This document shows positions 1-64,000 of a stretch of 64,000 bases of DNA, piece after piece. Within the stretch, counting starts at the first letter, position 1; each line of letters begins with the position of its first letter. The stretch spans positions 186,001-250,000 of the forward strand of contig BGKB01000056.1 of the NCBI GenBank assembly GCA_003116975.1. The letters are read 5' to 3'. Source of the DNA: Aurantiochytrium sp. KH105. Lineage: Eukaryota; Sar; Bigyra; Thraustochytrida; Thraustochytriidae. A program made the translations under genes and the position numbers. The notes under the pieces were generated by a model. The model saw nothing but the letters and a program-made list of their open reading frames with translations, made no database searches and was not told the origin of the DNA.

Positions 1-2083
1 CCAGCGGCGTGTTTCCATTGTCCGGAATCATGTTGAAATGAATCAAGGTCTGCTTGGTCGATCGATCACCGCCGGTCGGACTTCGTTCAACCACGCTTCG
101 TCCGCTCGCCCCGCGCTGCTCCGCTCCCCTGCGTCTTGCGCGTCTGCCCGCTCGCTTGCTCGCTTGCTCGCGCGAGCGTCTGGGCCGGACTCGCCCGCGT
201 CGCAGCGTTCGCGCAGCTTTTGGCCACCCTCGGGCTGCTCTCCTCGCCTCCCGCCTGCGCCCGCCGCGCGCCGCCGCCCGCCGCGCGCCGCTCGCCGCCG
301 CGCGCCGCGCGCCGCGCGGAGTCGCCCGCCCGTCCGCGCGTCCCGCCGCGGCCTCGCGCTCCTCGCGATCGCGATCGCGCTTTGCCGCGCGCCCGGAAGA
401 GAGCGAGCGAGAGAGCAACTGGAGCACGAAAGCGCGGCCTCCGAAGCGCCCTGGCTGCTGGTTTCTGTTTTCTCTTTTCTTCTCCGCCTCTTTCCCGGGC
501 TGGACGGGCGCTCGCCGGCCCGTGCCGCTTCTCGGCGCCCACGGCCGTGCGCGTCGGGCTGAAGCGTCCGCGCCTGCGCTGCCTGCCGGCTGGCGCGGGC
601 CCGTGCTGGGTCTGCGTGCGCGGGTCTGTCTCGGCCTGGCAAGTTGGCGGGGGTTAGGATAGGTTCCGGCTCTGCCTCTTTGGCTGCGCGCTGAGAGACC
701 GACTGTTTGTTTGCTTGTTTGTTTGTTTGTCTGTCTGACTGTTTCTCCCGGGCGCGTGCAGGAGGCGAAGAGAGCCAGGGAAAGTTGATCGAACTCGCGC
801 CCGAGATGGACCTCGCGTCGCGTGCCGCCTTCGCGCGCCTGCTCTCGCGCTCGCTCTCGCGGCCGCGGCGCCTCCTGGCCGCGGCCGGGCGGTCGCGGCG
901 CGCGGGCGTCGGCGTCGCGCCGGGCTGGGGCGGAGCGGAGGGCCTCCTCTGGGCGGTGGCCGGTGTCACGTGGGAGAAAAGAGAGAAGAGCGCAAGTTCC
1001 ACTTGCCTGCCTGCCTTCCTTCGCACGATCATGAGTGATCGCAGAAAGCTTCGAGCCTTGCGCGCACGATCAATCGGTCGATCAAGCGACGGCACGATCG
1101 CCCACGACCCGAACGGAGCGCAACTTCTCGAGCAAGCACGACAACCGTCATGGCCTCTGGCGGGTGAAGGCATACTTCGGAGCCTGAGGGGCGTGCACAC
1201 GCGCATCTCCAGTCTTCTTTCGCGTATCATCCATCCACTCCCTCCCTGCTAGTTCGAGTCCGCGACCAGGACCTCTACCGTGAGCACCCGAGGCTGGTCG
1301 CCTCGCCGTCGACGTCGTGCGCGCGGTGCGGCACGGCGACCAGGGAGTCGAGCGAAGCTTGCAGCCGCATCCATCCATTTATCCGTCCATGTGTCCTCAA
1401 AAAACAACAGTAAAAGAAGAGCGAGACTTGGATTTCTGGACGGCCCCTCTTCTCATCCTCAACGCTGCTTCTTCTGCACTGCAGCTTTCTCGCGCTCAGG
1501 GACAGGGCGTGCGTCTGCGTGCCGGAATGGAGGGATGGGCGGAGGGGCCTCGGCCGCCAGCCCTCATGGGAGGATTTGGGAAAAAAGTAAAAAGAAAGGG
1601 CCTATTGCGGGTCTAGATCCGTTAAACCGGAATACGGTCACCTGACTGACCTCACGAGGAGGCGGTTCTCGAGGGAGCAACTTGAAGGGAAGGAGCGCTG
1701 CTTGTGCTTGTGCTTGTGCTTGTTAAAAGCTAGTGCTGAGTTTAGCTTCCGTGCCAGCGCTTTGCGGAGCGAGCATTCATTCTCGAGGCGAGCAAGAGCC
1801 GGCGGGGGCCAGGACGCTTGAAGCGTTGTCGGCAACGGAAAGAGAGCTGCGCGGCGCGTTGAGCACACGCGATAAGAAGCTCGCACGCGCACGTAGGAAA
1901 GAAACGTGACTGCAAGTTTTGGCAGAATCTCTAGCTGGAAATCACCTTCTTCTTCTTCTTCTTCTTCTTCTTCTTCTTCGTCTTCTTCTGGAGCTCGCAA
2001 AGGTCTTTGATATCGATTGATCGGTCGATCGATCAGGCTCACGCACTTTTTCTTGCACGCAATCTCCGAGCTCGAGCACGAAA
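1..2083. other. GC-rich region without a supported gene
   Basis: Very GC-rich, with long overlapping open frames on both strands made of Arg/Ala/Pro/Ser, which is what composition alone gives. The best candidate is an ATG at 806 on the plus strand, open to 1249. Its first 35 residues are rich in Arg, Ala, Ser and Leu with no acidic residue after Asp2, like a mitochondrial presequence, but no downstream domain is recognisable. A TTTG-type tetranucleotide run lies at about 703-737 and a (TTC)n run at 1946-1989, just upstream of the RIB43A-like gene. Confidence 0.4.
1946..1989 (+). repeat. (TTC)n microsatellite
   Basis: About 44 bases of nearly perfect TTC repeat, about 95 bases upstream of the RIB43A-like ATG at 2084. 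It is a homopyrimidine/homopurine tract in the presumed promoter or 5' leader. Confidence 0.9.
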
Positions 2084-3208
2084 ATGTTTCACTCATGGCC
2101 CGCCGAGTCGTCGACGGAGCGACAAGCTGCTCTGCGTCTCGAAGCCAAAAAGAGCGCCAAGGAGGATCGCCGCACGCGCTTCCTTGCATCCAAGCAGCGC
2201 GCTATCGGCATTGACGTGCACGGCCTCGACCAGCAGCTCGAGGATAAACGCAGACGCGAAGAGGACGAACGCCTTGCCAAGGCCGAAGAAGATGAACAAA
2301 CCATCAAGATCGCCAACGCGCTCAAGGCAGCTGCCGCCGCCGAAGAGGCCGCGCGACGCGAGCACAGACACGGCCTTCAGGAGTACTGGACGCTGCAGCA
2401 CAGAAACCGCATGCGCAGACCCGAGGCGGACCTCAACGATCCCCGCATGCTCCAAAAGGACCGCGTTCCTACCATCGAGACCGTGGGCACAAGCGCAGCT
2501 CAATTCTTCGAAGGCGACAAGGAGCTTGTTGAACGCGCCGAGCTCGAGGAGAAAATGAGGGAGCAGCACGCCCTCATTGACGACAAGGTTGCAGACAACA
2601 AGCGTCTGCTCGACCTTGAGGCCCAAGAGGAAGCCATTCATGCCCAGATCGTGAGGGAGCAAGTTCGTCTGCGTACCCAGGCCGAGGCTGAAGACGCTCG
2701 CAACCGCCGTGAGCACAACCTTGAAGTCAGGCGCACCAACGAGCGACTCGATGCTCTCCGCAAGGAACAGGCTCGCTTGCTACGTGAATCCGACGAAGAG
2801 CGCGCCAAGCTCGAACACATGACAATTCGCGCGTCCATGCATCTTCGAGAGGACCGACGTGAGCGCAGTGACGGTCGAGGTGGCGTGCGTCAAGAGTGGA
2901 AAGGTATGACGCCAGCTCAACTTGCCGACGTCAAAAACGAGCTTGATCGTCAAGCCGCAGAAAATGCTGACTTGCGAGCCGCCGAAGCCAAGGAGGAATG
3001 TGAGCTCGATGAGTCCATTGAGCGCATGCGTCAACTCGCCGTAAGAGAACAGCACAGGCGCGAGCAAGAGTATCGCGACGATGCAGTCCGCAGGAGACAG
3101 TTTCAGGAGTCTCAAAAGGCCTTTTACGATTCGCGACAAAAGGAGCAAAAAGATTACGATTCCGAGGTCCAGCCTGAATGGTGGCCTTTCGGTCGTTCTG
3201 ACAGATAA
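2084..3208 (+). CDS. RIB43A-like (RIBC) ciliary microtubule protein
   Basis: 374 residues, almost entirely charged alpha-helical coiled coil with Glu/Arg/Lys/Gln heptads. The N-terminal part has the family layout: a short leader, a conserved IGIDVHGLDQQ-type segment near residues 43-53, then long helices, and a Trp-rich C-terminus (PEWWPFG). RIB43A/RIBC proteins are inner proteins of ciliary doublet microtubules that stabilise the protofilament ribbon, and they are found only in organisms with motile cilia. Length matches the usual 370-390 residues. The ATG at 2084 is the first in frame. It is intronless. The RIBC1/RIBC2 distinction cannot be made here. The family call rests on the recognised motif and coiled-coil layout. 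Confidence 0.8.
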   Translation: MFHSWPAESSTERQAALRLEAKKSAKEDRRTRFLASKQRAIGIDVHGLDQQLEDKRRREEDERLAKAEEDEQTIKIANALKAAAAAEEAARREHRHGLQEYWTLQHRNRMRRPEADLNDPRMLQKDRVPTIETVGTSAAQFFEGDKELVERAELEEKMREQHALIDDKVADNKRLLDLEAQEEAIHAQIVREQVRLRTQAEAEDARNRREHNLEVRRTNERLDALRKEQARLLRESDEERAKLEHMTIRASMHLREDRRERSDGRGGVRQEWKGMTPAQLADVKNELDRQAAENADLRAAEAKEECELDESIERMRQLAVREQHRREQEYRDDAVRRRQFQESQKAFYDSRQKEQKDYDSEVQPEWWPFGRSDR

Positions 3209-3487
3209 AGCCTCTTCCTTTATTTCTTTTTCTTCTTTCTTCTTTTGCAAAAGTGTGGTAGCGAGGTTCTGACGGAATTAGGTATTTGAAGAGAGAAAAA
3301 TGTTTTTCAATAATTCTAAATCGAAGGCTTTCCGCAGCGTATTCCCACGGACAGCGAGCGTTGCACGCTTTCATGCCTGCGCACCTGTTATACATGCCAA
3401 CGTAGAATACGCGTTGCGATCTTCATCATCACACACAAAGGCGAGGCCTTTTTTGGATATCGGCCTCAATTCGTAGCGTTTTCTAGT

Positions 3488-5437
3488 TCAAGCGCTTGTC
3501 GCAGTGAGTGCACCTGTTTGCGAAGGATGCGAAGGCCCCACTGCACCGGAGCTTTGTGACGGCGGAACGGCTCGGGATGGCGCCGTTGCGGACAAAGAAG
3601 AACTGTGCAGGCTTTTCGTCGTCGTCTTTACGGCGCGCGGCGCTCGGGCGTACTTGGCAATCCACGGGTGCGTGGGCACGTCCTTGAGCTGCATACGGTG
3701 ATCTGGGTTTTTGCGCAAGAGCGCGCGAATAAAGTCCTTGGCGTCGTCGGAAATGCCGTGCGATGGGAAACGCAAGTCAACGCGCTTAATGCGCTGGTAT
3801 GTCAGCGTCTCCGACTCCTCTTCAAAGGGCGGACTTCCAACGAGAAGCTCGTATGCGAGGACACCAAGGCTCCAGACGTCCACGCGAGCGTCGTGTTTCC
3901 TGCGCATGACCGCTTCAGGCGCCAGATAGTCAATGGTGCCGCAAAGAGTCTCGCGGCGCGTTTTGCTGTGAACCGACCAGCCAAAATCGGAAATGAGAAC
4001 TGTCCCGTTGTGACTGAGCAAAATATTCTCCGGTTTGAGGTCGCGGTGAATGACATTCTTCCCGTGACAGTAGCGCAGCGCGTCTGCAAGGTCACGAATG
4101 TACGTTGCAGCGCGTGGTTCCGGAAAACGTTTCTTCAGCTTGAGTTCCTTGTACAGTTCGCCGCGCGAGGCAAACTGCAAGACGAGAAAAATCCGTTTGT
4201 CATCGTGGAAGAACGTAAAGAGCCGAAGAATGTGCTTGTGTCGCAACTGCGACTGGATCTCGACTTCGCGACGCAGCTGATGCTCGACGCCGGCCTTTTC
4301 CAGCTGCGATTTTTGCAGGACCTTAATGGCGACCACAAAACCGCTCTTACGTTCGCGCGCAAGGTAGACGTTTCCAAACTTGCCCCTACCGAGTTTCCTG
4401 CCAATGTCAAAGTCTTGCAGTGACCACACACGCGTCTCCTCGTCCTCGTGACCTTCCTTTTCTTCGTCGCCCGTTGCCTGGTCTCGCAAGTCCTTGCGAA
4501 CCCCTTCATCATCACGATCGCCGTCTTCGTTCGCATCATCAAAGATGCTTTCGGGCTGTCCTTGCACAGTCGAACAGTTGGCCTTGTTTTGCAGCGAGCC
4601 AACTGTGGCACCTTGGCTCTCTTCTTGAGGCATGCATTCTTTGCCGTGATCCACGCGGCAGGTCAAGGGGGTCAGCATGCTTCCCCGGCGACGAATTGCT
4701 TGCGCAGCAGTCGTGGCGCGAGACGCTTGTTCAGCAATGTTGATGTTCTGGTTCTCATCTTGCTCGCTCGATTTTGTTACAGTTTTTGCCTTGGTCTCCA
4801 CACCAGGCACGGCCTCCTCCCAGATTTGGCCCACGGACTTGGCAGTTCGCTTTTTGCGCGGAACTTGCTCGGGAATCTCGTTGCGCACGAGCTTCGCATG
4901 TTTGCAATCTTCGCTTCCATGAGTGTTTGTAATGCGAGATTTACTATTGGCCATCAATCCTTGGCCTCCCGCCCTCGCGCGAAGGGCAGTTTTAGCCGTC
5001 TTCCATTCGTCCGATCCGGGTCTCGCTGACGATGCCAGGGTTTTTGTGTGCAAAGACTGCGAGGTCAAAGATGAAGATGAAGACGACGTCGACGACGACG
5101 ACAAGGACGACGACGACGACGAAGTCAGCCTCGGGTCATTGGTCGCCGGCGGTGCGATTTGGCGCTGCTTGCGCGGGACGCGCTTGGCGCCACCTCCGAG
5201 CTGCGTCTTCGCCTTGTCGCCGTGCGCGCGAGCAGACTTGGCGTCGAGCGCGCGTTGCAGGATCCCGCTGCGCGCCGTTTCTCCACCTTCGCTCGCCCAG
5301 AGGACGCCGAGCGAGGCCGGCGTCCTTGCCGACTCCCTGCGAGCGTCCGCGGGCCCGCTGTCCAGGACCTGTGCCGTCGTCGCTTGCGCCACGGACGGCG
5401 ACGGGGACCTCGGGGACGACGAGGACGAGAAGTCCAT
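3488..5437 (-). CDS. Aurora-family Ser/Thr kinase with long disordered N-terminus (copy 1)
   Basis: 649 residues. Residues 1-337 are low complexity (Ser/Arg/Lys/Glu, an Asp/Glu-rich stretch before the domain). The kinase domain runs from Trp338 to about residue 600. It shows the Gly loop GRGKFGNVY, the VAIK lysine, HRDLKPEN catalytic loop, DFGWS, and an activation segment TLCGTIDYLAPE. The DFGWS and TLCGT...DYL signatures are diagnostic for Aurora kinases, which drive spindle assembly, chromosome alignment and cytokinesis. The activation-loop Thr is kept, but the usual DYLPPEM is DYLAPEA. The tail after the domain is Ser/Thr-rich. It is the first of four adjacent Aurora genes and all catalytic residues are present, so it is probably active. 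Confidence 0.92.
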   Translation of the reverse strand: MDFSSSSSPRSPSPSVAQATTAQVLDSGPADARRESARTPASLGVLWASEGGETARSGILQRALDAKSARAHGDKAKTQLGGGAKRVPRKQRQIAPPATNDPRLTSSSSSSLSSSSTSSSSSSLTSQSLHTKTLASSARPGSDEWKTAKTALRARAGGQGLMANSKSRITNTHGSEDCKHAKLVRNEIPEQVPRKKRTAKSVGQIWEEAVPGVETKAKTVTKSSEQDENQNINIAEQASRATTAAQAIRRRGSMLTPLTCRVDHGKECMPQEESQGATVGSLQNKANCSTVQGQPESIFDDANEDGDRDDEGVRKDLRDQATGDEEKEGHEDEETRVWSLQDFDIGRKLGRGKFGNVYLARERKSGFVVAIKVLQKSQLEKAGVEHQLRREVEIQSQLRHKHILRLFTFFHDDKRIFLVLQFASRGELYKELKLKKRFPEPRAATYIRDLADALRYCHGKNVIHRDLKPENILLSHNGTVLISDFGWSVHSKTRRETLCGTIDYLAPEAVMRRKHDARVDVWSLGVLAYELLVGSPPFEEESETLTYQRIKRVDLRFPSHGISDDAKDFIRALLRKNPDHRMQLKDVPTHPWIAKYARAPRAVKTTTKSLHSSSLSATAPSRAVPPSQSSGAVGPSHPSQTGALTATSA

Positions 5438-6110
5438 CTCCCCGGACGCTCTCTTTCGCCTGCGCGCTCGCTGCGCCTCGCTTCGCTTCGCTCAAAGCGC
5501 GGCGAGGACCGGCCGCGTCCCTCCTGCGCGCCTCGGGGTCTTGCAGCGCAACCTCTCGCGCGCCGCGTCCCGGCGGGCGGTGGTGTGCAAGCTAAGCCGA
5601 GCTAGATAATCTAACCACGGGGCTCGTTGGAGTTTTGGCGTTGACGCGGTTGACTCACTCACTCACTCAAAGTCGAACATTGCAAACAACTCGAAGGCCC
5701 GGACCCAAACGTTTACTACCCAAACGTTTTCTACCCAAACGTCCGCCGTGTGTGATACTGGGAGAAAGGCTGGAGACGCGCATTGACAACGCCAGCGACG
5801 GCGGCGGCGGCGACGACGACGACGATGGTAACGTCAAGAATACACACGAACACCTCAAGGCTTCGTGCAACGCAGCGCAGCGGAGAGCATCAAAATTTCT
5901 TTCGTCAGGTAGGTAGGTAGGGCCTATACCTATTTCGTTTTCTTTCATGACACTGCAAGGGCTCGAGAGCACGTTCAACAGCCCATGCACGTCTGACGAC
6001 AAGAAGACAAGCAAAGGAAGAAGAAAAAAAAAAGGAGCCTGTTTGTGAATGTGTTTGTTTGCAAAAGAAAATGGAAGGTGGTATATGTATACGGGAGGAT
6101 GGATCCCCAG
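5438..6110. other. Intergenic region between Aurora copies 1 and 2
   Basis: About 670 bases. It should hold the promoter of copy 1 and the 3' end of copy 2, both on the minus strand. There is a short GAC/GGC run near 5800-5826 and imperfect repeats of an acccaaacgtttt-like unit at 5704-5744. No coding potential beyond composition was seen. Confidence 0.5.
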
Positions 6111-7178
6111 TCAAATGGGACCCACCTTGAGATGGATGCGCTCGATTTCGTCGGGCGGAGCGTGCATGATGATCCAGGGGTGGTAGAGAATCTTGTGAAT
6201 GGGCCACAAGCGCAACTCCGGGTCGGAAACGAGAATGGAGGACAAAAGGTTCTTTGCTTCGGGAGAAATGTCCTTGGGCATCTCGTAGTTGCACATGCTG
6301 ACGTTGGTACAAGTGTCGGTCTGGTCTGGCGCGACAAAGGGGGCGGTGCCGACAAGCATTTCGAAGAGCAAGACGCCCGTCATCCAAATGTCGGCGCGCT
6401 CGCTGTACGCCGTCTCTGCGACCATTTCCGGAGGAAGGTAGTCCACGGTTCCACAGAGTGTCTTGCGCTTGATTTCCTCCTTGGCGCGCGTTGAGTTGAC
6501 AGACCAACCAAAGTCAGCCAGCTTGATGGAGTTGTCGCGCGCCACAAGAATGTTTTCCGGCTTGATGTCGCGATGCACAACGCCAAGCTTGTGGCACTGA
6601 GTGAGCGCGCAAACGAGCTGGCGAATTACGGCCGACGCGCGTGGCTCTTCGAACCTTCCCGAGGGGGAATTCTTGAGCTCTTCGAAAAGCTCCCCACCCG
6701 GCACATACTCGAGAATCAGGTACACGCGCTCCTTGTCGTGAAAGTAAGAGTACAATCGAACCACATTTTTGTGCCGGAGTCGATGATGAATCTCAATCTC
6801 GCGTTTGAGCTGATGCATGAGATCCGAGTTTTCAATCTCCTCCTTGAAGAGAACTTTCAATGCCACGACGCGCTTTTCTTTCTTGGTGCGCGCCAGGTAT
6901 ACATTCCCAAACTTGCCTTTGCCGAGACCGCGGCCCACCTCAAAGTCGTTCAAACACCATCTCTTGCCGCCGCTGCTGCCAGGGCCGCCTTGGCTTCCAG
7001 ATCCGCCCAGGAGACCACGCTTGACGTGCTCTGGGATGTTGCTGCTTTGCTGCAGGTTCTTTTCCAGGATACTCATGGTGGTCTTGCCGCTGAGCACGTC
7101 GCTGTTGCTGCCTCGTCGGGCATTTCCCGTGGCCATTTCATTCTCGCACCCTGCGGCAGCGTCGCCATCGCGCTCCAT
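6111..7178 (-). CDS. Aurora-family Ser/Thr kinase (copy 2)
   Basis: 355 residues. A 73-residue Gly/Ser-rich N-terminus precedes a kinase domain from Trp74 to about residue 340. Visible motifs are [26 protein letters not shown] and KTLCGTVDYLPPEM, the last with the Aurora activation-loop Thr. It has small insertions compared with its neighbours: extra residues after the hinge region (NSPSGRFEEPR) and in the activation loop (RAKEEIKRK). In the C-lobe it reads ADIWMTGV where the other copies have VDVWSLGV or VDNWSLGV. It is the most divergent of the four. It is head-to-head with copy 3, separated by about 850 bases. Confidence 0.92.
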   Translation of the reverse strand: MERDGDAAAGCENEMATGNARRGSNSDVLSGKTTMSILEKNLQQSSNIPEHVKRGLLGGSGSQGGPGSSGGKRWCLNDFEVGRGLGKGKFGNVYLARTKKEKRVVALKVLFKEEIENSDLMHQLKREIEIHHRLRHKNVVRLYSYFHDKERVYLILEYVPGGELFEELKNSPSGRFEEPRASAVIRQLVCALTQCHKLGVVHRDIKPENILVARDNSIKLADFGWSVNSTRAKEEIKRKTLCGTVDYLPPEMVAETAYSERADIWMTGVLLFEMLVGTAPFVAPDQTDTCTNVSMCNYEMPKDISPEAKNLLSSILVSDPELRLWPIHKILYHPWIIMHAPPDEIERIHLKVGPI

Positions 7179-8030
7179 CCTGGCTTAGACTCTTGGTGTA
7201 GACGTAAACAAGATCGGGGAAAGACCCAATGGCTGCGTCTCGGTCGACTTTGCGTGAGCAAGCTTTCGCGCAACGGGCAGGTGCGGGACAGCGTTTGTTG
7301 TTATTGTGCGCGAACCTCGTCGCGAAGTCCGATTCTCCGGGCAGGCTATCTCCTCGTTCCCTGCGGACCACGCGATCCCCGCGAGCACGCACGCACGTAC
7401 GCACGCACGTACGCACGCGCTTGCTCTCGCCTCGGCCTCTTGCGGCTCGCCTGTCTGGCGAAACCACACGCGCGCGCGTACGTAGAAGCAGCGTCTTCGT
7501 TCGCGAGTCCCAGCGCGCGCGAGGTCGTCGCTGCAGCCTCGATTTCGCTCAGGCCCGCGAGCAGCAAGTCCAGCGGCTCTTTTCGCGGCGAAGCTACGCC
7601 GGCCGCGCCTTCCGCAAAACGACCAGGCTCCCGCGCTCCCCGGCCCGTCGATGGGCCCCTCGCCGCGACTGCAAAGCCCCCGCGCGGCCCCGTGCTCGAG
7701 GCTTGCGCACCACGTTTCGGGCTCTGACCCGGGCGCAACGGCGCGCTGCGGTGGCCCCGGTCCCGTACGCTGCGCACCCCTCCCGCCCCGCTTCCCCCCC
7801 CTTCTCCTCTCGCACCGGAACCGAGCACCTTTTGAGTGCGCAACCCGTTTTCGTCGGCGCCCTCGTGGTGCAAAGTAACAGACCTTGATCTGGCCTCCGC
7901 GCTCGCCGAGCGTGCCCAGACGCGCAGACCTTGGGCTCTCCGTTCGACCTCGCCGAGCCCAGGGCGGGCCAGAAGCGATCGGGTGCGCAAGCAGGCGCTC
8001 GAGCGAGAGGGCCGCGCGGACGTTGTGGAG
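7179..8030. promoter_or_regulatory. Divergent intergenic region, Aurora copies 2 and 3
   Basis: About 850 bases between two head-to-head start codons, so it must carry both promoters or one shared bidirectional promoter. It contains an (ACGC/ACGT)n tract at about 7385-7420. The forward frame of copy 3 is open upstream to a GTG at 7836, but the first ATG is at 8031. No core promoter element could be assigned by eye. Confidence 0.45.
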
Positions 8031-9573
8031 ATGGAGTGGTCGGCGAGGAAGAGCGCGAGGAAGCCGTCGCGAGCGGCTCTTGCGACCGTGTCGAGACCTC
8101 CGTCCTGGGGTCTGCAAACGGTTGCAGCTGCGACACAGCAACAGCAGGGCCACGGATACGAGCACGACCAGGCTCTTGATCGCCAGCAGCTCCAGCAGCA
8201 ACAGCAGCAGACGCAAACGCAAAAGACGCTAACATGGCGAAGTGGAACGAGGAGGCGGAAAGGCTCGCGCGGAGACGCTGATGCGCATCACGGCGGCCAA
8301 CACCATGGTGCAGATCCAGGTTCCTCTCTGCGACCTCGAAATGGATTGGACGATGATGATAAAGAGATGGACATGGATGACGACGACAACTACATGCTCG
8401 CTCGAGACGAGGATGACAACGAAGTCACCGGCAACGGCGGCCGTTTGAGACAATACGATGAAGCGGACAAGGAACAGTTCCAGCGTCAACCCCTGTCCAC
8501 ACCTATTCCCGCCCATCGCCTTGCCAAGGAGCGCGGCCCTCGAAGCGCGCTCAAGAGCGCAGAGGCAGCTCGCAAAAGGCTCCGAAGCACGCAGACCCCG
8601 GCATTAGGCCGGAACGGAAACGCAGTCGGTCGACGCGTCTCGACAGACTCCTCGTCCGTCAACGAGAGCGGTGGAGATCGGCGGTGGACGCTCGAAGACT
8701 TCGAAGTCGGCCGCCAGCTCGGAAGTGGCAAATTTGGCAATGTCTATCTTGCTCGCGAAAAACAAAGCAAGTATGTTGTCGCCCTCAAAGTTCTTGACAA
8801 GTCGCAGTTGCAGCGACAAGGCATAGAGCACCAGCTGCGAAGAGAAATTGAGATTCAACGCCAGTTACGCGACCACAACATTTTGCAACTCTACGGATAC
8901 TTTTTTGACGCGCGTCGCATTTATCTCATTCTCGAGTATGCGCCGGGAGGCCAGCTCTATGAGGCCCTCAAATCGGCCAAACGCTTCAGTGAAACGCAGG
9001 CCGCGAGTTATGTGCGTCAGCTGGCGCGCGCACTTGACCACTGCCACGAACGTAATGTCATTCATCGGGACCTCAAACCGGAAAACCTCCTGCTTGGCTC
9101 GGACAATGAAATTCGCGTGTGCGACTTTGGATGGTCTATCCATGCCCCAAGCTCCCGACGATCTACAATTTGTGGCACGGTACGTTTTCGCTGTCGTCGT
9201 CGTGTATAATGTTTTCTCTTTTTCTTGAGGGCTGACAGATGCATTGTATGCGTCAATTTTCGCTTTGAAACAACTGTAGCTTGATTATTTACCGCCCGAG
9301 ATGGTGGCCGGCGAAACGCACGATTCGCGCGTCGATAACTGGGGCCTCGGGGTGCTTGCCTATGAATTCCTCGTGGGCAAGCCGCCCTTTGAAGCGGCGA
9401 GCATGCAGCTGACATACAATCGCATTCTCAAAGGTGAACTCGATTTCCCTTCCGGAGTCTCGGAAGGAGCACGTGACCTCATTGCCAGACTTTTGCGCAA
9501 CGATCCCGCTCAGCGTCTCGACCTGAAAAGTGTTTTGCGGCACCCCTGGATTCTCGCGCATGCCCAAGCTTGA
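8031..9573 (+). CDS. Aurora-family Ser/Thr kinase, two exons (copy 3)
   Basis: Exon 1 is 8031-9179, the intron 9180-9279 (100 nt, donor GTACGT, acceptor CTGTAG), exon 2 9280-9573, giving 480 residues. The intron call is needed because the frame otherwise stops inside the activation loop; splicing restores [11 protein letters not shown] exactly. The N-terminus is about 218 residues of Gln-rich, Asp-rich and basic low complexity. The kinase domain starts at Trp219 with [26 protein letters not shown] and STICGT. All catalytic residues and the activation-loop Thr are kept. The domain closely resembles copies 1 and 4. Start chosen as the first ATG; the frame is open further upstream without one. 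Confidence 0.92.
9180..9279 (+). other. Intron of Aurora copy 3
   Basis: 100-nt GT-AG intron in phase 0, splitting the activation segment between CGT and LDY. It is the only intron in the four Aurora genes, so it was either gained here or lost in the others. Confidence 0.88.
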
Positions 9574-10035
9574 TCGACCTCTTGCATCGAGACGCACTAC
9601 ATTGGAAAACAAAGAGAAAGGCCAAAACAACGGGAGTCATTTCTCTGAGTATTTCACGAAGCAGGGGATGCAAATGAACTCTAAAAGATGACGCAGAGCG
9701 TCGATATGCCCCCTCGTTTTCCCCTGTGGCACTTGGTTTCTAAGATAAAAGAAAAATACCAATCATCCATCGCAACAACGTGCTGGCTTGGAGCAAGTGA
9801 TCCATCTATTTAACTCTGGAGCTGCTGCGCTCCGATGGGTGGTCCTCCAAAGTAGTTTCTAGACCTTTGTATTCCGGACTCGAAATAAAGTTCGCAATTA
9901 TGTTGTTGTTTTTGTTTTGTAATTTTTATATTTGCCAAAAAGTTCATTGCGCAATTTCGATGTTCGGTCTTTTGCAGCGCAAGGTGTGCTGAGGGCGAGG
10001 AACAAGCTTTAACTCCATCGACCAGCAGAAGCTGT
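9574..10035. other. Intergenic region between convergent Aurora copies 3 and 4
   Basis: About 460 bases, more AT-rich than its surroundings, holding the two 3' ends. T-rich stretches near 9898-9935 could serve as polyadenylation regions. No gene seen. Confidence 0.5.
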
Positions 10036-11253
10036 CTACCTTGTGCTGACCTGACTCGGATTGTAGTTGCTGTAAGACTTCTTCTCGACGGTGGGCACGT
10101 TCTTTTTAATCCATGTGTGGTTCGGCACCTCGGTGAGCGGCATCCGATCGTCGGGCTTCTTTTTCAGCAAGCGTGACACAAAGTCGCGCGCATCCTGAGA
10201 AAAGTGTGCAGGAAAGGTGTAGCGTACGGCAAGGATGAGTTGAAAGGTGGCCTCCTGGCCTTCGGTCTCAAATGGAGGCGTGCCGGCCATGAACTCGTAT
10301 GCAAGAACGCCAAGGCTCCAGTTGTCGACCTTGGCATCGTAAGATGAGCGCTCGACCATTTCTGGCGGCAAATAGTCGAGCGTACCACACATGGTGTCGC
10401 GACGGCTTGCAGAGTGTGTGGACCATCCAAAGTCGGCAATCTTAATCTCGTCATTGTGCGTGAGGAGAAGATTTTCGGGTTTGATGTCGCGATGAATGAC
10501 ATTTTTACTGTGGCAGTACGCAAGAGCGCAGGCGATTTGTTTAATGTACTGGGCGGCGCGGCGTTCACGAAAGCGGCCCTTGCGCTGGAGCTCCTTGTAC
10601 ACCTCGCCGCGGGCCACGTACTCGAGGACGAGATAGATGCGCCTCTCGTCATAAAAGTACGTGTACAGACGAAGGACGTTCTTGTGACGAAGGTGCGCCT
10701 GGATCTCGATCTCGCGCCGTAGCTGGTGCTCGACGTTGTTTTTCTTGAGCTGTTGTTTTTTCAAAACCTTGATGGCGACAATGTACTCTTGTTTTCGCTC
10801 GCGTGCGAGGTAGACGTTGCCAAACTTTCCACTACCAAGCTTGCGTCCGATATCAAAGTGGTTGAGCGTCCACCTCGAGCTGTCGGTCTCTTCAAAGGGG
10901 TCCACAGGCATGAGGCTCTCGCGCGGCTTCTTGCTGCGCACAGCGCGCTCGCTCGGGTCCTTGCTCTCGACTACGACGTCGCTGATGCTCTTATCGCCAC
11001 CGAGCTGGGGCTTGTTCTTGCCCAAGAGGCCACTCGTGTGATTGGCCGCTTTCGCGCCGGCGTGGTTTTGAGGAATGCGCATGGCGCCGCCCATTTTCGT
11101 CATGCGTTGCCGAGCCCCATCGCTATCCTTGTTGATGCCCGTGGCATTGCCGTTGCTGTTAGCGCTGCTGCTGCTGCTGCTGCTGGAACTGCTGCTACTG
11201 TAGTTGCTCCTATCATTCTCTTTGAGGCCGTTGCCCACGCCGCGAAAGTCCAT
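10036..11253 (-). CDS. Aurora-family Ser/Thr kinase (copy 4)
   Basis: 405 residues from the ATG at 11253; the frame is open slightly further but only from a GTG. The N-terminus carries a poly-Ser run (about residues 18-30) then basic low-complexity sequence. The kinase domain starts at Trp128 with [26 protein letters not shown] and [14 protein letters not shown]. It ends with the Aurora-type helix motif before HTWIKKN. It looks the most canonical of the four and is the best candidate for the ancestral Aurora. Transcribed on the minus strand toward copy 3. Confidence 0.93.
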
Positions 11254-11679
11254 TGTGTTTGGGTTCGTCACGAACGCAAGTTCGTGCGTACGTGCGTGCG
11301 AAAAAGGCCAAACCGAGCGTGCTCGCTCGCTCGCTCACCCGCTCGCTCGCCTTTGGGTCTTTGCGGACGATCTGTCCCGAGCAAATAAGCAAGAACAGCC
11401 AGCCAGATCAAAGAGCCAAGAAAGACCGCGCGCGTAGCCTTCCCTTCCCTTCCCTTCCCCGCCTCGAAGCAAGACGCACGCGCTTCTGCGCGCAGCCGAA
11501 CAAACGCGCCGTCCAAGCCAGCCCGTGCGCTCGAGGTCTGCGCGCTGCTTGCTTTGCGCAATGAAAGTTGACTTGGCTGGGCTCGGCCGTTTCACGCCCC
11601 GTGACACTTGGTCTCGGTCCCTCGTTGTCTCTATCATCATGGCGTGGGCGCCGCGCCGCGACCACTTTGGAAACCATGA
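11254..11679. other. Intergenic region upstream of Aurora copy 4
   Basis: About 430 bases. It carries a (CTTCC)n run at about 11440-11460 and GCTC-type repeats near 11322-11350. It presumably holds the promoter of copy 4. No gene seen. Confidence 0.45.
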
Positions 11680-12433
11680 TTGGAGCAGAACAATAATGTG
11701 CGGGTGGAGAGGATAGCACGCTTCTTAACGGCGAATGAACTGACTGCTCTTGACGATGTCATAGGACAGCCATACACGATCGACATGAGCGAAATTGCCG
11801 TGTGCAATGGGCGAGTGAAGACGATCTGCAAGGTTTGCGGCCATGTGACTCGAATGTGTCTTGCAGAAGACGGAAAAGGTAAGCCTATGCGCGAAAGGTG
11901 TTGCGACTGCGATCGCTTACCAGTGCCTCTGGATCAAGCACATGGCCAATGGTTACATTCTGCAGCATATGATGGACATGATTTCCATCGAACTTCTCGA
12001 AGTGTAAGAAGATCATTTCGCGAAAACTATTGGTTCAAAGTTGAAGAACTTGACTACCAAGCGCGAGATTGTTGAGCACCCATCCATGCAAAACACCTGC
12101 GTGGACACCATTCACAATACTATCCTATTCGAACAGCTCAAAATGGACAAAAATTTGTTCGGGAAAGTTTTGAGTTAATCGGAAACCATGCTCGTGCCAT
12201 TCTTTTACGTCTCTCCAGTTTGCGATTCAAGAGGAACGCATCGTCCTGACAGCTTTTCTGAACAGGATCTACACGTGGGTACGCTCCGAGTGGATCCGCG
12301 AGCACTTCGGGAAACGCAACATCAACAAGGCGGACGCGCGTTGCTTGGCTTCTGTTTCAGAGACCCTTGGCCTGTCGCATGCAATTTGCGGAATTTCCTT
12401 GTCCGCAGTCTGTCAGACGCTCCAAGCTGACGC
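11680..12433 (+). other. Unrecognised, probably spliced or decayed coding locus
   Basis: Several short open segments on the plus strand look protein-coding but lie in different frames. 11680-11890 holds a Cys pair (CKVCG). A second, around 11930-12003, reads as helical sequence. A third spans about 12040-12172. A fourth, about 12220-12433, contains WVRSEWIREHFG and stops at 12431-12433. Canonical-looking junctions exist, for example a GTAAGC donor near 11880 with a TTACCAG acceptor near 11924. I could not build a model that keeps phase throughout, and no ATG starts the first segment. It may be a real multi-exon gene with wrong boundaries here, or an old broken gene. No function is recognised. 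Confidence 0.35.
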
Positions 12434-12726
12434 CTGATTGATTGCGAACGAGAGAGGGAGCCCGACAAGGCACTTTGTTGTGCACGCACGCGCACGAGGG
12501 AGCCCGAGAAATAAATCGTGTCACGTGCGCAACGCGCTCGATTGGGTTAGCTCTCAAAGTGTGCACGCAGGTCGGGGCGGCCGTGGCCGGCAAAAGCAAA
12601 ACCAAATGCAGAGCGAGCAGACCCAGAACCCGGTCGGTGCGGTCGGGTGGCAAAAGGCACGGTGCCGAGGCCGCGCGAGCACGCGTGGGCGGGAGGCGGT
12701 AGATAGGAAGAAAGAAGAAGAACAAT
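12434..12726. other. Short upstream region of the nuclease/kinase-fold gene
   Basis: About 290 bases, presumed promoter and leader of the gene at 12727. No distinct feature was seen. Confidence 0.4.
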
Positions 12727-14655
12727 ATGGCTGCAAGCGGAGACACGCCGGCGTTCACGCTGTACGACGCGCTTGCTCGCACGCCCATGGCGCACTCCGC
12801 TTTCACAGACGAAGTCAGAATAGTGGCCGATCCAAACGAGGCCAGGGCAGATCGCGAAGATTTGAAGATGATGATGACTGTATCTGGTGCTGGGGGTAAA
12901 TTACGCGGCATTGAGCCCGGCAGGTTGGTTTTGTGGGATACCTTCGATGTCGATGTGGCCCCCGAGCCTACCGAGGCTGCCATCTTTGCAAGGCACATTT
13001 CTCCAGTTCGCTTCGAGACCGCGAGGCGGCGACCAATCCCTCTACGAACGAACGAAGAAGATGCACTCGATCTACTCAAATTCAATTTCATCTTTCGCTG
13101 CGAGTATGTGTTTGACAACCCGGACTTTGGCCTCGATGAGATGAGGGTGAAATTTCATTCTCAGCCTACGGAGAGAGGCGCGAGGCCTGACGCTCTGTGG
13201 TCAAGGTCTTTATATCCCGAAAATAGCGCGCCGTTGTCGCCGGACTTGTTTGGCACCCGACGCGGGGCAAGCGCAAGAAGCGCAAGAGTCATCTTGGCTC
13301 ATGAGCACAAGTCCCCTTTCAAGTTCCCTTACAAAGCAACGTTCGACGAGATGCTGAACGATGCGGTCGACTTTCTCGTTGATGAGGATCCACATTTCGA
13401 TGAGGACGAGGAATATTCTCAGCACGCCACGTGGATGATCGCCAACCGTCTGCATCATTACTACGCCGAACACGACCTCGTGGGCTTCTCTGAAAGTGTT
13501 GCCCGCGACTCCAGCATTCCGGCAGGTAGGAAACACGATCTCCTCTACCCGATTCGTCAGGTCTACGCATACATGTTGCGAACCTTTTGCCGCTTTGGCG
13601 TCCTCAGCACTACGAACATCACTTGGTTCCTGAAGTTAGAGCCGGACAACACCCTGAAAATCACCAAGGGTTACGACTGTACCGGCAACACCGAAGCTAC
13701 GAATCCAAAGTACGCCTACTTCCGACTTCTTCTCAAGGCTTCGAAAGGTTCTCGTCTGACATTGGACAGCACAATCCTCGATCGTCTGGGACGAAACGCA
13801 AACCTCAACGTCGCGGGGTCTCCGTGGAGAGAGGTTTTCGATCGGATTGTCGCAGCACGCGCCGGCACCGCATCTGGCTCTGGCGTAGGTGCAGGAGCAG
13901 GTGCAGGAGCAGGTGCCAGCGTAGGAGGGGCAACTACTACCCCCCACCGGGTCTCAGCGGGACAGCCAGGTAGTGTGGCAGCAGACGTGTCAGGTGGTGG
14001 TGATGCGGCGCCACCAGCACCATCCGATGGCGACGACGAAGCGCGGCTGAATTTTCTCCGCCAGACACTACCTCTGGACCAGTCTGTCTTCCCATACTAT
14101 GGGGGTATGAAGGATCTCCTCGGGGAGGATTTGGACGCGTACGGCCATCTCATGTCCGTCAAAACCGGGGGCCTGCAGCAGCTGATCGCTGTGAAAACGC
14201 CTGAGATTGACCCTTACCGTGAGCGAGACGACGAAACCGAACAAGAAGAGATGAGGCTTCTTCAAGCTTTCACGAACGAAATTGAGGTGTACGAGACTCT
14301 TCGACCGCTCTGGGGATCGCGGCACGTGCCTTGGTTTCTCTATGGAGGTCGCCACCTCTTTTCGGACTTTATTGTCGCAACAACGTGGGAGGGCCAGTCG
14401 CTGAAAAGTCACTTTAGGATACCCAGCCAATACACGAAGGCCGTAGTGGACAAGGCGCGGGAAACTCTTCTCATGGTGCATGGACTAGGTGTCGCTCTTC
14501 GCGTGGAGAATCCGGAAGACCTGGCCTCCACTTTCGTCATGGACGACCACGGGGAAGTTCGTCTGACTCGTTTCAGGAACGCCACCATTAAAGCAACGCC
14601 TGTCGAGCTTGCGCAAGACATTCAATATTTCAATGAGCACTTTATCCTAGAGTAG
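12727..14655 (+). CDS. PD-(D/E)XK nuclease-like and kinase-like-fold protein (Crinkler-type architecture)
   Basis: 642 residues, intronless. The N-terminal half fits the restriction-endonuclease fold: Pro154-Asp155 followed by Glu193-His194-Lys195 (PD...ExK). After it comes a segment of the form Q-YAYM-RFGVLSTT-TWF-LK (about residues 278-310), typical of this nuclease type in fungal and oomycete Crinkler-like and kinase-fused proteins. A Gly/Ala-Ser linker (about 380-430) leads to a C-terminal protein-kinase-like lobe with an IAVK-type strand and a YETLRPLWG helix. The kinase catalytic loop and metal-binding motif are not recognisable, so this lobe is probably a pseudokinase. Related proteins occur as nuclear effectors and as products of mobile genes; whether this one acts on DNA in the host nucleus is inference. 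Confidence 0.62.
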   Translation: MAASGDTPAFTLYDALARTPMAHSAFTDEVRIVADPNEARADREDLKMMMTVSGAGGKLRGIEPGRLVLWDTFDVDVAPEPTEAAIFARHISPVRFETARRRPIPLRTNEEDALDLLKFNFIFRCEYVFDNPDFGLDEMRVKFHSQPTERGARPDALWSRSLYPENSAPLSPDLFGTRRGASARSARVILAHEHKSPFKFPYKATFDEMLNDAVDFLVDEDPHFDEDEEYSQHATWMIANRLHHYYAEHDLVGFSESVARDSSIPAGRKHDLLYPIRQVYAYMLRTFCRFGVLSTTNITWFLKLEPDNTLKITKGYDCTGNTEATNPKYAYFRLLLKASKGSRLTLDSTILDRLGRNANLNVAGSPWREVFDRIVAARAGTASGSGVGAGAGAGAGASVGGATTTPHRVSAGQPGSVAADVSGGGDAAPPAPSDGDDEARLNFLRQTLPLDQSVFPYYGGMKDLLGEDLDAYGHLMSVKTGGLQQLIAVKTPEIDPYRERDDETEQEEMRLLQAFTNEIEVYETLRPLWGSRHVPWFLYGGRHLFSDFIVATTWEGQSLKSHFRIPSQYTKAVVDKARETLLMVHGLGVALRVENPEDLASTFVMDDHGEVRLTRFRNATIKATPVELAQDIQYFNEHFILE

Positions 14656-14743
14656 TGTGACCCGCACAAGCAGTCATGCAGGTATGTGATCAAAATGAAC
14701 AAATCAAATTATGAAAATTATCGCAATCTTTTCTGTAGCTAGA

Positions 14744-14939
14744 TTAGATGCCGACTTCCTCCTCGGTGAATGCAGAAATCTTCTTGAGTTCATGAAGCGT
14801 CTTTTGCATCGCTTCGAAATGAGTGTATAGATCCGCTTGAAGCAAGTGCATTTTTCCTCTTTGCCACTTTTTCGTCCGTAGAGGAGTAGGAGCTGACTCG
14901 TTCCTATCGAGCCAACTCGAGGTGTTCCATTGTTGTTGC

Positions 14940-14980
<41 letters not shown>

Positions 14981-15536
14981 TGATTAAAAAAAACCATCTC
15001 ATCTCATTGTCTCGCAGAATGTCTTGTTCCTCTAAGTATCGCTTTCCTATTCGGAGGTCGCATACTTCGAGCTCAAGATCCTCTCTGAGTTTCTTCTCTT
15101 GCTCGAGTCGCTGAAGGTGCACCGTGATTCTTTCCATGGCAAACGTTTTGCTACTGTTTGCGCGCTCCGTCAGAGCCTCCTTCATGCGCTTTTCGAGACG
15201 CTTCTTTTGGTCTCGCAAAGACGCGACCTCTTCTCTCATATTGCTGATCTCCAAATGGAGCTCAGATTCTCTTCGTTTAGCCGCCCGGCGCCGTCCCTTG
15301 ATCTTCAGCTTTTTCACTCTCTTCTCGGAGGATGAGAGGGAGAGGGCGTCTTGGCCTAGCTTGCGCTTCCTGGAGCCTGAGTGAAGATCGTAGCCACCAC
15401 ATTCTACTCGCGCCTCCTGTTCATGCCCCGGCTGGCTCTCCACATTGCCCTCATTCCTGGAGAGGAGCGACGGCGTCAGCGAACTCCGAGCACGGTTGTT
15501 GATGAGGTGGGCATCCGTGCGTGGGCAAAAACACAT
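14744..15536 (-). CDS. Basic coiled-coil protein, bZIP-like, two exons
   Basis: Proposed exon 1 is 15536-14995 and exon 2 is 14896-14744, giving about 231 residues. The intron (14994-14897, 98 nt) spans a (GTT)n tract. Exon 2 is supported by a clean frame reading MHLLQADLYTHFEAMQ to a stop. Exon 1 has a basic segment (KGRRRAAKRRESE, about residues 80-92) followed by Leu/Ile/Met heptads, resembling bZIP, but the invariant basic-region Asn of bZIP proteins is not seen. So it may be a transcription factor or merely a nuclear coiled-coil protein. The donor could instead be a GTATGC further upstream in exon 1. It lies tail-to-tail with the nuclease/kinase-fold gene, 88 bases apart. Confidence 0.5.
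14931..14980 (+). repeat. (GTT)n microsatellite inside an intron
   Basis: About 50 bases of near-perfect GTT on the plus strand, AAC on the transcribed minus strand. It lies 14 bases past the proposed donor of the coiled-coil gene and fills half of the intron. Unspliced, it would read as poly-Thr. Confidence 0.9.
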
Positions 15537-16494
15537 GGATCGAAGATCGTTAACAAGAATGTAGAAAAATAGAAGGGACTAGAGATGAGTGCATACTGGA
15601 GCATTCATTTATTTATACATGCATGCATTCATTCACTTGACGGACAAAATGCACGTGTGCGATCTGCGGCAAACACGCTGGAACCTCTGTCGAGGCGTGA
15701 GGAACGCATGCATGACCATTTGCTTTCCGCTCGGGCGAGTGGGGTCATGCGGGGATCTCTCCCGAGTCCCAGGGACGAACGTCAGCTCTTTTGACCTGGC
15801 GAGGATTCCGCCGACGCCGACGCATTGCGCTCGCATGCCGGGGTCGCCCTTTCTATTCTCCGGAGCTAAGAAGTGTCAGACCTGGTTCTTCTCCACAGCA
15901 CACCCATACTTGCTCGCCACACGCTCGAGGCCCGAAATCCCTCGACCCGCCGGCAATCTCCCGTCCACGCCCAAACCCATCAATGCGGGCCAGCGAAGAC
16001 GTTGCAGCCCGGCGTGCGTAGACCACATCGCGGCACGCAGCCTGGAGCTGCTGCTGGTCCCTGTGCGTGAACCTACACAGCGCTCTCAGAATCCATGACG
16101 GGGTTCCGGAGTTCTTCGGTGGCGAGTCCTAGGTTTTCCCCCAGCGCGCCGCTAGGCTCCAAAGCCGGCCTCGGCGCCTTGGCCTGCTTCTACTGTCTAT
16201 CTATTATACACTGCGCGAGAGCCGTATCGTCGTCTACGCAGGCGCAGTTGCTCGCACGCGCGCGCAGACCCGCTGCGCAGGACCTGCGCAGCTCCGAGAC
16301 CCGGGAGCGCGGCGGCGGCGGCAGCGCGCCAGCAGCGGCGTCCCGGAGCGCGCGTGCGGAGGAGGCGACCAACGTGGACCGCGCGAGCTGCAGACCGGAA
16401 ATTAATTGACCGCTGCGAGAGCACGCCGACCGAGAGCTTCTCCGTCCCGCCGCGAGCGAGGCCGAGACGCGCACGACCGCGCGGCGCGGACAGG
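15537..16494. promoter_or_regulatory. Divergent intergenic region, coiled-coil gene and copine
   Basis: About 960 bases between head-to-head starts. Open frames here are short and unconvincing. ATGC/CATT-type short repeats occur around 15605-15640. It should hold the promoters of both genes. Confidence 0.4.
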
Positions 16495-18300
16495 ATGCAG
16501 GTGCCCATGGCGCAGGTGCTGGACCCGGATGCAGGGAGCCTGAGCTCGCAGGTGGAGCTCTTTGTCAGCTGCCGCGGGCTCAAGAATATGGACCTTTTGT
16601 CCAAGAGCGACCCCTTTGTAGTGGTCTACGCGCGGGAACGCAACGACGTGCCGTGGAAGGAGTACTACCGAAGCAAGACGATCTGGGACAACTTGAACCC
16701 TGATTTTCCCGACCAGATTCTCCTCAAGTACCAGTTCGAGGTGCAACAGTACCTTCGCTTCGAGATCTATGATCGCGATGCCGAGGACGAGGATCTTTCC
16801 AAGCACGACTTTATCGGAGCAGCCAACACGACGCTCGCGTCGATCATGGGCGGACGAGGATCCGTGTGGAGCAGTGATTTGACGAACTCCAAGACCGGTA
16901 GACCGGGCTCGGGTAAAGCTCCTGGCAAGATCATTGTGCGAGGCGAGGAGGTCGCCTCGTGCAAGGATGTGGCCGAACTACAATTCATGGCAAGCAATCT
17001 TGATCGCAAGGACTGGTTCGGTTTCGGACGCTCGGACCCTTTCATTACGATTTCGCGCTCGCGGGAAGACGGCAACTTTGTCAAAGTCTGGGAAAGTGAG
17101 CACATTCTCAAGGAGCTGAATCCCGTCTGGAACCCTGTGACGCTACCTGTCCAGGTACTGTGCAATGGCGATCTTGACCGTCCGCTCAAGATTAGCGTTT
17201 TTGACTGGAACTCGAACGGAACGCATGTACTCATTGGCGAGTTCTCGGCATCAATGCGCGATCTACAGCCCGGCAAGTCCTTTACTCTTGAAGACCCGGA
17301 ACAACGCAGGAAGAAGGGGAAAAAGTACAAAGGCTCGGGGATGTTCACTGTGCGACATGCGGCGATCCAGAAGCGTTTCAGCTTCCTGGACTACATTCGC
17401 GGCGGGTGCGAGTTAAATCTGATGATTGGCATCGACTTTACAGCTTCGAACGGCGCAGTGAGCACGCCGCAATCGCTTCACTACCAAGGAGCCTCGCTCT
17501 CGCAGAGCATGCGCAATGTGGACGATTTGAACGAGTACCAACGCGTCATCGTTTCCGTGGGTGAGATTCTTCAAGATTACGACACGGACGGCAAGATCCC
17601 AGTGTACGGATTTGGCGGCGCCGTTTCGGGTCAGGTGCAGCATTGTTTCCCGCTCACCTTTGACGACTCGTACCCGGAAGTCACAGGGATCGAGGGCGTG
17701 ATGACAGCGTACAAGAACGCATTTGATGTGGTTTCTTTGCATGGGCCGACCCTCTTTACGCCGCTTCTGAGGTGTGCCAATGGATACGCCCGCGAGCATT
17801 GCACGCAGGCGAAGCAGAGTTACACGGTGCTGCTCATCATTACCGACGGCGTCATTAACGACATGAGTTCCGCCATCGAGCAAATCGTCTATGGATCGGA
17901 GCTTCCGTTGTCGATTGTAATCGTGGGCGTGGGCGCGGCCGATTTCACCAACATGGAGACGCTCGACGCCGACGACGAGCCCTTGCGCGCAAATGGGCGC
18001 ACAATGAAGCGCGACATTGTGCAGTTCGTGCCGTTTCGCAAGTTTTTCAATCAGCATTACACGGCCTTGGCGCGCGAGGTGCTGGCCGAGATCCCGGAGC
18101 AGCTCGTCTCGTACATGTCGTCGCACGGTATTCGCCCCAACCCGCCCATGGAGCCATCACGTCGGCACCTCGCCGTCGAGCGCTCGCAGCGCATGATCAA
18201 TGGCGGCATGCAGGACGCTGCATCTGTCTCGGATGCACCGTACGCGCTTCCGGTACCTGCCCCGGACTCCACGGCGCCATCAGCGCCTTACCAATTATAA
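16495..18300 (+). CDS. Copine (C2A-C2B-vWA)
   Basis: 602 residues from the ATG at 16495; the frame is open further upstream only from a GTG. C2A spans about residues 14-145 (KSDPFVVVY; acidic YDRDAEDED loop with DFIG), C2B about 146-285 (RSDPFITI; FDWNSNG and IGEF), and the copine vWA domain about 305-550. The MIDAS is GIDFTASNG (D-x-T-x-S), and TDGVIND lies in the domain core. Copines bind membranes in a calcium-dependent way and recruit partners through the vWA domain. Calcium-binding Asp residues look kept in C2A but fewer in C2B, where an Asn replaces one acidic position. The C-terminus is Pro/Ala-rich. Length is slightly above the usual 530-580. Confidence 0.92.
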   Translation: MQVPMAQVLDPDAGSLSSQVELFVSCRGLKNMDLLSKSDPFVVVYARERNDVPWKEYYRSKTIWDNLNPDFPDQILLKYQFEVQQYLRFEIYDRDAEDEDLSKHDFIGAANTTLASIMGGRGSVWSSDLTNSKTGRPGSGKAPGKIIVRGEEVASCKDVAELQFMASNLDRKDWFGFGRSDPFITISRSREDGNFVKVWESEHILKELNPVWNPVTLPVQVLCNGDLDRPLKISVFDWNSNGTHVLIGEFSASMRDLQPGKSFTLEDPEQRRKKGKKYKGSGMFTVRHAAIQKRFSFLDYIRGGCELNLMIGIDFTASNGAVSTPQSLHYQGASLSQSMRNVDDLNEYQRVIVSVGEILQDYDTDGKIPVYGFGGAVSGQVQHCFPLTFDDSYPEVTGIEGVMTAYKNAFDVVSLHGPTLFTPLLRCANGYAREHCTQAKQSYTVLLIITDGVINDMSSAIEQIVYGSELPLSIVIVGVGAADFTNMETLDADDEPLRANGRTMKRDIVQFVPFRKFFNQHYTALAREVLAEIPEQLVSYMSSHGIRPNPPMEPSRRHLAVERSQRMINGGMQDAASVSDAPYALPVPAPDSTAPSAPYQL

Positions 18301-19132
18301 TCACTCCTATTTCCAATAGTAGATCTTATGCGACTCTCTCTCTCTCTCTCTCTCTTACACACTCACTCGAGGGAAGGTGGCACGTATCGGGCTCGGGACT
18401 TGAGCTCCCGTGACCGCGGCCCGCGTCCCTCGTCCCGGCTGCCTCGACTTGCCTTGCCTCTTGCCTTGACTTTTTCTTCTTCAAGACTTGGCGCGACTCG
18501 AGTCGACTTGCCAAAGCTCGACCGGCCGGCGCGTTCTCAAGGATTCGATGACGTCGCCGACCGCCGCGGACCTCTGGCCGTCCGTCCGTGCGTGCGTGCG
18601 TGCGTGCGTTTACGTGAAAAAGGTGAGCTCTGCACGCGCGCTCCTGCTGGAGGTGCTGCAGCTCGCGCTTCACCAGCATCATCATGTCGCCGCCATCGCC
18701 ATCCGCTCCTCGGCCATGCACCCGTCCGCCTCCTCCTCCTCGTTTCCGCCCACCACTCGCTCCGGCTTGCGATGTGCGCCTTGCCCTCTCGGCGCGAGCG
18801 CGCGACTCGCCGAGCGCGCTCGAGGACGCGCGGCACGCGCCTCCCGGGATCCCTTCTCCATCTGAAAGCAGGAGAGAAAGAAGGGAAAGAAGACGGCCGG
18901 TTCACAGGTGTGGGCGCGCACACCCGGGTCTCTTCTTCCAAGGCCTCGCGGCGCGGCGGAAACTCGAGGCCCGGAATCCGAGCGCTGGGCACCGCGAGGG
19001 GCGCGGCGACCGACGTTGATCAGCCAGATAGCAGAAGCGAGCGAGGGGCGCGGCGACGCGCGGGTTGGAGCAGAGCAGGAGGGTAGGTAGCGCGGAGCGG
19101 AGCGAGGCAAACCTGCAACCAGCAAACACGAA
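18301..19132. other. Intergenic region with (CT)n and (GTGC)n tracts
   Basis: About 830 bases of GC-rich DNA: a (CT)n run at about 18333-18354 and a (GTGC)n run at about 18587-18610. Antisense frames here are compositional. It should hold the 3' end of the copine gene and the promoter of the first WrbA gene. Confidence 0.45.
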
Positions 19133-19909
19133 ATGGGAAAGAAATCCAGCAAGCTTGCAAAGCAGAGCAAGGCCGAGCAGGCGCGTCTCGCAGAGCAGGC
19201 CCGTAAGGCAGAAGAGGAGGAGGCCAAGCAGGAGCAGCAGCGAGAGCTTGAGAAGAAGGAGGAGCAAAAGGTCGCGGAGTCGAAGGAGACCAAGGAAGAC
19301 GCACCCAAGAAGATGACGGCCAAGATCGGTATCGTGTACTACTCCATGTACGGCCATGTGCTCTCGCTCGCAGAGACCATGCGCGACGTCTTCGAGGAGC
19401 AGGGCTGCGAGGTCCTCCTCATGCAGGTCCCGGAGACCCTCCCGGAGGAGGTCCTCAAGAAGATGGGCGCCCCGCCCAAGGCCGATCACCCGATCGCGAC
19501 TCCCCAGGACCTGGCGAGCTGCGATGGCCTCATGTTCGGCATCCCCACCCGCTTTGGCATGGCCGCCGCGCAGATGAAGACCTTTATGGACTCGACTGGC
19601 CAGCTCTGGGGCGAGCAGGCGCTCTCTGGCATCCCTGCTGGCGTCTTCTTCGCCACGGGCACCCAGGGTGGTGGCCAGGAGACTACCGCGCTCACCTTTG
19701 TTACACAGCTTACTCACCACGGCATGATCTTCGTGCCCCTTGGTTACTCGAGTGAGTTGCAAAAGGACATGAAGGAGATCCACGGCGGTTCGCCTTATGG
19801 CGCCGGTACATACGGTATCGAGAACACGCCTACGGAGCTCGAAAAGGAGATTGCATCTGCCCAGGCCGAGCGCATGGCTTCCATTGTCAAGCGTCTCGCT
19901 GGTGTGTAA
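19133..19909 (+). CDS. WrbA-type NAD(P)H:quinone oxidoreductase with myristoylation-like N-terminal extension
   Basis: 258 residues. Residues 61-258 form a WrbA flavodoxin domain: YYSMYGH phosphate-binding loop, PTRFGM, GQLWGEQ and TGTQGGGQETT, all typical FMN-site motifs. Enzymes of this family carry out two-electron reduction of quinones with FMN and NAD(P)H, protecting against redox cycling. The first 60 residues are an added Lys/Glu/Gln coiled-coil starting MGKKSSK. This fits the N-myristoylation pattern (Gly2, Ser at position 5-6, followed by basic residues), so it may be tethered to a membrane. The two other WrbA copies in this window lack this extension. The ATG at 19133 is the first in frame, and Gly2 follows directly. 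Confidence 0.92.
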   Translation: MGKKSSKLAKQSKAEQARLAEQARKAEEEEAKQEQQRELEKKEEQKVAESKETKEDAPKKMTAKIGIVYYSMYGHVLSLAETMRDVFEEQGCEVLLMQVPETLPEEVLKKMGAPPKADHPIATPQDLASCDGLMFGIPTRFGMAAAQMKTFMDSTGQLWGEQALSGIPAGVFFATGTQGGGQETTALTFVTQLTHHGMIFVPLGYSSELQKDMKEIHGGSPYGAGTYGIENTPTELEKEIASAQAERMASIVKRLAGV

Positions 19910-21643
19910 TAATTCATAATGATACGGATACTCTTTTTCATTTTGCTTGGGTGAGCGTTTTCCTTGCAACGAGAGCAAAGAATTATTTTATGGCAACAGC
20001 AAGCGCAAAACCGCGTCATGAATAGGCCTAGCGTATACAGTGAACAGGGAAATCACCCCCCCTCCCCCCACCCCTTCAAGAAATGATGAGTCAGAGAGTC
20101 TGCAATCTCTTGACAAAAGAAAAGTCGATCGAACGGGGGAAGCGACGCAAGTGAAAGTCAGAGCATATCTTGACACACGAAAAGCCTCGGGAGTTTTTGA
20201 TCCCCAAAGCTGTTGCGGAAGCAAAATTGTCGCATCCATCGGATACCGAGCATGATGTTTCCGAAACGAAACGAAACCATTTATCGCGATGAGTCCGTCG
20301 ATCCATTGCAGAACTACCCTTCCTCCCTTACACGACCACCGCATCGATGCTACACGTCGCCAGAAAACAAGTGAGTTCTTTGCACTGAAAACGATTGATT
20401 TCTTCGCACTTACATCCGTCGGGCTCCGCACGGAGGATTTCCGAAGAACGAGGGGGCGGTCAACCGGCGATTGATCCACGACTGACCCATCTTCCATCTC
20501 GAGATGCTTCGATCGACCGACACCGGTCCGAAGAAACCGTGCTGTTCCTAGAGCTCTTCGGTCACTTGGCATGCCAGCCATGCCAGCCATGCCAACGGTC
20601 GTTTCTTCCCTGCTCTTCATCATCATCATCTTTTTCTTCTTCTTGGGCCACATCTCTCCCTCGCGACGCCAACAACCTTACCTGCTTTTTCCGCCGTTCG
20701 CTTCCCGCCACTTCGTCCGCTTCCCGCCAGCTTAAACTCAGGCCGAGTCCTTTCGTCCTCGTCCTCGTGTCCTTCTTCTTCACGAACCCGACACGTATAC
20801 GTAGAAGGCCACCTTCAAAATCCTCAACACCACCATCGCGACGCCGTCACCGGTGAATCGGAGAAACCTTCCTTCTTTCGCCGCTCCCAGTGGTGCCAGA
20901 GGCGGAAACTGCGCTTCCCTTTCCGAGCTCGCTCCCGCAGCCTAGCCCTCCCCGCCCCGCCGACGCTCAGTGGCGCTCCCCTCGCTCCTGGGGCGCCTGT
21001 TTCCGACGGCCCTCTCGGCGGTTCCCAGAGGCGCGGCCCCGCCGCCAGCTCCCGCGACCTGTGATGGGATGTCGGCGGCGACCCTGGAGTTGAGATGAAG
21101 ACGCGCGAGGCCGGCGACGAGGAGAGCGTCACCGCCCCGGCCGGGAGCACGCGTGCTGGCGGTCGGCGCGTCGCGGGGTATTGATAAACAGCTTAACAGC
21201 TTTGCGAGTAGCAGGTAGAACCCACGGCATTTCCCGTCACGTCGCGGCGCCTCTCCCGGACGGCGGATCGTGCACGCGAATGTGAATGCGAATGCGAACG
21301 CGAATGCGAATGGCCATCGTGGCTTTCGAGAAGTCTTGTTGTGCTTGCGCCGGGAAGCCTGCCTGCCGATCGCGCAGGAACGCTCGCCAGGGTTGGAGCT
21401 GCCTGCAGTGGTTCATTGGATTGTATACTGCCGATTTGTTCACTGATTCCGCCTCGTTCCAGCGCTTCCAGGGGTCGATCAAGCGATCGATCCTGCCAGC
21501 TGCAGCTGCTTCTCGGCCCTTGCGAGGCAGAGGCAGCAGAAGTGGCGGCAAAACCGTAACTTGGGCCTGAAGAAGAAGAAGGAGAAGAAGAGCAGCAAGA
21601 GCGGAGCAGGAGCAGCGCGGAAGAAAGAGAAAGACCAGGCAAG
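19910..21643. other. Intergenic region between two WrbA genes
   Basis: About 1.7 kb. Frames are short or overlapping on both strands with no recognisable domain. There is a 9-nt tandem (three copies of about GCCAGCCAT) near 20571-20600 and a GCGAAT-type hexanucleotide array near 21275-21312. It may hold an unrecognised short gene, but nothing is supported. Confidence 0.4.
21275..21312 (+). repeat. GCGAAT-type hexanucleotide tandem array
   Basis: Six imperfect copies of a GCGAAT/GTGAAT unit upstream of the second WrbA gene. Confidence 0.8.
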
Positions 21644-22261
21644 ATGTCGGCCCCCAAGATCGCGATCGTGTACTACAGCATGTACGGGCACATCCTGAAG
21701 CTGGCGGACACGATGAGCGCCACGCTCACCAAGGCCGGATGCAGCGTCAAGACGCTCCAGGTGCAGGAGACGCTCCCGGAGAATGTGCTCGAGATGATGC
21801 ACGCGCCGCCCAAGGCCGATCACCCCATCGCGACGCCCGAAGACCTCGCCGAGGCTGACGGTGTTCTCTTTGGCATCCCCACGCGCTTCGGCATGGCCCC
21901 CGCCCAGATGAAGGCCTTCATGGACATGACCGGCCAGCTCTGGGGACAGCAGAAGCTTCTCGGCAAACCTGCCGGCATCTTCTTTTCGACCGCGTCGATG
22001 GGCGGCGGCCAGGAGACCACCGCTCTCACCTTTGTCACGCAGCTCACGCACCACGGCATGGTCTTCGTGCCCCTTGGCTTCCCGCACCCTGGCCAGTCCA
22101 ACCTCGACGAGGTCCACGGCGGCTCGGCCTACGGTGCTGGCACCCTTGCCGGTGGTGATGGCTCGCGCATGCCTTCGGAGCTTGAGCTCAGCATTGCGGA
22201 GATGCAGGCTACCAACTTTGCCAAGATCGTCAAGAAGCTCGCCGCCAAGGACGAGGAGTAA
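21644..22261 (+). CDS. WrbA-type NAD(P)H:quinone oxidoreductase (copy 2)
   Basis: 205 residues, the normal family length, starting MSAPKIAIVYYSMYGH with the FMN loop right at the N-terminus. PTRFGMAPAQMKAF, TGQLWGQQ and SMGGGQETT follow. The TGT of the glycine-rich FMN loop is replaced by STA before SMGGG. It lacks the membrane-type extension of copy 1, so it should be cytosolic. It is in the same orientation as copy 1, 1.7 kb downstream, pointing to tandem duplication. No introns. Confidence 0.95.
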   Translation: MSAPKIAIVYYSMYGHILKLADTMSATLTKAGCSVKTLQVQETLPENVLEMMHAPPKADHPIATPEDLAEADGVLFGIPTRFGMAPAQMKAFMDMTGQLWGQQKLLGKPAGIFFSTASMGGGQETTALTFVTQLTHHGMVFVPLGFPHPGQSNLDEVHGGSAYGAGTLAGGDGSRMPSELELSIAEMQATNFAKIVKKLAAKDEE

Positions 22262-22448
22262 ATTCGGTTCATTTTTTCCTTGATTATAGTACTAGCAATA
22301 AGACTGCTGTCACCAGGCCGGCAGATTTTTAGTAACAAACTCAAAGCTGTAACCCTTACGATGGATGTGAACTTGATTGATTTCTTCCTTGGTTACACAA
22401 ACTGTCCATCCGTCTATCTATTCATCTATCTGAATCTGTATCGTGGTC

Positions 22449-23111
22449 TCACTGACCGGCAATCTCACGAGAGAGACCGAGCGTAAAGGCGAGAAACATA
22501 CCATTTTCGAAAACCATGACGCCGAGGCCGAGCATGTTCACAACTGCACGCTGCAACGGCTCAAGCTCTGCAAGTTTAGCTGCGCGCACCTGGGCGGTGG
22601 TTTTCTCGCCTTCACTTGGAACGCCAAGTCTTGCTTCAAGCTTCCGGAGCGAAGCAAGACAAACGCAAAACAAAGCAAAGGACTCCGTGAACTTTTGCTT
22701 GTACCAGGCAGCGTGGCCTAAAAGTCGCATGAGAAACCAGTGCTCAGCCATATAGAGCGCGGCAAAGATGCCGTGAAGCTTATTTCTGCGCTCGTCCGCG
22801 CTCAAATGAAAAATGACAACGGCAAAGAGCCCGTGCACGTAAGTACCTAATGTCCGCAATTTTACATCTGTTCGGGCCTTGCGAACGAGGAGCGCGACCT
22901 TGAGCCAGCCCATCGTCCACAACACATGATGCGCCCACTTCGGCCATCCTTTACGGATCGTGAACGAGATGGTCGCAGGAAACACCGCAGGCTTGTCCCC
23001 GCCCAAGCCTGCGTAGTACATGGCGCAGGGCACCCACTGCGCCATCAAAAAGTACCTCTGCGAAAGCGCTAGCTGTCGCGCGTCCATGGCTGTCCACAGC
23101 CGGTGCACCAT
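22449..23111 (-). CDS. Small multi-pass membrane protein, unknown
   Basis: 220 residues from the ATG at 23111; the frame continues upstream only to a GTG. Hydrophobic segments occur near residues 22-36, 60-75, 92-106, 120-134, 142-158 and 196-214, so about four to six membrane passes are likely. Aromatic and His residues cluster in the membrane segments (for example MAEHWFLMRLLGHAAW). I recognise no family. The ORF is convergent with WrbA copy 2, with 187 bases between stops. Clean open frame and membrane pattern support a real gene. Confidence 0.6.
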   Translation of the reverse strand: MVHRLWTAMDARQLALSQRYFLMAQWVPCAMYYAGLGGDKPAVFPATISFTIRKGWPKWAHHVLWTMGWLKVALLVRKARTDVKLRTLGTYVHGLFAVVIFHLSADERRNKLHGIFAALYMAEHWFLMRLLGHAAWYKQKFTESFALFCVCLASLRKLEARLGVPSEGEKTTAQVRAAKLAELEPLQRAVVNMLGLGVMVFENGMFLAFTLGLSREIAGQ

Positions 23112-23691
23112 GGTGCGAGCGCTTGTCGCGGACCGCAAATCGCGCGTACGAGCTGCGCTCTGGCGACGAGCCCTTGCGCCGCGCGCGCGCGAACGCTCGA
23201 GCCCAGAACTTCTCTCTTTTCGGGTTGTGGTCTTCGCATTCTCACTGCAGTCTCGCACTCACTGACACTCAAACAATCAAAGAACAAAAGGAGAGGGCCT
23301 CGTTTGTGGTCTAAAAGAGATCCGTTGGCGATCCGTTAGACCCATTTGCTTTGCTACTAGTAAGCCCGAGTCGCATGTCGCATTTCGCGACGGCCACTTT
23401 AATGTCATGCATGAGCATGGCTAGCCTTGTTTGTTGGACGTAAACCACGGTTCTGATCCCTGACTCTGCTTGTATGCGATAGTCTTATCTGTTTTGTCTG
23501 TGTGTTTGTCTGGTTGCCTGCCTGGGGTGGATCGGATCACCTTGCTCGAGACACACCCCGCCTCATCTATCTCTCTTGACGTTGAGATATGGCTTATTGC
23601 CCCTGATTCCGGTGGGATTCGCGACCTTGGGAACTCGCTGGCGAGCAGCTGCAGTCAAGTCAACCTAGTTATTTATTGAAGTCCTCGGCGC

Positions 23692-23725
<34 letters not shown>

Positions 23726-23863
23726 ACGCAGGCAGGCACGCACGAAGGCATTCGTTCTTTGGTGCGGTCGACAACCGCGGCTCGGGTGGGCGATTGCGCC
23801 CCCCACGCACCGCGCGTGCGCTGGTGCGAGGGCATCAAGCGCTGCACCCTCGAGTGAGGAGAA
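23112..23863. promoter_or_regulatory. Divergent intergenic region with (GCTT)n tract
   Basis: About 750 bases between head-to-head genes. A (GCTT)n array lies at about 23691-23726, close to the TKL kinase start. Short hydrophobic Leu/Ala/Cys frames over the array are products of the repeat. Confidence 0.45.
23691..23726 (+). repeat. (GCTT)n microsatellite
   Basis: Nine tandem GCTT units. The same unit forms a longer array at 33633-33682. Confidence 0.9.
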
Positions 23864-25756
23864 ATGTCCTCCGTTGGCGAAGAGCGCTCCTTGGCAGAAA
23901 CCTCGTGGCTCGCCGTGCCGAACCTAGCGGATGAAAGATCAGCCTTGGCGTGGAGTGCTCGAATGCTCGTAACATCCATCGAGGACACCTGTCCGCCTAA
24001 CGAGAGCAATGTAGCCATCGTACTCATCCTATACATTTGCTTTGGCATTGTATGGGTTTTCTATCTCATTGGCAAACGCATCGTGTCGAAGAAGGCACGT
24101 CAAGTGCCTGCGGCTGCCAAAAAGTATGAGAAGGAAACTGCAAGCCAAATGCTCACCAGCAACAAACTCTCTGCAAGCATCAAGGCGAAACGAGGCGGCA
24201 GTGAAGTTCAGGATCAAGCCACAAACATGGCCATCAAACGAATTCTCTTTCAGAAAATGAACAAAGGTTATGTCGATGACGACGACGAGGAAGACGAGGA
24301 CAACCTTGCAAAAGCAAAGCAGCTAAGGAAGTCCAAAAAGTATCGGAAGCAGAAGAAACCGAGGTTCGCCAGAAATTCCAAAGGAAGTACGCACTCCTCT
24401 TCGCACAATGGAGATGACGATGACGACGACGACGAGGGCTATATCGAGGAAGGGAACCTGAACAGCAAGAAACGAGTCGATCCAGGTCGCGAACCGTGGG
24501 AAACGGACGTGAAGAAAATCAAGTTTGATAAGCGAATAGGAGCTGGAAATTTTGGCGAAGTCTGGACAGGCACGTGGATGCATTCCAAGGTCGCCATCAA
24601 GACCGTGATTCGGGGCATGGCAGACAACAAAGTTTTTGTTGGCAAGTTTGTGGAGGAAATCCGACTCATGAGTGAGCTGCAGCACCCCAACATTGTCATG
24701 TTTCTTGGTGCGTGCATCCAGCCCCCTCACATCTGTCTCATTCTCGAATACTGCGTGCACGGGAATCTTGTCGAGTTTCTCCAGTCGGCGCGCGAGAAAG
24801 ACATTAACATCACGATGCACCTCATTCTAAAAATTGCTCTCGACATTGCACGAGGCATCAAATATCTTCACGACAAAATGAAAATTATTCAGCGCGATAT
24901 CAAGGGTCGCAACGTCCTCATTGATGAGAATCTCAATGGGAAAATATCAGATTTCGGGCTCTCCCGGATCAAGAACGAAGACGACGCAGGCCTTACGGCC
25001 TGTGGTACTCCTGCCTGGACCGCTCCCGAGGTGGTTCGCATGGAAGAGTATACTGAGAAAGTCGACGTCTATTCTTTTGCGGTCGTTCTCTGGGAGCTCA
25101 TCACCCAGAGCGAGCCGTACGAAGGCGAGGGCGGCATCCAGGTTGCCTATGCAGCGGCGGAGCAAGGTCTCAGACCGCCGATTCCCAAGTTCACCCCACC
25201 TCGATACAGCCGGCTTATGCAAGAGTGTTGGGCTGACTCGCCCCACGACCGTCCTCACTTCTCGGACATCCTTGAGCGTCTCTTCCAGATGATGAAGGAC
25301 GAAAGCAATCCATTCAAGGCTGCAGAGTTTTATTTTGGGACTAAACCGCAAAACTACGATCCGACCGAAATCGAACGCTTGCTTGACGACAACGAATTAT
25401 TTGCCGGTCTCTTTCACGAGGATTACTCGGCGATTGTTGAAGAGCGCAAGGAGCTTCGCCGTCAGGAACTCGAGCGATCGAACTCGCTCAAGAACAAGAG
25501 CGCTGATTCTGCGGTGGTCCTTCCGGCGTCGAACAAGGCGACAATGATGGGCTCTCTCATGCCACTCCATCTCAAAAAGCCAAGCACTGTCGAGCTCGAA
25601 ATCGAGCATATTGACAATAGCGAAGAGTCTGTCACCCCAGCGAAGAGCGACATCAAATTGATTGATGCAGACGTCGTCGAAGCACCAAGTCTCGACGAGA
25701 CGGAAGAGAAGGACACAATTGACACGACAGACACGGCAGAGGAGGGGAAAAGTTGA
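23864..25756 (+). CDS. Single-pass membrane TKL-type protein kinase
   Basis: 630 residues. A short N-terminal segment (1-48) is followed by one transmembrane helix (about 50-70, ending KRIVSKK), then a charged cytosolic linker with acidic runs. The kinase domain is at about 216-480: GAGNFGEVW, VAIK, then IIQRDIKGRNVL, DFGLS and GTPAWTAPEVV. GTPAW-APE and the RDIKGRN loop place it among tyrosine-kinase-like Ser/Thr kinases close to MAPKKK/Raf/DRK types. The catalytic-loop His is replaced: Gln343-Arg344-Asp345. The Arg and catalytic Asp are kept, so activity is still expected. The acidic Ser/Thr-rich C-terminal tail follows. Its small extracellular part has no recognisable ligand domain. Confidence 0.88.
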   Translation: MSSVGEERSLAETSWLAVPNLADERSALAWSARMLVTSIEDTCPPNESNVAIVLILYICFGIVWVFYLIGKRIVSKKARQVPAAAKKYEKETASQMLTSNKLSASIKAKRGGSEVQDQATNMAIKRILFQKMNKGYVDDDDEEDEDNLAKAKQLRKSKKYRKQKKPRFARNSKGSTHSSSHNGDDDDDDDEGYIEEGNLNSKKRVDPGREPWETDVKKIKFDKRIGAGNFGEVWTGTWMHSKVAIKTVIRGMADNKVFVGKFVEEIRLMSELQHPNIVMFLGACIQPPHICLILEYCVHGNLVEFLQSAREKDINITMHLILKIALDIARGIKYLHDKMKIIQRDIKGRNVLIDENLNGKISDFGLSRIKNEDDAGLTACGTPAWTAPEVVRMEEYTEKVDVYSFAVVLWELITQSEPYEGEGGIQVAYAAAEQGLRPPIPKFTPPRYSRLMQECWADSPHDRPHFSDILERLFQMMKDESNPFKAAEFYFGTKPQNYDPTEIERLLDDNELFAGLFHEDYSAIVEERKELRRQELERSNSLKNKSADSAVVLPASNKATMMGSLMPLHLKKPSTVELEIEHIDNSEESVTPAKSDIKLIDADVVEAPSLDETEEKDTIDTTDTAEEGKS

Positions 25757-26313
25757 ATAACGGGGCGATTAATTGAGGAAAGAGCCCGGAAACAAGGATT
25801 TTAAAATTAACGATCGAACGGACAGCGTATGAGCACTGTTTCGTTCTCGCAAGGCATGTTACTGAAAGGAACTGCGAGTTCTTGTTTGATGTATTTTGTT
25901 CAACAGTTGTCTTTGATGTGCTCTGACCAGCAAAAGTGATTCTTCTCAAGTGGCGAAAAAGGTTTCCATCCGTGGATGAAAGCGTACAAATAAAGAAGGT
26001 GAACCGCTTCGACCTCGACTGGCCGGCGGTTGCCTTTCGACGAAATCCCATTTTTTCTCGCAGCCTCGCACTCGCCCCTCCGTTCACCATGCCCTTCGAT
26101 CTACCCCAATCCCCGCAAGCTCATCCCCATCAAATTGGCGGAACCTTGTCCTGCGCGCCGGCGCTCTTCGTCCCATCACGGCATGCCGCATGATCGCTCC
26201 CAAGAGCCGCAAAATCGCGACGACGGCAAAATCGCGACGCAAAATCGCGCAAAATTGGCCCAAGCCGAGCAGAACCTGAAGACTCGCCGGCCCATCGGCT
26301 CGAGGCAACCGCC
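25757..26313. other. Intergenic region upstream of the alpha-mannosidase
   Basis: About 560 bases. The kinase 3' end is AT-richer. Near 26210-26260 there is a short repeat of AAAATCGCG(A/C). No gene seen. Confidence 0.4.
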
Positions 26314-29300
26314 ATGCCGGGCCCGGGCGCGCCGCCCTGGGCAGCGGCGGCGCGGGGAGCGCGCAGGCACGGCGGCGCCCGCTGCGCCGGGCCGCGACCG
26401 CGCGCGCCCGGGGGCCGAGCGTGGGCGAGGCCGCGGATACGATGGCGCTCGGGGCCTCGACGCCGGCCTCGAGCTGCCGCCGCCGCCGCCGCGCTGGCCT
26501 GGGCTCTCGTGGTGGCGTGCGCGGCGCTCGTGGGCTCCGCCAACGGAGGCTTTTACGACAATGACTTTGGCGGTGGCGGCGGCGGCGATTTTGGCGGCGG
26601 CGGCGGCGGCGGTGGCATGGGCATGGGCGGCCTCAACGACTTTGACGAGGCCGAAGTGAACCTCGTCATCCATGTCGTGCCGCACTCACATGTGGACGCT
26701 GGCTGGCTCGACACCGCCGACGTGGCCTATGAGTCTTCGGTGTCTGTCATTCTGAGCAAAGTCCTCGAGCAGCTCGAGAACTCACCCGACCGCCGGTTCG
26801 TCTGGGCTGAGACCTATTTCTTTCGACGATGGTACGCCGCTCTGGGCCAGGGCGACAAAATGCGGGTGCGAAAACTGGTAGGCAGTGGTCGTTTCGAGTT
26901 CGTCAGCGGAGGTATGGTGGAACATGATGAGGCGCTCAACTCATGGGACGCTGTGGTGGACCAAATGACTGCGGGCCACGAGTGGCTGGAGCAGCATCTC
27001 GGCGTGCGTCCCACTGTGGCATGGCAGGCCGATGCTGCGGGCCATAGCGACGCCACGCCCGCGTTACTTTCGCAAATGGGCTTCGAGGCGCTCTTCCTGG
27101 GTCGCGTGCACTTTCGCGTCAAGCAGCAATTTAGCAACCAGAGACACCTTGAATTTATCTGGCGAGGCAAGGACCTGAGCGGCGCCCGCGAGCGCGGATC
27201 CGGGGCATGGCGACCAGGAGATGTATTCACGCACGTCATGTACAATGGGCTTTCTGCGCCAGAGGGTTACGACTTTGAAAGCGGCAAGGGCGTGCGCCAG
27301 GTTACCAACGCAAAACGTCGGGCCGAACGCCTCGTCGACGACCTTCGTAAATGGGCCATCAGCTACCGAACACACCACCTCTTTGTACCCTTTGGGGATA
27401 CAATGCGCTTTATCGAAGCCGACAAGCAGTTCACGAACATGGAAAAACTGATGGGCTTTATCAACAAAAACATTCGCGACGTGCAGATTCGCTTCTCAAC
27501 GGCATCCGAGTATTTACGCAGCGTGCGCGAAACTGCGGCGGTAACGGCGCTTGAATTTCCTCAATACATTGGGGATTTTTTCCCATACGCCGATCACAAA
27601 GACTCGTACTGGTCTGGGCTCTTTTCTACGCGGATGCGCTTCAAAGAAAAGTGCAGGGATGTGCAAGCGCTTGCACGGTCTGCTGAGGTGTTTTTCGCTC
27701 TGGCGAGAGCGCGTGCCACAGCCCTTGGCGATGCGCCGCGCATTGGGTCCGTAAACAACGGCCAGGTTGATGCAGAACCCATGCATGGTCCACTGGAATG
27801 GGACACGAAACTCTTTCAACGCCTTGGCCACCTCAGAGAGGTGGCGACCTGGATGACGCATCACCATGCCATTACGGGTGCTAGCCGTGCGCAGGTGATT
27901 CAGAACTTCAACATCAATATTGACGACGCCCAAGAGAGCGGTAGCAGCGTGCTCGAGGCTGCAATATCTCAATTGCTGACCAAGCGAAGCGCGGACTTTA
28001 AAGCGCAGGGTCCTCGCGTTCGCCCAACGCTAACGAGCGTCCCTTTCAACCTTGAACAAGACCTTATTGCGCTCGCCGAGGACACGGGCGCCGCAAGTGC
28101 CGTCGAGCATCCGATTATCCTCACAAATCCTGACGCGGTGGAACGTGTGGAAGTCGTGCACATATATGTGGGAAATGACTGGGCAGCTTTGCGGCATGTC
28201 CACGTTGTCGATCACGAAGGCGCAGCAGTCGACGCGCAACTGTACCATTTTATGGCGTCTTCGCCCAAAAAGGCCCGTGGTGGGGCTGGCGGAGGAGGCA
28301 TGGGTCAGGCATTCGGGGGCCGTGGTGGCTATCCGGGCGGCGGCGGTGGTGTTGGCGGAGGAGGAGGAGCTTTTGCCGGGGGTGGCATGAATGCTGGTGG
28401 TGCAGGGGGCTTTGCAGGAGGTGGTGGGGCTGGAATGGGTGGCGCGGGTCAAGGCCAACCCATGCGCGGAAATCAAGGAGGTTTTGCGCGTGGACAAGGC
28501 CAATTCGGAGGCAATTTTGACCCTTATCAGCAAGCTTTTCCCAATGATGCTTACGGAGGTGGATTCAACGACCGCACGGGTGGTGGCGGCCGAATGGGCG
28601 GTGGGTTCAACAACAACAACAACAATGGCGGCTTCGGAGGCGGAGCTGGCAATGGATTTGGTGGATCTCCCGGCGCAAACGCCGGCATGGGCGGCAATCT
28701 GGGCAATTCCAATGGTCGCATGCGTGGCGGTGGAGACAACTATGCCGCCAATGACTTTTACGGAGCTGGTGGCAATTTCAACAATCGCATGCAAGGGCGG
28801 CGTTTACAGTCGATGCAAATGCCCATGGGCGCCGGTCAACAGCAGCAACAGCAACAGCAAAAGGTTCAAACCCGCATCTTTTTGTCCTTTGTCGCTCGTG
28901 TGCCGCCTTTGGGCGTTACTACCTTTTTCTGCTACACGTCGTCGCCGCGCGATCGTATGAAAAACGCACAACTTGTCGGAGCCGCAACGCCCGTCACCCA
29001 AGTGTACGAGCTTGCCAATGGCAAGATTCTCGGGTCGCGCGCGCAGCAAGGTGCTCGCGGAGCGGCTGGAAACATGTATGGTGGTGGGCTTGGCGGAGGG
29101 GCAAGGGGAGTTGGGGGCGACCCATATGGTGGCGGCTTTCGACAACAAACGCAACAACAAATGCGCCAGCCAATGCAAGGTCAACCACAACAACAACTAC
29201 GCATGAGAGGTGGCGGCGGTATGCAAAATGCTGGTGGTGGTGGTGGTGGTAGTGCTGGTGGTTTTGGTGGTAGCGCCGCAGACAAGGGTGCAAATGCGGA

Positions 29301-31395
29301 CAATGCCGCGGACGGTCTCGAGTATGTCTCGGAATTGACTGGAGCGGATCGAACGATCTCGGTCGAAAACGCGCTCGTTCAGGTGCACATCAATACCGCA
29401 ACGGGTATGCTGCAATCTATTCTGGACAAGCGAACAAAGCGAAACACACTCTTGAACCAACGCTTCCTTCAATATCCAGGGTCCCGTAGCGGCACTCACC
29501 TTTTTCGTCCAGAACCAGTGCGCGCTGTGGATTTTGGAAACAAAATCACGCTCGGCGTCACCAAAGGTCCGATTTTCGAGCAGGTTCAAGTCATTGGTAG
29601 CAACGGACTCGGCCAGACCATTCGCGTGTACAAGGAGGTCAGCGGAAGTGATTCCTCTTCGCAAATGCGGGGCGGTGTTGATCCTCAAGATGGAGAAGAG
29701 TTAGACCCTGCTCAAGACTTGCTTTCTGGGGTGGAACTCGCCATTATGGTCGGCTTTGAGGTCGGTATGGACACGGTCATGCGTCTGGAAACGAGCATGG
29801 ACACGGATGGCGTCTTTTATTCCGACAATGCCCTTGGCGAGCTCATCAAACGAACAACACATCGGGAGGCGCCCCTCGCAAGCAATGTGTTTCCCGCTAC
29901 CTCGACGGTAGCGCTGCGAGATAATCAAGCTACGGCAGTGACACGCATGGGCCAAATCTTGGCTCTTGTGAGCAAGACTCCATTCGCCGCAAGCAGTCCC
30001 TTTGCAGACTCGGGGACTGGGACCTTGGAGACCATGTTGCACCGCAACCACGAGGACGACGATGGGCGCGGGCTGGACGAGCCTCTGAACGACTTTTCCA
30101 CGACTCATTTCGCCTGCACACTCTTGGTGGGTACGCCCGGCGAGGTACTGGAGCGGCTTCCGCACGTTCAGCGGCGAACCGTGCGCCCAGCGCGGCCACT
30201 CTATGCTCTTGAGCGCCCGGAGCTCTCCAAGTTGCTTCGGCGCGAGAACTGGGCCTCGCGCTTCAGCACAAGAGTGAGCTTTGCAGCGGACGTTTTGCCT
30301 CGCCAGGTTGAGCTGGAGACTGCTCGCGTGCGGGGGCCGTCTGGGGACCAAGTGCTGCTGCGCTTTCGTAATTTAGGGACTGGCTCGCGGGTGACGTTTG
30401 ATCTCGTGGGAAGGTTCTTCCAAGAGGAGTTTCGCGTGCAGACCCTTCAGGAGACAAGTCTTGCAGGCGGAGCTCTTGCGCACAAACGCTTTGGCGCGCC
30501 GTTTCACGGCTCAAGCTTTGCTTCGCTTGCATCGCACGCCTCCTTCGAGTACATGATACCCCCGCGTGCGTCTACGGGCATTGACAATAATGGGGAGGAC
30601 GGTGACGTCGGTGCTGATCTAAACACTCAGGTTGTCCTTAACCCGGGCGAGATCCGCACCTTCATCGTTTCACTTTCGGTTCTCGAGGACGCGGAGCGCG
30701 TTGTGTCCATCTACGGATCAGCAACGAAAGGCCCAGTGCCGAATATGCGAGGAGGCGGCGGTGGTGGCGGCGGCAAGACGTTGCCGGGGAAAGGAGCCCC
30801 GGGAAGCGGAAGTTTTAACAGTGGCAGCACAGCACGCACCGGAGGCGGTAGCGGCGGCATCAGCAGCGGTAGCGGCAGTTCCAGTGACAGCGTCGCCAAA
30901 GAGAAGAGAAAGGCCGAACTGGAAAAGATTGCCAAGAGTCACAAGACGAACATTGAGTTTCTGCAACAACGGGTGGAGACGTACAAGTCGAGCATTGACG
31001 TCTTGTTGGCGCACATTCAGAACATTGACGCTCAGGGCAAAGTTGATGATGACACTGTGAGTGAGCTCAAGACTCAAGAGCGAAACTTGGACAAGGCCAA
31101 GGCCTCACTGCAGTCCGCTCACCAGGAACTTCGCGACGTGGAGATGCAGATTCAGTCGATCGACTCTTCGTATCAGATTGGCGCAGTCTTCGAGATAGAA
31201 GACGAGATCCGTCTCCGCACGGCAGAGGCTACGGTGCACGGTGCGGTGGCGGGCGCTGCAGCGATGCTGCTGCTCCTGGTTGCCGGCAACTGGATCTTTG
31301 CGGGAGGCTTTCGCCTCGTTCGATCCTATGTGCCCATAAGCATTCGCTTTCACAGCGAAAGCCCGAACCTTGATGAAGAGTCTAAATTAAATTGA
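26314..31395 (+). CDS. Giant GH38 alpha-mannosidase with Gly-rich insertions
   Basis: 1693 residues, intronless. An N-terminal signal anchor (about 54-75) precedes a Gly-rich spacer. The GH38 catalytic domain begins near 117: HSHVD (126-130 region), the nucleophile motif WQADAAGHS with Asp240, YADHKDSYWSG, and the zinc-site HHHAITG (516-522). These residues match zinc-dependent retaining alpha-mannosidases of the Golgi class II type, which trim N-glycans in the secretory pathway. The beta-sandwich part is split by long Gly/Asn/Gln/Met low-complexity insertions at about 650-850 and 920-993, with another at about 1478-1526. A coiled coil (about 1530-1615) and a second hydrophobic segment (about 1640-1664) end the protein. 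Usual length is 1000-1150. The two possible membrane spans suggest an unusual topology. Confidence 0.88.
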   Translation: MPGPGAPPWAAAARGARRHGGARCAGPRPRAPGGRAWARPRIRWRSGPRRRPRAAAAAAALAWALVVACAALVGSANGGFYDNDFGGGGGGDFGGGGGGGGMGMGGLNDFDEAEVNLVIHVVPHSHVDAGWLDTADVAYESSVSVILSKVLEQLENSPDRRFVWAETYFFRRWYAALGQGDKMRVRKLVGSGRFEFVSGGMVEHDEALNSWDAVVDQMTAGHEWLEQHLGVRPTVAWQADAAGHSDATPALLSQMGFEALFLGRVHFRVKQQFSNQRHLEFIWRGKDLSGARERGSGAWRPGDVFTHVMYNGLSAPEGYDFESGKGVRQVTNAKRRAERLVDDLRKWAISYRTHHLFVPFGDTMRFIEADKQFTNMEKLMGFINKNIRDVQIRFSTASEYLRSVRETAAVTALEFPQYIGDFFPYADHKDSYWSGLFSTRMRFKEKCRDVQALARSAEVFFALARARATALGDAPRIGSVNNGQVDAEPMHGPLEWDTKLFQRLGHLREVATWMTHHHAITGASRAQVIQNFNINIDDAQESGSSVLEAAISQLLTKRSADFKAQGPRVRPTLTSVPFNLEQDLIALAEDTGAASAVEHPIILTNPDAVERVEVVHIYVGNDWAALRHVHVVDHEGAAVDAQLYHFMASSPKKARGGAGGGGMGQAFGGRGGYPGGGGGVGGGGGAFAGGGMNAGGAGGFAGGGGAGMGGAGQGQPMRGNQGGFARGQGQFGGNFDPYQQAFPNDAYGGGFNDRTGGGGRMGGGFNNNNNNGGFGGGAGNGFGGSPGANAGMGGNLGNSNGRMRGGGDNYAANDFYGAGGNFNNRMQGRRLQSMQMPMGAGQQQQQQQQKVQTRIFLSFVARVPPLGVTTFFCYTSSPRDRMKNAQLVGAATPVTQVYELANGKILGSRAQQGARGAAGNMYGGGLGGGARGVGGDPYGGGFRQQTQQQMRQPMQGQPQQQLRMRGGGGMQNAGGGGGGSAGGFGGSAADKGANADNAADGLEYVSELTGADRTISVENALVQVHINTATGMLQSILDKRTKRNTLLNQRFLQYPGSRSGTHLFRPEPVRAVDFGNKITLGVTKGPIFEQVQVIGSNGLGQTIRVYKEVSGSDSSSQMRGGVDPQDGEELDPAQDLLSGVELAIMVGFEVGMDTVMRLETSMDTDGVFYSDNALGELIKRTTHREAPLASNVFPATSTVALRDNQATAVTRMGQILALVSKTPFAASSPFADSGTGTLETMLHRNHEDDDGRGLDEPLNDFSTTHFACTLLVGTPGEVLERLPHVQRRTVRPARPLYALERPELSKLLRRENWASRFSTRVSFAADVLPRQVELETARVRGPSGDQVLLRFRNLGTGSRVTFDLVGRFFQEEFRVQTLQETSLAGGALAHKRFGAPFHGSSFASLASHASFEYMIPPRASTGIDNNGEDGDVGADLNTQVVLNPGEIRTFIVSLSVLEDAERVVSIYGSATKGPVPNMRGGGGGGGGKTLPGKGAPGSGSFNSGSTARTGGGSGGISSGSGSSSDSVAKEKRKAELEKIAKSHKTNIEFLQQRVETYKSSIDVLLAHIQNIDAQGKVDDDTVSELKTQERNLDKAKASLQSAHQELRDVEMQIQSIDSSYQIGAVFEIEDEIRLRTAEATVHGAVAGAAAMLLLLVAGNWIFAGGFRLVRSYVPISIRFHSESPNLDEESKLN

Positions 31396-31906
31396 CTTGT
31401 GGTTTATGACAAAGAGGGGACAGGGGACTGACTGTATTTTGCAAAGGAAGAAGAAAGCAGAAGTGCAGGCATAATAGTGTTTGGTTGCCATGACGCAGAT
31501 GAGATGCATACCGGCCTTTTGATTTGAACCAATCAGGACGGATCTTGCGAGCGGAAGATGTATCGAACAATAGGTGTCTTGGCTTGACGTGGCTTGACTT
31601 GGGATTTGGCGGTCGGCACGGTTGGTCGTTCTGATATGCGCGAAAGATCCATGGACGAGGATCGATCACTGTGAATTGAATTTTACGGGAGGATGAGCGG
31701 ATGGACGATAGCTCTGAGTAATATATAAAGACAACAAAAAAAAAGAAATGACGACGGCGGACGGCGGTCGGTCGGCCGATGGGTGCGTTAAGTTGGTCGA
31801 TGTGTTGATGGATCGGTGAAATTCCCAGTCAGAGAGTGGAGACAAAGAGCGAGCGAGTGCGCGCGCGAGCGAGAGATAACGTTTCGGCGATCTCGCCTGC
31901 ATTCGT
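31396..31906. other. Intergenic region between convergent genes
   Basis: About 510 bases between the stops of the mannosidase (+) and the non-RD kinase (-). No distinct feature was seen apart from a short A-run near 31735-31747. Confidence 0.45.
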
Positions 31907-33304
31907 TCAGTCTTCATCTGAGTCGGAAACGAGAAAAGGGGGCTGGTATCCCTGAATCTCCAAGATATTCCAGTCGACCCATGAGAAAAAGGGGTGATTT
32001 TGAAGTTCTGCGAGACCGGCGGCAAAGCCAAGACGGTGTCGGCGGTCTTTTTGTAAAAGGCAGCTTGTGAGATGGCAGACAGCGTCGGAAGCCTCTATGT
32101 CATTTGGGAATGCAATTGGCACAGTGCAAATGTCAACAGCACGAGCTTCGCGGTCTGGGTTAGTGAAGGGTACCTCGCCAAAGATCATCTCGTAGAGAAC
32201 GATTCCCAGACTCCACCAGTCGACCTCGAAGGAATGCAGCATGCGCATAATTTGCTCTGGGCTGGCGTAGTCGAGCGTTCCCGAGGAAGTCACGACGAGC
32301 CGCTTGCCTCTCTCGACGAACTGCAGGTCGTCGTCGGGCGACGCGTCAAGTATGCGGGAGGACACCCCGAAGTCGATGAGCCGTATGTGGCCATTCGCGG
32401 CGATGCAGACGTTTTCTGGCTTGAGATCACCATGCACAATGCCATGGGCGTGGACGTATTCCAACGCGACGGCGATTTCGGCGACGTAGAAGGCGATGTC
32501 AACCTCGGAGAGGTCTTGCTCGCGGATGAGCGTGAAGAGATCGCCGGCAGGGTAGAACTCGAGTCCGAAGCGGAGAGGCGCGTGTGGGCCTTGGTCGTTT
32601 ACGAAGAGAAGCTTGATGACAAAGGCCCCAGTGCTTTCCTCGCCGTCGCCGTTATTATTAGTGTTGTTGTTATTGTTGGAAGGATTCCCTCCCTCGAGAA
32701 TTTGGAGAGCTTCGAGTTCCCGGCGGGACTCTTCACGAGCTTGAGGAGTGTCTCTGAACTCTTTGATGACAATGTGGTCAGCGCCTTCGAAAGAGCTGGG
32801 CGCATGCGCGATGAAGATGCGCGCGTATGCGCCTTCTTGGAGGGTGTGGACCGTCCATCCGTCTGGAGTCTGGTTGTCGCCGTCGAGCCCTTCGCCAAAG
32901 GGCTCGGCGGAGTCCGTTGAGGGTGACAGTGCCTGCGCGATTTGGCCAGCGCTGTTCGCCGCCTCGGCTCCGCTCGGCGTGACGCTGTCGCCGTCGCCGC
33001 TCGCTCCGCTCCCTGCGTTGCTCAACTCCTGCTGGACTTGCTGCTGCTGGAGCTGGTCCTGAAGCGTCGAGGATAACGATTCCCCCTTGCGCAGCATTTC
33101 TTTCTCCGCGTTCTCCGCCGAGGCGCTCGCCGTCCCCCTCATCGCCATCGTCGTTGGCCTCGACGGAGCCAGCGCCGCCGCCGCCGACGACGACGCCGAC
33201 GTTGCCGACGAGAAGCACGCCGAAGCGCTCGCCTTGGCGGCGGTCGTCTCGTCCGCCTCGGCGCGCCTCTCGCCTTTGCTGCCGTCCGCCTCGGCGCGCG
33301 ACAT
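31907..33304 (-). CDS. AGC-like protein kinase with HGD catalytic loop
   Basis: 465 residues from the ATG at 33304; upstream frame lacks an ATG. Residues 1-150 are Ala/Ser/Glu low complexity. The kinase domain starts near 165. Its glycine loop is degraded (EGAYARIFIA). The VIK lysine is present, there is an Asn-rich insertion (SNNNNNTNNN) before the hinge, then IVHGDLKPEN with His291-Gly292-Asp293, DFGVS, SSGTLDYASPEQ and MLHSFEVDWWSLG. The HRD Arg is Gly here, making it a non-RD kinase. The DYASPE and HSFEVDWWS block is shared with the three kinases at 56.8-63.5 kb, so it is a distant member of the same family. Activity seems possible since Lys, catalytic Asp and DFG remain. Confidence 0.85.
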   Translation of the reverse strand: MSRAEADGSKGERRAEADETTAAKASASACFSSATSASSSAAAALAPSRPTTMAMRGTASASAENAEKEMLRKGESLSSTLQDQLQQQQVQQELSNAGSGASGDGDSVTPSGAEAANSAGQIAQALSPSTDSAEPFGEGLDGDNQTPDGWTVHTLQEGAYARIFIAHAPSSFEGADHIVIKEFRDTPQAREESRRELEALQILEGGNPSNNNNNTNNNGDGEESTGAFVIKLLFVNDQGPHAPLRFGLEFYPAGDLFTLIREQDLSEVDIAFYVAEIAVALEYVHAHGIVHGDLKPENVCIAANGHIRLIDFGVSSRILDASPDDDLQFVERGKRLVVTSSGTLDYASPEQIMRMLHSFEVDWWSLGIVLYEMIFGEVPFTNPDREARAVDICTVPIAFPNDIEASDAVCHLTSCLLQKDRRHRLGFAAGLAELQNHPFFSWVDWNILEIQGYQPPFLVSDSDED

Positions 33305-33632
33305 CCGCCGCTCCGCTCCGCGCCTCGCGCTCCCGCGCGGCCTTGCCTCGCCTGCGGCTGCTGCGGCTCCGATTCTGTTCTGCCGCGCGAGTCGCGCTCG
33401 TGCGTCTTCGCTCGACCCTCTTTGCCTTGTCTTTCTTCCTCTCCCCTCCCCCCCCCCCTCCGCCCAAACCACAGTTGGGCCTGTTGCTTCGCGACTTCTT
33501 GCTCCGATTGTGTTCTTTGATCCGAGGGTCTGCCTATACCTCAACGCGCAGAACAGGACAGCAGGAAACGTAGACAAATTTTATCATCCTATCGATCTGG
33601 CGGCTGGGAGTGGTGGCTGGCGCTGCCTCGAG

Positions 33633-33648
33633 TTGCTTGCTTGCTTGT

Positions 33649-33681
<33 letters not shown>

Positions 33682-33682
33682 C
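33633..33682 (+). repeat. (GCTT)n microsatellite
   Basis: About twelve GCTT units with one GTTT variant, located between the divergent HGD kinase promoter and the repeat-rich stretch. Confidence 0.9.
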
Positions 33683-35509
33683 GCCCAGATTCGCTTGGCT
33701 TGCTCGAGCACTTTTACTTGCTTGAGCGTGTTCGCTTGCTTGATTGCCCGAGTTGCTTGCCAGCCGCCAGCCGTTGATTCGCCGCGTTTTCGCTCGGTAT
33801 CCTCTCCCCGAGCTTTACGGAATCCAGGCTCCTGCGTCTCCTCGACTTGCCTTTTCGAGCGTGTCGCCGGGGCTTTCCCTAGAGCTTCTCTGCCTCTTCG
33901 CCCGCGCTCGCCGCGACGCCGCTGCAGCTCCTGCAGATCCTGCGGCGCCAGGACGGGCAGCGCGCGCACGGGCAGCAGCGCGAGCATCGGCGGCAGAAGC
34001 GCGCGAGGCCCCTCAAGAGCCGCGCAAAGCCGTGCGAGAGCCTCCCTGCTTGGCGCTACGCAATTACCAGCGTGCCGGGCCCTTCACTGCAGGCCTGCTG
34101 CATACTTGCAGGACTGTGGGCGAACGCCTCCCTTGCCCTTCGCCAGTCAGGATCGCGCTTGCCCTCGCCTCGCGGCTGCCGCGGGCCAGCCGTCCAGCTG
34201 GCCGCAGCAGCAGTCACCGAAGCGCCGCCAGCCGCGGCTGCTTCGGGAGCCTCGAGTCTGCGCTCTTCGCTCTGCGCTCGGCCGCGTCGAGCGGAAGCCA
34301 GGCGAGGAAAGTTTGCCGCGCCGCTTTGGCCGCTCACAAGCCGCCCTGCACGTTCGTCCCCGACTCATACCACAGGGCCCATCGCGCCGCGCGCCCCTCT
34401 GCTCCAACTATCAAACATCCCCTCACTGCGGGTCCTCTACAGTGCTCCGCGGCTATACTGCAGCACTTGGAGGAGCAGCAGCAGCACCAGGAGCACCCGC
34501 TGCGGGCCCGTCGTTGCGACGGCCGCACCAACGGACGCTGAGATCAAGATGCCCGGAGCCGGCCGCCAGGTCCCGGCCGTTTACTCGTCCGCCGCCCCAG
34601 CCGCGTCGCGCCGGAGAGGCCCGCCGGCCAATTTTAAAGTCTGCGGTATCGAGTCAAGATGAGCCTTCTGCTCCCCCCCTTCCCGCGCGCGTCTTTCACA
34701 GCTGCCCGCAGAGCTTCTTTCCGCCAGCCTGGCGGGAGGGAGGAGTGGAGCGCGTCTTTCCGCCAGCCTGACGTGTGCAAATAGAATTACCTCGTCTCGC
34801 TGCGGGCGGACGAAGGGAGGGAGGGAAGGAGAAAGGAGTTGAGCCTGGCGCTGCTGCAGCTGCTCTCGGGCTCGCTCCTGCGTCGCTGCTTCCCCCGCGG
34901 CCCGCCGCCCGCCCAAGGTAATCAACGTACACACGCGCGTACGCACGCACGCTCGCGCGCTGTCGCTCGCTCTCCTTGCGCTGGCCGAGCCGAGCCATGC
35001 CGACGCGGCGCAATGCAAGGCGACGCTCGCCTTGACGCGCCAGCCAGCCAAACTGACAAAGAGCGGCGGCGGCTCGCCAAACGATCCCACGCCGCCTCCC
35101 ACACCCCAACCACAGTGATCCTGGGGCGACGCGGCATGGGGGTCTTCGCGACGCTTCTGCGGGCTGTCCCTCCTTTCCTACAGTTCTTCTCGTCCCGCCG
35201 GCCGGCAGGCAGCGTCCCCGCACCCCAGAGGGCAGCGACGAAAGACCCCCGCGCTCCCTCCTGCTCCCGTTCTCCCGCTCCCGCTCCGCCGCTCCCGCTC
35301 CGCCGCTCCTCGCCCTCCGAGCGCCGCCTGGCACACCATGGCCAGTGGCCAGCCAGCCAGAGGCCGGGCCCGCGCCTGACCGCGGCTGGCCTGGCCTTTT
35401 TTCTGCCCTAGGCCTCCTCCGACGCGATTTTATCTGCCCTGGGTTCCGACCGAGCGAGGCCTCGGTTGAGGGACGGGCCCGTGGGCGGCAGGGCGGACGA
35501 GGCCCCGCT

Positions 35510-35570
35510 GGACGGATGGATAAATGGCCATGGTGGATGGATGGATGGGTGGATGGACGGACGGATGAAT
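35510..35570 (+). repeat. (GGAT)n-like tetranucleotide array
   Basis: Imperfect GGAT/GGAC/GGGT units over about 60 bases. Confidence 0.85.
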
Positions 35571-35776
35571 GCGGCGCGGGAGATCGTGACCGCGAGAACG
35601 GCACGGGTTTTTCGCCTTTCATTTTGTTGTTCTGGGGCGAAGCTTCTTGGCGGCGCCAGAAAAGAAGAAATGCGAAGCGGCATAATTCTGCTGCGGGAGC
35701 ACACGCAATACACGACGGAGTGCGAACGACATGTGGGCTTTGCGCGCCGGCTGTGGGCGCGGGCGGCTGTGGAAAC

Positions 35777-35854
35777 AGGCCAGGTCAGGTCAGGCCAGGA
35801 CAGGACAGGACAGGACAGGACAGGACACCAGGACACCAGCACGACACGACACGA
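35777..35854 (+). repeat. Pentanucleotide minisatellite (CAGGA)n
   Basis: A run of CAGGT, CAGGC and CAGGA units grading into GGACACCA and ACGAC units, nearly 80 bases in all. Confidence 0.88.
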
Positions 35855-37457
35855 CTCTCTCAGACTTTCGCGCGCCTGCCTGAGCCAGGAGGTTCGCGGC
35901 CGGCCTTGGTTCATTCAATGATTCAATGATTGGTTGGTCTTCGCGGCCGGCCTGTGCAGCTTCTGCGCCGCCGCGAGCCGCGAGCCGTGGTTTCTTTCCG
36001 GCGACCATGTCAAGGGTTTGCTTTGGGTATAGCCTGAATACAGGATTCGCATGTTTAGATACCAAGCGAACGATTGTCTCTCTTCGGCGTGTGACTTCTC
36101 CGATTGGAAAATAAGGGCCATCGAGAAACGCGTCGACCGCCTCCTCGAGCGAGCTGTCGCAGCTTGTTGGCGCTGTCAGCTGCAGACCGCAGCGCACGCT
36201 CCTTGCCTCCTTCGACCGCTTGCTTTTTCTACACCTTCTCCATCGACCAATCGTTCGCGCAAAGCGCAACGCTTGCACGCCCCGAGAAGCTCGCTCTCCT
36301 CGCGCACGACGCACACCATTTCTCGACCGCGGAACGTCTTTCGAACGCGCTTCAAGTCTTCCGTTGATCCATCGTTGACGGATCGATCGATCGAGCATCG
36401 ATCAAGCAACCAAGCAAACCAAGCAACCCATCATTCCATCGATCAATCAATCTGCGTCCTTCACCTTTTCTTTGAGCTCGGATCCCAGGGTGAGTTCTTG
36501 CGGCGCGGCGAGGAGGACGAAAGCGCTGAGGGGAGCGCGTCCTAGAGGGCGAGATATGACGCCGCGGCGAAGAAGGAAAAGTTTGCTCCGGAGAAGCTGC
36601 GAGACAATTTCCGAGCGCTGCCGCTCGGAATCCGAGTGGCAACTCGTTGGCTCTGCACGAAATGCGCCGCGTCGTCCGAGACGTGAGACCACGTCACGGT
36701 GGTTGGCGGCTTCGCTGGCCAAGAATGGCGCTTTGTCGGCGCAGAAGAGTCGGTGGGCTCGCTGCCGCGCCGTGGTGGCGAACAAGTACACGTACCCGGG
36801 AGGTGAGCAAGCTCGATGAGTGAGTGAGTGCCCGATCGCCGTCGAGTCAAGAGCAAGAAAGGCGAGCGGGAGGAGAATGAACGAATTATATCGCATTGCT
36901 CCTGCCGGTCAAGTGGCAGCGGCACGGATGGCGGCTGCCGCCACACATGGCAAGATATGCCACTGGTGTATGGACGTCTGAGAAAGTATGAGAATGAGAA
37001 CCCGAGTTTGCGGGTGTGTTCGAGGCTCTCGTCCTACACGCTTCCATGCGCCGACCGCGAGAGGCTTGACGAGGCTCTGCAGATCCTGGCCATCGAGTAT
37101 ACCTGCCCCACGGAGAACCCCGAGGGTCACTCAGGCATTTGCAGTTGATCGCGCTGTTGCTTCGTTGGTTTCTCTGTTGGTGATCATCGGCGGAGCGGAG
37201 CGGAGCGATCAGCTCCAGCACCGACGCCTGCTTCTCCATTCTTTGGCATGGCCTGTGCAGGGTGTTCTTTGGCGAAACTGCGCTGCCTTTGCTCTGTCCA
37301 AGCCGTCTTCCGCGTCGCGCGAGCATGCTGCGCGCGCAGAGGCAGCCGCCCTCGTCGCGCTGGCCAGCTTGAGTAGCGAGAGCAAGCCAAGCCAAGGCAA
37401 GCCAGGTTGACTCGAAGAGCGGCAGCCGAAAAGCACAAAGCCGCAACAGCCGCGACC

Positions 37458-39200
37458 ATGCTGCAGGGCGCAGCGCGTCGCGCGAGTACGGCGCAGACGC
37501 GGGGCCTCGGCACGCGCGTGCCGAGGCCCCGGCGGCCGCGAAGGCGGCCCGCCGCGCAAGCAGTCGCGCGCCATGGCCCCTCGAGTCTTGGGATGGCGGG
37601 CGCGCGAATGCTGGCCACCGAAGCGGGCACCACGCGCGAGCACTTCCACAAGACGCTCGGAAAGGGCGCGGCGGCCGGGACGCTGGACGTGACCAAACCG
37701 CTCGAGCTCCTCAAGCTTTTCAGTAGCCGTATGCGCGAAGACGAGGAAAAGGAGGAATTGCAGGCCTTGAGAGAGGACCTTATGAACCTCAAAGAAAAAG
37801 CCTGCGACATCCCCACGCCACTCTCGTCCCGGCCCGAAGTCCGCAAAGCTGTCTTCGGCATGCGCAAGGCGCAGACCGCATTCTTGCAGCAGTTTCACCG
37901 CAGACTCAGCGAGCTCGAAAAGGCCTCCGCATTCAAACTCCTCGTCTTGTGGGAACAACAGGAACGAGGTTCCGAGGACGCATACAAGACCTTTGTGCGC
38001 GACATCATGTACCTAGAAAAGCAAATCGAACTTATCCATGATCCCAAGGAGAGAGCCATTGCGCGCATGGACTGGCGAAAAACCTTTCGTGCGTGGGTGA
38101 TCCTCCATCTTCTGCAGGACGAAAAGGTAATCGTTCATTTTGACAAGTCAAGGAACGCGATGGAATTCTACGAGTCATCCTCATCAATGGACAAAATGCC
38201 ACTCGTATATGCTGCCATCTTCCCGGCATACCATGCCCTCATTCCAAACGCCGCCCCCGAGATTCCCGCGCCAGACGACAGTGCAAAGTGGTTTCATGAT
38301 CGCCTGCCCGTTGCCATCGAGCGCTCAGCAATCTGGATTAGCTCATCTTTTCGCTCAGTCAAGGACCAAGAGACCTCCGTTGTCCTTCACGCCGTCTTTC
38401 GCTTCGCACTGGGCGCCATTGGGAAGCAGTTGGCACTTTCCCCCACCGAATTCGCAGCCGCGCTTAGCGAGGTTGCGTCGCGGGCTGTGCACGAGGTTTT
38501 TTGGCGGACTCCGGGCCCCAAGCGCTACATCGCACCGCACGCGGTCCCCCAGGTTGAATCGCACATCAACGCTCTTGGTCTCCCAACCACTAGCATCTAT
38601 TCTCGTGGACCAGACTCGACACCCCTCAGTTTGCACCATGGCACCTACGCGTGGCCGGTCCCAGGCGCACCAGGCGTCTCTATTGATCCCAAGGCTTGTC
38701 ACATCATCATGAGTCACATCATGTTGCGTCGTGAGGATGGCAGCATTGCGAGCTTGCCCTTTCGAAGTCGTACAAGAGGACTTTACGCTACGGATGCCGA
38801 CGACAATGAAGATCTATATAAAGGCGGCTCTCCAGACGACCGGCGGTTTGTTTATTCAGCCATTGCAGTTTCCTTTACAGTCCCAGTCGAGAACCGCACC
38901 CTCTTTGGCGATTTCCTGCCCGGGGTGCCCAAAACCGAAAATGTCGTCTTCAAAAAGCTTCTCACCGTGGAAATAGACTTGCCGCGAGACGTATTCCTCC
39001 CGCGCAAGGAGCTCGATTCGGTCAAGGGCTCAGGCGCTCTTCAACGAGCTCTCCACCCCGATGGCGCGGAGGTCTTGAAGGACCGTGCGGACATTCTTGC
39101 TCCTCCTTTCAACGCCCGAGTCACGGGCATATATGCGACAAATGAACCTACCGCACTCATGAATAGCGCGCGTTCCCTCTTACGGGCATCCCTCTCGTGA
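37458..39200 (+). CDS. Probable mitochondrial protein of unknown function
   Basis: 580 residues from the ATG at 37458; the frame is open further upstream only from a TTG. The first 50 residues are rich in Arg, Ala, Ser and Thr and nearly free of acidic residues, a good mitochondrial presequence. The mature part has a predicted helical section (about 80-230, with charged heptads and LLKLFSSRMREDEEKEE), then a more globular region with Pro-rich and aromatic motifs such as LHHGTYAWPVPG and ERSAIWISSSF. I recognise no family. The frame is long, intronless and has balanced composition in its 3' three quarters, so it is clearly a gene. Confidence 0.7.
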   Translation: MLQGAARRASTAQTRGLGTRVPRPRRPRRRPAAQAVARHGPSSLGMAGARMLATEAGTTREHFHKTLGKGAAAGTLDVTKPLELLKLFSSRMREDEEKEELQALREDLMNLKEKACDIPTPLSSRPEVRKAVFGMRKAQTAFLQQFHRRLSELEKASAFKLLVLWEQQERGSEDAYKTFVRDIMYLEKQIELIHDPKERAIARMDWRKTFRAWVILHLLQDEKVIVHFDKSRNAMEFYESSSSMDKMPLVYAAIFPAYHALIPNAAPEIPAPDDSAKWFHDRLPVAIERSAIWISSSFRSVKDQETSVVLHAVFRFALGAIGKQLALSPTEFAAALSEVASRAVHEVFWRTPGPKRYIAPHAVPQVESHINALGLPTTSIYSRGPDSTPLSLHHGTYAWPVPGAPGVSIDPKACHIIMSHIMLRREDGSIASLPFRSRTRGLYATDADDNEDLYKGGSPDDRRFVYSAIAVSFTVPVENRTLFGDFLPGVPKTENVVFKKLLTVEIDLPRDVFLPRKELDSVKGSGALQRALHPDGAEVLKDRADILAPPFNARVTGIYATNEPTALMNSARSLLRASLS

Positions 39201-40445
39201 ACATTGTGTCTGACTTATCCCCTTATTGCTGTCTCACTGTGGTCGCTCGCTCGCTCGCTCGCAAAGCGTCGTTGCGAGACATTGTCATATTTTTCTCTTT
39301 TAACGTGAACGCATGAAATACCATCGACATTTGCAACGCTCGATGACTCTTCTTGCACGCTCAGGAAAGCATTCATCAAACCTTTGTACCGCAAGCTTGC
39401 CCTTGTCCAGACAAGACTTTGCCGCTCCTCTTCCTTCCACCGTCATACCTCGCTTTCTCGATTGCCCACCCTTGGGCACTCCACGTCTGCAACGGTTCAT
39501 TTCTTCTCCCGTGTGTTCGCTGCAGCAAACCCAAAGCTCAACCTCTTTCCACTGCACTGCCATACCCTGCTCTGCCCTGCCTTGCGCTCTTCCAGGCGAT
39601 GCGTTGTCGCCAAGCCATTGATCGCCTCGACGGTCTTTCTCCGTCCAACGAATTCATCCTGCAAAACTTCCTTTCACGCGTCACCTCCGAAGCCTGGCTG
39701 CGCGTGTGTCTAACAAGAAGAGACCATGTGTACTAGCTCCTTACGCCCCGGTCTGCACATGTCGGCGCATGCACGCCACGCACGCCCGTGAACGAGCAAA
39801 CCAACAACCTCCGTTCCTGCACGTCCTGTACGCCGCAGCGAAGCAGCCCCGCGAGCTCGGCGCGAGACGCGCAGCAGAGCGACGGCGCGCGCAGCGAAAG
39901 GAGGACGAGGGGCCTTCTTTTTCGGGGCAATCAATCGGTGTGGAAAACCGCGCCGCCGGCGCGCCGGGACGAGCCTTGAGACCCCGAACGAGAGAGGCGG
40001 GCGGGCGCGCCCCGCTGCAGGACGCCGCCGCCGACGCGCGCGGCGAGGGCCCCGCGCCGCCGCCGGAGCGAGCTCCGATCTGGCCCCGCGCGCCGCCGAC
40101 CCGCGCCGACCCGCGCCGGCCGCTGCGCCAACGGCGCAGCTTCGGAAGGCGAGCCAAGGCGGTTTACGCGCCGGCGGCCGCCGACGCCCAAGACCGACGC
40201 TCTCGCCGCCGCCGCCGCTTCCTCGCGCAAGCAGGCAGGCAGGCAAAAAGGCCTGCGCTCGGCCGCGCTGCAGACCCGCACCGCCGAGGCGGTCGGTCCG
40301 TTACGAGCCCGGGCTGGGCCAGGCCGGCTGTGCGGGTCCGTACTCGCGCGCACAAGGGGGGCGACGACGCACGTATTCTTCCTCTCTCGCTCGTTTTCTC
40401 CCTGCCTCTCCTCAAGGCGAGCGGGCCTAGGTCATTCGGCTCAAG
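39201..40445. other. Intergenic region, no supported gene
   Basis: About 1.2 kb: a (GCTC)n run near 39242-39262, pyrimidine-rich sequence to about 39720, then very GC-rich DNA with overlapping compositional frames up to the next ATG at 40446. A 102-residue frame from the ATG at 39313 has no recognisable domain. Confidence 0.4.
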
Positions 40446-41234
40446 ATGTACTTCATCGCGGTGCTCGTCAACATCGTCTTCTGCGCAGGACTGACGCTGC
40501 AAATGTTCCTTCGTCGCAAGATGAAACCCGAGCCCTTTATTGGCCTCGACGGCGGCGACCCCACGCGGGCGCGCATGCTGCGCGAGGCAAACGAACGTTT
40601 GACCGTGCTACAATCCGCAATACGAAAACAGACTCACGAGCGCCGAAGTGTGCACCGAAAGCTCGAGGAGGAGCGCAGGGTTCGCGAAAAGCTGCGCTCC
40701 AAATTGGAGGAAGAGAAGCTCCTCCGTGCCAATATGCAGGCCTCACTACGTGCAGCTCAGGCCAAGCTTCTCAAGGCGGAGGAAGAACGCGACTCTCTCC
40801 AAAGTATTGTGTCTCTCCTTTGCGCCAACACGGGCACGCTGGAAAATCTGGTGTCCGAGCTACGCACAGCAAAGACGAATTTGCCCTTACCTCAGAACAT
40901 CATTGGCTCGAATACTGCAAATCCCCCGGCAACATCCTCCTCGTCGTCATTAGCAACATCGCCCACATCATCGCATGACGACATACTCAACACCACATCA
41001 CACTCGGGCAACAGCACACACCACACCTCGTCAGACGCGCGCAGTCAAGCCTCGTTTGCCTCTGTGGACTCACTCATGATGAAATCATGCATTTCCTATG
41101 GCTCGAGTCGATACCCAACGTCGACGAGCAACGCAAGCGTGCGCACGGACGAATTTTTTGAACCAGGGACCAAACAGAGTGACCTGTACAATGCCTTTGA
41201 GACTGAGTCCGACTCAGAGAGCATGTCCAATTGA
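40446..41234 (+). CDS. Membrane-anchored coiled-coil protein, unknown
   Basis: 262 residues. Residues 2-20 form one hydrophobic helix followed by RRKMK, an uncleaved signal-anchor pattern. A coiled coil covers about residues 43-125, with Leu/Ala heptads and many Arg/Glu. The rest is Ser/Thr-rich and probably disordered, ending in an acidic SDSESMSN tail. This layout suggests a tethering or scaffolding protein of an internal membrane, with the coiled coil in the cytosol; that role is inference. No family recognised. The ATG at 40446 is the first in frame and no intron is needed. Confidence 0.62.
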   Translation: MYFIAVLVNIVFCAGLTLQMFLRRKMKPEPFIGLDGGDPTRARMLREANERLTVLQSAIRKQTHERRSVHRKLEEERRVREKLRSKLEEEKLLRANMQASLRAAQAKLLKAEEERDSLQSIVSLLCANTGTLENLVSELRTAKTNLPLPQNIIGSNTANPPATSSSSSLATSPTSSHDDILNTTSHSGNSTHHTSSDARSQASFASVDSLMMKSCISYGSSRYPTSTSNASVRTDEFFEPGTKQSDLYNAFETESDSESMSN

Positions 41235-41737
41235 GAACACTTGGCTACGTGCTTGCACAACAGACGTTTGCGGCGCTTATTTCTCGGAGAATCCCTATCG
41301 ATTTGACTGTCTCGAGCTTTCGGGCCTAGAAAATCAATCTCGACCACTATGTAATTATCAATTTTATGTTGCTCACTTTTTTTATCAAACGACGACCTTG
41401 GCAACTATCGATTTTTAGAAGAAGAAAAAAAACTAGGCTATGCTTGGACTGTGTACAAATTAGCAAAGCTAACCAGAGAGATTATAATTCTTGATAGCCC
41501 AGCCCCCTGCCGATTTCTTATCAATGGCAGCACTGCAGCCAAAAAGAAACTTTTCAACAGGACAATCAGGCGATCACCGATTGTCAAGCTACAAATCTAA
41601 ACCAAAGCAAGATAGTACAGCAGCAGAGCAGCATCAGCAGCAAATCATAGAAAACCTCGTTGTTGTGGTTAAAAGTGCATCTCGCGTCGAGCAGCAACTA
41701 CATATCCTGGACAGGATGCCGACAGTCGATCGATCGC
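41235..41737. other. Intergenic region between convergent genes
   Basis: About 500 bases, clearly AT-richer than the flanking genes. It holds the 3' ends of the membrane coiled-coil gene (+) and eIF2 gamma (-). No gene seen. Confidence 0.5.
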
Positions 41738-43675
41738 TTACTCTACGGTCTTGGAGCCACGGCGAATGGTGCCCCAGCCGACAAGGCGCCAATGCTTTTC
41801 TACGCGGCGCGAAAGGGCCACCTTCTCTCCCTCCTGGGTACAAACCGGATCCATGAGCTGGATCTTGGCCATGTCGCCGCGCATGGCGACAACGGTGCAG
41901 CCTGTGCTAGTGGAGCCAATGTTGACGAGAAGAACCTCGTTCTTTTGCAACTTGTGAACCTTGGCGCCCTTGCCACCGTCAGAAGTCTTGACGCCCAGCA
42001 ACCTGCGCAAAAGATAAAAGTTGATCTCCACCTCGGTGTACACCTCGGGCAAGCTGCCCGGGTGGCCAAGCACGTGGCCGACGAGGCGATCAGCACGAGT
42101 GAGCGTCGGGTCAATCTTGGTACCCACACCAATGAGACCACCAGGGACGGCGTAGTTCAGGTCGTTCTCCTCTGCGTACAACGAGACCACCTTGCTTCGG
42201 ATCGGAAGGCACTTGACGGTACCGTCGGCCCGCTTGTTGCTAATACCAGGTCGCACCTCGATGTCATCGCCAACCTTGAGGATACCGTGCAGAATCGAAC
42301 CACCAGCGACACCACCCTTGAGACTGTCAATGTCCTGGCCGGGCTTGTTCACGTCAAAAGAGCGGATCACGATCATGTGCGGGCTCGACGTGAAGTCGCG
42401 AGGCGGCACCGGGATGTGCTTGACCATATACTCGCAGATCACATCAATGTTGTATTTGAGAACTGCCGAGATCGGGATAATCGGCGACTTGTCTGCAACC
42501 GTTCCGGCCACGAACCTGTTTTGTACAATTGAAACAAACATTCAAAGAAGAACCAATTTTCCTCGCGTGTCAGTCGTCGCTCCTGCGTGCTTATCATCAC
42601 TACCCTCACCGGAATCTCAACTCTCGCGCACTTTCCACGCCTCCGTTTGATCTCTCTTCTCTCTCTCTCTCTCTCTCGATTCACTCTTCCTTTATTTTCG
42701 AAAGCGTCTTGTAGTGCTTCTTTGTGGTTGCGTTTGCGTTTGTATCAGCGTTTGGGCGGGGTGAAATGGACTCGCAAAGTGAGATCCTCGTAACGAGTCC
42801 TTGGAATCCGCCCATCAGTAGCATCTAGGCAGCGATAATGAGCTCGCGCGGTTGGAAAAAATCCGTCGCGACCCCATGGAACAGAGAGCTGCCAATTTGA
42901 CGTCCAAGGCGCGCACATTTTCTCCTCTCTCTCTCTCTCTCTCTCTTTCGATAAATTCGGCCGACTTGTGTGACCCAACGTACTGTCTGATCTGCTCGTG
43001 CTGCTGGATAGCGGCGTCCTCCTTGACGAGATCGATCTTGTTCTGCAGGATAATAATATTCTGAAGCTTCATGATCTCCACGGCGGCAAGATGCTCCGAA
43101 GTCTGCGGCTGGGGGCAGCTTTCGTTGCCGGCAATCAACAGAAGGGCTGCATCCATTACAGCGGCACCGTTGAGCATGGTAGCCATGAGAATATCGTGGC
43201 CAGGGCAATCCACAAAGGAAAGATGCCGGCGCAGCTCCCAGGTACCCTTTTCGTCCTCAAAGACGTCGGCGGTGTTGGACCCGCGCGACGTATAGTTACC
43301 CGGCTTGGGGCAGTCCGGGTTGACGCATTCGTAAATCTTGGCGTTGGCGTAACCGAGCTTGATGGTAATGTTGCGCTCAAGCTCGTTCTTGAAGCGGACC
43401 GTCTTGACGCCGGAGAGTGACTTGACCACCGTTGATTTACCGTGGGCCACATGTCCAATCGTACCAATGTTGATGGTGGCCTGGCGGCTAATCACCTCTG
43501 GGGTCAGCGGGGTCAGCTTCTCCGGGTCCAGGTTCTCCACGTCCTGAAACGCGAGGTGAGTCTGCCGCACGCGTCCGTGGGCATCCCGCTCCACGTTCTC
43601 GCTCGTTTCCACGGCGACCTCGCTCTCGTCGACGCCCTTGACGTCCTCCGCGAACGTCACCGTCTTTTCTGCCAT
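41738..43675 (-). CDS. EIF2S3: Translation initiation factor eIF2 subunit gamma, two exons
   Basis: Exon 1 is 43675-42984, the intron 42983-42516, exon 2 42515-41738, giving 489 residues. The donor is GTACGT and the acceptor AACAG; splicing restores [16 protein letters not shown], matching the family at this point. GTPase motifs are GHVAHGKST (74-82), DCPGH, QNKID and PIIPISA. Domains 2 and 3 follow, with [28 protein letters not shown] and the C-terminal [12 protein letters not shown]. eIF2 gamma binds GTP and initiator Met-tRNA in the eIF2 ternary complex. The zinc-knuckle region is present ([10 protein letters not shown]), though later Cys residues of other eukaryotes are lacking. Human length is 472. 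It is head-to-head with the PPP1R42-like gene. Confidence 0.97.
42516..42983 (-). other. Intron of the eIF2 gamma gene with two (CT)n tracts
   Basis: 468 nt, GT-AG, phase 2. Two (CT)n/(GA)n tracts lie at about 42651-42678 and 42922-42948 (plus-strand CT). Read through, the second tract encodes an ERERER run, which explains the false extension of exon 1. It is much longer than the about 100-nt introns elsewhere in the window. Confidence 0.9.
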
Positions 43676-44733
43676 GATGCTCGAGCTCTGTCGCGCTCCC
43701 TTCCCGGCTTCTCCTCCTCCTCTGTCCTCCTCCCGCTGCTGCTGCTGCTGCGGCTGCTGCTTCTTCGCGTACAGCTCGACCGCCTTGGGCGCCGTGAAGA
43801 CGACGCTGGGCCGGTCGATCGATGCCTATCTTCGTTCGACCTCGCGGGCGGCTCCAGCTTTGGGGCCGCGGGGCGCGGGCGCGGGGGGCCGGGGGGCGCG
43901 CGGCGAAGGGTCCTCCGCCTCGCTGCGTCTCCGGGCGCGCGGACTTGCCGTGCTCGGCGAGCTGCGCGGGCCTGCTCGCTCGCTCGCTAACTGCAGCCAA
44001 GGGTCTGCGCCGCGGGCGATCCACCCGCCTTGAAGGGCGCAAAGCCACTCGACGCGGCCTAGCGCCGCCTAGGCAAAACCGTAGCAGTAAAAGCCAGGAT
44101 ATCCTCGATCTTGAGCGTCGGTCAGGTTTGCCTAGGGTTGGGGTTAGGTTTAGCGCCGCCGGGCCCGTTCTGCGACTGTTCCATGAACGTCGGATTGCGA
44201 AGAACGGCCCAAGAAAGAAAGAACTTCAAAAGAAAGGAAAGAAAGAAGTTGAAAGAACTTGAAGGAGCTTGAACTTCTCGTTCTCGACGCGGACGCTCGG
44301 ACTTGGATTCGCTCGGACTGTCGGTGACGTGTGTGAGGCCGGGTCCGACGATTGTCGAAAGACAAGAAGCCAGAAGACGAAGGCTTTCTCGGGTTTTTCC
44401 TCCGAGGAGGGATGGATAGCGCGCTCTGACGATGGTACCAAGAACGAGTACCACCAACGGACATTTTTTAATTCGTAGTAGTACTACTTGCTGGAAAAGT
44501 TGTATGGTGCAAAGAAAGAGCTGACAGAGGTGATCCATCCTCCCTGCGTAGAAAAGGGCTTCCGATTACATGCTTGCTGGTCCGAAGCAACGCTTGATCG
44601 ATCCGCTCTGTTTTTAGTAAGCATCGGCAACGTTGCCCCAAGGCAGCAAACGTGCGAGCGCAGAGGAGAAGGACGAGGAGGAGCCAGGGACCTCTCTCCC
44701 CTGCCTTCGCCTCTCTTTGCCGCGAGAGGCCGT
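43676..44733. promoter_or_regulatory. Divergent intergenic region, eIF2 gamma and PPP1R42-like
   Basis: About 1.06 kb between head-to-head ATGs. GCTGCT repeats lie near the eIF2 gamma start (43736-43760), then GC-rich DNA, a short telomere-like stretch at 44134-44152 and a purine-rich GAAAGAAAG region at about 44212-44270. The frame of the PPP1R42-like gene is open back to about 44488 but without an ATG. Confidence 0.45.
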
Positions 44734-46101
44734 ATGTCGCTCGACGAGAGGGTCGAGGCGAGCAACATGGAGCATCGTACGCAGTACGAAAAACCTACAG
44801 CGCTTGCCATGAGAAACAAGGCAGGCAAATTTCGAGCGCCGAAAAAACGTCATGGTCTGCCTGCGCATTCGCGGGCCCGCTCGCATGCTCGAGCTGGAGC
44901 AGCGCGACAGGCCGCTGCGTCGCGGCAAGGCGGAGTTAAAGAGCAAAATTGCTCCTCTCACGGACCAAAAGAGCCTCAAGGACAGGACATCACCGAGGAA
45001 ATGGTTCGCAAAGCAACAACAATGCGCCAGCACTCAACAGAGGAAAAGGCGCACTTTTTTGAGAAAATTACCAACCTTTCGCTGCACGGGCGCAGGATTC
45101 GAGCCATTCGGAACTTGCACATGTGCACAAATCTTCGTGTGCTCTTCCTATACAGCAACTGTATTGAGCGCATCGAGAACCTCTCATTTGCCAAAAACCT
45201 CACGCACCTATATTTAGAGAACAACCGGATTCGCCGCATCGAGGATCTTGCCAACCTCGCTCACCTTACCAAACTATCGCTCGACGGAAATTGCATTTCG
45301 ACTCTCGAGGGGCTCGAGGGATGCTCCTCCTTGACAGAGCTGCACCTGAGTAACCAGCGACTCGAGCTTGGACAGACGTTCGAGTTTGATCCACAATCTA
45401 TTGCTGACCTTGCCGACTCTTTGCAGCTCCTCACGGTCGCAAACTCCCAGGTCGAATCGATCGCGCCATTGGGAGGTCTTGCGAATCTGCAAGTTCTCAG
45501 AGCATCTCACAATCCGCACCTTGCCGGGGGGGTGGACAGCCTCGAGGAGCTCGTTAGGGGCTGTGTCTTCCTTCAAGAGGTTGATTTTGCCGATACGCCG
45601 TTGGCCGCCACGCCCAATTACCGTGACACGCTCATCGCCAAGTCCGAGTATGTGTCTCTTATTGACGGCAAGCTTGTGCAACCGAACCAGCGAGAGTTTC
45701 TGCAAGCTCGCGCGCGGAGAAGGACGCTTGGTCGAACCGTCAAGCCGCATTTGGGCGCCACAGGCAAGGGTTTGACTCAGTCGCTGACCGCGAACATGGA
45801 CGTCGTCGGAAGCAGCACATTGCTCAGTGGCTCGACCTCTACGAAAACGAGCAGCAACAACCAGGATTCCCAAGCAAGTTTTGGTTCGACGCCCTCGGTG
45901 ACGACCCACTTTACAGCAGCTTCTGTACCGTGTGCCTCCTCGGGACTTGCACGCCCGCGCTTGAGCTTGGTGGCAAGAAACTCGATGTCTTCAAGGCTAC
46001 CCTCGAGGACGTTATCGAGTTCAGCAGAGTCTCAGTTACTGCAGGCTTCCTTTTCAGGTTTTCTCAACGCGAAACCCGTGTCTCTTGAGCACTGCAGGTG
46101 A
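44734..46101 (+). CDS. PPP1R42-like leucine-rich-repeat protein
   Basis: 455 residues from the ATG at 44734. SDS22-type leucine-rich repeats of about 22 residues run from about 112 to 310 (ITNLSLHGRRI, LRVLFLYSNCI, LTHLYLENNRI, LTKLSLDGNCI). These are followed by the block NQRLELGQTFEFDP and by PNYRDTLI and SLIDGKLV, which match the LRR cap of PPP1R42/LRRC67. That protein binds protein phosphatase 1 and microtubules and is associated with centrosomes, basal bodies and sperm flagella. A basic N-terminus and a Ser/Thr-rich C-terminal tail (about 345-455) are extra compared with the roughly 310-residue animal protein. Together with the RIB43A-like gene it points to a ciliated life stage. Confidence 0.8.
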   Translation: MSLDERVEASNMEHRTQYEKPTALAMRNKAGKFRAPKKRHGLPAHSRARSHARAGAARQAAASRQGGVKEQNCSSHGPKEPQGQDITEEMVRKATTMRQHSTEEKAHFFEKITNLSLHGRRIRAIRNLHMCTNLRVLFLYSNCIERIENLSFAKNLTHLYLENNRIRRIEDLANLAHLTKLSLDGNCISTLEGLEGCSSLTELHLSNQRLELGQTFEFDPQSIADLADSLQLLTVANSQVESIAPLGGLANLQVLRASHNPHLAGGVDSLEELVRGCVFLQEVDFADTPLAATPNYRDTLIAKSEYVSLIDGKLVQPNQREFLQARARRRTLGRTVKPHLGATGKGLTQSLTANMDVVGSSTLLSGSTSTKTSSNNQDSQASFGSTPSVTTHFTAASVPCASSGLARPRLSLVARNSMSSRLPSRTLSSSAESQLLQASFSGFLNAKPVSLEHCR

Positions 46102-46398
46102 TCGACGCTTTCCTTCCAAGCTACTTTGCTTTTGTCGATTTTGTGCGAGCAACATGATGGAGACGATGAAACGTGTGACGATAGAAAATATCTTCTCAAG
46201 GGTCTCAGAGTGCGACGTCGTCTCCATGAGTATGGCTTCAAAGCGTAAAAGTGCTTGTAGAAGTCGAAGTAAGTAGTAGTAGTGTGCAAATGGGAAAGAT
46301 TACTTGTGTTTTTCTTCTTTTTCAATCAGTGCCATTCGGGCAACCGACTCGTCGTCGGCGCGTCACGCCCGTAAGGAGCTGGGAGAAGACTTTCACGC

Positions 46399-46998
46399 TT
46401 AGGCGGACATCTTCTTGACAACGGTGGCGAACTTCTCGGCGTGGGAAACGGCGACGTTCTTCTCGTTTTCGCTGGGCATGCGGCTGCCGTCAGCGCCGGC
46501 AAGGGTGCCGGCGCCATAGGGGCTGCCGCCATGGACCTCCTTGAGGTCGAACATGATCGGGTTCGGGTAGCCGAGGGGCACGAAGATCATGCCGTGGTGC
46601 GTGAGCTGGGACACAAAGGTGAGCGCGGTCGTCTCCTGGCCGCCGTTCTGGGTACCAGTGGCGAAGAAGATGCCGGCCGGCTTGTTGGCCAGCGACTGCT
46701 TCTGCCAGCAGCTACCGGTGGAGTCCATAAAAGACTTGATCTGGGCGGCGGCCATGCCGAAGCGGGTGGGGATGCCAAAGAGGATACCGTCCGCTTCCTC
46801 GAGGTCCTCCGGGGTCGCGATCGGGTCATCCGACTTGGGCGGGGCGCCCATCTTGCCCAGCACATCCTCCGAGAGCGTCTCGGGCACCTGGAACAGCTTG
46901 GCCTCGCACCCGTTCGCCTCCAGCGCCTCCTTCATCGTCTCCGCCATCGTACGGACATGTCCGTACATGGAGTAGTACACGATCGCTACGGTGGGCAT
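46399..46998 (-). CDS. WrbA-type NAD(P)H:quinone oxidoreductase (copy 3)
   Basis: 199 residues with YYSMYGH, PTRFGMAAAQIKSF, ATGTQNGGQETT and the YGAGTLAG motif. FMN-site residues are intact and the length is the family norm. It has no N-terminal extension. It lies 24 kb from copies 1 and 2 on the other strand. It shares YGAGTLAG-DGSRMPSE with copy 2 but ATGTQ-GGQETT with copy 1, so the order of duplication is not obvious by eye. Function as a soluble quinone reductase follows from the family. Confidence 0.95.
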   Translation of the reverse strand: MPTVAIVYYSMYGHVRTMAETMKEALEANGCEAKLFQVPETLSEDVLGKMGAPPKSDDPIATPEDLEEADGILFGIPTRFGMAAAQIKSFMDSTGSCWQKQSLANKPAGIFFATGTQNGGQETTALTFVSQLTHHGMIFVPLGYPNPIMFDLKEVHGGSPYGAGTLAGADGSRMPSENEKNVAVSHAEKFATVVKKMSA

Positions 46999-48774
46999 CT
47001 TGCTCTGCGCTTCTTTTCTCTGCTCGCTCTGCGTCGTTCGTGGCTTTGCTAATTGCTACAAGGGCTCCGGGTGTTGCGGATTTGCTTGCGCTCTGCCGCG
47101 AGCTCGACCTCGGAAACTCGCGGGCAACGGCCGCGCTCTTGTATCCATCTATCTCCTGCTTATTATCTTATCTCTGCGTCCCGCGTCCCAAGATCCGGGC
47201 TCGGATCCAGACCTGGGCGTTTCCGAGGCGCGGCCTCCCCACTGGGATCTGCCGAGAGGGCCCCGGGGGCGCGCCGCGAGCCGCCGTCGCCCGCGCCCTC
47301 TGCGGCCCGGATTTATGGTTTCCGGTAGGAGCATGTTAGGAGAGGCGCGAAACGGCGGGGGCCGCGGTCGGCGCGCACTGGGGTTCCGGGGAAACCGGGG
47401 AAATAGGGGAAGGAGGCGGGTTTGATGGCGATCATGAGGATGGAGGAGGAGGAGGAGGGCGACGCGGAGGACGGGGAGATGGAGATGGAGGAGGTCGGGA
47501 GAGGAAAAACCTGGCTGAAGAGCTTGCGTGAAGAGAAAACCTTGCAGAAAGCGAGCGAGAGACGCAGGAAGGGACGCGGTCGCCGAGAACGCGCTGCTTT
47601 GCGTCGCGCGGGCTTGTCGCGGCGGGCGAGCCTGCGTAGACAGACGGCTCTTTGTTTACGCGCCAAAGCCATTGCGGGGAAAGGAGGATCGATTGTGAAG
47701 GCGATGTCTGTCGCACGGCCGGGCTGCGGTAGAGATGCGATGGATGATCTTGAAAGAAGATCGATCGACAAGGGCGATCGATCGATCGATCTTCGTCGCA
47801 GCTTGTCGTGCCTGTGAAAGATGGCAGCCTGGCCACGGTATATGCCGGTCTATGCCGGTCAAGGACCGTGACCCTGGCGGGGATTGACCGACCTGACGAC
47901 CGACCGACCGACCGACAGCGCCAGTCGGCCGGACGTGAAGTGAAGAGGTATGTATCGTGGCCGCGAGGCAATCGACGCACGGCGTGCGGGATCTCCGAAA
48001 GGCCGCAGCGCAGCGGCAGCGGCCTGTAGCAGCCAGACGAATGGATGAATGCATGTATGGATGCATGCATGCATGCATGCATGCAGGCCTATGAATGAAT
48101 GCGAGAATGAATGTGTGAATGAACATCCATCCATTCATTCGTGAATGATCATCATGAATGATTTATAAGTTACTGGATGAACCGTGCGTCGAAGAAGGCG
48201 AGCAACCCGGACCTGAGACAGGATCGATGGAGGGACCGCGCTCGCTTCTCTTGTGGGACGACACTCGACGTGGCCCTCCTCCTGCAAACGCGTAACCCGA
48301 GGGGAATCCGCGCTGGTCCAATGATCGCGCGGCAAGGGCGAGCACACGACGTCGTTGTCCTTGTGAGCTCCTCGCCTCCTTCGCAGCACAACGCGGACTC
48401 TTCGTTCGAGTCTTGGCCCGATCCCCTCCATTTCCATCTCCATCACCATCTCCATCACCTCACCTCACACCACTCTTGGCCGGCCGAGACTCGCTCTCAA
48501 GACTCGTCGCCCAAGCTCGAGCGCCGCGAGCGAGACAGCTCGCAGAGGAGAGGCGGAGCGCAGAAGCGACCGTCGAAGCGCGCGAGGCGCGAGCGCGTCT
48601 TCTCTTCGCGCCAGTGGTCCTGCCTGCCGTGCGATGCCATGACGGCATCGCATAACCACCAGACGCTTCGATACGCTCGCACAACCGACGTCAGAACGCG
48701 CACGGCCAGAGCCCGAACCCGAGCGCGCGCGACGCGCGCGCGAGAGCGCCTCGCGGCGGCGCGCAGGCGCAGGC
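46999..48774. promoter_or_regulatory. Divergent intergenic region, WrbA copy 3 and TAF1B-like
   Basis: About 1.8 kb between head-to-head genes. It contains GATC-rich sequence near 47756-47790, a GACC-type run near 47889-47915, and a GCAT array near 48060-48085 flanked by CATT/AATG repeats. A plus-strand frame from the ATG at 47425 (130 residues, Glu-rich then Arg-rich) has no recognisable domain and is not called as a gene. Confidence 0.4.
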
Positions 48775-51450
48775 ATGCTCGGGCGGCTGCAGCGGCGGAA
48801 GCGGCGGCGCGAGGGCGGCGAGGATGACGACGGCGGCGCGGCGGCCACGAAGCGGCGCGGCGCCTGCGACTCGTGCGGCAGCTTCCAGCGGCGCGTGGAC
48901 GAGGAGACGGGCGAGGAGGTCTGCGAGTCGTGCGGCGAGGTGCTCGTGCAGGCCAACCGCACGGCCGTGGAGTCCAGCAACCTCGATCGACGGGAGCAAC
49001 ACTTCGATGACGTTGTGCTTGGCTCCAAGGTGAGACACGTCCAGCGCAAGGGCATGTCCGCGCAGATCATCATCCAAGAGCAAACACGAAAGCTCAAGAA
49101 AGAGGAGCGCGCCAGGGCGGTCTCAAAGTACCGCAAGGCCGTGGAACGCAAGCGAAAAAGAAAGCTTGCAGGCCTACCGCCTCCGGTACGGGGTCTCCCG
49201 CGGCTCCCCGACGAGGTCCTCAGCGGGCCTGGCAGCTTGCCATCCAAAGTCATTGTCGAGAACCAGCCCCTAGGCGCACGGAAACTTCGCCCTTACCACT
49301 ACCGCATCGCCGCTGCCGCCGCAAAGCAAGTGGCCATCGTCCCGACTGCTGTGCGCGTGGAGGAAGGTGCCATCGCGAACCTGCGCATCAACACGACTGA
49401 CGTGCCCGTTGACCTCACGAATTACGTGGGTAGATCTCCCTTCCGAACTAGCAAAGTTGGCGTCTTCTCAGCGACCGGACAGTTCCTGACGCGAGCAGAC
49501 GTGCAAGATGCATACGAACGCGTCTTGCGTCGTCTGCTCAACTCTGCGGTCATCAGCGCCCACCAGTTCCTTGGCCTTGATGCTCGCACGCTGCACATCG
49601 AGTCGCACTCGCTGCTCACCCGATACCTTTACCGAGTTTTTAATGACAGCGACGTCTCGCGGCTTTGTATGAATCTTCCGACCACTGAAATCTCCTATCT
49701 CTCGGAAAAGGCAAAGGATAAGCCGCGCGTAAAGTTCATTGTCACGCCACGTTCCATTATCGCAGCTATCCTCGTATGGTTTGCCTGCAACCGCAAAGGG
49801 CTGGGCGCACTCTTCGACGACTTTGCTGCGCTCTATGATGCTGGGCATCTTGGTAGTCCGGGCACGTCCACTGAAACGCTCGACCTGCTTCCGCCAGGAG
49901 GCCGACCTGGCTTTGTCCGGGCACAGTCGTTTTCACCAGCGATCGTGAATAAGCTCCAAGCTTATTTAGGCATCAAGCTACCATCCGTGAACGTTTGCGT
50001 TCGTGAGCACAAAATCTACCTCCCGCCCCTGTACAGACTTGCCGTCCGTCTTCGCCTGGCCAATATTCGCACGCTTTGGCCAATCTTGACGGGAATCTTG
50101 CTTTCCATGCTCAACATTCCTGAAGAGAGCGCGCTGCGACGCGGTCATTTCGAAGCGTCGTTGCTCACGCACCACGGGCTCTGTGCACTCATCATTTTTG
50201 CTTTCTCCACGCTCGGACGATCACACTGGGCGCGTCTTCGCAAAGGCTGGAACCCTAGCCACCCCATTCTTGGTCGTCACCATGACGATCTTTGCACGCT
50301 GAATATTGATCGTTTAAGTCATCCACGCCATGCTGTGCGTCTGCACGAACAAATTTTGCATTGGCGCAATACGCGATTTCATTGCCAGGGACGCACCCTG
50401 CTGCACGAGCTCACGCCAGAACTCGACGCGCTCCGCGACATCACGCAAGAGGAAGCCAAGGTGCAGAGCGAGGCGTCGATCCGTAAATCCCCAAGTCAAT
50501 CTCACGCCGACGATGGAAGCTCCGATAGTAATTTTGGCGACGACAGCAGCGATGCGCAAAGCTGGCGGGGTGCAGACTCCTATGGCCATCACCGCGGACA
50601 AGGGCCTTCGGGCGGTGACCGACTCGTAGAGGACGAAAGCGAGTTTGCAGCCATGGCTCAGTCCCTTGCGCCCAAGAACGCTGATGCACTCGAGGATTTA
50701 CGCGTGGATCGCTATCTATCGCGCCTCCCCTATACAGAGGTTTTCCAGGATCTTGACGATCACCTTTTCCGTGCGGCGCGAATGTGGCGCGCAATCGTTC
50801 GAACGCTCGATACTCCTCGCCCAAGCTTCAGAGACAACCTTGCGGCCACACCTCTGCGAAGTGTCCTCGACCAGTTCGAAGAGCGCTATCATGCCGAGAT
50901 TCAGCTCCTTGCTGATGTTGCTCAGGTCATGCACTTTGCCGGCACGAACAGGCTTGCGCTCTACCTTCGGCGGCTTGCCAAATCTTTTGATCGTTTCGCT
51001 CGCAATAATACGGACATCTCCGCAGGTCGTGACTTGTCGAACTCGGAGACGAGGCAATTTTTGCGAAATGCCATCCGCGAGATTACCCCTGCACCTCGGC
51101 GCTCTGCGAGAGACAAACCTGTGAGGTCCCGCTTTCGTACCTTGAAACGATACAGAGTTCCTAGCAGGAAGCCGAGCGAAAGAGAGAGGCGGCGCAAGGC
51201 TCGCGAGGCGAAGATGAGGGAAGATGAGGAGTCTGACTCGAGCTCAACGGACTCTAGTTCGTCGACAGATGTGGGGGTCCTCTCGGGCGCATTCGTTTCG
51301 GGAGACGAGACGAACTCGGCGGCAAAACTTGCATCTTCATCAGAATCGCTCGCCAATAAACGGGTGACAAGGTCAAAGAAAGACGGCGAAAGGGGCAAGG
51401 CTTCTAAGGGCGGGCGTCCGAAGAGTCAATCATTCTCAAGCTTGACTTCT

Positions 51451-51518
<68 letters not shown>

Positions 51519-51690
51519 CTCCTCTTCTTCTTCTTCTTCTTCGTCTTTGTCTTTGAAGATCGAGAGAAAGAAACAGACTGGGCAGGTAGAATCGATTTCG
51601 AACTTAACAAAGGAGCCAAATGAACCGGACGAGGTGAAAAACCGTAAACCTCGGAAAGAGAAAAGCAAGCAAAAGACCCCAAAAAAATAG
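48775..51690 (+). CDS. TFIIB-family factor, probably RNA polymerase I initiation factor TAF1B/Rrn7
   Basis: 971 residues. An N-terminal zinc ribbon (Cys31, Cys34, Cys50, Cys53: CDSC...CESC) is followed by a short linker and two helical regions at about 230-460 that fit cyclin-like folds (for example RSIIAAILVWFACNRKG and LPPLYRLAVRLRLANIRTLW). This layout matches TAF1B/Rrn7, the TFIIB-like subunit of SL1/core factor that recruits RNA polymerase I to rDNA promoters. The long C-terminus is acidic, then basic (about 780-830), then carries a poly-Ser tract of about 35 residues. BRF-type factors were considered; the long cyclin spacing and C-terminus favour the Pol I type, but the assignment is from architecture more than motif. 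Confidence 0.5.
51446..51545 (+). repeat. (TCT)n/(TCC)n tract encoding poly-Ser
   Basis: About 100 bases of TTC/TCT with TCC interruptions in the 3' part of the TAF1B-like gene, read as poly-Ser. The reverse strand reads as poly-Glu or poly-Lys, giving false antisense frames. Confidence 0.95.
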
Positions 51691-51941
51691 GTCTCCAAAA
51701 GAATGGAAGAAAGCAAAGAAGAATTGTCAGCCAAGAAAAATAAGAAAAAACAAAAGAGGACAGATGCGTGAGTGAGCATTCTCAAGTCTTTCTTTTTCTC
51801 TTTTTGTGAACAAAAGCCGAACGCGCGTAGACAGTTATTATTGTAATACGATGTATCATATCATAGCAGGATCATTTCGTGGACGCTTTTGCCGCTCACG
51901 GAAAAGAAAAGTTTGGGTTACACTGCAGACAAAAGAGGGGA

Positions 51942-52883
51942 TCATGACTGAAACTCGCCAAAGTCGAATTCGTCAAAGGGATCGCCAGCGGATGCGGTCG
52001 CAGCAGTTTCCGCTTGTGATCCCGACGAAACTTCAAAGCTTGACGTCGCTGGAGGCACAGAGGATGTAACAGATTCTGTGGCACTTGGGGCGAGCGAGAG
52101 ACCCGCAAATGAGTCGCCCAGGTCAGGCGCAGACGACGCCGGCGCCGGAGCAGGAGCTGCAGCAGGTGTGGCTGTTGTAATTCCTGGCGGCGCACGTACG
52201 CGAGAAGAAGACTTGGGGGGCTTGAGCTTGAGACTACCACCCGTCTTAGCTCCGGGCTTTTTTCGTGCAGTGCCAGAACCGCCGATATTGAGCTTCACCT
52301 TGATGGTCTCGCCTTCCTTGAGAGAACGATCAACGGCCGGTGGCGCATCCACCGGCGGCAAATCGTCACTTTCATCGTCTCCAGCGGCAAGAAGGTGTTC
52401 TCCGCGCGAGATGCGGCGAACCTCATCGTCGAGCGCCGCGCGAAGATCGAATGCGCTCTGCCGTTCCTGGAAACCAATTCCAATGTAGGCGTGACGCTTG
52501 GAGACCTCGTCCTGGACACGAATGACAAAGTATCGCGAGCTGTCGACGACGCTTTGCACAAAGTAATCAAGCTTGGACGCCGGCTTGCTAGCGTCGGTAT
52601 CAAGCTTGATGGGGCAGCTCGCAAATAGCTGCGGCAGTCCGGCCGAGCTTTCCGGCAATTGCAAAATCTGTAGGTACACCTTGTCGCCTTTGCTAATGAC
52701 GCGCAGCTGGCCCGTCAGCGCTGGCTTGTCCAGGTTCCAGTCTGCGGCGTGGTGTCCCCGCGATCCTTGCAGAGGCGGGATCTTGTACACGAAGACCTCC
52801 TTGATGGTCAGCAAGTGCAGCACGGCCGCCGTATCTTCATCTTGAGGCCCCGTCGGCTGCGCGCCGCTCGGACCGCCGCTCAT
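51942..52883 (-). CDS. NECAP-like endocytic adaptor (PHear domain)
   Basis: 313 residues from the ATG at 52883; the frame upstream is poly-Ser without an ATG. Residues about 14-165 form the PHear domain: EVFVYKIPP, GHHAADWNLDKP, GDKVYLQI, DSSRYFVIRV and AYIGIGFQER, the last diagnostic for NECAP. NECAP proteins bind AP-2 and clathrin coat components and control AP-2 in endocytosis. After a Lys/Gly segment (INIGGSG-like, shared with animal NECAPs) the C-terminus is Pro/Ala/Ser-rich and ends FDEFDFGEFQS, a DxF/FxxF-type adaptor-binding motif. Animal NECAPs are about 265-275 residues. Confidence 0.92.
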   Translation of the reverse strand: MSGGPSGAQPTGPQDEDTAAVLHLLTIKEVFVYKIPPLQGSRGHHAADWNLDKPALTGQLRVISKGDKVYLQILQLPESSAGLPQLFASCPIKLDTDASKPASKLDYFVQSVVDSSRYFVIRVQDEVSKRHAYIGIGFQERQSAFDLRAALDDEVRRISRGEHLLAAGDDESDDLPPVDAPPAVDRSLKEGETIKVKLNIGGSGTARKKPGAKTGGSLKLKPPKSSSRVRAPPGITTATPAAAPAPAPASSAPDLGDSFAGLSLAPSATESVTSSVPPATSSFEVSSGSQAETAATASAGDPFDEFDFGEFQS

Positions 52884-53066
52884 GCTGCCGCTGCTGCTGC
52901 TGCTGCTGCTGCTCTCGCTGCTCTCGCTGCTGCGTTCGCTGCCGCAGACTGCAGTGCGCCGCCGCTGCCTTTGCCTCGACACGGCGCTGCTCTCCGCGGC
53001 TCTGCTTCGCGAGGCCTTGTATACAAGGCGGGCGAAAATGGATTTCGGAAGGCACAGGGAGCCTAG

Positions 53067-53270
53067 CTAAAAGTCCTTCGACGCGACGCCAACCATGGAG
53101 ATGATTTCGTTTGAGAGGGCGAAGAGCAACGCCCAAGCAGCAAGCAAAAGCCAAGGCCGGCGGTATGCGGACGGCGAAAATGCACGTGCACGACCGCCGA
53201 TTAACGCGTCTCTGCCGTGAGTTTCGGACCCAATGTGGCCTGGCGGTCCTTTGCCGCGCTCTTCTGACAT
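53067..53270 (-). CDS. Small membrane ORF, unknown
   Basis: 67 residues from an ATG at 53270. The N-terminal 40 residues are Gly/Arg-rich; one hydrophobic helix (about 44-60, LLLAAWALLFAL) lies near the C-terminus, followed by a short tail. This resembles small single-pass organelle or tail-anchored proteins. It lies upstream of the NECAP gene on the same strand with 183 bases between. No family recognised; could be chance. Confidence 0.35.
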   Translation of the reverse strand: MSEERGKGPPGHIGSETHGRDALIGGRARAFSPSAYRRPWLLLAAWALLFALSNEIISMVGVASKDF

Positions 53271-54117
53271 CCGCTCTGCACACGAGAGCGGCCGCGCGCG
53301 GAGATAACAATGTTCACTCGACTGTCGAGATTCTATGCCTCTAGCAACACATTTGCAAAGCGCAGGGACGCAGGGTAGTTGCGCCAGAGAGCGTGGCGGA
53401 GCGAGCGAGTGCTTCGCTTGTGGATGATTTTGCAAAGCAGCAGATTTGCGCCAAACCAGATCTCCACTACTGTCTGAAATCGACACCCTCGACGATCACG
53501 ATCCAGGCCAAGGCAGCTTGCTGACGTGGCGTGTGATTAGAGGAAAAAAGGCAGAATGGCATTACACGCGAAAGCGCGTCGCGAATGAGGCAATTTCGGG
53601 GAAGCTTCATGCGGGTTCATGTTTTACTGCCCCCCATGACAAGACTACTTTTTTTACATAGGAAAAAAAGAAAGGGAAAAGAATGAGGAGACGCTAGGAA
53701 GGTTTCTTATAAGAGGAGCTGCCGTCGTAGACGGCCTGTGCCAGCTATGGGCAGTCTCTAAGCGGCGCTAATAAGGACACATTGATTGTGTCCTTTCGAC
53801 CTATTTCTTCCAAAATAGATAAAACTGATGGCTGTGGTGAAATTAAGCCATTTCACAACTCAGTAGTTGCGACCCTAAAACAGTCGAGTGTGGGAAAATA
53901 TGCCAGAATTCTGGAGCCGTACCTTAGAGGAGCTTTCCGCCCTACACACTGTGAATTTTTTCATAACTGTTGCCTCATATACACTGAGACAATCATTCTT
54001 GTTTTAGCATGCCACTCATAAATTGGATTCTAGCAGTGAGCTCTGTCCCGTGTGTAGATACAAGACTCTTTCCCGTTGGCGGTTGCGTTGCAAGCAGCAC
54101 AAGCAGCAATCTTGCAT
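53271..54117. other. AT-richer intergenic region, no supported gene
   Basis: About 850 bases, distinctly less GC-rich than the flanks from about 53640. Only short frames are present, such as 79 residues from 53782, with no recognisable domain. The change of composition marks the left side of the locus with the C48-like protease. Confidence 0.4.
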
Positions 54118-55241
54118 CATGGACGACTTCGCGACGCCTGACATCTTTGCGGAGGCTCTTTGAGAAGACGGCGATGCGGAGATTACCGGAAACGATAATA
54201 AGACTGCTCGTTTGAAGCACGTTCGTCGGTCCGAACGCGACTTCATGGAGGCTTGCATCAAGGAGGTGGAGGCGATGCGCGTTGAGAAGGCTCTTCAACG
54301 TTTCTGCACAAACAACGACCGTTCCTGTTTTTTTTGGCCATCGAGACGCGGGAGTCAACCAGAGAAAGACCGATTTATGACCCGAGCAGTCGGCCTATGG
54401 TGGCCATGGAAGATGTTCGAGGAAATGCAAGGGCGAAGCATCGTATGCCACAAGTGCGAGCGAAGCAGAAGTCGCGCCAAGGGCATATGGTTCCCCTTGA
54501 TGAGCTTCGACAGGTCATCTCCTTCTCCTCCACGTAGCTTCTTCGTACGCGTGAGTACCGCCGTCCTGCTGCCAATTGCAATGCCTCTTTCCAGAATCCT
54601 GCCTTTCGCGGTTCGTGAAGCAGTGCCCGGAGTTGGCCCGTTTTCGCTTCTCCATCATTTTGCGACAAAGATTGGCAATCGAACGAGCCGTGGCGCATTT
54701 CATCCACCCATTTTGGGTGACAAACGCGCAAGCCGCGTTTGATTTGCTTCTCGTGGCACACGTGCGTGAGTACGAACGCGTACGGGAAGCATATCTTGTG
54801 CACTGGGTGGCAACCGCATTACCTCGCGCCTCCAACCGCTTTTCCTACCGAGCCACAGTTCCAGGTCTCTTTGCCTCGTCAACGAGCAGGACAAAGAAGA
54901 TGGATCTTGAGTCTGAATCACACTGGCTACATCATAGAGAACAAGAAGCCGAGAAGATGATCAATCTAGTGGCATGGAAAAACGATTTGCTATAAATGAA
55001 TAGAGGAAAGGAAGAAGGTGAAGGCGGTTGCTGTGTCTTGCGGGACTGATGAGAATGGCGAAAATGTCATCCGTCCAAAACGTGTAGTCGAGATTCTCGA
55101 GCAGTGGACCGATGATTTCTTCAGCGACACAGCCTGTCTTGCCTGGATAAAGAACAATGTCGCTTCCTTAGTCAAGAAGCATGACGCGAAAAAATCGAAT
55201 GCTTCAACAAAGAGTAAAGCTAAGGGGCAACAGCCTATCAA
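54118..55241 (+). other. Upstream part of the C48-protease locus, fragmentary coding signal
   Basis: Several short plus-strand segments read as ordinary protein in different frames. One at about 54212-54550 contains ERDFMEACIKEVEAMRVE and a CHKC pair. One at about 54580-54995 contains FVKQCPELARF and ends in a stop. One at about 55018-55310 contains RPKRVVEILEQW and a Lys-rich linker. They lead toward the protease-like frame. The whole may be one spliced gene or the remains of a transposable element. No domain is recognised and no reconstruction was attempted. Confidence 0.3.
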
Positions 55242-56000
55242 GTGTCAATACTACAGACTTCACATGAGATCATTTCGAAAGGCAGTGGAAACTTATTGGA
55301 AGAAGAGCATGCAAGGAATGACAGTAGTTTTGCTCACCATAAGGCTCGAGACGCAGAGGATGCTGCAGATCTCTGCGCTTCTTGCCGACCCAGAACTTTA
55401 GCGCTGATACGGCCAGACTCCCCCGCATTCAAAAGGTACAGCGGGTACGAATACATTGTTGATTCCACCTCGAGCGATTACGTTCCGGCGGGAATTGATG
55501 GAAGTCCGATTGATGTGACTGGGAAAGCTGAGATTTTCATCAAGCCAGTCCTACACGGAGCCCACTGGGGCCTCATTTATCTTGACCTGAAGTCGAAGGC
55601 TCTCTTCGTGTACGACCCGCGGAACGCTCTTGCGTCTCATTCAAACGTCACCAAGAAACTAAGTGACTGCGCCATCAGCCTCGGGAAGGTTGTACTAGGG
55701 CCAGAAGGTGAATCAGTGCTTTGTTATGGCTTCCAAGGTGTGAGTGACAATGTAGACTGCGGCATTTTCGTCATGGGCGTCATCAGTGCGCTTCTTACCC
55801 TTTCTGACGAAGTCGACAAGGCAAATGAGAAAGGGCAGCCGAAATCTGGCCATTCCACGCTCGATAATGTCCGGAGAGGCATCGCTTTGACATTTGCGGA
55901 CATCTTAAATGATGTCTTCAATCTAGAAGAAGCCAAAGTTGCAGAAACACGCGATGTCCTTGTCCAATGCTTCATTCAAGATCAGGGTAATGTACCCTAG
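55242..56000 (+). CDS. C48/Ulp1-like cysteine protease domain, partial or mobile-element derived
   Basis: The frame is open from about 55242 (no ATG at its start), so it is probably the last exon of a larger gene. The C-terminal part has the papain-like C48 layout: HGAHWGLIYLDL with the His (55563), FVYDPR with the Asp (55614), a Gln in YGFQG, and DCGIFVMG with the Cys (55758). Ulp1/SENP proteases release SUMO, but the same fold is common in transposable elements. The lower GC content, the broken-looking upstream part and the isolated position favour a mobile-element origin; that is inference. Confidence 0.5.
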   Translation: MSILQTSHEIISKGSGNLLEEEHARNDSSFAHHKARDAEDAADLCASCRPRTLALIRPDSPAFKRYSGYEYIVDSTSSDYVPAGIDGSPIDVTGKAEIFIKPVLHGAHWGLIYLDLKSKALFVYDPRNALASHSNVTKKLSDCAISLGKVVLGPEGESVLCYGFQGVSDNVDCGIFVMGVISALLTLSDEVDKANEKGQPKSGHSTLDNVRRGIALTFADILNDVFNLEEAKVAETRDVLVQCFIQDQGNVP

Positions 56001-56820
56001 CTTTTAGGCCGTTATAGTCGGTTTCACCAGAAGTTAAGCTGTAACCGATGTTTAGACCCGTAAATAAACTATTTAATGGTCTAAGGTGACACGACACCGG
56101 CCTTCATGCGTCCAGTTTGTTTTTTTTAAAGTCCATTAGTAGTTGCCAAGCCTCAGCTTTCTCGTGCCAACCCTGGGTCATGCACCTGAATTGACACGCT
56201 CAAAGCACCAGCGACATCACAGGAGAACTGCATTCTGCGGCCGAGGCGTCGGAGTTTCTCCGGGACGAAATTGATTCCGGGAAACTTTCTACTACATAGT
56301 TGGGCGCCTTTCCAGGTAACTGGAAAAGCACGCCATTTCGCACTAGCAGACGTTTCAAGGTCGCACAGACTCAGAATCTACAATTCCAACAGGATGCCAA
56401 CAAGCGGGCCTCCTCCAGGTCTCGGCCTCAACGCCCAGCCCGCCACAGGTTCTCCCAAGGGCACTTGACATCTCCACTGATGGATCCATTTTCTGAGAGA
56501 GTGGATTTCCGTAGGGGAGGCGGCGGGGCTGGACGGATGGAAGGAGGTCGGCTTGCCATAAAAGGGCCGCGAACCATCCCTAAGCCTTCAGGAGCTATAC
56601 ATGCGGTCCTTGCCTTGCCCTGAGGCCGGGATGCCAAGCCCTGGCACTGGATGCAGACTCTTAAGAGGCCAAGAGAAGCCCGTGGCGACCCCTGCACAAG
56701 CATGTGTATGGACGGCAAAACAGCAAACCAATCAACGTTAAAGGCTTCGCAGGGTCAAGTCGCGCTGCATGGCAAGAATATAGCCAAGTTCACCGGTAGA
56801 CAAGAAAGCAGAGCACTAAG
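56001..56820. other. Intergenic region upstream of MGSA kinase 1
   Basis: About 820 bases; AT-rich to about 56160, then balanced composition. No supported gene. It should contain the promoter of the kinase at 56821. Confidence 0.4.
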
Positions 56821-57795
56821 ATGGGGTCTGCGGCAGTCAAGCCGAGAGCATCTGACGAGGAGCAAAAGGCGTTAGCGACGCCGATCGTAACAAGCAGCTC
56901 GAAAGAAAGCCGTTCCTCGTCGAGAAGCTTCCGCTCAAAGGCAAGCTTGCGTGTCAAGGTCTTCAGAGAGATTTCAAGAGGAGCCTGCAGCAAACTTTTC
57001 GTTGGTGAAATCATTCAGACAGGCGAGACTGTTGCCCTCAAGACGTACATCCACTCCCCACGAGCCAGACGCGAACGCAATAACGAGATCCTGGTACTTC
57101 AATTGATCGAGTCGGCCTCCGACGTTTGTGAGTTTGTCGTAACACCCAAGCTCAAGGTTGAAAAACCTTTCATTGGTCTGGAATTTTGCGTGGCTGGTGA
57201 TCTGATGCGTCTTTTGCGAAGAGGACGCCCAGGTCTTGGGGAACTCCGGAGACTTGCGCACGAAATTGCAACGGGCTTGGCTTTTCTCCACCAAAACAAC
57301 ATTGTGCACGAAGACCTCAAACCAGAAAATATTGGGCTCACCGCCGATTTCCATGTTCGCATCCTCGACTTTGGCCTCTCCGTCATTGCCGAGACAGCGT
57401 TGACACATTCGAATCTTTCGGATCACTCAGAGGCGACGCAGTCGCGCATTCTTTGTAGGCATGGCACTGCGCCGTATGCGAGTCCTGAGAAACTTATGGG
57501 CGAGTTGCACAGCTTTGAGGTTGATTGGTGGAGTTTTGGTGTCACTTGCTTTGAGATGGCGTACGGGATGCTGCCGTGGTGGTCCCAGGATGAGCTCGAG
57601 CTTTGCGAAAGAATATGCATGGAGCCTCTTCTTATTCCGCATTCACCTCTTCCGCACGAAGAAACGCCTGAAGTGGACCGTTTCGTGCACGATCTCATTG
57701 GTAGCAAGCTCCCGAAGGAGCGTCTCGGTTTCGTTGGAGGCGCGAATGAGGTTTTAACTCATCCTTTTTTTGCGAAGGGAATTTTTAAAAATTAA
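56821..57795 (+). CDS. MGSA-family AGC-like kinase with HED catalytic loop (copy 1)
   Basis: 324 residues, intronless. It starts MGSAAVKP: Gly2 and a small residue at position 3 with Ala/Ser nearby are compatible with N-myristoylation. The kinase domain runs from about residue 46. The Gly loop is degenerate (ISRGACSKLFVG). ALK lysine, HEDLKPENIG with His163-Glu164-Asp165, DFGLS, RHGTAPYASPEK, HSFEVDWWSFG and a C-lobe ending HPFF follow. Glu in place of the HRD Arg makes it a non-RD kinase, so activation-loop phosphorylation probably does not switch it. The ending without an AGC hydrophobic tail is unusual. Paralogues are at 59446 and 62527. Confidence 0.88.
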   Translation: MGSAAVKPRASDEEQKALATPIVTSSSKESRSSSRSFRSKASLRVKVFREISRGACSKLFVGEIIQTGETVALKTYIHSPRARRERNNEILVLQLIESASDVCEFVVTPKLKVEKPFIGLEFCVAGDLMRLLRRGRPGLGELRRLAHEIATGLAFLHQNNIVHEDLKPENIGLTADFHVRILDFGLSVIAETALTHSNLSDHSEATQSRILCRHGTAPYASPEKLMGELHSFEVDWWSFGVTCFEMAYGMLPWWSQDELELCERICMEPLLIPHSPLPHEETPEVDRFVHDLIGSKLPKERLGFVGGANEVLTHPFFAKGIFKN

Positions 57796-59445
57796 AAATG
57801 CTTTGGAAAAAGAATAAGAAGAAAAAAAGCAAGATTGTCACCTTTCCGGAAATGATCTCAGAGTCTTGCGCAGCGTGCTTCTTGCTTCATAGAGAAAAGG
57901 TTCTGCTCACGTTTTGCTATACATGTTGACTTTGCAATGGTCGCCTCTTGCGTCATGGTTGTTGCAGAGACTGCGCATTTTCTACGATGCGCCTTTGCTT
58001 CGGAGAGTTGCACAGACGAGGGCACCCGTGGTGGGCAGCGGCTTTTACTCTTTGACCAAGACGCTTTCCATGCAACGCGTGAAAGGGAAAGAAGATTTCT
58101 GCACTGCCTTTGCTCACAACCTGATCTTCGTGTGTAGTAGGAAGAGTGAGGCGCAGGTACTAGCTGTGTTCGTAGGGCACCTTGGGGAGCTGACACAACG
58201 CCGTAGGGCTGATATAGAGGCGGCCAAGGAAGCGCGCCTTTCTGTCACTTGTCACACAGGCTTGCCACCCAATAGGCCTAATCCATTTTAGAAAAATGAA
58301 AATAATAGAAATGCTAGGCCTTACCACCAATACGGCGTCTGCGTGAGCGCGACCTGAGGCCTGCAGGCGCTGCTATCGAGAAGCATAAAGGAAAACTTCA
58401 CAGCACAAGCGGGTGATCCCTACAGCTGCCAAAGAGGGCTTTTCACAGGCGCTTCCCAGGAAATCCTTGTGAGGAAAGCCTGACCAGGCTCGCTTCGGCC
58501 AGGCTTCAGGGCGACTCGCTCGGGGCGACTCGCTCAGGGCGACACAGGTCTCCCCACCACCTGCAAGCTGTAAACTACGAGGGCCATGCAACTTTTAGCT
58601 CGAATTCTCTGAACGCGCGTCTTGGCAGCGATGCACGTTACTACGCGGGCGCGAGCGCAAGACCATCAACCTTTTTTTCCCCACCGCCTCTTGCCCTCCC
58701 CCTTCCCTCAAACCGACCGCGCTTTTGCAAGTCGTAGACGCGCGCGTCCCCCGTATACAAGGTCAAGCGAGTCGGCTTAGGGACTCTCGCCTCGGAGCTG
58801 GGCCTCGAACTCCGCGCCGTAATGTGGCGCCCACCAGCCACCTTGGCTTCACTGTCAGCCAAAACATGCAACGGCTTCCTCACAAGACTTGGAGGGGGAA
58901 ATTGGATTACTAGACACCCCACCGCCCACCACGCCCCAACCCCCAAAAGCAAGGGTCGCAGAGCATAGGAGACATAGTTCAGGCTTGCAAAAAGCCAGAC
59001 ACAGCCGAGAGATGCCTGGAGGGTGGTGTCCATTGGCGGGAGGGACGCCGTCATGTTGCCGCGCCTACAGAGCTTGAAAATTGCTATACCGCAGGCCCCT
59101 GCTGAGGACGACAGGGCTCTTGCTAATCCGCCCAAGTTGACAGTGAATAAGTTTCTAGAGCGAGTCATTGTGAGGTGCCCGGAAACAAAAAATCCATTTG
59201 CGGAATGTTGCCGATTTATCTCGCTCCTAAGAGGCACCTAGAGCTCGAATCGCGGATTCCTGCCATACCACAGGTCCTGGATTGTTTGTTGGGGGCGACA
59301 GAGCGCTTTGCCAATCGACGAATTTGCAGTAAACTTTTGATCGAGACTCGAGTGGACCCCGCTAGAAGAAAGCATACTTGAAACGGAGTCGGGTTGCACA
59401 GACGAGCGGCGTCAAGGCGTCGTTCTATTGAGACACTGAGACGGA
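57796..59445. other. Intergenic region between MGSA kinases 1 and 2
   Basis: About 1.65 kb. A 13-base tandem (GGCGACTCGCTC-like, two to three copies) lies at about 58509-58543. A minus-strand frame at 58641-59237 has a hydrophobic stretch but no ATG at its start. A plus-strand stretch at about 59116-59241 looks protein-like but is short. Both may be remains of duplicated or decayed sequence. Confidence 0.35.
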
Positions 59446-60429
59446 ATGGGGTCTGCCGTGGTCGTCCCTGTGCACAAGTTTGGAGACCGAGGCGGCAACA
59501 TCAAGGATTATTGCCCGTGTCGAAGTCTGAAATGCTTGCGCGAGCGTCGCAACTCATTCCGTGTTGGCAAAAAGCGCGTCGAAAGGTTGCAAGAGATCTC
59601 GTATGGAAGCGGCTGCAAAGTCTACAAGGCGCGATTCTATGGCAGCGAAGAGGTCTTCGCCCTCAAGATATATGACATGTCCGCGCGAAGAAGACGAGAA
59701 TGTAAGCGAGAGGTCAGTGTCCTTCAAAAGCTGGCAGCCTACCGAACAGAAATCGTCTTTGTTGTTCAACCTGTTTTCATCCACCATCCAAAGCTCATCG
59801 CCATTGAGTATTGCGCAGGAGGAGATCTTGCAGGCCTTCTCGCAGAACGAGTTCCAGAGCTTGAGGAATTGCGAGGATTTGCCTTCGAGATTGCGTGTGG
59901 CTTGAATTTCCTTCACTCTCGCATGATCATTCACGAGGATCTCAAGCCGGCGAACATCGGTCTGACTGCAGACCACCACATCCGCATTTTCGATTTCGGT
60001 CTGTCCGAAATACTCGACGAGCAGTCCGTTAGTTCGAGCAAGGATGCGGAGAAACCATGTTCGAAAGGCATGAACGAGGTAGTATCTAGACATGGCACAA
60101 CGCCGTATGCGTGTCCGGAGAAGCTACGCATGCTCCCGCATGGCTTTGAGGCGGACTGGTGGAGCTACGGAGTAGTCATGTACGAACTGCTCACAGGCCG
60201 CGTACCGTGGCTCGGCAAAACTGCCGAAGAAACGTGCAAAATGATCTGCGAAGACCCACTCTCAACGCCCGAGCCAATACGAATCGAGCTCGATCCGGAA
60301 GCACTTTGCTTCGTGCATGACCTCATCGGGAGTAAAGAGCCCCAGCACCGCCTTGGTTTCGGAGGGGTTCTCCGAGAGTTCGAGGTTCATCCATTTTTTC
60401 ATAACGCTGACTTTCGAGTTGTACTTTGA
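59446..60429 (+). CDS. MGSA-family AGC-like kinase with HED catalytic loop (copy 2)
   Basis: 327 residues, starting MGSAVVVP. The N-terminal leader carries a Cys pair (YCPCRSLKC) that could be palmitoylated next to a myristoylated Gly. The kinase domain begins near residue 46 with GSGCKVYKA, FALK, an acidic helix C, HEDLKPANIG with His163, DFGLSE, RHGTTPYACPEK and EADWWSYG. The APE motif reads CPE. It is visibly closest to copy 3, sharing the AGGDLA hinge region, RHGTTPYACPEKLR and VPWLG-type segments. Its activation loop carries a Ser/Lys-rich insert between DFG and RHGT. Confidence 0.9.
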   Translation: MGSAVVVPVHKFGDRGGNIKDYCPCRSLKCLRERRNSFRVGKKRVERLQEISYGSGCKVYKARFYGSEEVFALKIYDMSARRRRECKREVSVLQKLAAYRTEIVFVVQPVFIHHPKLIAIEYCAGGDLAGLLAERVPELEELRGFAFEIACGLNFLHSRMIIHEDLKPANIGLTADHHIRIFDFGLSEILDEQSVSSSKDAEKPCSKGMNEVVSRHGTTPYACPEKLRMLPHGFEADWWSYGVVMYELLTGRVPWLGKTAEETCKMICEDPLSTPEPIRIELDPEALCFVHDLIGSKEPQHRLGFGGVLREFEVHPFFHNADFRVVL

Positions 60430-60694
60430 GCGTCGACACGCTCGAGCTCCGAGACTGAAACTTGCAAGATATTTGTGTTTGCTTGAGGGAGCGTTAGCGC
60501 TTTGCTGCATGTGATGCGAGACGCGCTGCTCCGAGGCGTTCCAGCCATCTCAATATACTTTTTATGTTTATACTACTAAGCCTGACTCATAAAATATATC
60601 CTTTTTCTGTGTGCTGTTCGCCTCGAAAGTATGGCGTGGCCATTGAGACAGCTTAAGTTTCTTCCCTGTGGATGTCGAAACCCAGATCTGTGAC
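60430..60694. other. Intergenic region between convergent genes
   Basis: 265 bases, AT-rich, shared 3' flank of kinase copy 2 (+) and the Nnf1-like gene (-). TATACT and AATATA stretches near 60552-60600. Confidence 0.45.
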
Positions 60695-61608
60695 TTAAAC
60701 GAGAGGCTGATCGACTCGTGATTGGTGCTGCTGCTCAATTTCATATGCTTTCTGCTGTTGCTGCTGATGTTCTTCAAAAGGGGCGACGAGGTTTTCGAGT
60801 CGTTCGCGCATCGAAGCTTCTTCTCCCTGAGATGCCTCTAATATACAGACTAGATTTCGCAAGGCTTGCTCTTCTGACACGAGACGAGCGCGCAGCGTTT
60901 CGAGACGGGCTCTTTTCTTGGCACAAATGGCTTCGGTCACCATCCTTTCCGGGGTCATTGCGTCGTGTTGATGCGGATTCGCATTATCAGCAGATTCTGC
61001 TGAAGATGCAGGGCAAGCCAGCGCAGACCGTGTGCGCCTCCGCTCGGTAATTTGATCGAGGCGCTCAAGCGATGCGGCAACCTTAAATTCTTCGCAAACG
61101 TCTTGAAATTCAAGCTGTCGAAGCGGAAGGATCTGTTAGTTTCGAGTCAAGCAGTATGCGTTGCGTTGCGAACACAGGGCCAAAATGCGGCCAAGGTCAT
61201 CCCGCACACTCACCTTGAGATTTCGCGGGACCTGTTCCATGAAAAGACGCTGGAAGACGAGCGTCAAGTGATGTTCTTTGAACCGTTTCGAGTTTGACAA
61301 AACGTCTGCAAAACACACCTTGGCGTCCTCCTCCGTGACCCCTCTCAAGCAGATAGCGCCAATAACTTTGTTGTACACCTGTGAGCTCGCGTCCGAAGAG
61401 GCGTCGTACGTCAGCCTTGTCCTGTTTCGGCCTCCTTCTTTGGCACAGCAGCAAACACCTCGCGACGTCCGCCACGACCCCGGTTTAGCGCCGTGCTTGC
61501 ATCTGCTTCGCCACCGTTTGCAGCTCGCGAGCGCGATAGCCCGCGCGCGCGCGTCCGTTCACGTACCTCTTTGAGGCGCTCGAAGCGCGCGGAATCTGCG
61601 CCTTCCAT
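60695..61608 (-). CDS. Nnf1/PMF1-like kinetochore protein, three exons
   Basis: Exon 1 is 61608-61567 (14 codons), exon 2 61378-61214 (55 codons), exon 3 61114-60695 (139 codons plus stop), giving 208 residues. All junctions are GT-AG in phase 0: donors GTACGT and GTGAGT, acceptors CACAG and CGACAG; introns are 188 and 99 nt. The joined N-terminal half reads as one helical domain: RLKEVYNKVIG, then a CF motif, then NLKLEFQDVCEEFKV and LERLDQ. This fits the Nnf1/PMF1 pattern of the Mis12 kinetochore complex. The second half is a coiled coil ending in a Gln-rich stretch. Length equals human PMF1 (about 205). Family assignment is from pattern recognition and needs a profile search. Confidence 0.6.
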
Positions 61609-62526
61609 CGTCGCGGAGCACTCTCTCGGTCGCGGCGCAGAGCTCTTCTCCGATCACATGCGCGGTGGAAAGGCTCTTGCAGGTCTGGTCCTGCCGGGCT
61701 CCGGCCGCTGTCTGTATGTCCGTGTGTCGCGCGACGGTTGCAAGCCAAAACCTGAGAAAAAGCCACTGGAACATCTGGAACTTCCGAAACCCCAGATGGC
61801 TTCGCTGTTTTGGCTGCGGATGGCGACGACGACGACGCCACTAAATAGCCATCGGTTCCCTCAGCGATGCTTGGACAGAGGCGTGCAAAGGCGGCAAGCC
61901 TTGGGTGAACGCGAGAAAAACTCGCGGAGCAGTCCGGTTGCCAGATGGTGGCGCCAGCGAGCTCCGAATGAGGATGGTTGAGCGGAGTCGAAACGAAGCG
62001 GGAGACTCTCGGTCTTGCAGAAAATGGAATAAAGAAGGTGCCCCTCGTCTCATGTTTCTCTCGGTCTCTTGCATGTTGCGTCGTCTGAACGACCAAGTTC
62101 TGGCTGTTGCCGCTGCAGCTGCTGCTGCGGCTGCCGCTGCTGCTGCTGTTGCTGGCTGGTGAAAATGGATTTTCTCCGGAATCCATTTCCGCCAGGCCGG
62201 GCCAGGCCTGGCCGGCGGGGCGCAAATGAGAAAGGAAAAAGTGGCGGGGAAGCCGTGGGGTATCACAGTTCCTTACACAGAGAATGGAGAGATTTCAACG
62301 TGAGGCTTCTTTCACAAGGTTGCCAAATAGGCAAGAGAGTGGATCCACTTGTGGTGGCCTTCGCCGTCTCCGAAACACCATGGAACACGAGTTGAGGGGC
62401 TACTAAAGAAGAGGAGGCGTTCAAGAAGCTTTCATTGAAGGGGCTGAGGAGGAAGGAAGCCAAAATTTCACCAGACCTTGAGTCCCCCCAGACTCATGCA
62501 AACCTGCATCGCCCAACTCAACCCTG
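61609..62526. promoter_or_regulatory. Divergent intergenic region, Nnf1-like gene and MGSA kinase 3
   Basis: About 920 bases between head-to-head starts. A CTG/CAG-rich tract lies at about 62100-62160; it produces poly-Ala and poly-Ser frames. A palindromic GCCAGGCCGGGCCAGGCCTGGCC stretch lies near 62191-62213. No gene supported. Confidence 0.45.
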
Positions 62527-63519
62527 ATGGGGTCTGCAATCGTCACCCCCGCGAGAGATTCCATTGACAGGGACGACGCAAAGAACCAAACATCATGCAG
62601 GGGTTCCGAATGCCTTCGCGAGCAACTCTACAGCTCTCTACGACTTGCTGATAAGTCGGTGGAGAGAATGCAGGTGATCTCCCAGGGTAACTGTAGCAAA
62701 GTTTATAAAGCGCGATTCTGCAGTGATGACGAGGGGTTCTTTGCCCTCAAGGTATACGATTCTTCGGCCCGCGGCGCTCGAGAGCGTAAGCGTGAACTGC
62801 GCGCTTTGCGCATTCTGGCTTCGAGCAAAGCAGAGTGCGACTTTGTTGTCAAACCTATTTTCAACAACAGCTTAAAGAACATTGCGGTCGAGTACTGCGC
62901 TGGAGGCGATCTCGCAAATCTGTTGCTGGAGCGGAACCCAGACAGTGACGAGGTCCGAAGGTTTGCGTTCGAGATAGCCTGTGGTCTTCAGTTTCTCCAC
63001 ATGCGCATGATCATTCATGAGGATGTTAAGCCGGGCAACATTGGTCTGACAGCCGATCAACACGTCCGAATACTCGACTTTGGACTTTCCGAGGTTCTAC
63101 CAGAGAAATCCAGTAACTCCTCTGGGCAAGAATATAAACCTGAAGATGGAAATATTCGTTGCGCCAATCGCGGCGGCGTTTTTTCCAGGCACGGCACGAC
63201 GCCATATGCGTGTCCAGAAAAGCTGCGTGAGCTTCCTCACAGGTTTGAAGCCGACTGGTGGAGCTATGGCGTTGTTATTTTTGAGATGCTTACAGGCGGC
63301 TTACCGTGGCTCGGCTGCTCAGCAGAGGAGACTTGCAGGATGATCTGTGAGGACCCACTGGTTGTACCTAGAGCACTTCAGAATGAAGTTGAACCTGACG
63401 CTCTCCGCTTCGTGCATGATCTTATTGGCATCAAGGAGCCACTACATCGTCTGGGATATCGGGGGGGTGTCAAAGACTTTGAAAGTCACCCATTTTTCAG
63501 CGCTTGTTCTGGACATTAG
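62527..63519 (+). CDS. MGSA-family AGC-like kinase with HED catalytic loop (copy 3)
   Basis: 330 residues, starting MGSAIVTP, intronless. A 45-residue leader contains Cys residues (TSCRGSEC). Kinase motifs are GNCSKVYKA, FALK, HEDVKPGNIG with His164-Glu165-Asp166, DFGLSE, then a longer activation-loop insert (Ser/Asn/Glu-rich, about 25 residues), RHGTTPYACPEK and EADWWSYG. The loop residue that is usually Glu in KPEN is Gly here. It is closest to copy 2. The catalytic Lys, Asp and DFG remain, so it is probably active as a non-RD kinase. Confidence 0.9.
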   Translation: MGSAIVTPARDSIDRDDAKNQTSCRGSECLREQLYSSLRLADKSVERMQVISQGNCSKVYKARFCSDDEGFFALKVYDSSARGARERKRELRALRILASSKAECDFVVKPIFNNSLKNIAVEYCAGGDLANLLLERNPDSDEVRRFAFEIACGLQFLHMRMIIHEDVKPGNIGLTADQHVRILDFGLSEVLPEKSSNSSGQEYKPEDGNIRCANRGGVFSRHGTTPYACPEKLRELPHRFEADWWSYGVVIFEMLTGGLPWLGCSAEETCRMICEDPLVVPRALQNEVEPDALRFVHDLIGIKEPLHRLGYRGGVKDFESHPFFSACSGH

Positions 63520-64000
63520 CCCATCTAAGAAGAGCTTTGTTCGCAAGAACGGGGCGTCATTCGAATCTCTCCTGTATTTTTGAAATCAATGTACCATACC
63601 ATGTGAACCGATTTCTTAGCTAATTCATTGAAAGCAGCAACTTAGGCTTGTGCACCGAACTTGACTTCCTATTCGTCTCACTTACTCTTGTGCAGTTGTG
63701 TTTCGAATTTTTCAAGAAAGGGGCTGTTTCATCATGATGTTCCCGAAGCGGGAGCTCGGAACCTCGTAGGCTATGTGCGCACTTGGGGTTATACAGAGGA
63801 AAACAAACGGGCACTTGCATTTCCATTGTCCATGTCTGCTCGACTCTTCATGACGCCAACGTTCAACGTACTTGCAACAGCTTGTTCATCTTCTCCTTGC
63901 CTGCTTGTTCACTCCACTAGCAGTCCTGCAGGCTCACAAATCAAACAATCACTTGCTTGCCAGTGGTAAAGCCTTGCAGAAAACCTATACGCCCCCAATG
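63520..64000. other. Terminal region without supported gene
   Basis: 480 bases downstream of MGSA kinase 3. A 102-residue plus-strand frame (63661-63969) has no recognisable domain. Nothing else seen before the window ends. Confidence 0.4.

Follow-up and report, generated by a model that had tools for sequence, protein, structure and literature searches.

The window, the whole 64,000-nucleotide stretch of Aurantiochytrium sp. KH105 DNA analysed here, carries at positions 3488-11253 four full-length Aurora-type kinase genes (W1 to W4) lying side by side, with the strand order minus, minus, plus, minus:

3488-5437, minus strand: W1, Aurora-type kinase of 649 aa (N-terminus 336 aa, kinase domain 337-596, C-terminal tail 53 aa)
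6111-7178, minus strand: W2, Aurora-type kinase of 355 aa, the most divergent copy (N-terminus 72 aa)
7179-8030, no strand: 852-bp gap between the divergently oriented W2 and W3, from its coordinates a putative shared promoter region
8031-9179, plus strand: W3 exon 1 (N-terminus of 217 aa and the kinase domain up to the activation-loop CGT)
9180-9279, plus strand: W3 intron, GT-AG, phase 0, 100 bp, within the activation loop (CGT^LDY)
9280-9573, plus strand: W3 exon 2, the remaining kinase C-lobe (W3 protein, 480 aa)
10036-11253, minus strand: W4, Aurora-type kinase of 405 aa (N-terminus 126 aa)

W3 is inverted relative to W1, W2 and W4 and is the sole cluster copy with an intron, which measures 99 bp on the other haplotype; the two haplotypes do not share the reading frame that precedes the W3 ATG. 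The intergenic gaps are, in cluster order, 673, 852 and 462 bp. No other gene was recognised among W1-W4 within 3488-11253, and searches of the three gaps found no Rfam family at the gathering threshold and no extra kinase fragments. A flagellar RIB43A gene neighbours the cluster. On the mitochondrial contig of the same assembly, TTA apparently acts as a stop codon, as in the Thraustochytrium code, which supports a stramenopile and probably labyrinthulomycete host.

The assignment of the four genes to the Aurora family draws on several lines of evidence. The kinase profile PF00069 matches all four, near-completely in W1, W2 and W4 and divided between both exons in W3. In phmmer searches against PDB, the best 60 of ~2600-2800 matches were all Auroras for W1, W2, W3 exon 1 and W4, those of W3 exon 1 being exclusively Aurora A chains or fusions; the PDB names 'kinase 6' and 'kinase 12' are former names of Aurora A and Aurora B. 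In the main tree, which comprised W1-W4, a fifth copy, vertebrate Auroras and 7 other kinases from the same genome, the cluster copies group with the vertebrate Auroras against the 7 other kinases with a support of 100/98. This grouping is retained in a second tree with three additional sequences (98/99) and in a third from which W2 was left out (99/99). Gene models, PF00069, phmmer and tree thus agree with the preliminary description of four consecutive full-length Aurora genes.

The fifth Aurora is unlinked to the cluster (C1:214405-215682, with an allele on C60) and contains inserts that could be in-frame introns. Two query searches retrieved the same five Aurora loci in both haplotypes, with identities of at least 48% against at most 40% for other kinases with the W4 query, and of at least 42% against at most 38% with the other query; by E-value, a kinase on C118 outside the Aurora loci (36% identity) ties with the fifth Aurora in the W4 search. 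Other candidates were rejected by reading: the gene on C76 is a CaMK/CHK2-like kinase, that on C37 is MAPK-like, and the kinases at 310-320 kb of the same contigs are not Auroras. Viral contigs yielded no relatives among 63 pattern matches and no match to the Aurora-loop pattern. Matches in genome contigs with bacterial titles show 27-35% identity among those listed (80 of 584 confirmed), and of 51 phage records the 10 listed have <30% identity. The lineages mentioned in the introduction of PMC10499817 have one, two or three Auroras; by that comparison, the five found here exceed the usual one to three, as had been proposed from the cluster. Among the open-access titles listed, none concerns labyrinthulomycete Auroras.

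All four cluster copies possess the glycine loop and the equivalents of Lys162, Glu181, HRD, DFG-W and Thr288, confirming the earlier remark that the catalytic residues and the activation-loop threonine are retained, and the Lys, Glu, HRD and DFG residues are kept in the fifth Aurora too. The activation loop, DFGW followed by R/K-R-x-T-x-C-G-T before DYLxPE, is present in 4/4 copies in the window and in the fifth copy, with the motifs ETLCGT in W1, KTLCGT in W2, STICGT in W3 and DTMCGT in W4; the loop of W2 contains additional residues. A C-terminal RxxL is found in W1 (RMQL), W3 (RLDL), W4 (RMPL) and the fifth copy, and is absent from its usual C-terminal place in W2. Both alleles of W4 have a KEN motif at residue 11; as shuffling the N-terminus of W4 produces a KEN in 3.3% of cases, this is weak evidence for a degron. 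The N-termini, which had been described as unrelated and are 336, 72, 217 and 126 aa long in W1 to W4, indeed lack detectable similarity among the five Auroras (best mutual E 0.23).

Contig C27, which represents the second haplotype, carries the same four genes with order and strands unchanged. Assembly error, raised in the preliminary description as one possible refutation, is therefore very unlikely, as C27 repeats the whole arrangement. Between the haplotypes, the kinase domains differ in total by 1 non-synonymous change over ~2400 sites and 48 synonymous changes over ~738 sites (non-synonymous + synonymous: W1 0+11, W2 1+12, W3 0+15, W4 0+10). Given this ratio of 1 replacement to 48 silent changes, the kinase domain of all four genes is under strong purifying selection. 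Pseudogenes and assembly collapse were rejected on the second haplotype together with this selection, and the suggestion that the cluster is an assembly artefact or a set of redundant, decaying duplicates, for which no supporting evidence was found, is barely credible when C27 has the same gene order and none of the four has escaped selection. From the conserved residues and the selection acting on them, the copies are predicted to be catalytically active. Identity among the cluster copies is 46-63%, and synonymous differences are saturated (pS 0.70-0.75), which marks W1-W4 as old copies.

W1 and W4 are the sole well-supported sister pair (97/96 in the main tree, 98/95 without W2, 86/85 with the three added sequences). 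A single clade of W1-W4, as expected from local duplication, is neither supported nor rejected (AU p 0.136 in the main tree, 0.423 with the three added sequences); for all five as one clade, AU p is 0.079 and 0.323, respectively, and 0.063 without W2. In favour of the proposal that the genes were built by local duplication speaks the tight linkage; the trees do not show the single clade. We consider local duplication likely because the four genes are tightly linked, not on the strength of the phylogeny. The alternative that two or more ancient Aurora lineages became or stayed linked, with W1/W4 as the only local duplicates, seems to us unlikely. It would account for the best main and W2-free trees, which place W3 nearer to the vertebrate Auroras and apart from W1/W4, and for the main tree, in which W2 also falls outside, all without support; it also fits the identity of W3 to human Aurora A (65%), which exceeds that to W1 and W4 (57-58%), and the intron and opposite strand peculiar to W3. 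However, the separating branches in the main tree are weak (56/20, 76/85, 62/49), the branching order shifts again once the three further sequences are added, and a single clade is not rejected. Moreover, 4 of 5 family members falling within 8 kb by chance would be very unlikely in a haploid genome of ~38 Mb (taken as half of 76 Mb), and a published view is of a single Aurora in the last eukaryotic common ancestor (PMC10499817).

The partner genes do not seem to have multiplied, as INCENP, TPX2 and the clear Borealin-like gene are each single: one INCENP gene exceeded the cut-off (allele pair C129/C216, with the ARK-binding box), as did one TPX2 gene (C43/C193, matching PF12214 and PF06886 and bearing the stretch WEFDCPQYTDF at its N-terminal end), and one clear Borealin-like gene is present (C1/C60). 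No BIR domain scored above the cut-off in the genome, with a single match below it. The 14 control genomes gave 0 matches for the INCENP, BIR, TPX2 and Borealin families and, being prokaryotic, provide no positive control; BORA was not found, which says little, since no control genome gave any match either. In human Auroras, position 198 acts as a partner switch, and the residues that most Aurora cofactors bind are conserved ones within the catalytic domain, not in the N-terminus (PMC2806521). The Aurora A-type Gly198 occurs in W3 and the fifth copy only, alongside the one TPX2 gene; the Aurora B-type Asn is found in no copy, the residue being Thr in W1 and W4 and Ser in W2, with INCENP and Borealin-like genes present. 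W1 and W4 share Arg/Glu/Lys at 215/217/220, the ATP-site triplet of Auroras discussed in PMC524484. Gly198 is not decisive, because it also occurs in the unlinked fifth copy and in yeast Auroras, which nevertheless show Aurora B-like features (PMC2806521).

Collectively, these data probably reflect an old, lineage-specific family of five Auroras, four of them in one 8-kb cluster, whose work is divided by partner. The cluster would have grown by local duplication and, probably, one inversion. As in known Auroras, activation of each copy may require a phosphorylated activation-loop threonine and a partner docked on the catalytic domain, with the partner most likely setting the division of work. 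W3, with Gly198, is the best candidate for a TPX2-bound spindle-pole kinase; the sisters W1 and W4, with Thr198 and an ATP-site Arg/Glu/Lys resembling Aurora B, are candidate INCENP-bound chromosomal kinases; and W2, with Ser198 and without a C-terminal D-box, may be a specialised copy of derived character. Signals for degradation and localisation would come from the disordered-looking N-termini, to which the preliminary description had ascribed diversified targeting; this is the least supported step of the scheme. Such a division would resemble the paralogue pattern outlined in PMC10499817, with one kinase CPC-bound and others polar or elsewhere.

It is possible, if doubtful, that what divides the copies is instead timing or the stage of the life cycle (vegetative mitosis, growth as multinucleate cells, zoospore formation), with separate promoters driving largely exchangeable proteins. 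The same catalytic set across the kinase domains, the separate promoters suggested by the gene order and the nearby flagellar RIB43A gene, which fits a zoospore-forming organism, are consistent with this, but the proteins have diverged widely (46-63% identity) and differ in partner-site residues. A bolder conjecture, to which we give little credence, is that the scaffolds stayed single while the kinase multiplied to a linked four plus one, so that specificity moved into the kinases. Its carriers would be residue 198 (T, S, G, T, G in W1 to W4 and the fifth copy), the unrelated disordered N-termini and the degrons, with KEN only in W4 and the C-terminal D-box missing in W2; W2 might then escape destruction at mitotic exit and act outside mitosis, e.g., at zoospore basal bodies or flagella.

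Whether partner-divided or not, the copies resemble vertebrate Aurora A, B and C in the kinase domain, DFG-W, the R/K-R-x-T-x-C-G-T loop and a variable N-terminal region, and in the C-terminal RxxL of W1, W3, W4 and the fifth copy, yet none is a one-to-one orthologue of any of the three in our trees. The ascidian Aurora, reportedly the single one in that animal, likewise belongs to the same family and has the activation loop of the cluster copies. Family and activation loop are also common to the fungal Ipl1/Ark1, a single kinase according to PMC10499817 and PMC524484. In mammals the Aurora genes are spread over different chromosomal loci (PMC524484), unlike the four adjacent genes here. Aurora duplication itself is known and has occurred repeatedly, although the lineages named in the introduction of PMC10499817 stop at three: flowering plants, kinetoplastids and apicomplexans, in which lineage-specific duplication with a likely division of place and partner parallels the present case, have three Auroras each, compared to five here with four clustered.

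Five Auroras, four of them linked and long retained, next to single INCENP and TPX2 genes, represent a natural test of how kinase roles are divided. Engineered thraustochytrids have been reported, so that tagging of the individual copies looks realistic. The roles to be separated would be the polar, the equatorial and others, all from one kinase.

W1 to W4, the four clustered Aurora-type kinase genes of the window numbered from left to right, are arranged next to a putative flagellar gene as follows:

2084-3208, plus strand: RIB43A, axonemal microtubule protein, directly adjoining the Aurora cluster
3488-5437, minus strand: W1, Aurora-type kinase gene
6111-7178, minus strand: W2, Aurora-type kinase gene
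8031-9573, plus strand: W3, Aurora-type kinase gene, spliced, with an intron at 9180-9279
10036-11253, minus strand: W4, Aurora-type kinase gene

Re-examination bore out the coordinates, activation loops and N-terminal lengths that the preliminary description had assigned to the four Auroras; it had missed that W3 lies on the strand opposite to W1, W2 and W4 and that the W3 intron interrupts the kinase domain in the activation loop. The GT-AG ends of this intron are present in the other haplotype as well. Two haplotypes are assumed because many kinases in the genome (76.0 Mb, 367 contigs) occur twice, on paired contigs, in genome-wide kinase matches, a pattern that a hybrid or duplicated genome would resemble. 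The partner of the window contig, C27, carries all four genes in identical order and on identical strands, confirming that the cluster is real, with DNA identity to the window of 92-95% across the cluster and 89% farther to the right. Taken together, the four kinase domains differ between haplotypes by 1 non-synonymous and 48 synonymous substitutions, and every catalytic domain is under strong purifying selection. The N-termini are more variable than the kinase domains in 3 of the 4 genes, with interhaplotype dN/dS of 0.30 (W1), 0.38 (W3) and 0.30 (W4), and 0.06 for W2. To the right of the cluster, about 1.2 kb of the window haplotype (12069-13267) is absent from C27, and the open frame at 12727-14655, for which Pfam gives no match at E 0.1, thereby loses its start in C27.

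With W4 as query (104 matches), five genes in each of two haplotypes were recovered at identities of at least 48%, versus at most 40% for other kinases; by E-value, another kinase, on contig C118 (36% identity), tied with the fifth gene, for which the alignment covered just one piece. W2 as query (32 matches) placed the same ten loci on top by both E-value and identity (at least 42% versus at most 38%). Both searches scored only the best candidates, exon by exon, and a heavily split copy might escape. The additional gene is:

C1:214405-215682 (= L025:1406-2683, minus strand in L025): fifth Aurora, 425 aa, unlinked to the cluster

Its kinase domain, the protein sequence of which is identical between haplotypes, carries two insertions, one of about 34 and one of about 42 residues, that may be either genuine or in-frame introns. 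For W1, W2, W3 exon 1, W4 and the fifth copy, the best 60 PDB sequences are in each case Auroras: for W3 exon 1 the 60 consist entirely of Aurora A chains or Aurora A fusions, and both Aurora A and B are represented for W1, W2 and W4, with C additionally for W2. In a 17-row tree, the five copies, all of which conserve the Aurora-essential positions, group with vertebrate Auroras (support 100/98) and are separated from the seven further kinases of this genome that were included. The window also contains kinase-like matches with 24-33% identity to Auroras at 24476-25240 (plus strand) and 31952-32563 (minus strand).

The duplications within the cluster are old, as judged from identities of 46-63% between the kinase domains and from saturation at silent sites. 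The preliminary description had suggested local duplication as the origin of the cluster, which a single clade of the four copies would support. Phylogeny supported only a sister relationship of W1 and W4 (97/96 in the 17-row tree, 98/95 without W2, 86/85 with three added sequences), and constraining W1 to W4 to one clade gave AU p of 0.136 in the 17-row tree and 0.423 with the added sequences. A clade of W1, W3 and W4 yielded 0.529 with the added sequences, fitting marginally better than the unconstrained tree, and 0.112 when W2 was omitted; one clade of all five copies yielded 0.079 (17-row tree) and 0.323 (added sequences), and the five minus W2 yielded 0.063 (tree without W2). The main argument from which we infer local duplication is linkage within 8 kb. 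Tandem kinase duplication does occur in this region, since the same window holds a second array of related protein kinases of 324-330 aa:

56821-57795, plus strand: protein kinase of the second array
59446-60429, plus strand: protein kinase of the second array
62527-63519, plus strand: protein kinase of the second array

The two pairs compared are 60% and 43% identical, and all three proteins begin with MGSA, possibly a myristoylation start. They are not Auroras; their catalytic loop has HED in place of HRD. Visual inspection of the best 132 genome kinase matches revealed no further locus at which three kinase genes fall within 15 kb. Aurora duplication itself is known and recurrent, and the lineages that the introduction of one study (PMC10499817) names have at most three copies; what is new is the linked set of four plus one. 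Among the titles listed in literature searches on this group and related questions, none concerned these genes.

The organism is most likely a flagellated labyrinthulomycete, as suggested by an apparent mitochondrial TTA stop, a PfaA match and the neighboring RIB43A gene. TTA is a stop codon in NCBI table 23, the mitochondrial code of Thraustochytrium. Contig C366 (L121-L123; 30,955 bases, of which 30,000 were examined, with masked stretches) carries COX1, and TTA appears to behave as a stop there. Among its 17 minus-strand open frames of at least 180 codons without masked runs, 16 either lack TTA or have it only close to their extremities, ahead of the probable start or about where the gene probably ends, and one of these has TTA from codon 330 of 361 onward; in the seventeenth (184 codons), it occurs from codon 127 onward, where the gene may end. 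ARAGORN predicted 20 tRNAs on C366, with CAA and TAG as the only tRNA-Leu anticodons and no tRNA-Leu(TAA). PfaA, of the PUFA-synthase family, is matched strongly in separate pieces (best 930 bits versus a curated cut-off of 1010); 11 of 14 control genomes also match, none over the cut-off, so that the match fits a thraustochytrid without proving it. The contigs with the Aurora cluster also share repeated ketosynthase-like matches within a single open frame spanning about 5700-5800 codons (C27:303609-314666 and C56:295285-306354), which looks like a large polyketide synthase.

Disorder-promoting residues make up 63-65% of the N-termini versus 45-50% of the kinase domains; by composition the N-termini thus look disordered, and targeting through these divergent regions is possible. 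Most Aurora partners bind the catalytic domain, according to a review (PMC2806521), in which TPX2 is described as distinguishing human Aurora A from B by residue 198 (Gly in A, Asn in B), with the yeast Auroras, which have Gly, as an exception. This position is T in W1 and W4, S in W2, and G in W3 and the fifth copy. At the three ATP-site positions reported to separate human Aurora A from B/C (PMC524484), W1 and W4 agree with B/C, and W2, W3 and the fifth copy agree fully with neither. The D-box described as functional in vitro is a C-terminal RxxL, with KEN near the Aurora N-terminus (PMC4716142). C-terminal RxxL is present in W1, W3, W4 and the fifth copy, KEN in W4 only, and W2 has neither.

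Profile searches of the genome recovered a single INCENP gene, in which the ARK-binding box is clear (2 matches, forming an allele pair), a single TPX2 gene carrying the two Pfam domains (4 matches, 2 of them over the cut-off), a single clear Borealin-like gene (6 matches, 2 over the cut-off) and no BIR domain above the cut-off; the searches ran exon by exon without positive controls, which makes absences weak. An N-terminal stretch of TPX2 resembles the known Aurora-binding motif. Taken together, these observations suggest that the Auroras would be divided by partner, with W3 the best candidate for TPX2 binding and W1 and W4 the best candidates for INCENP binding.
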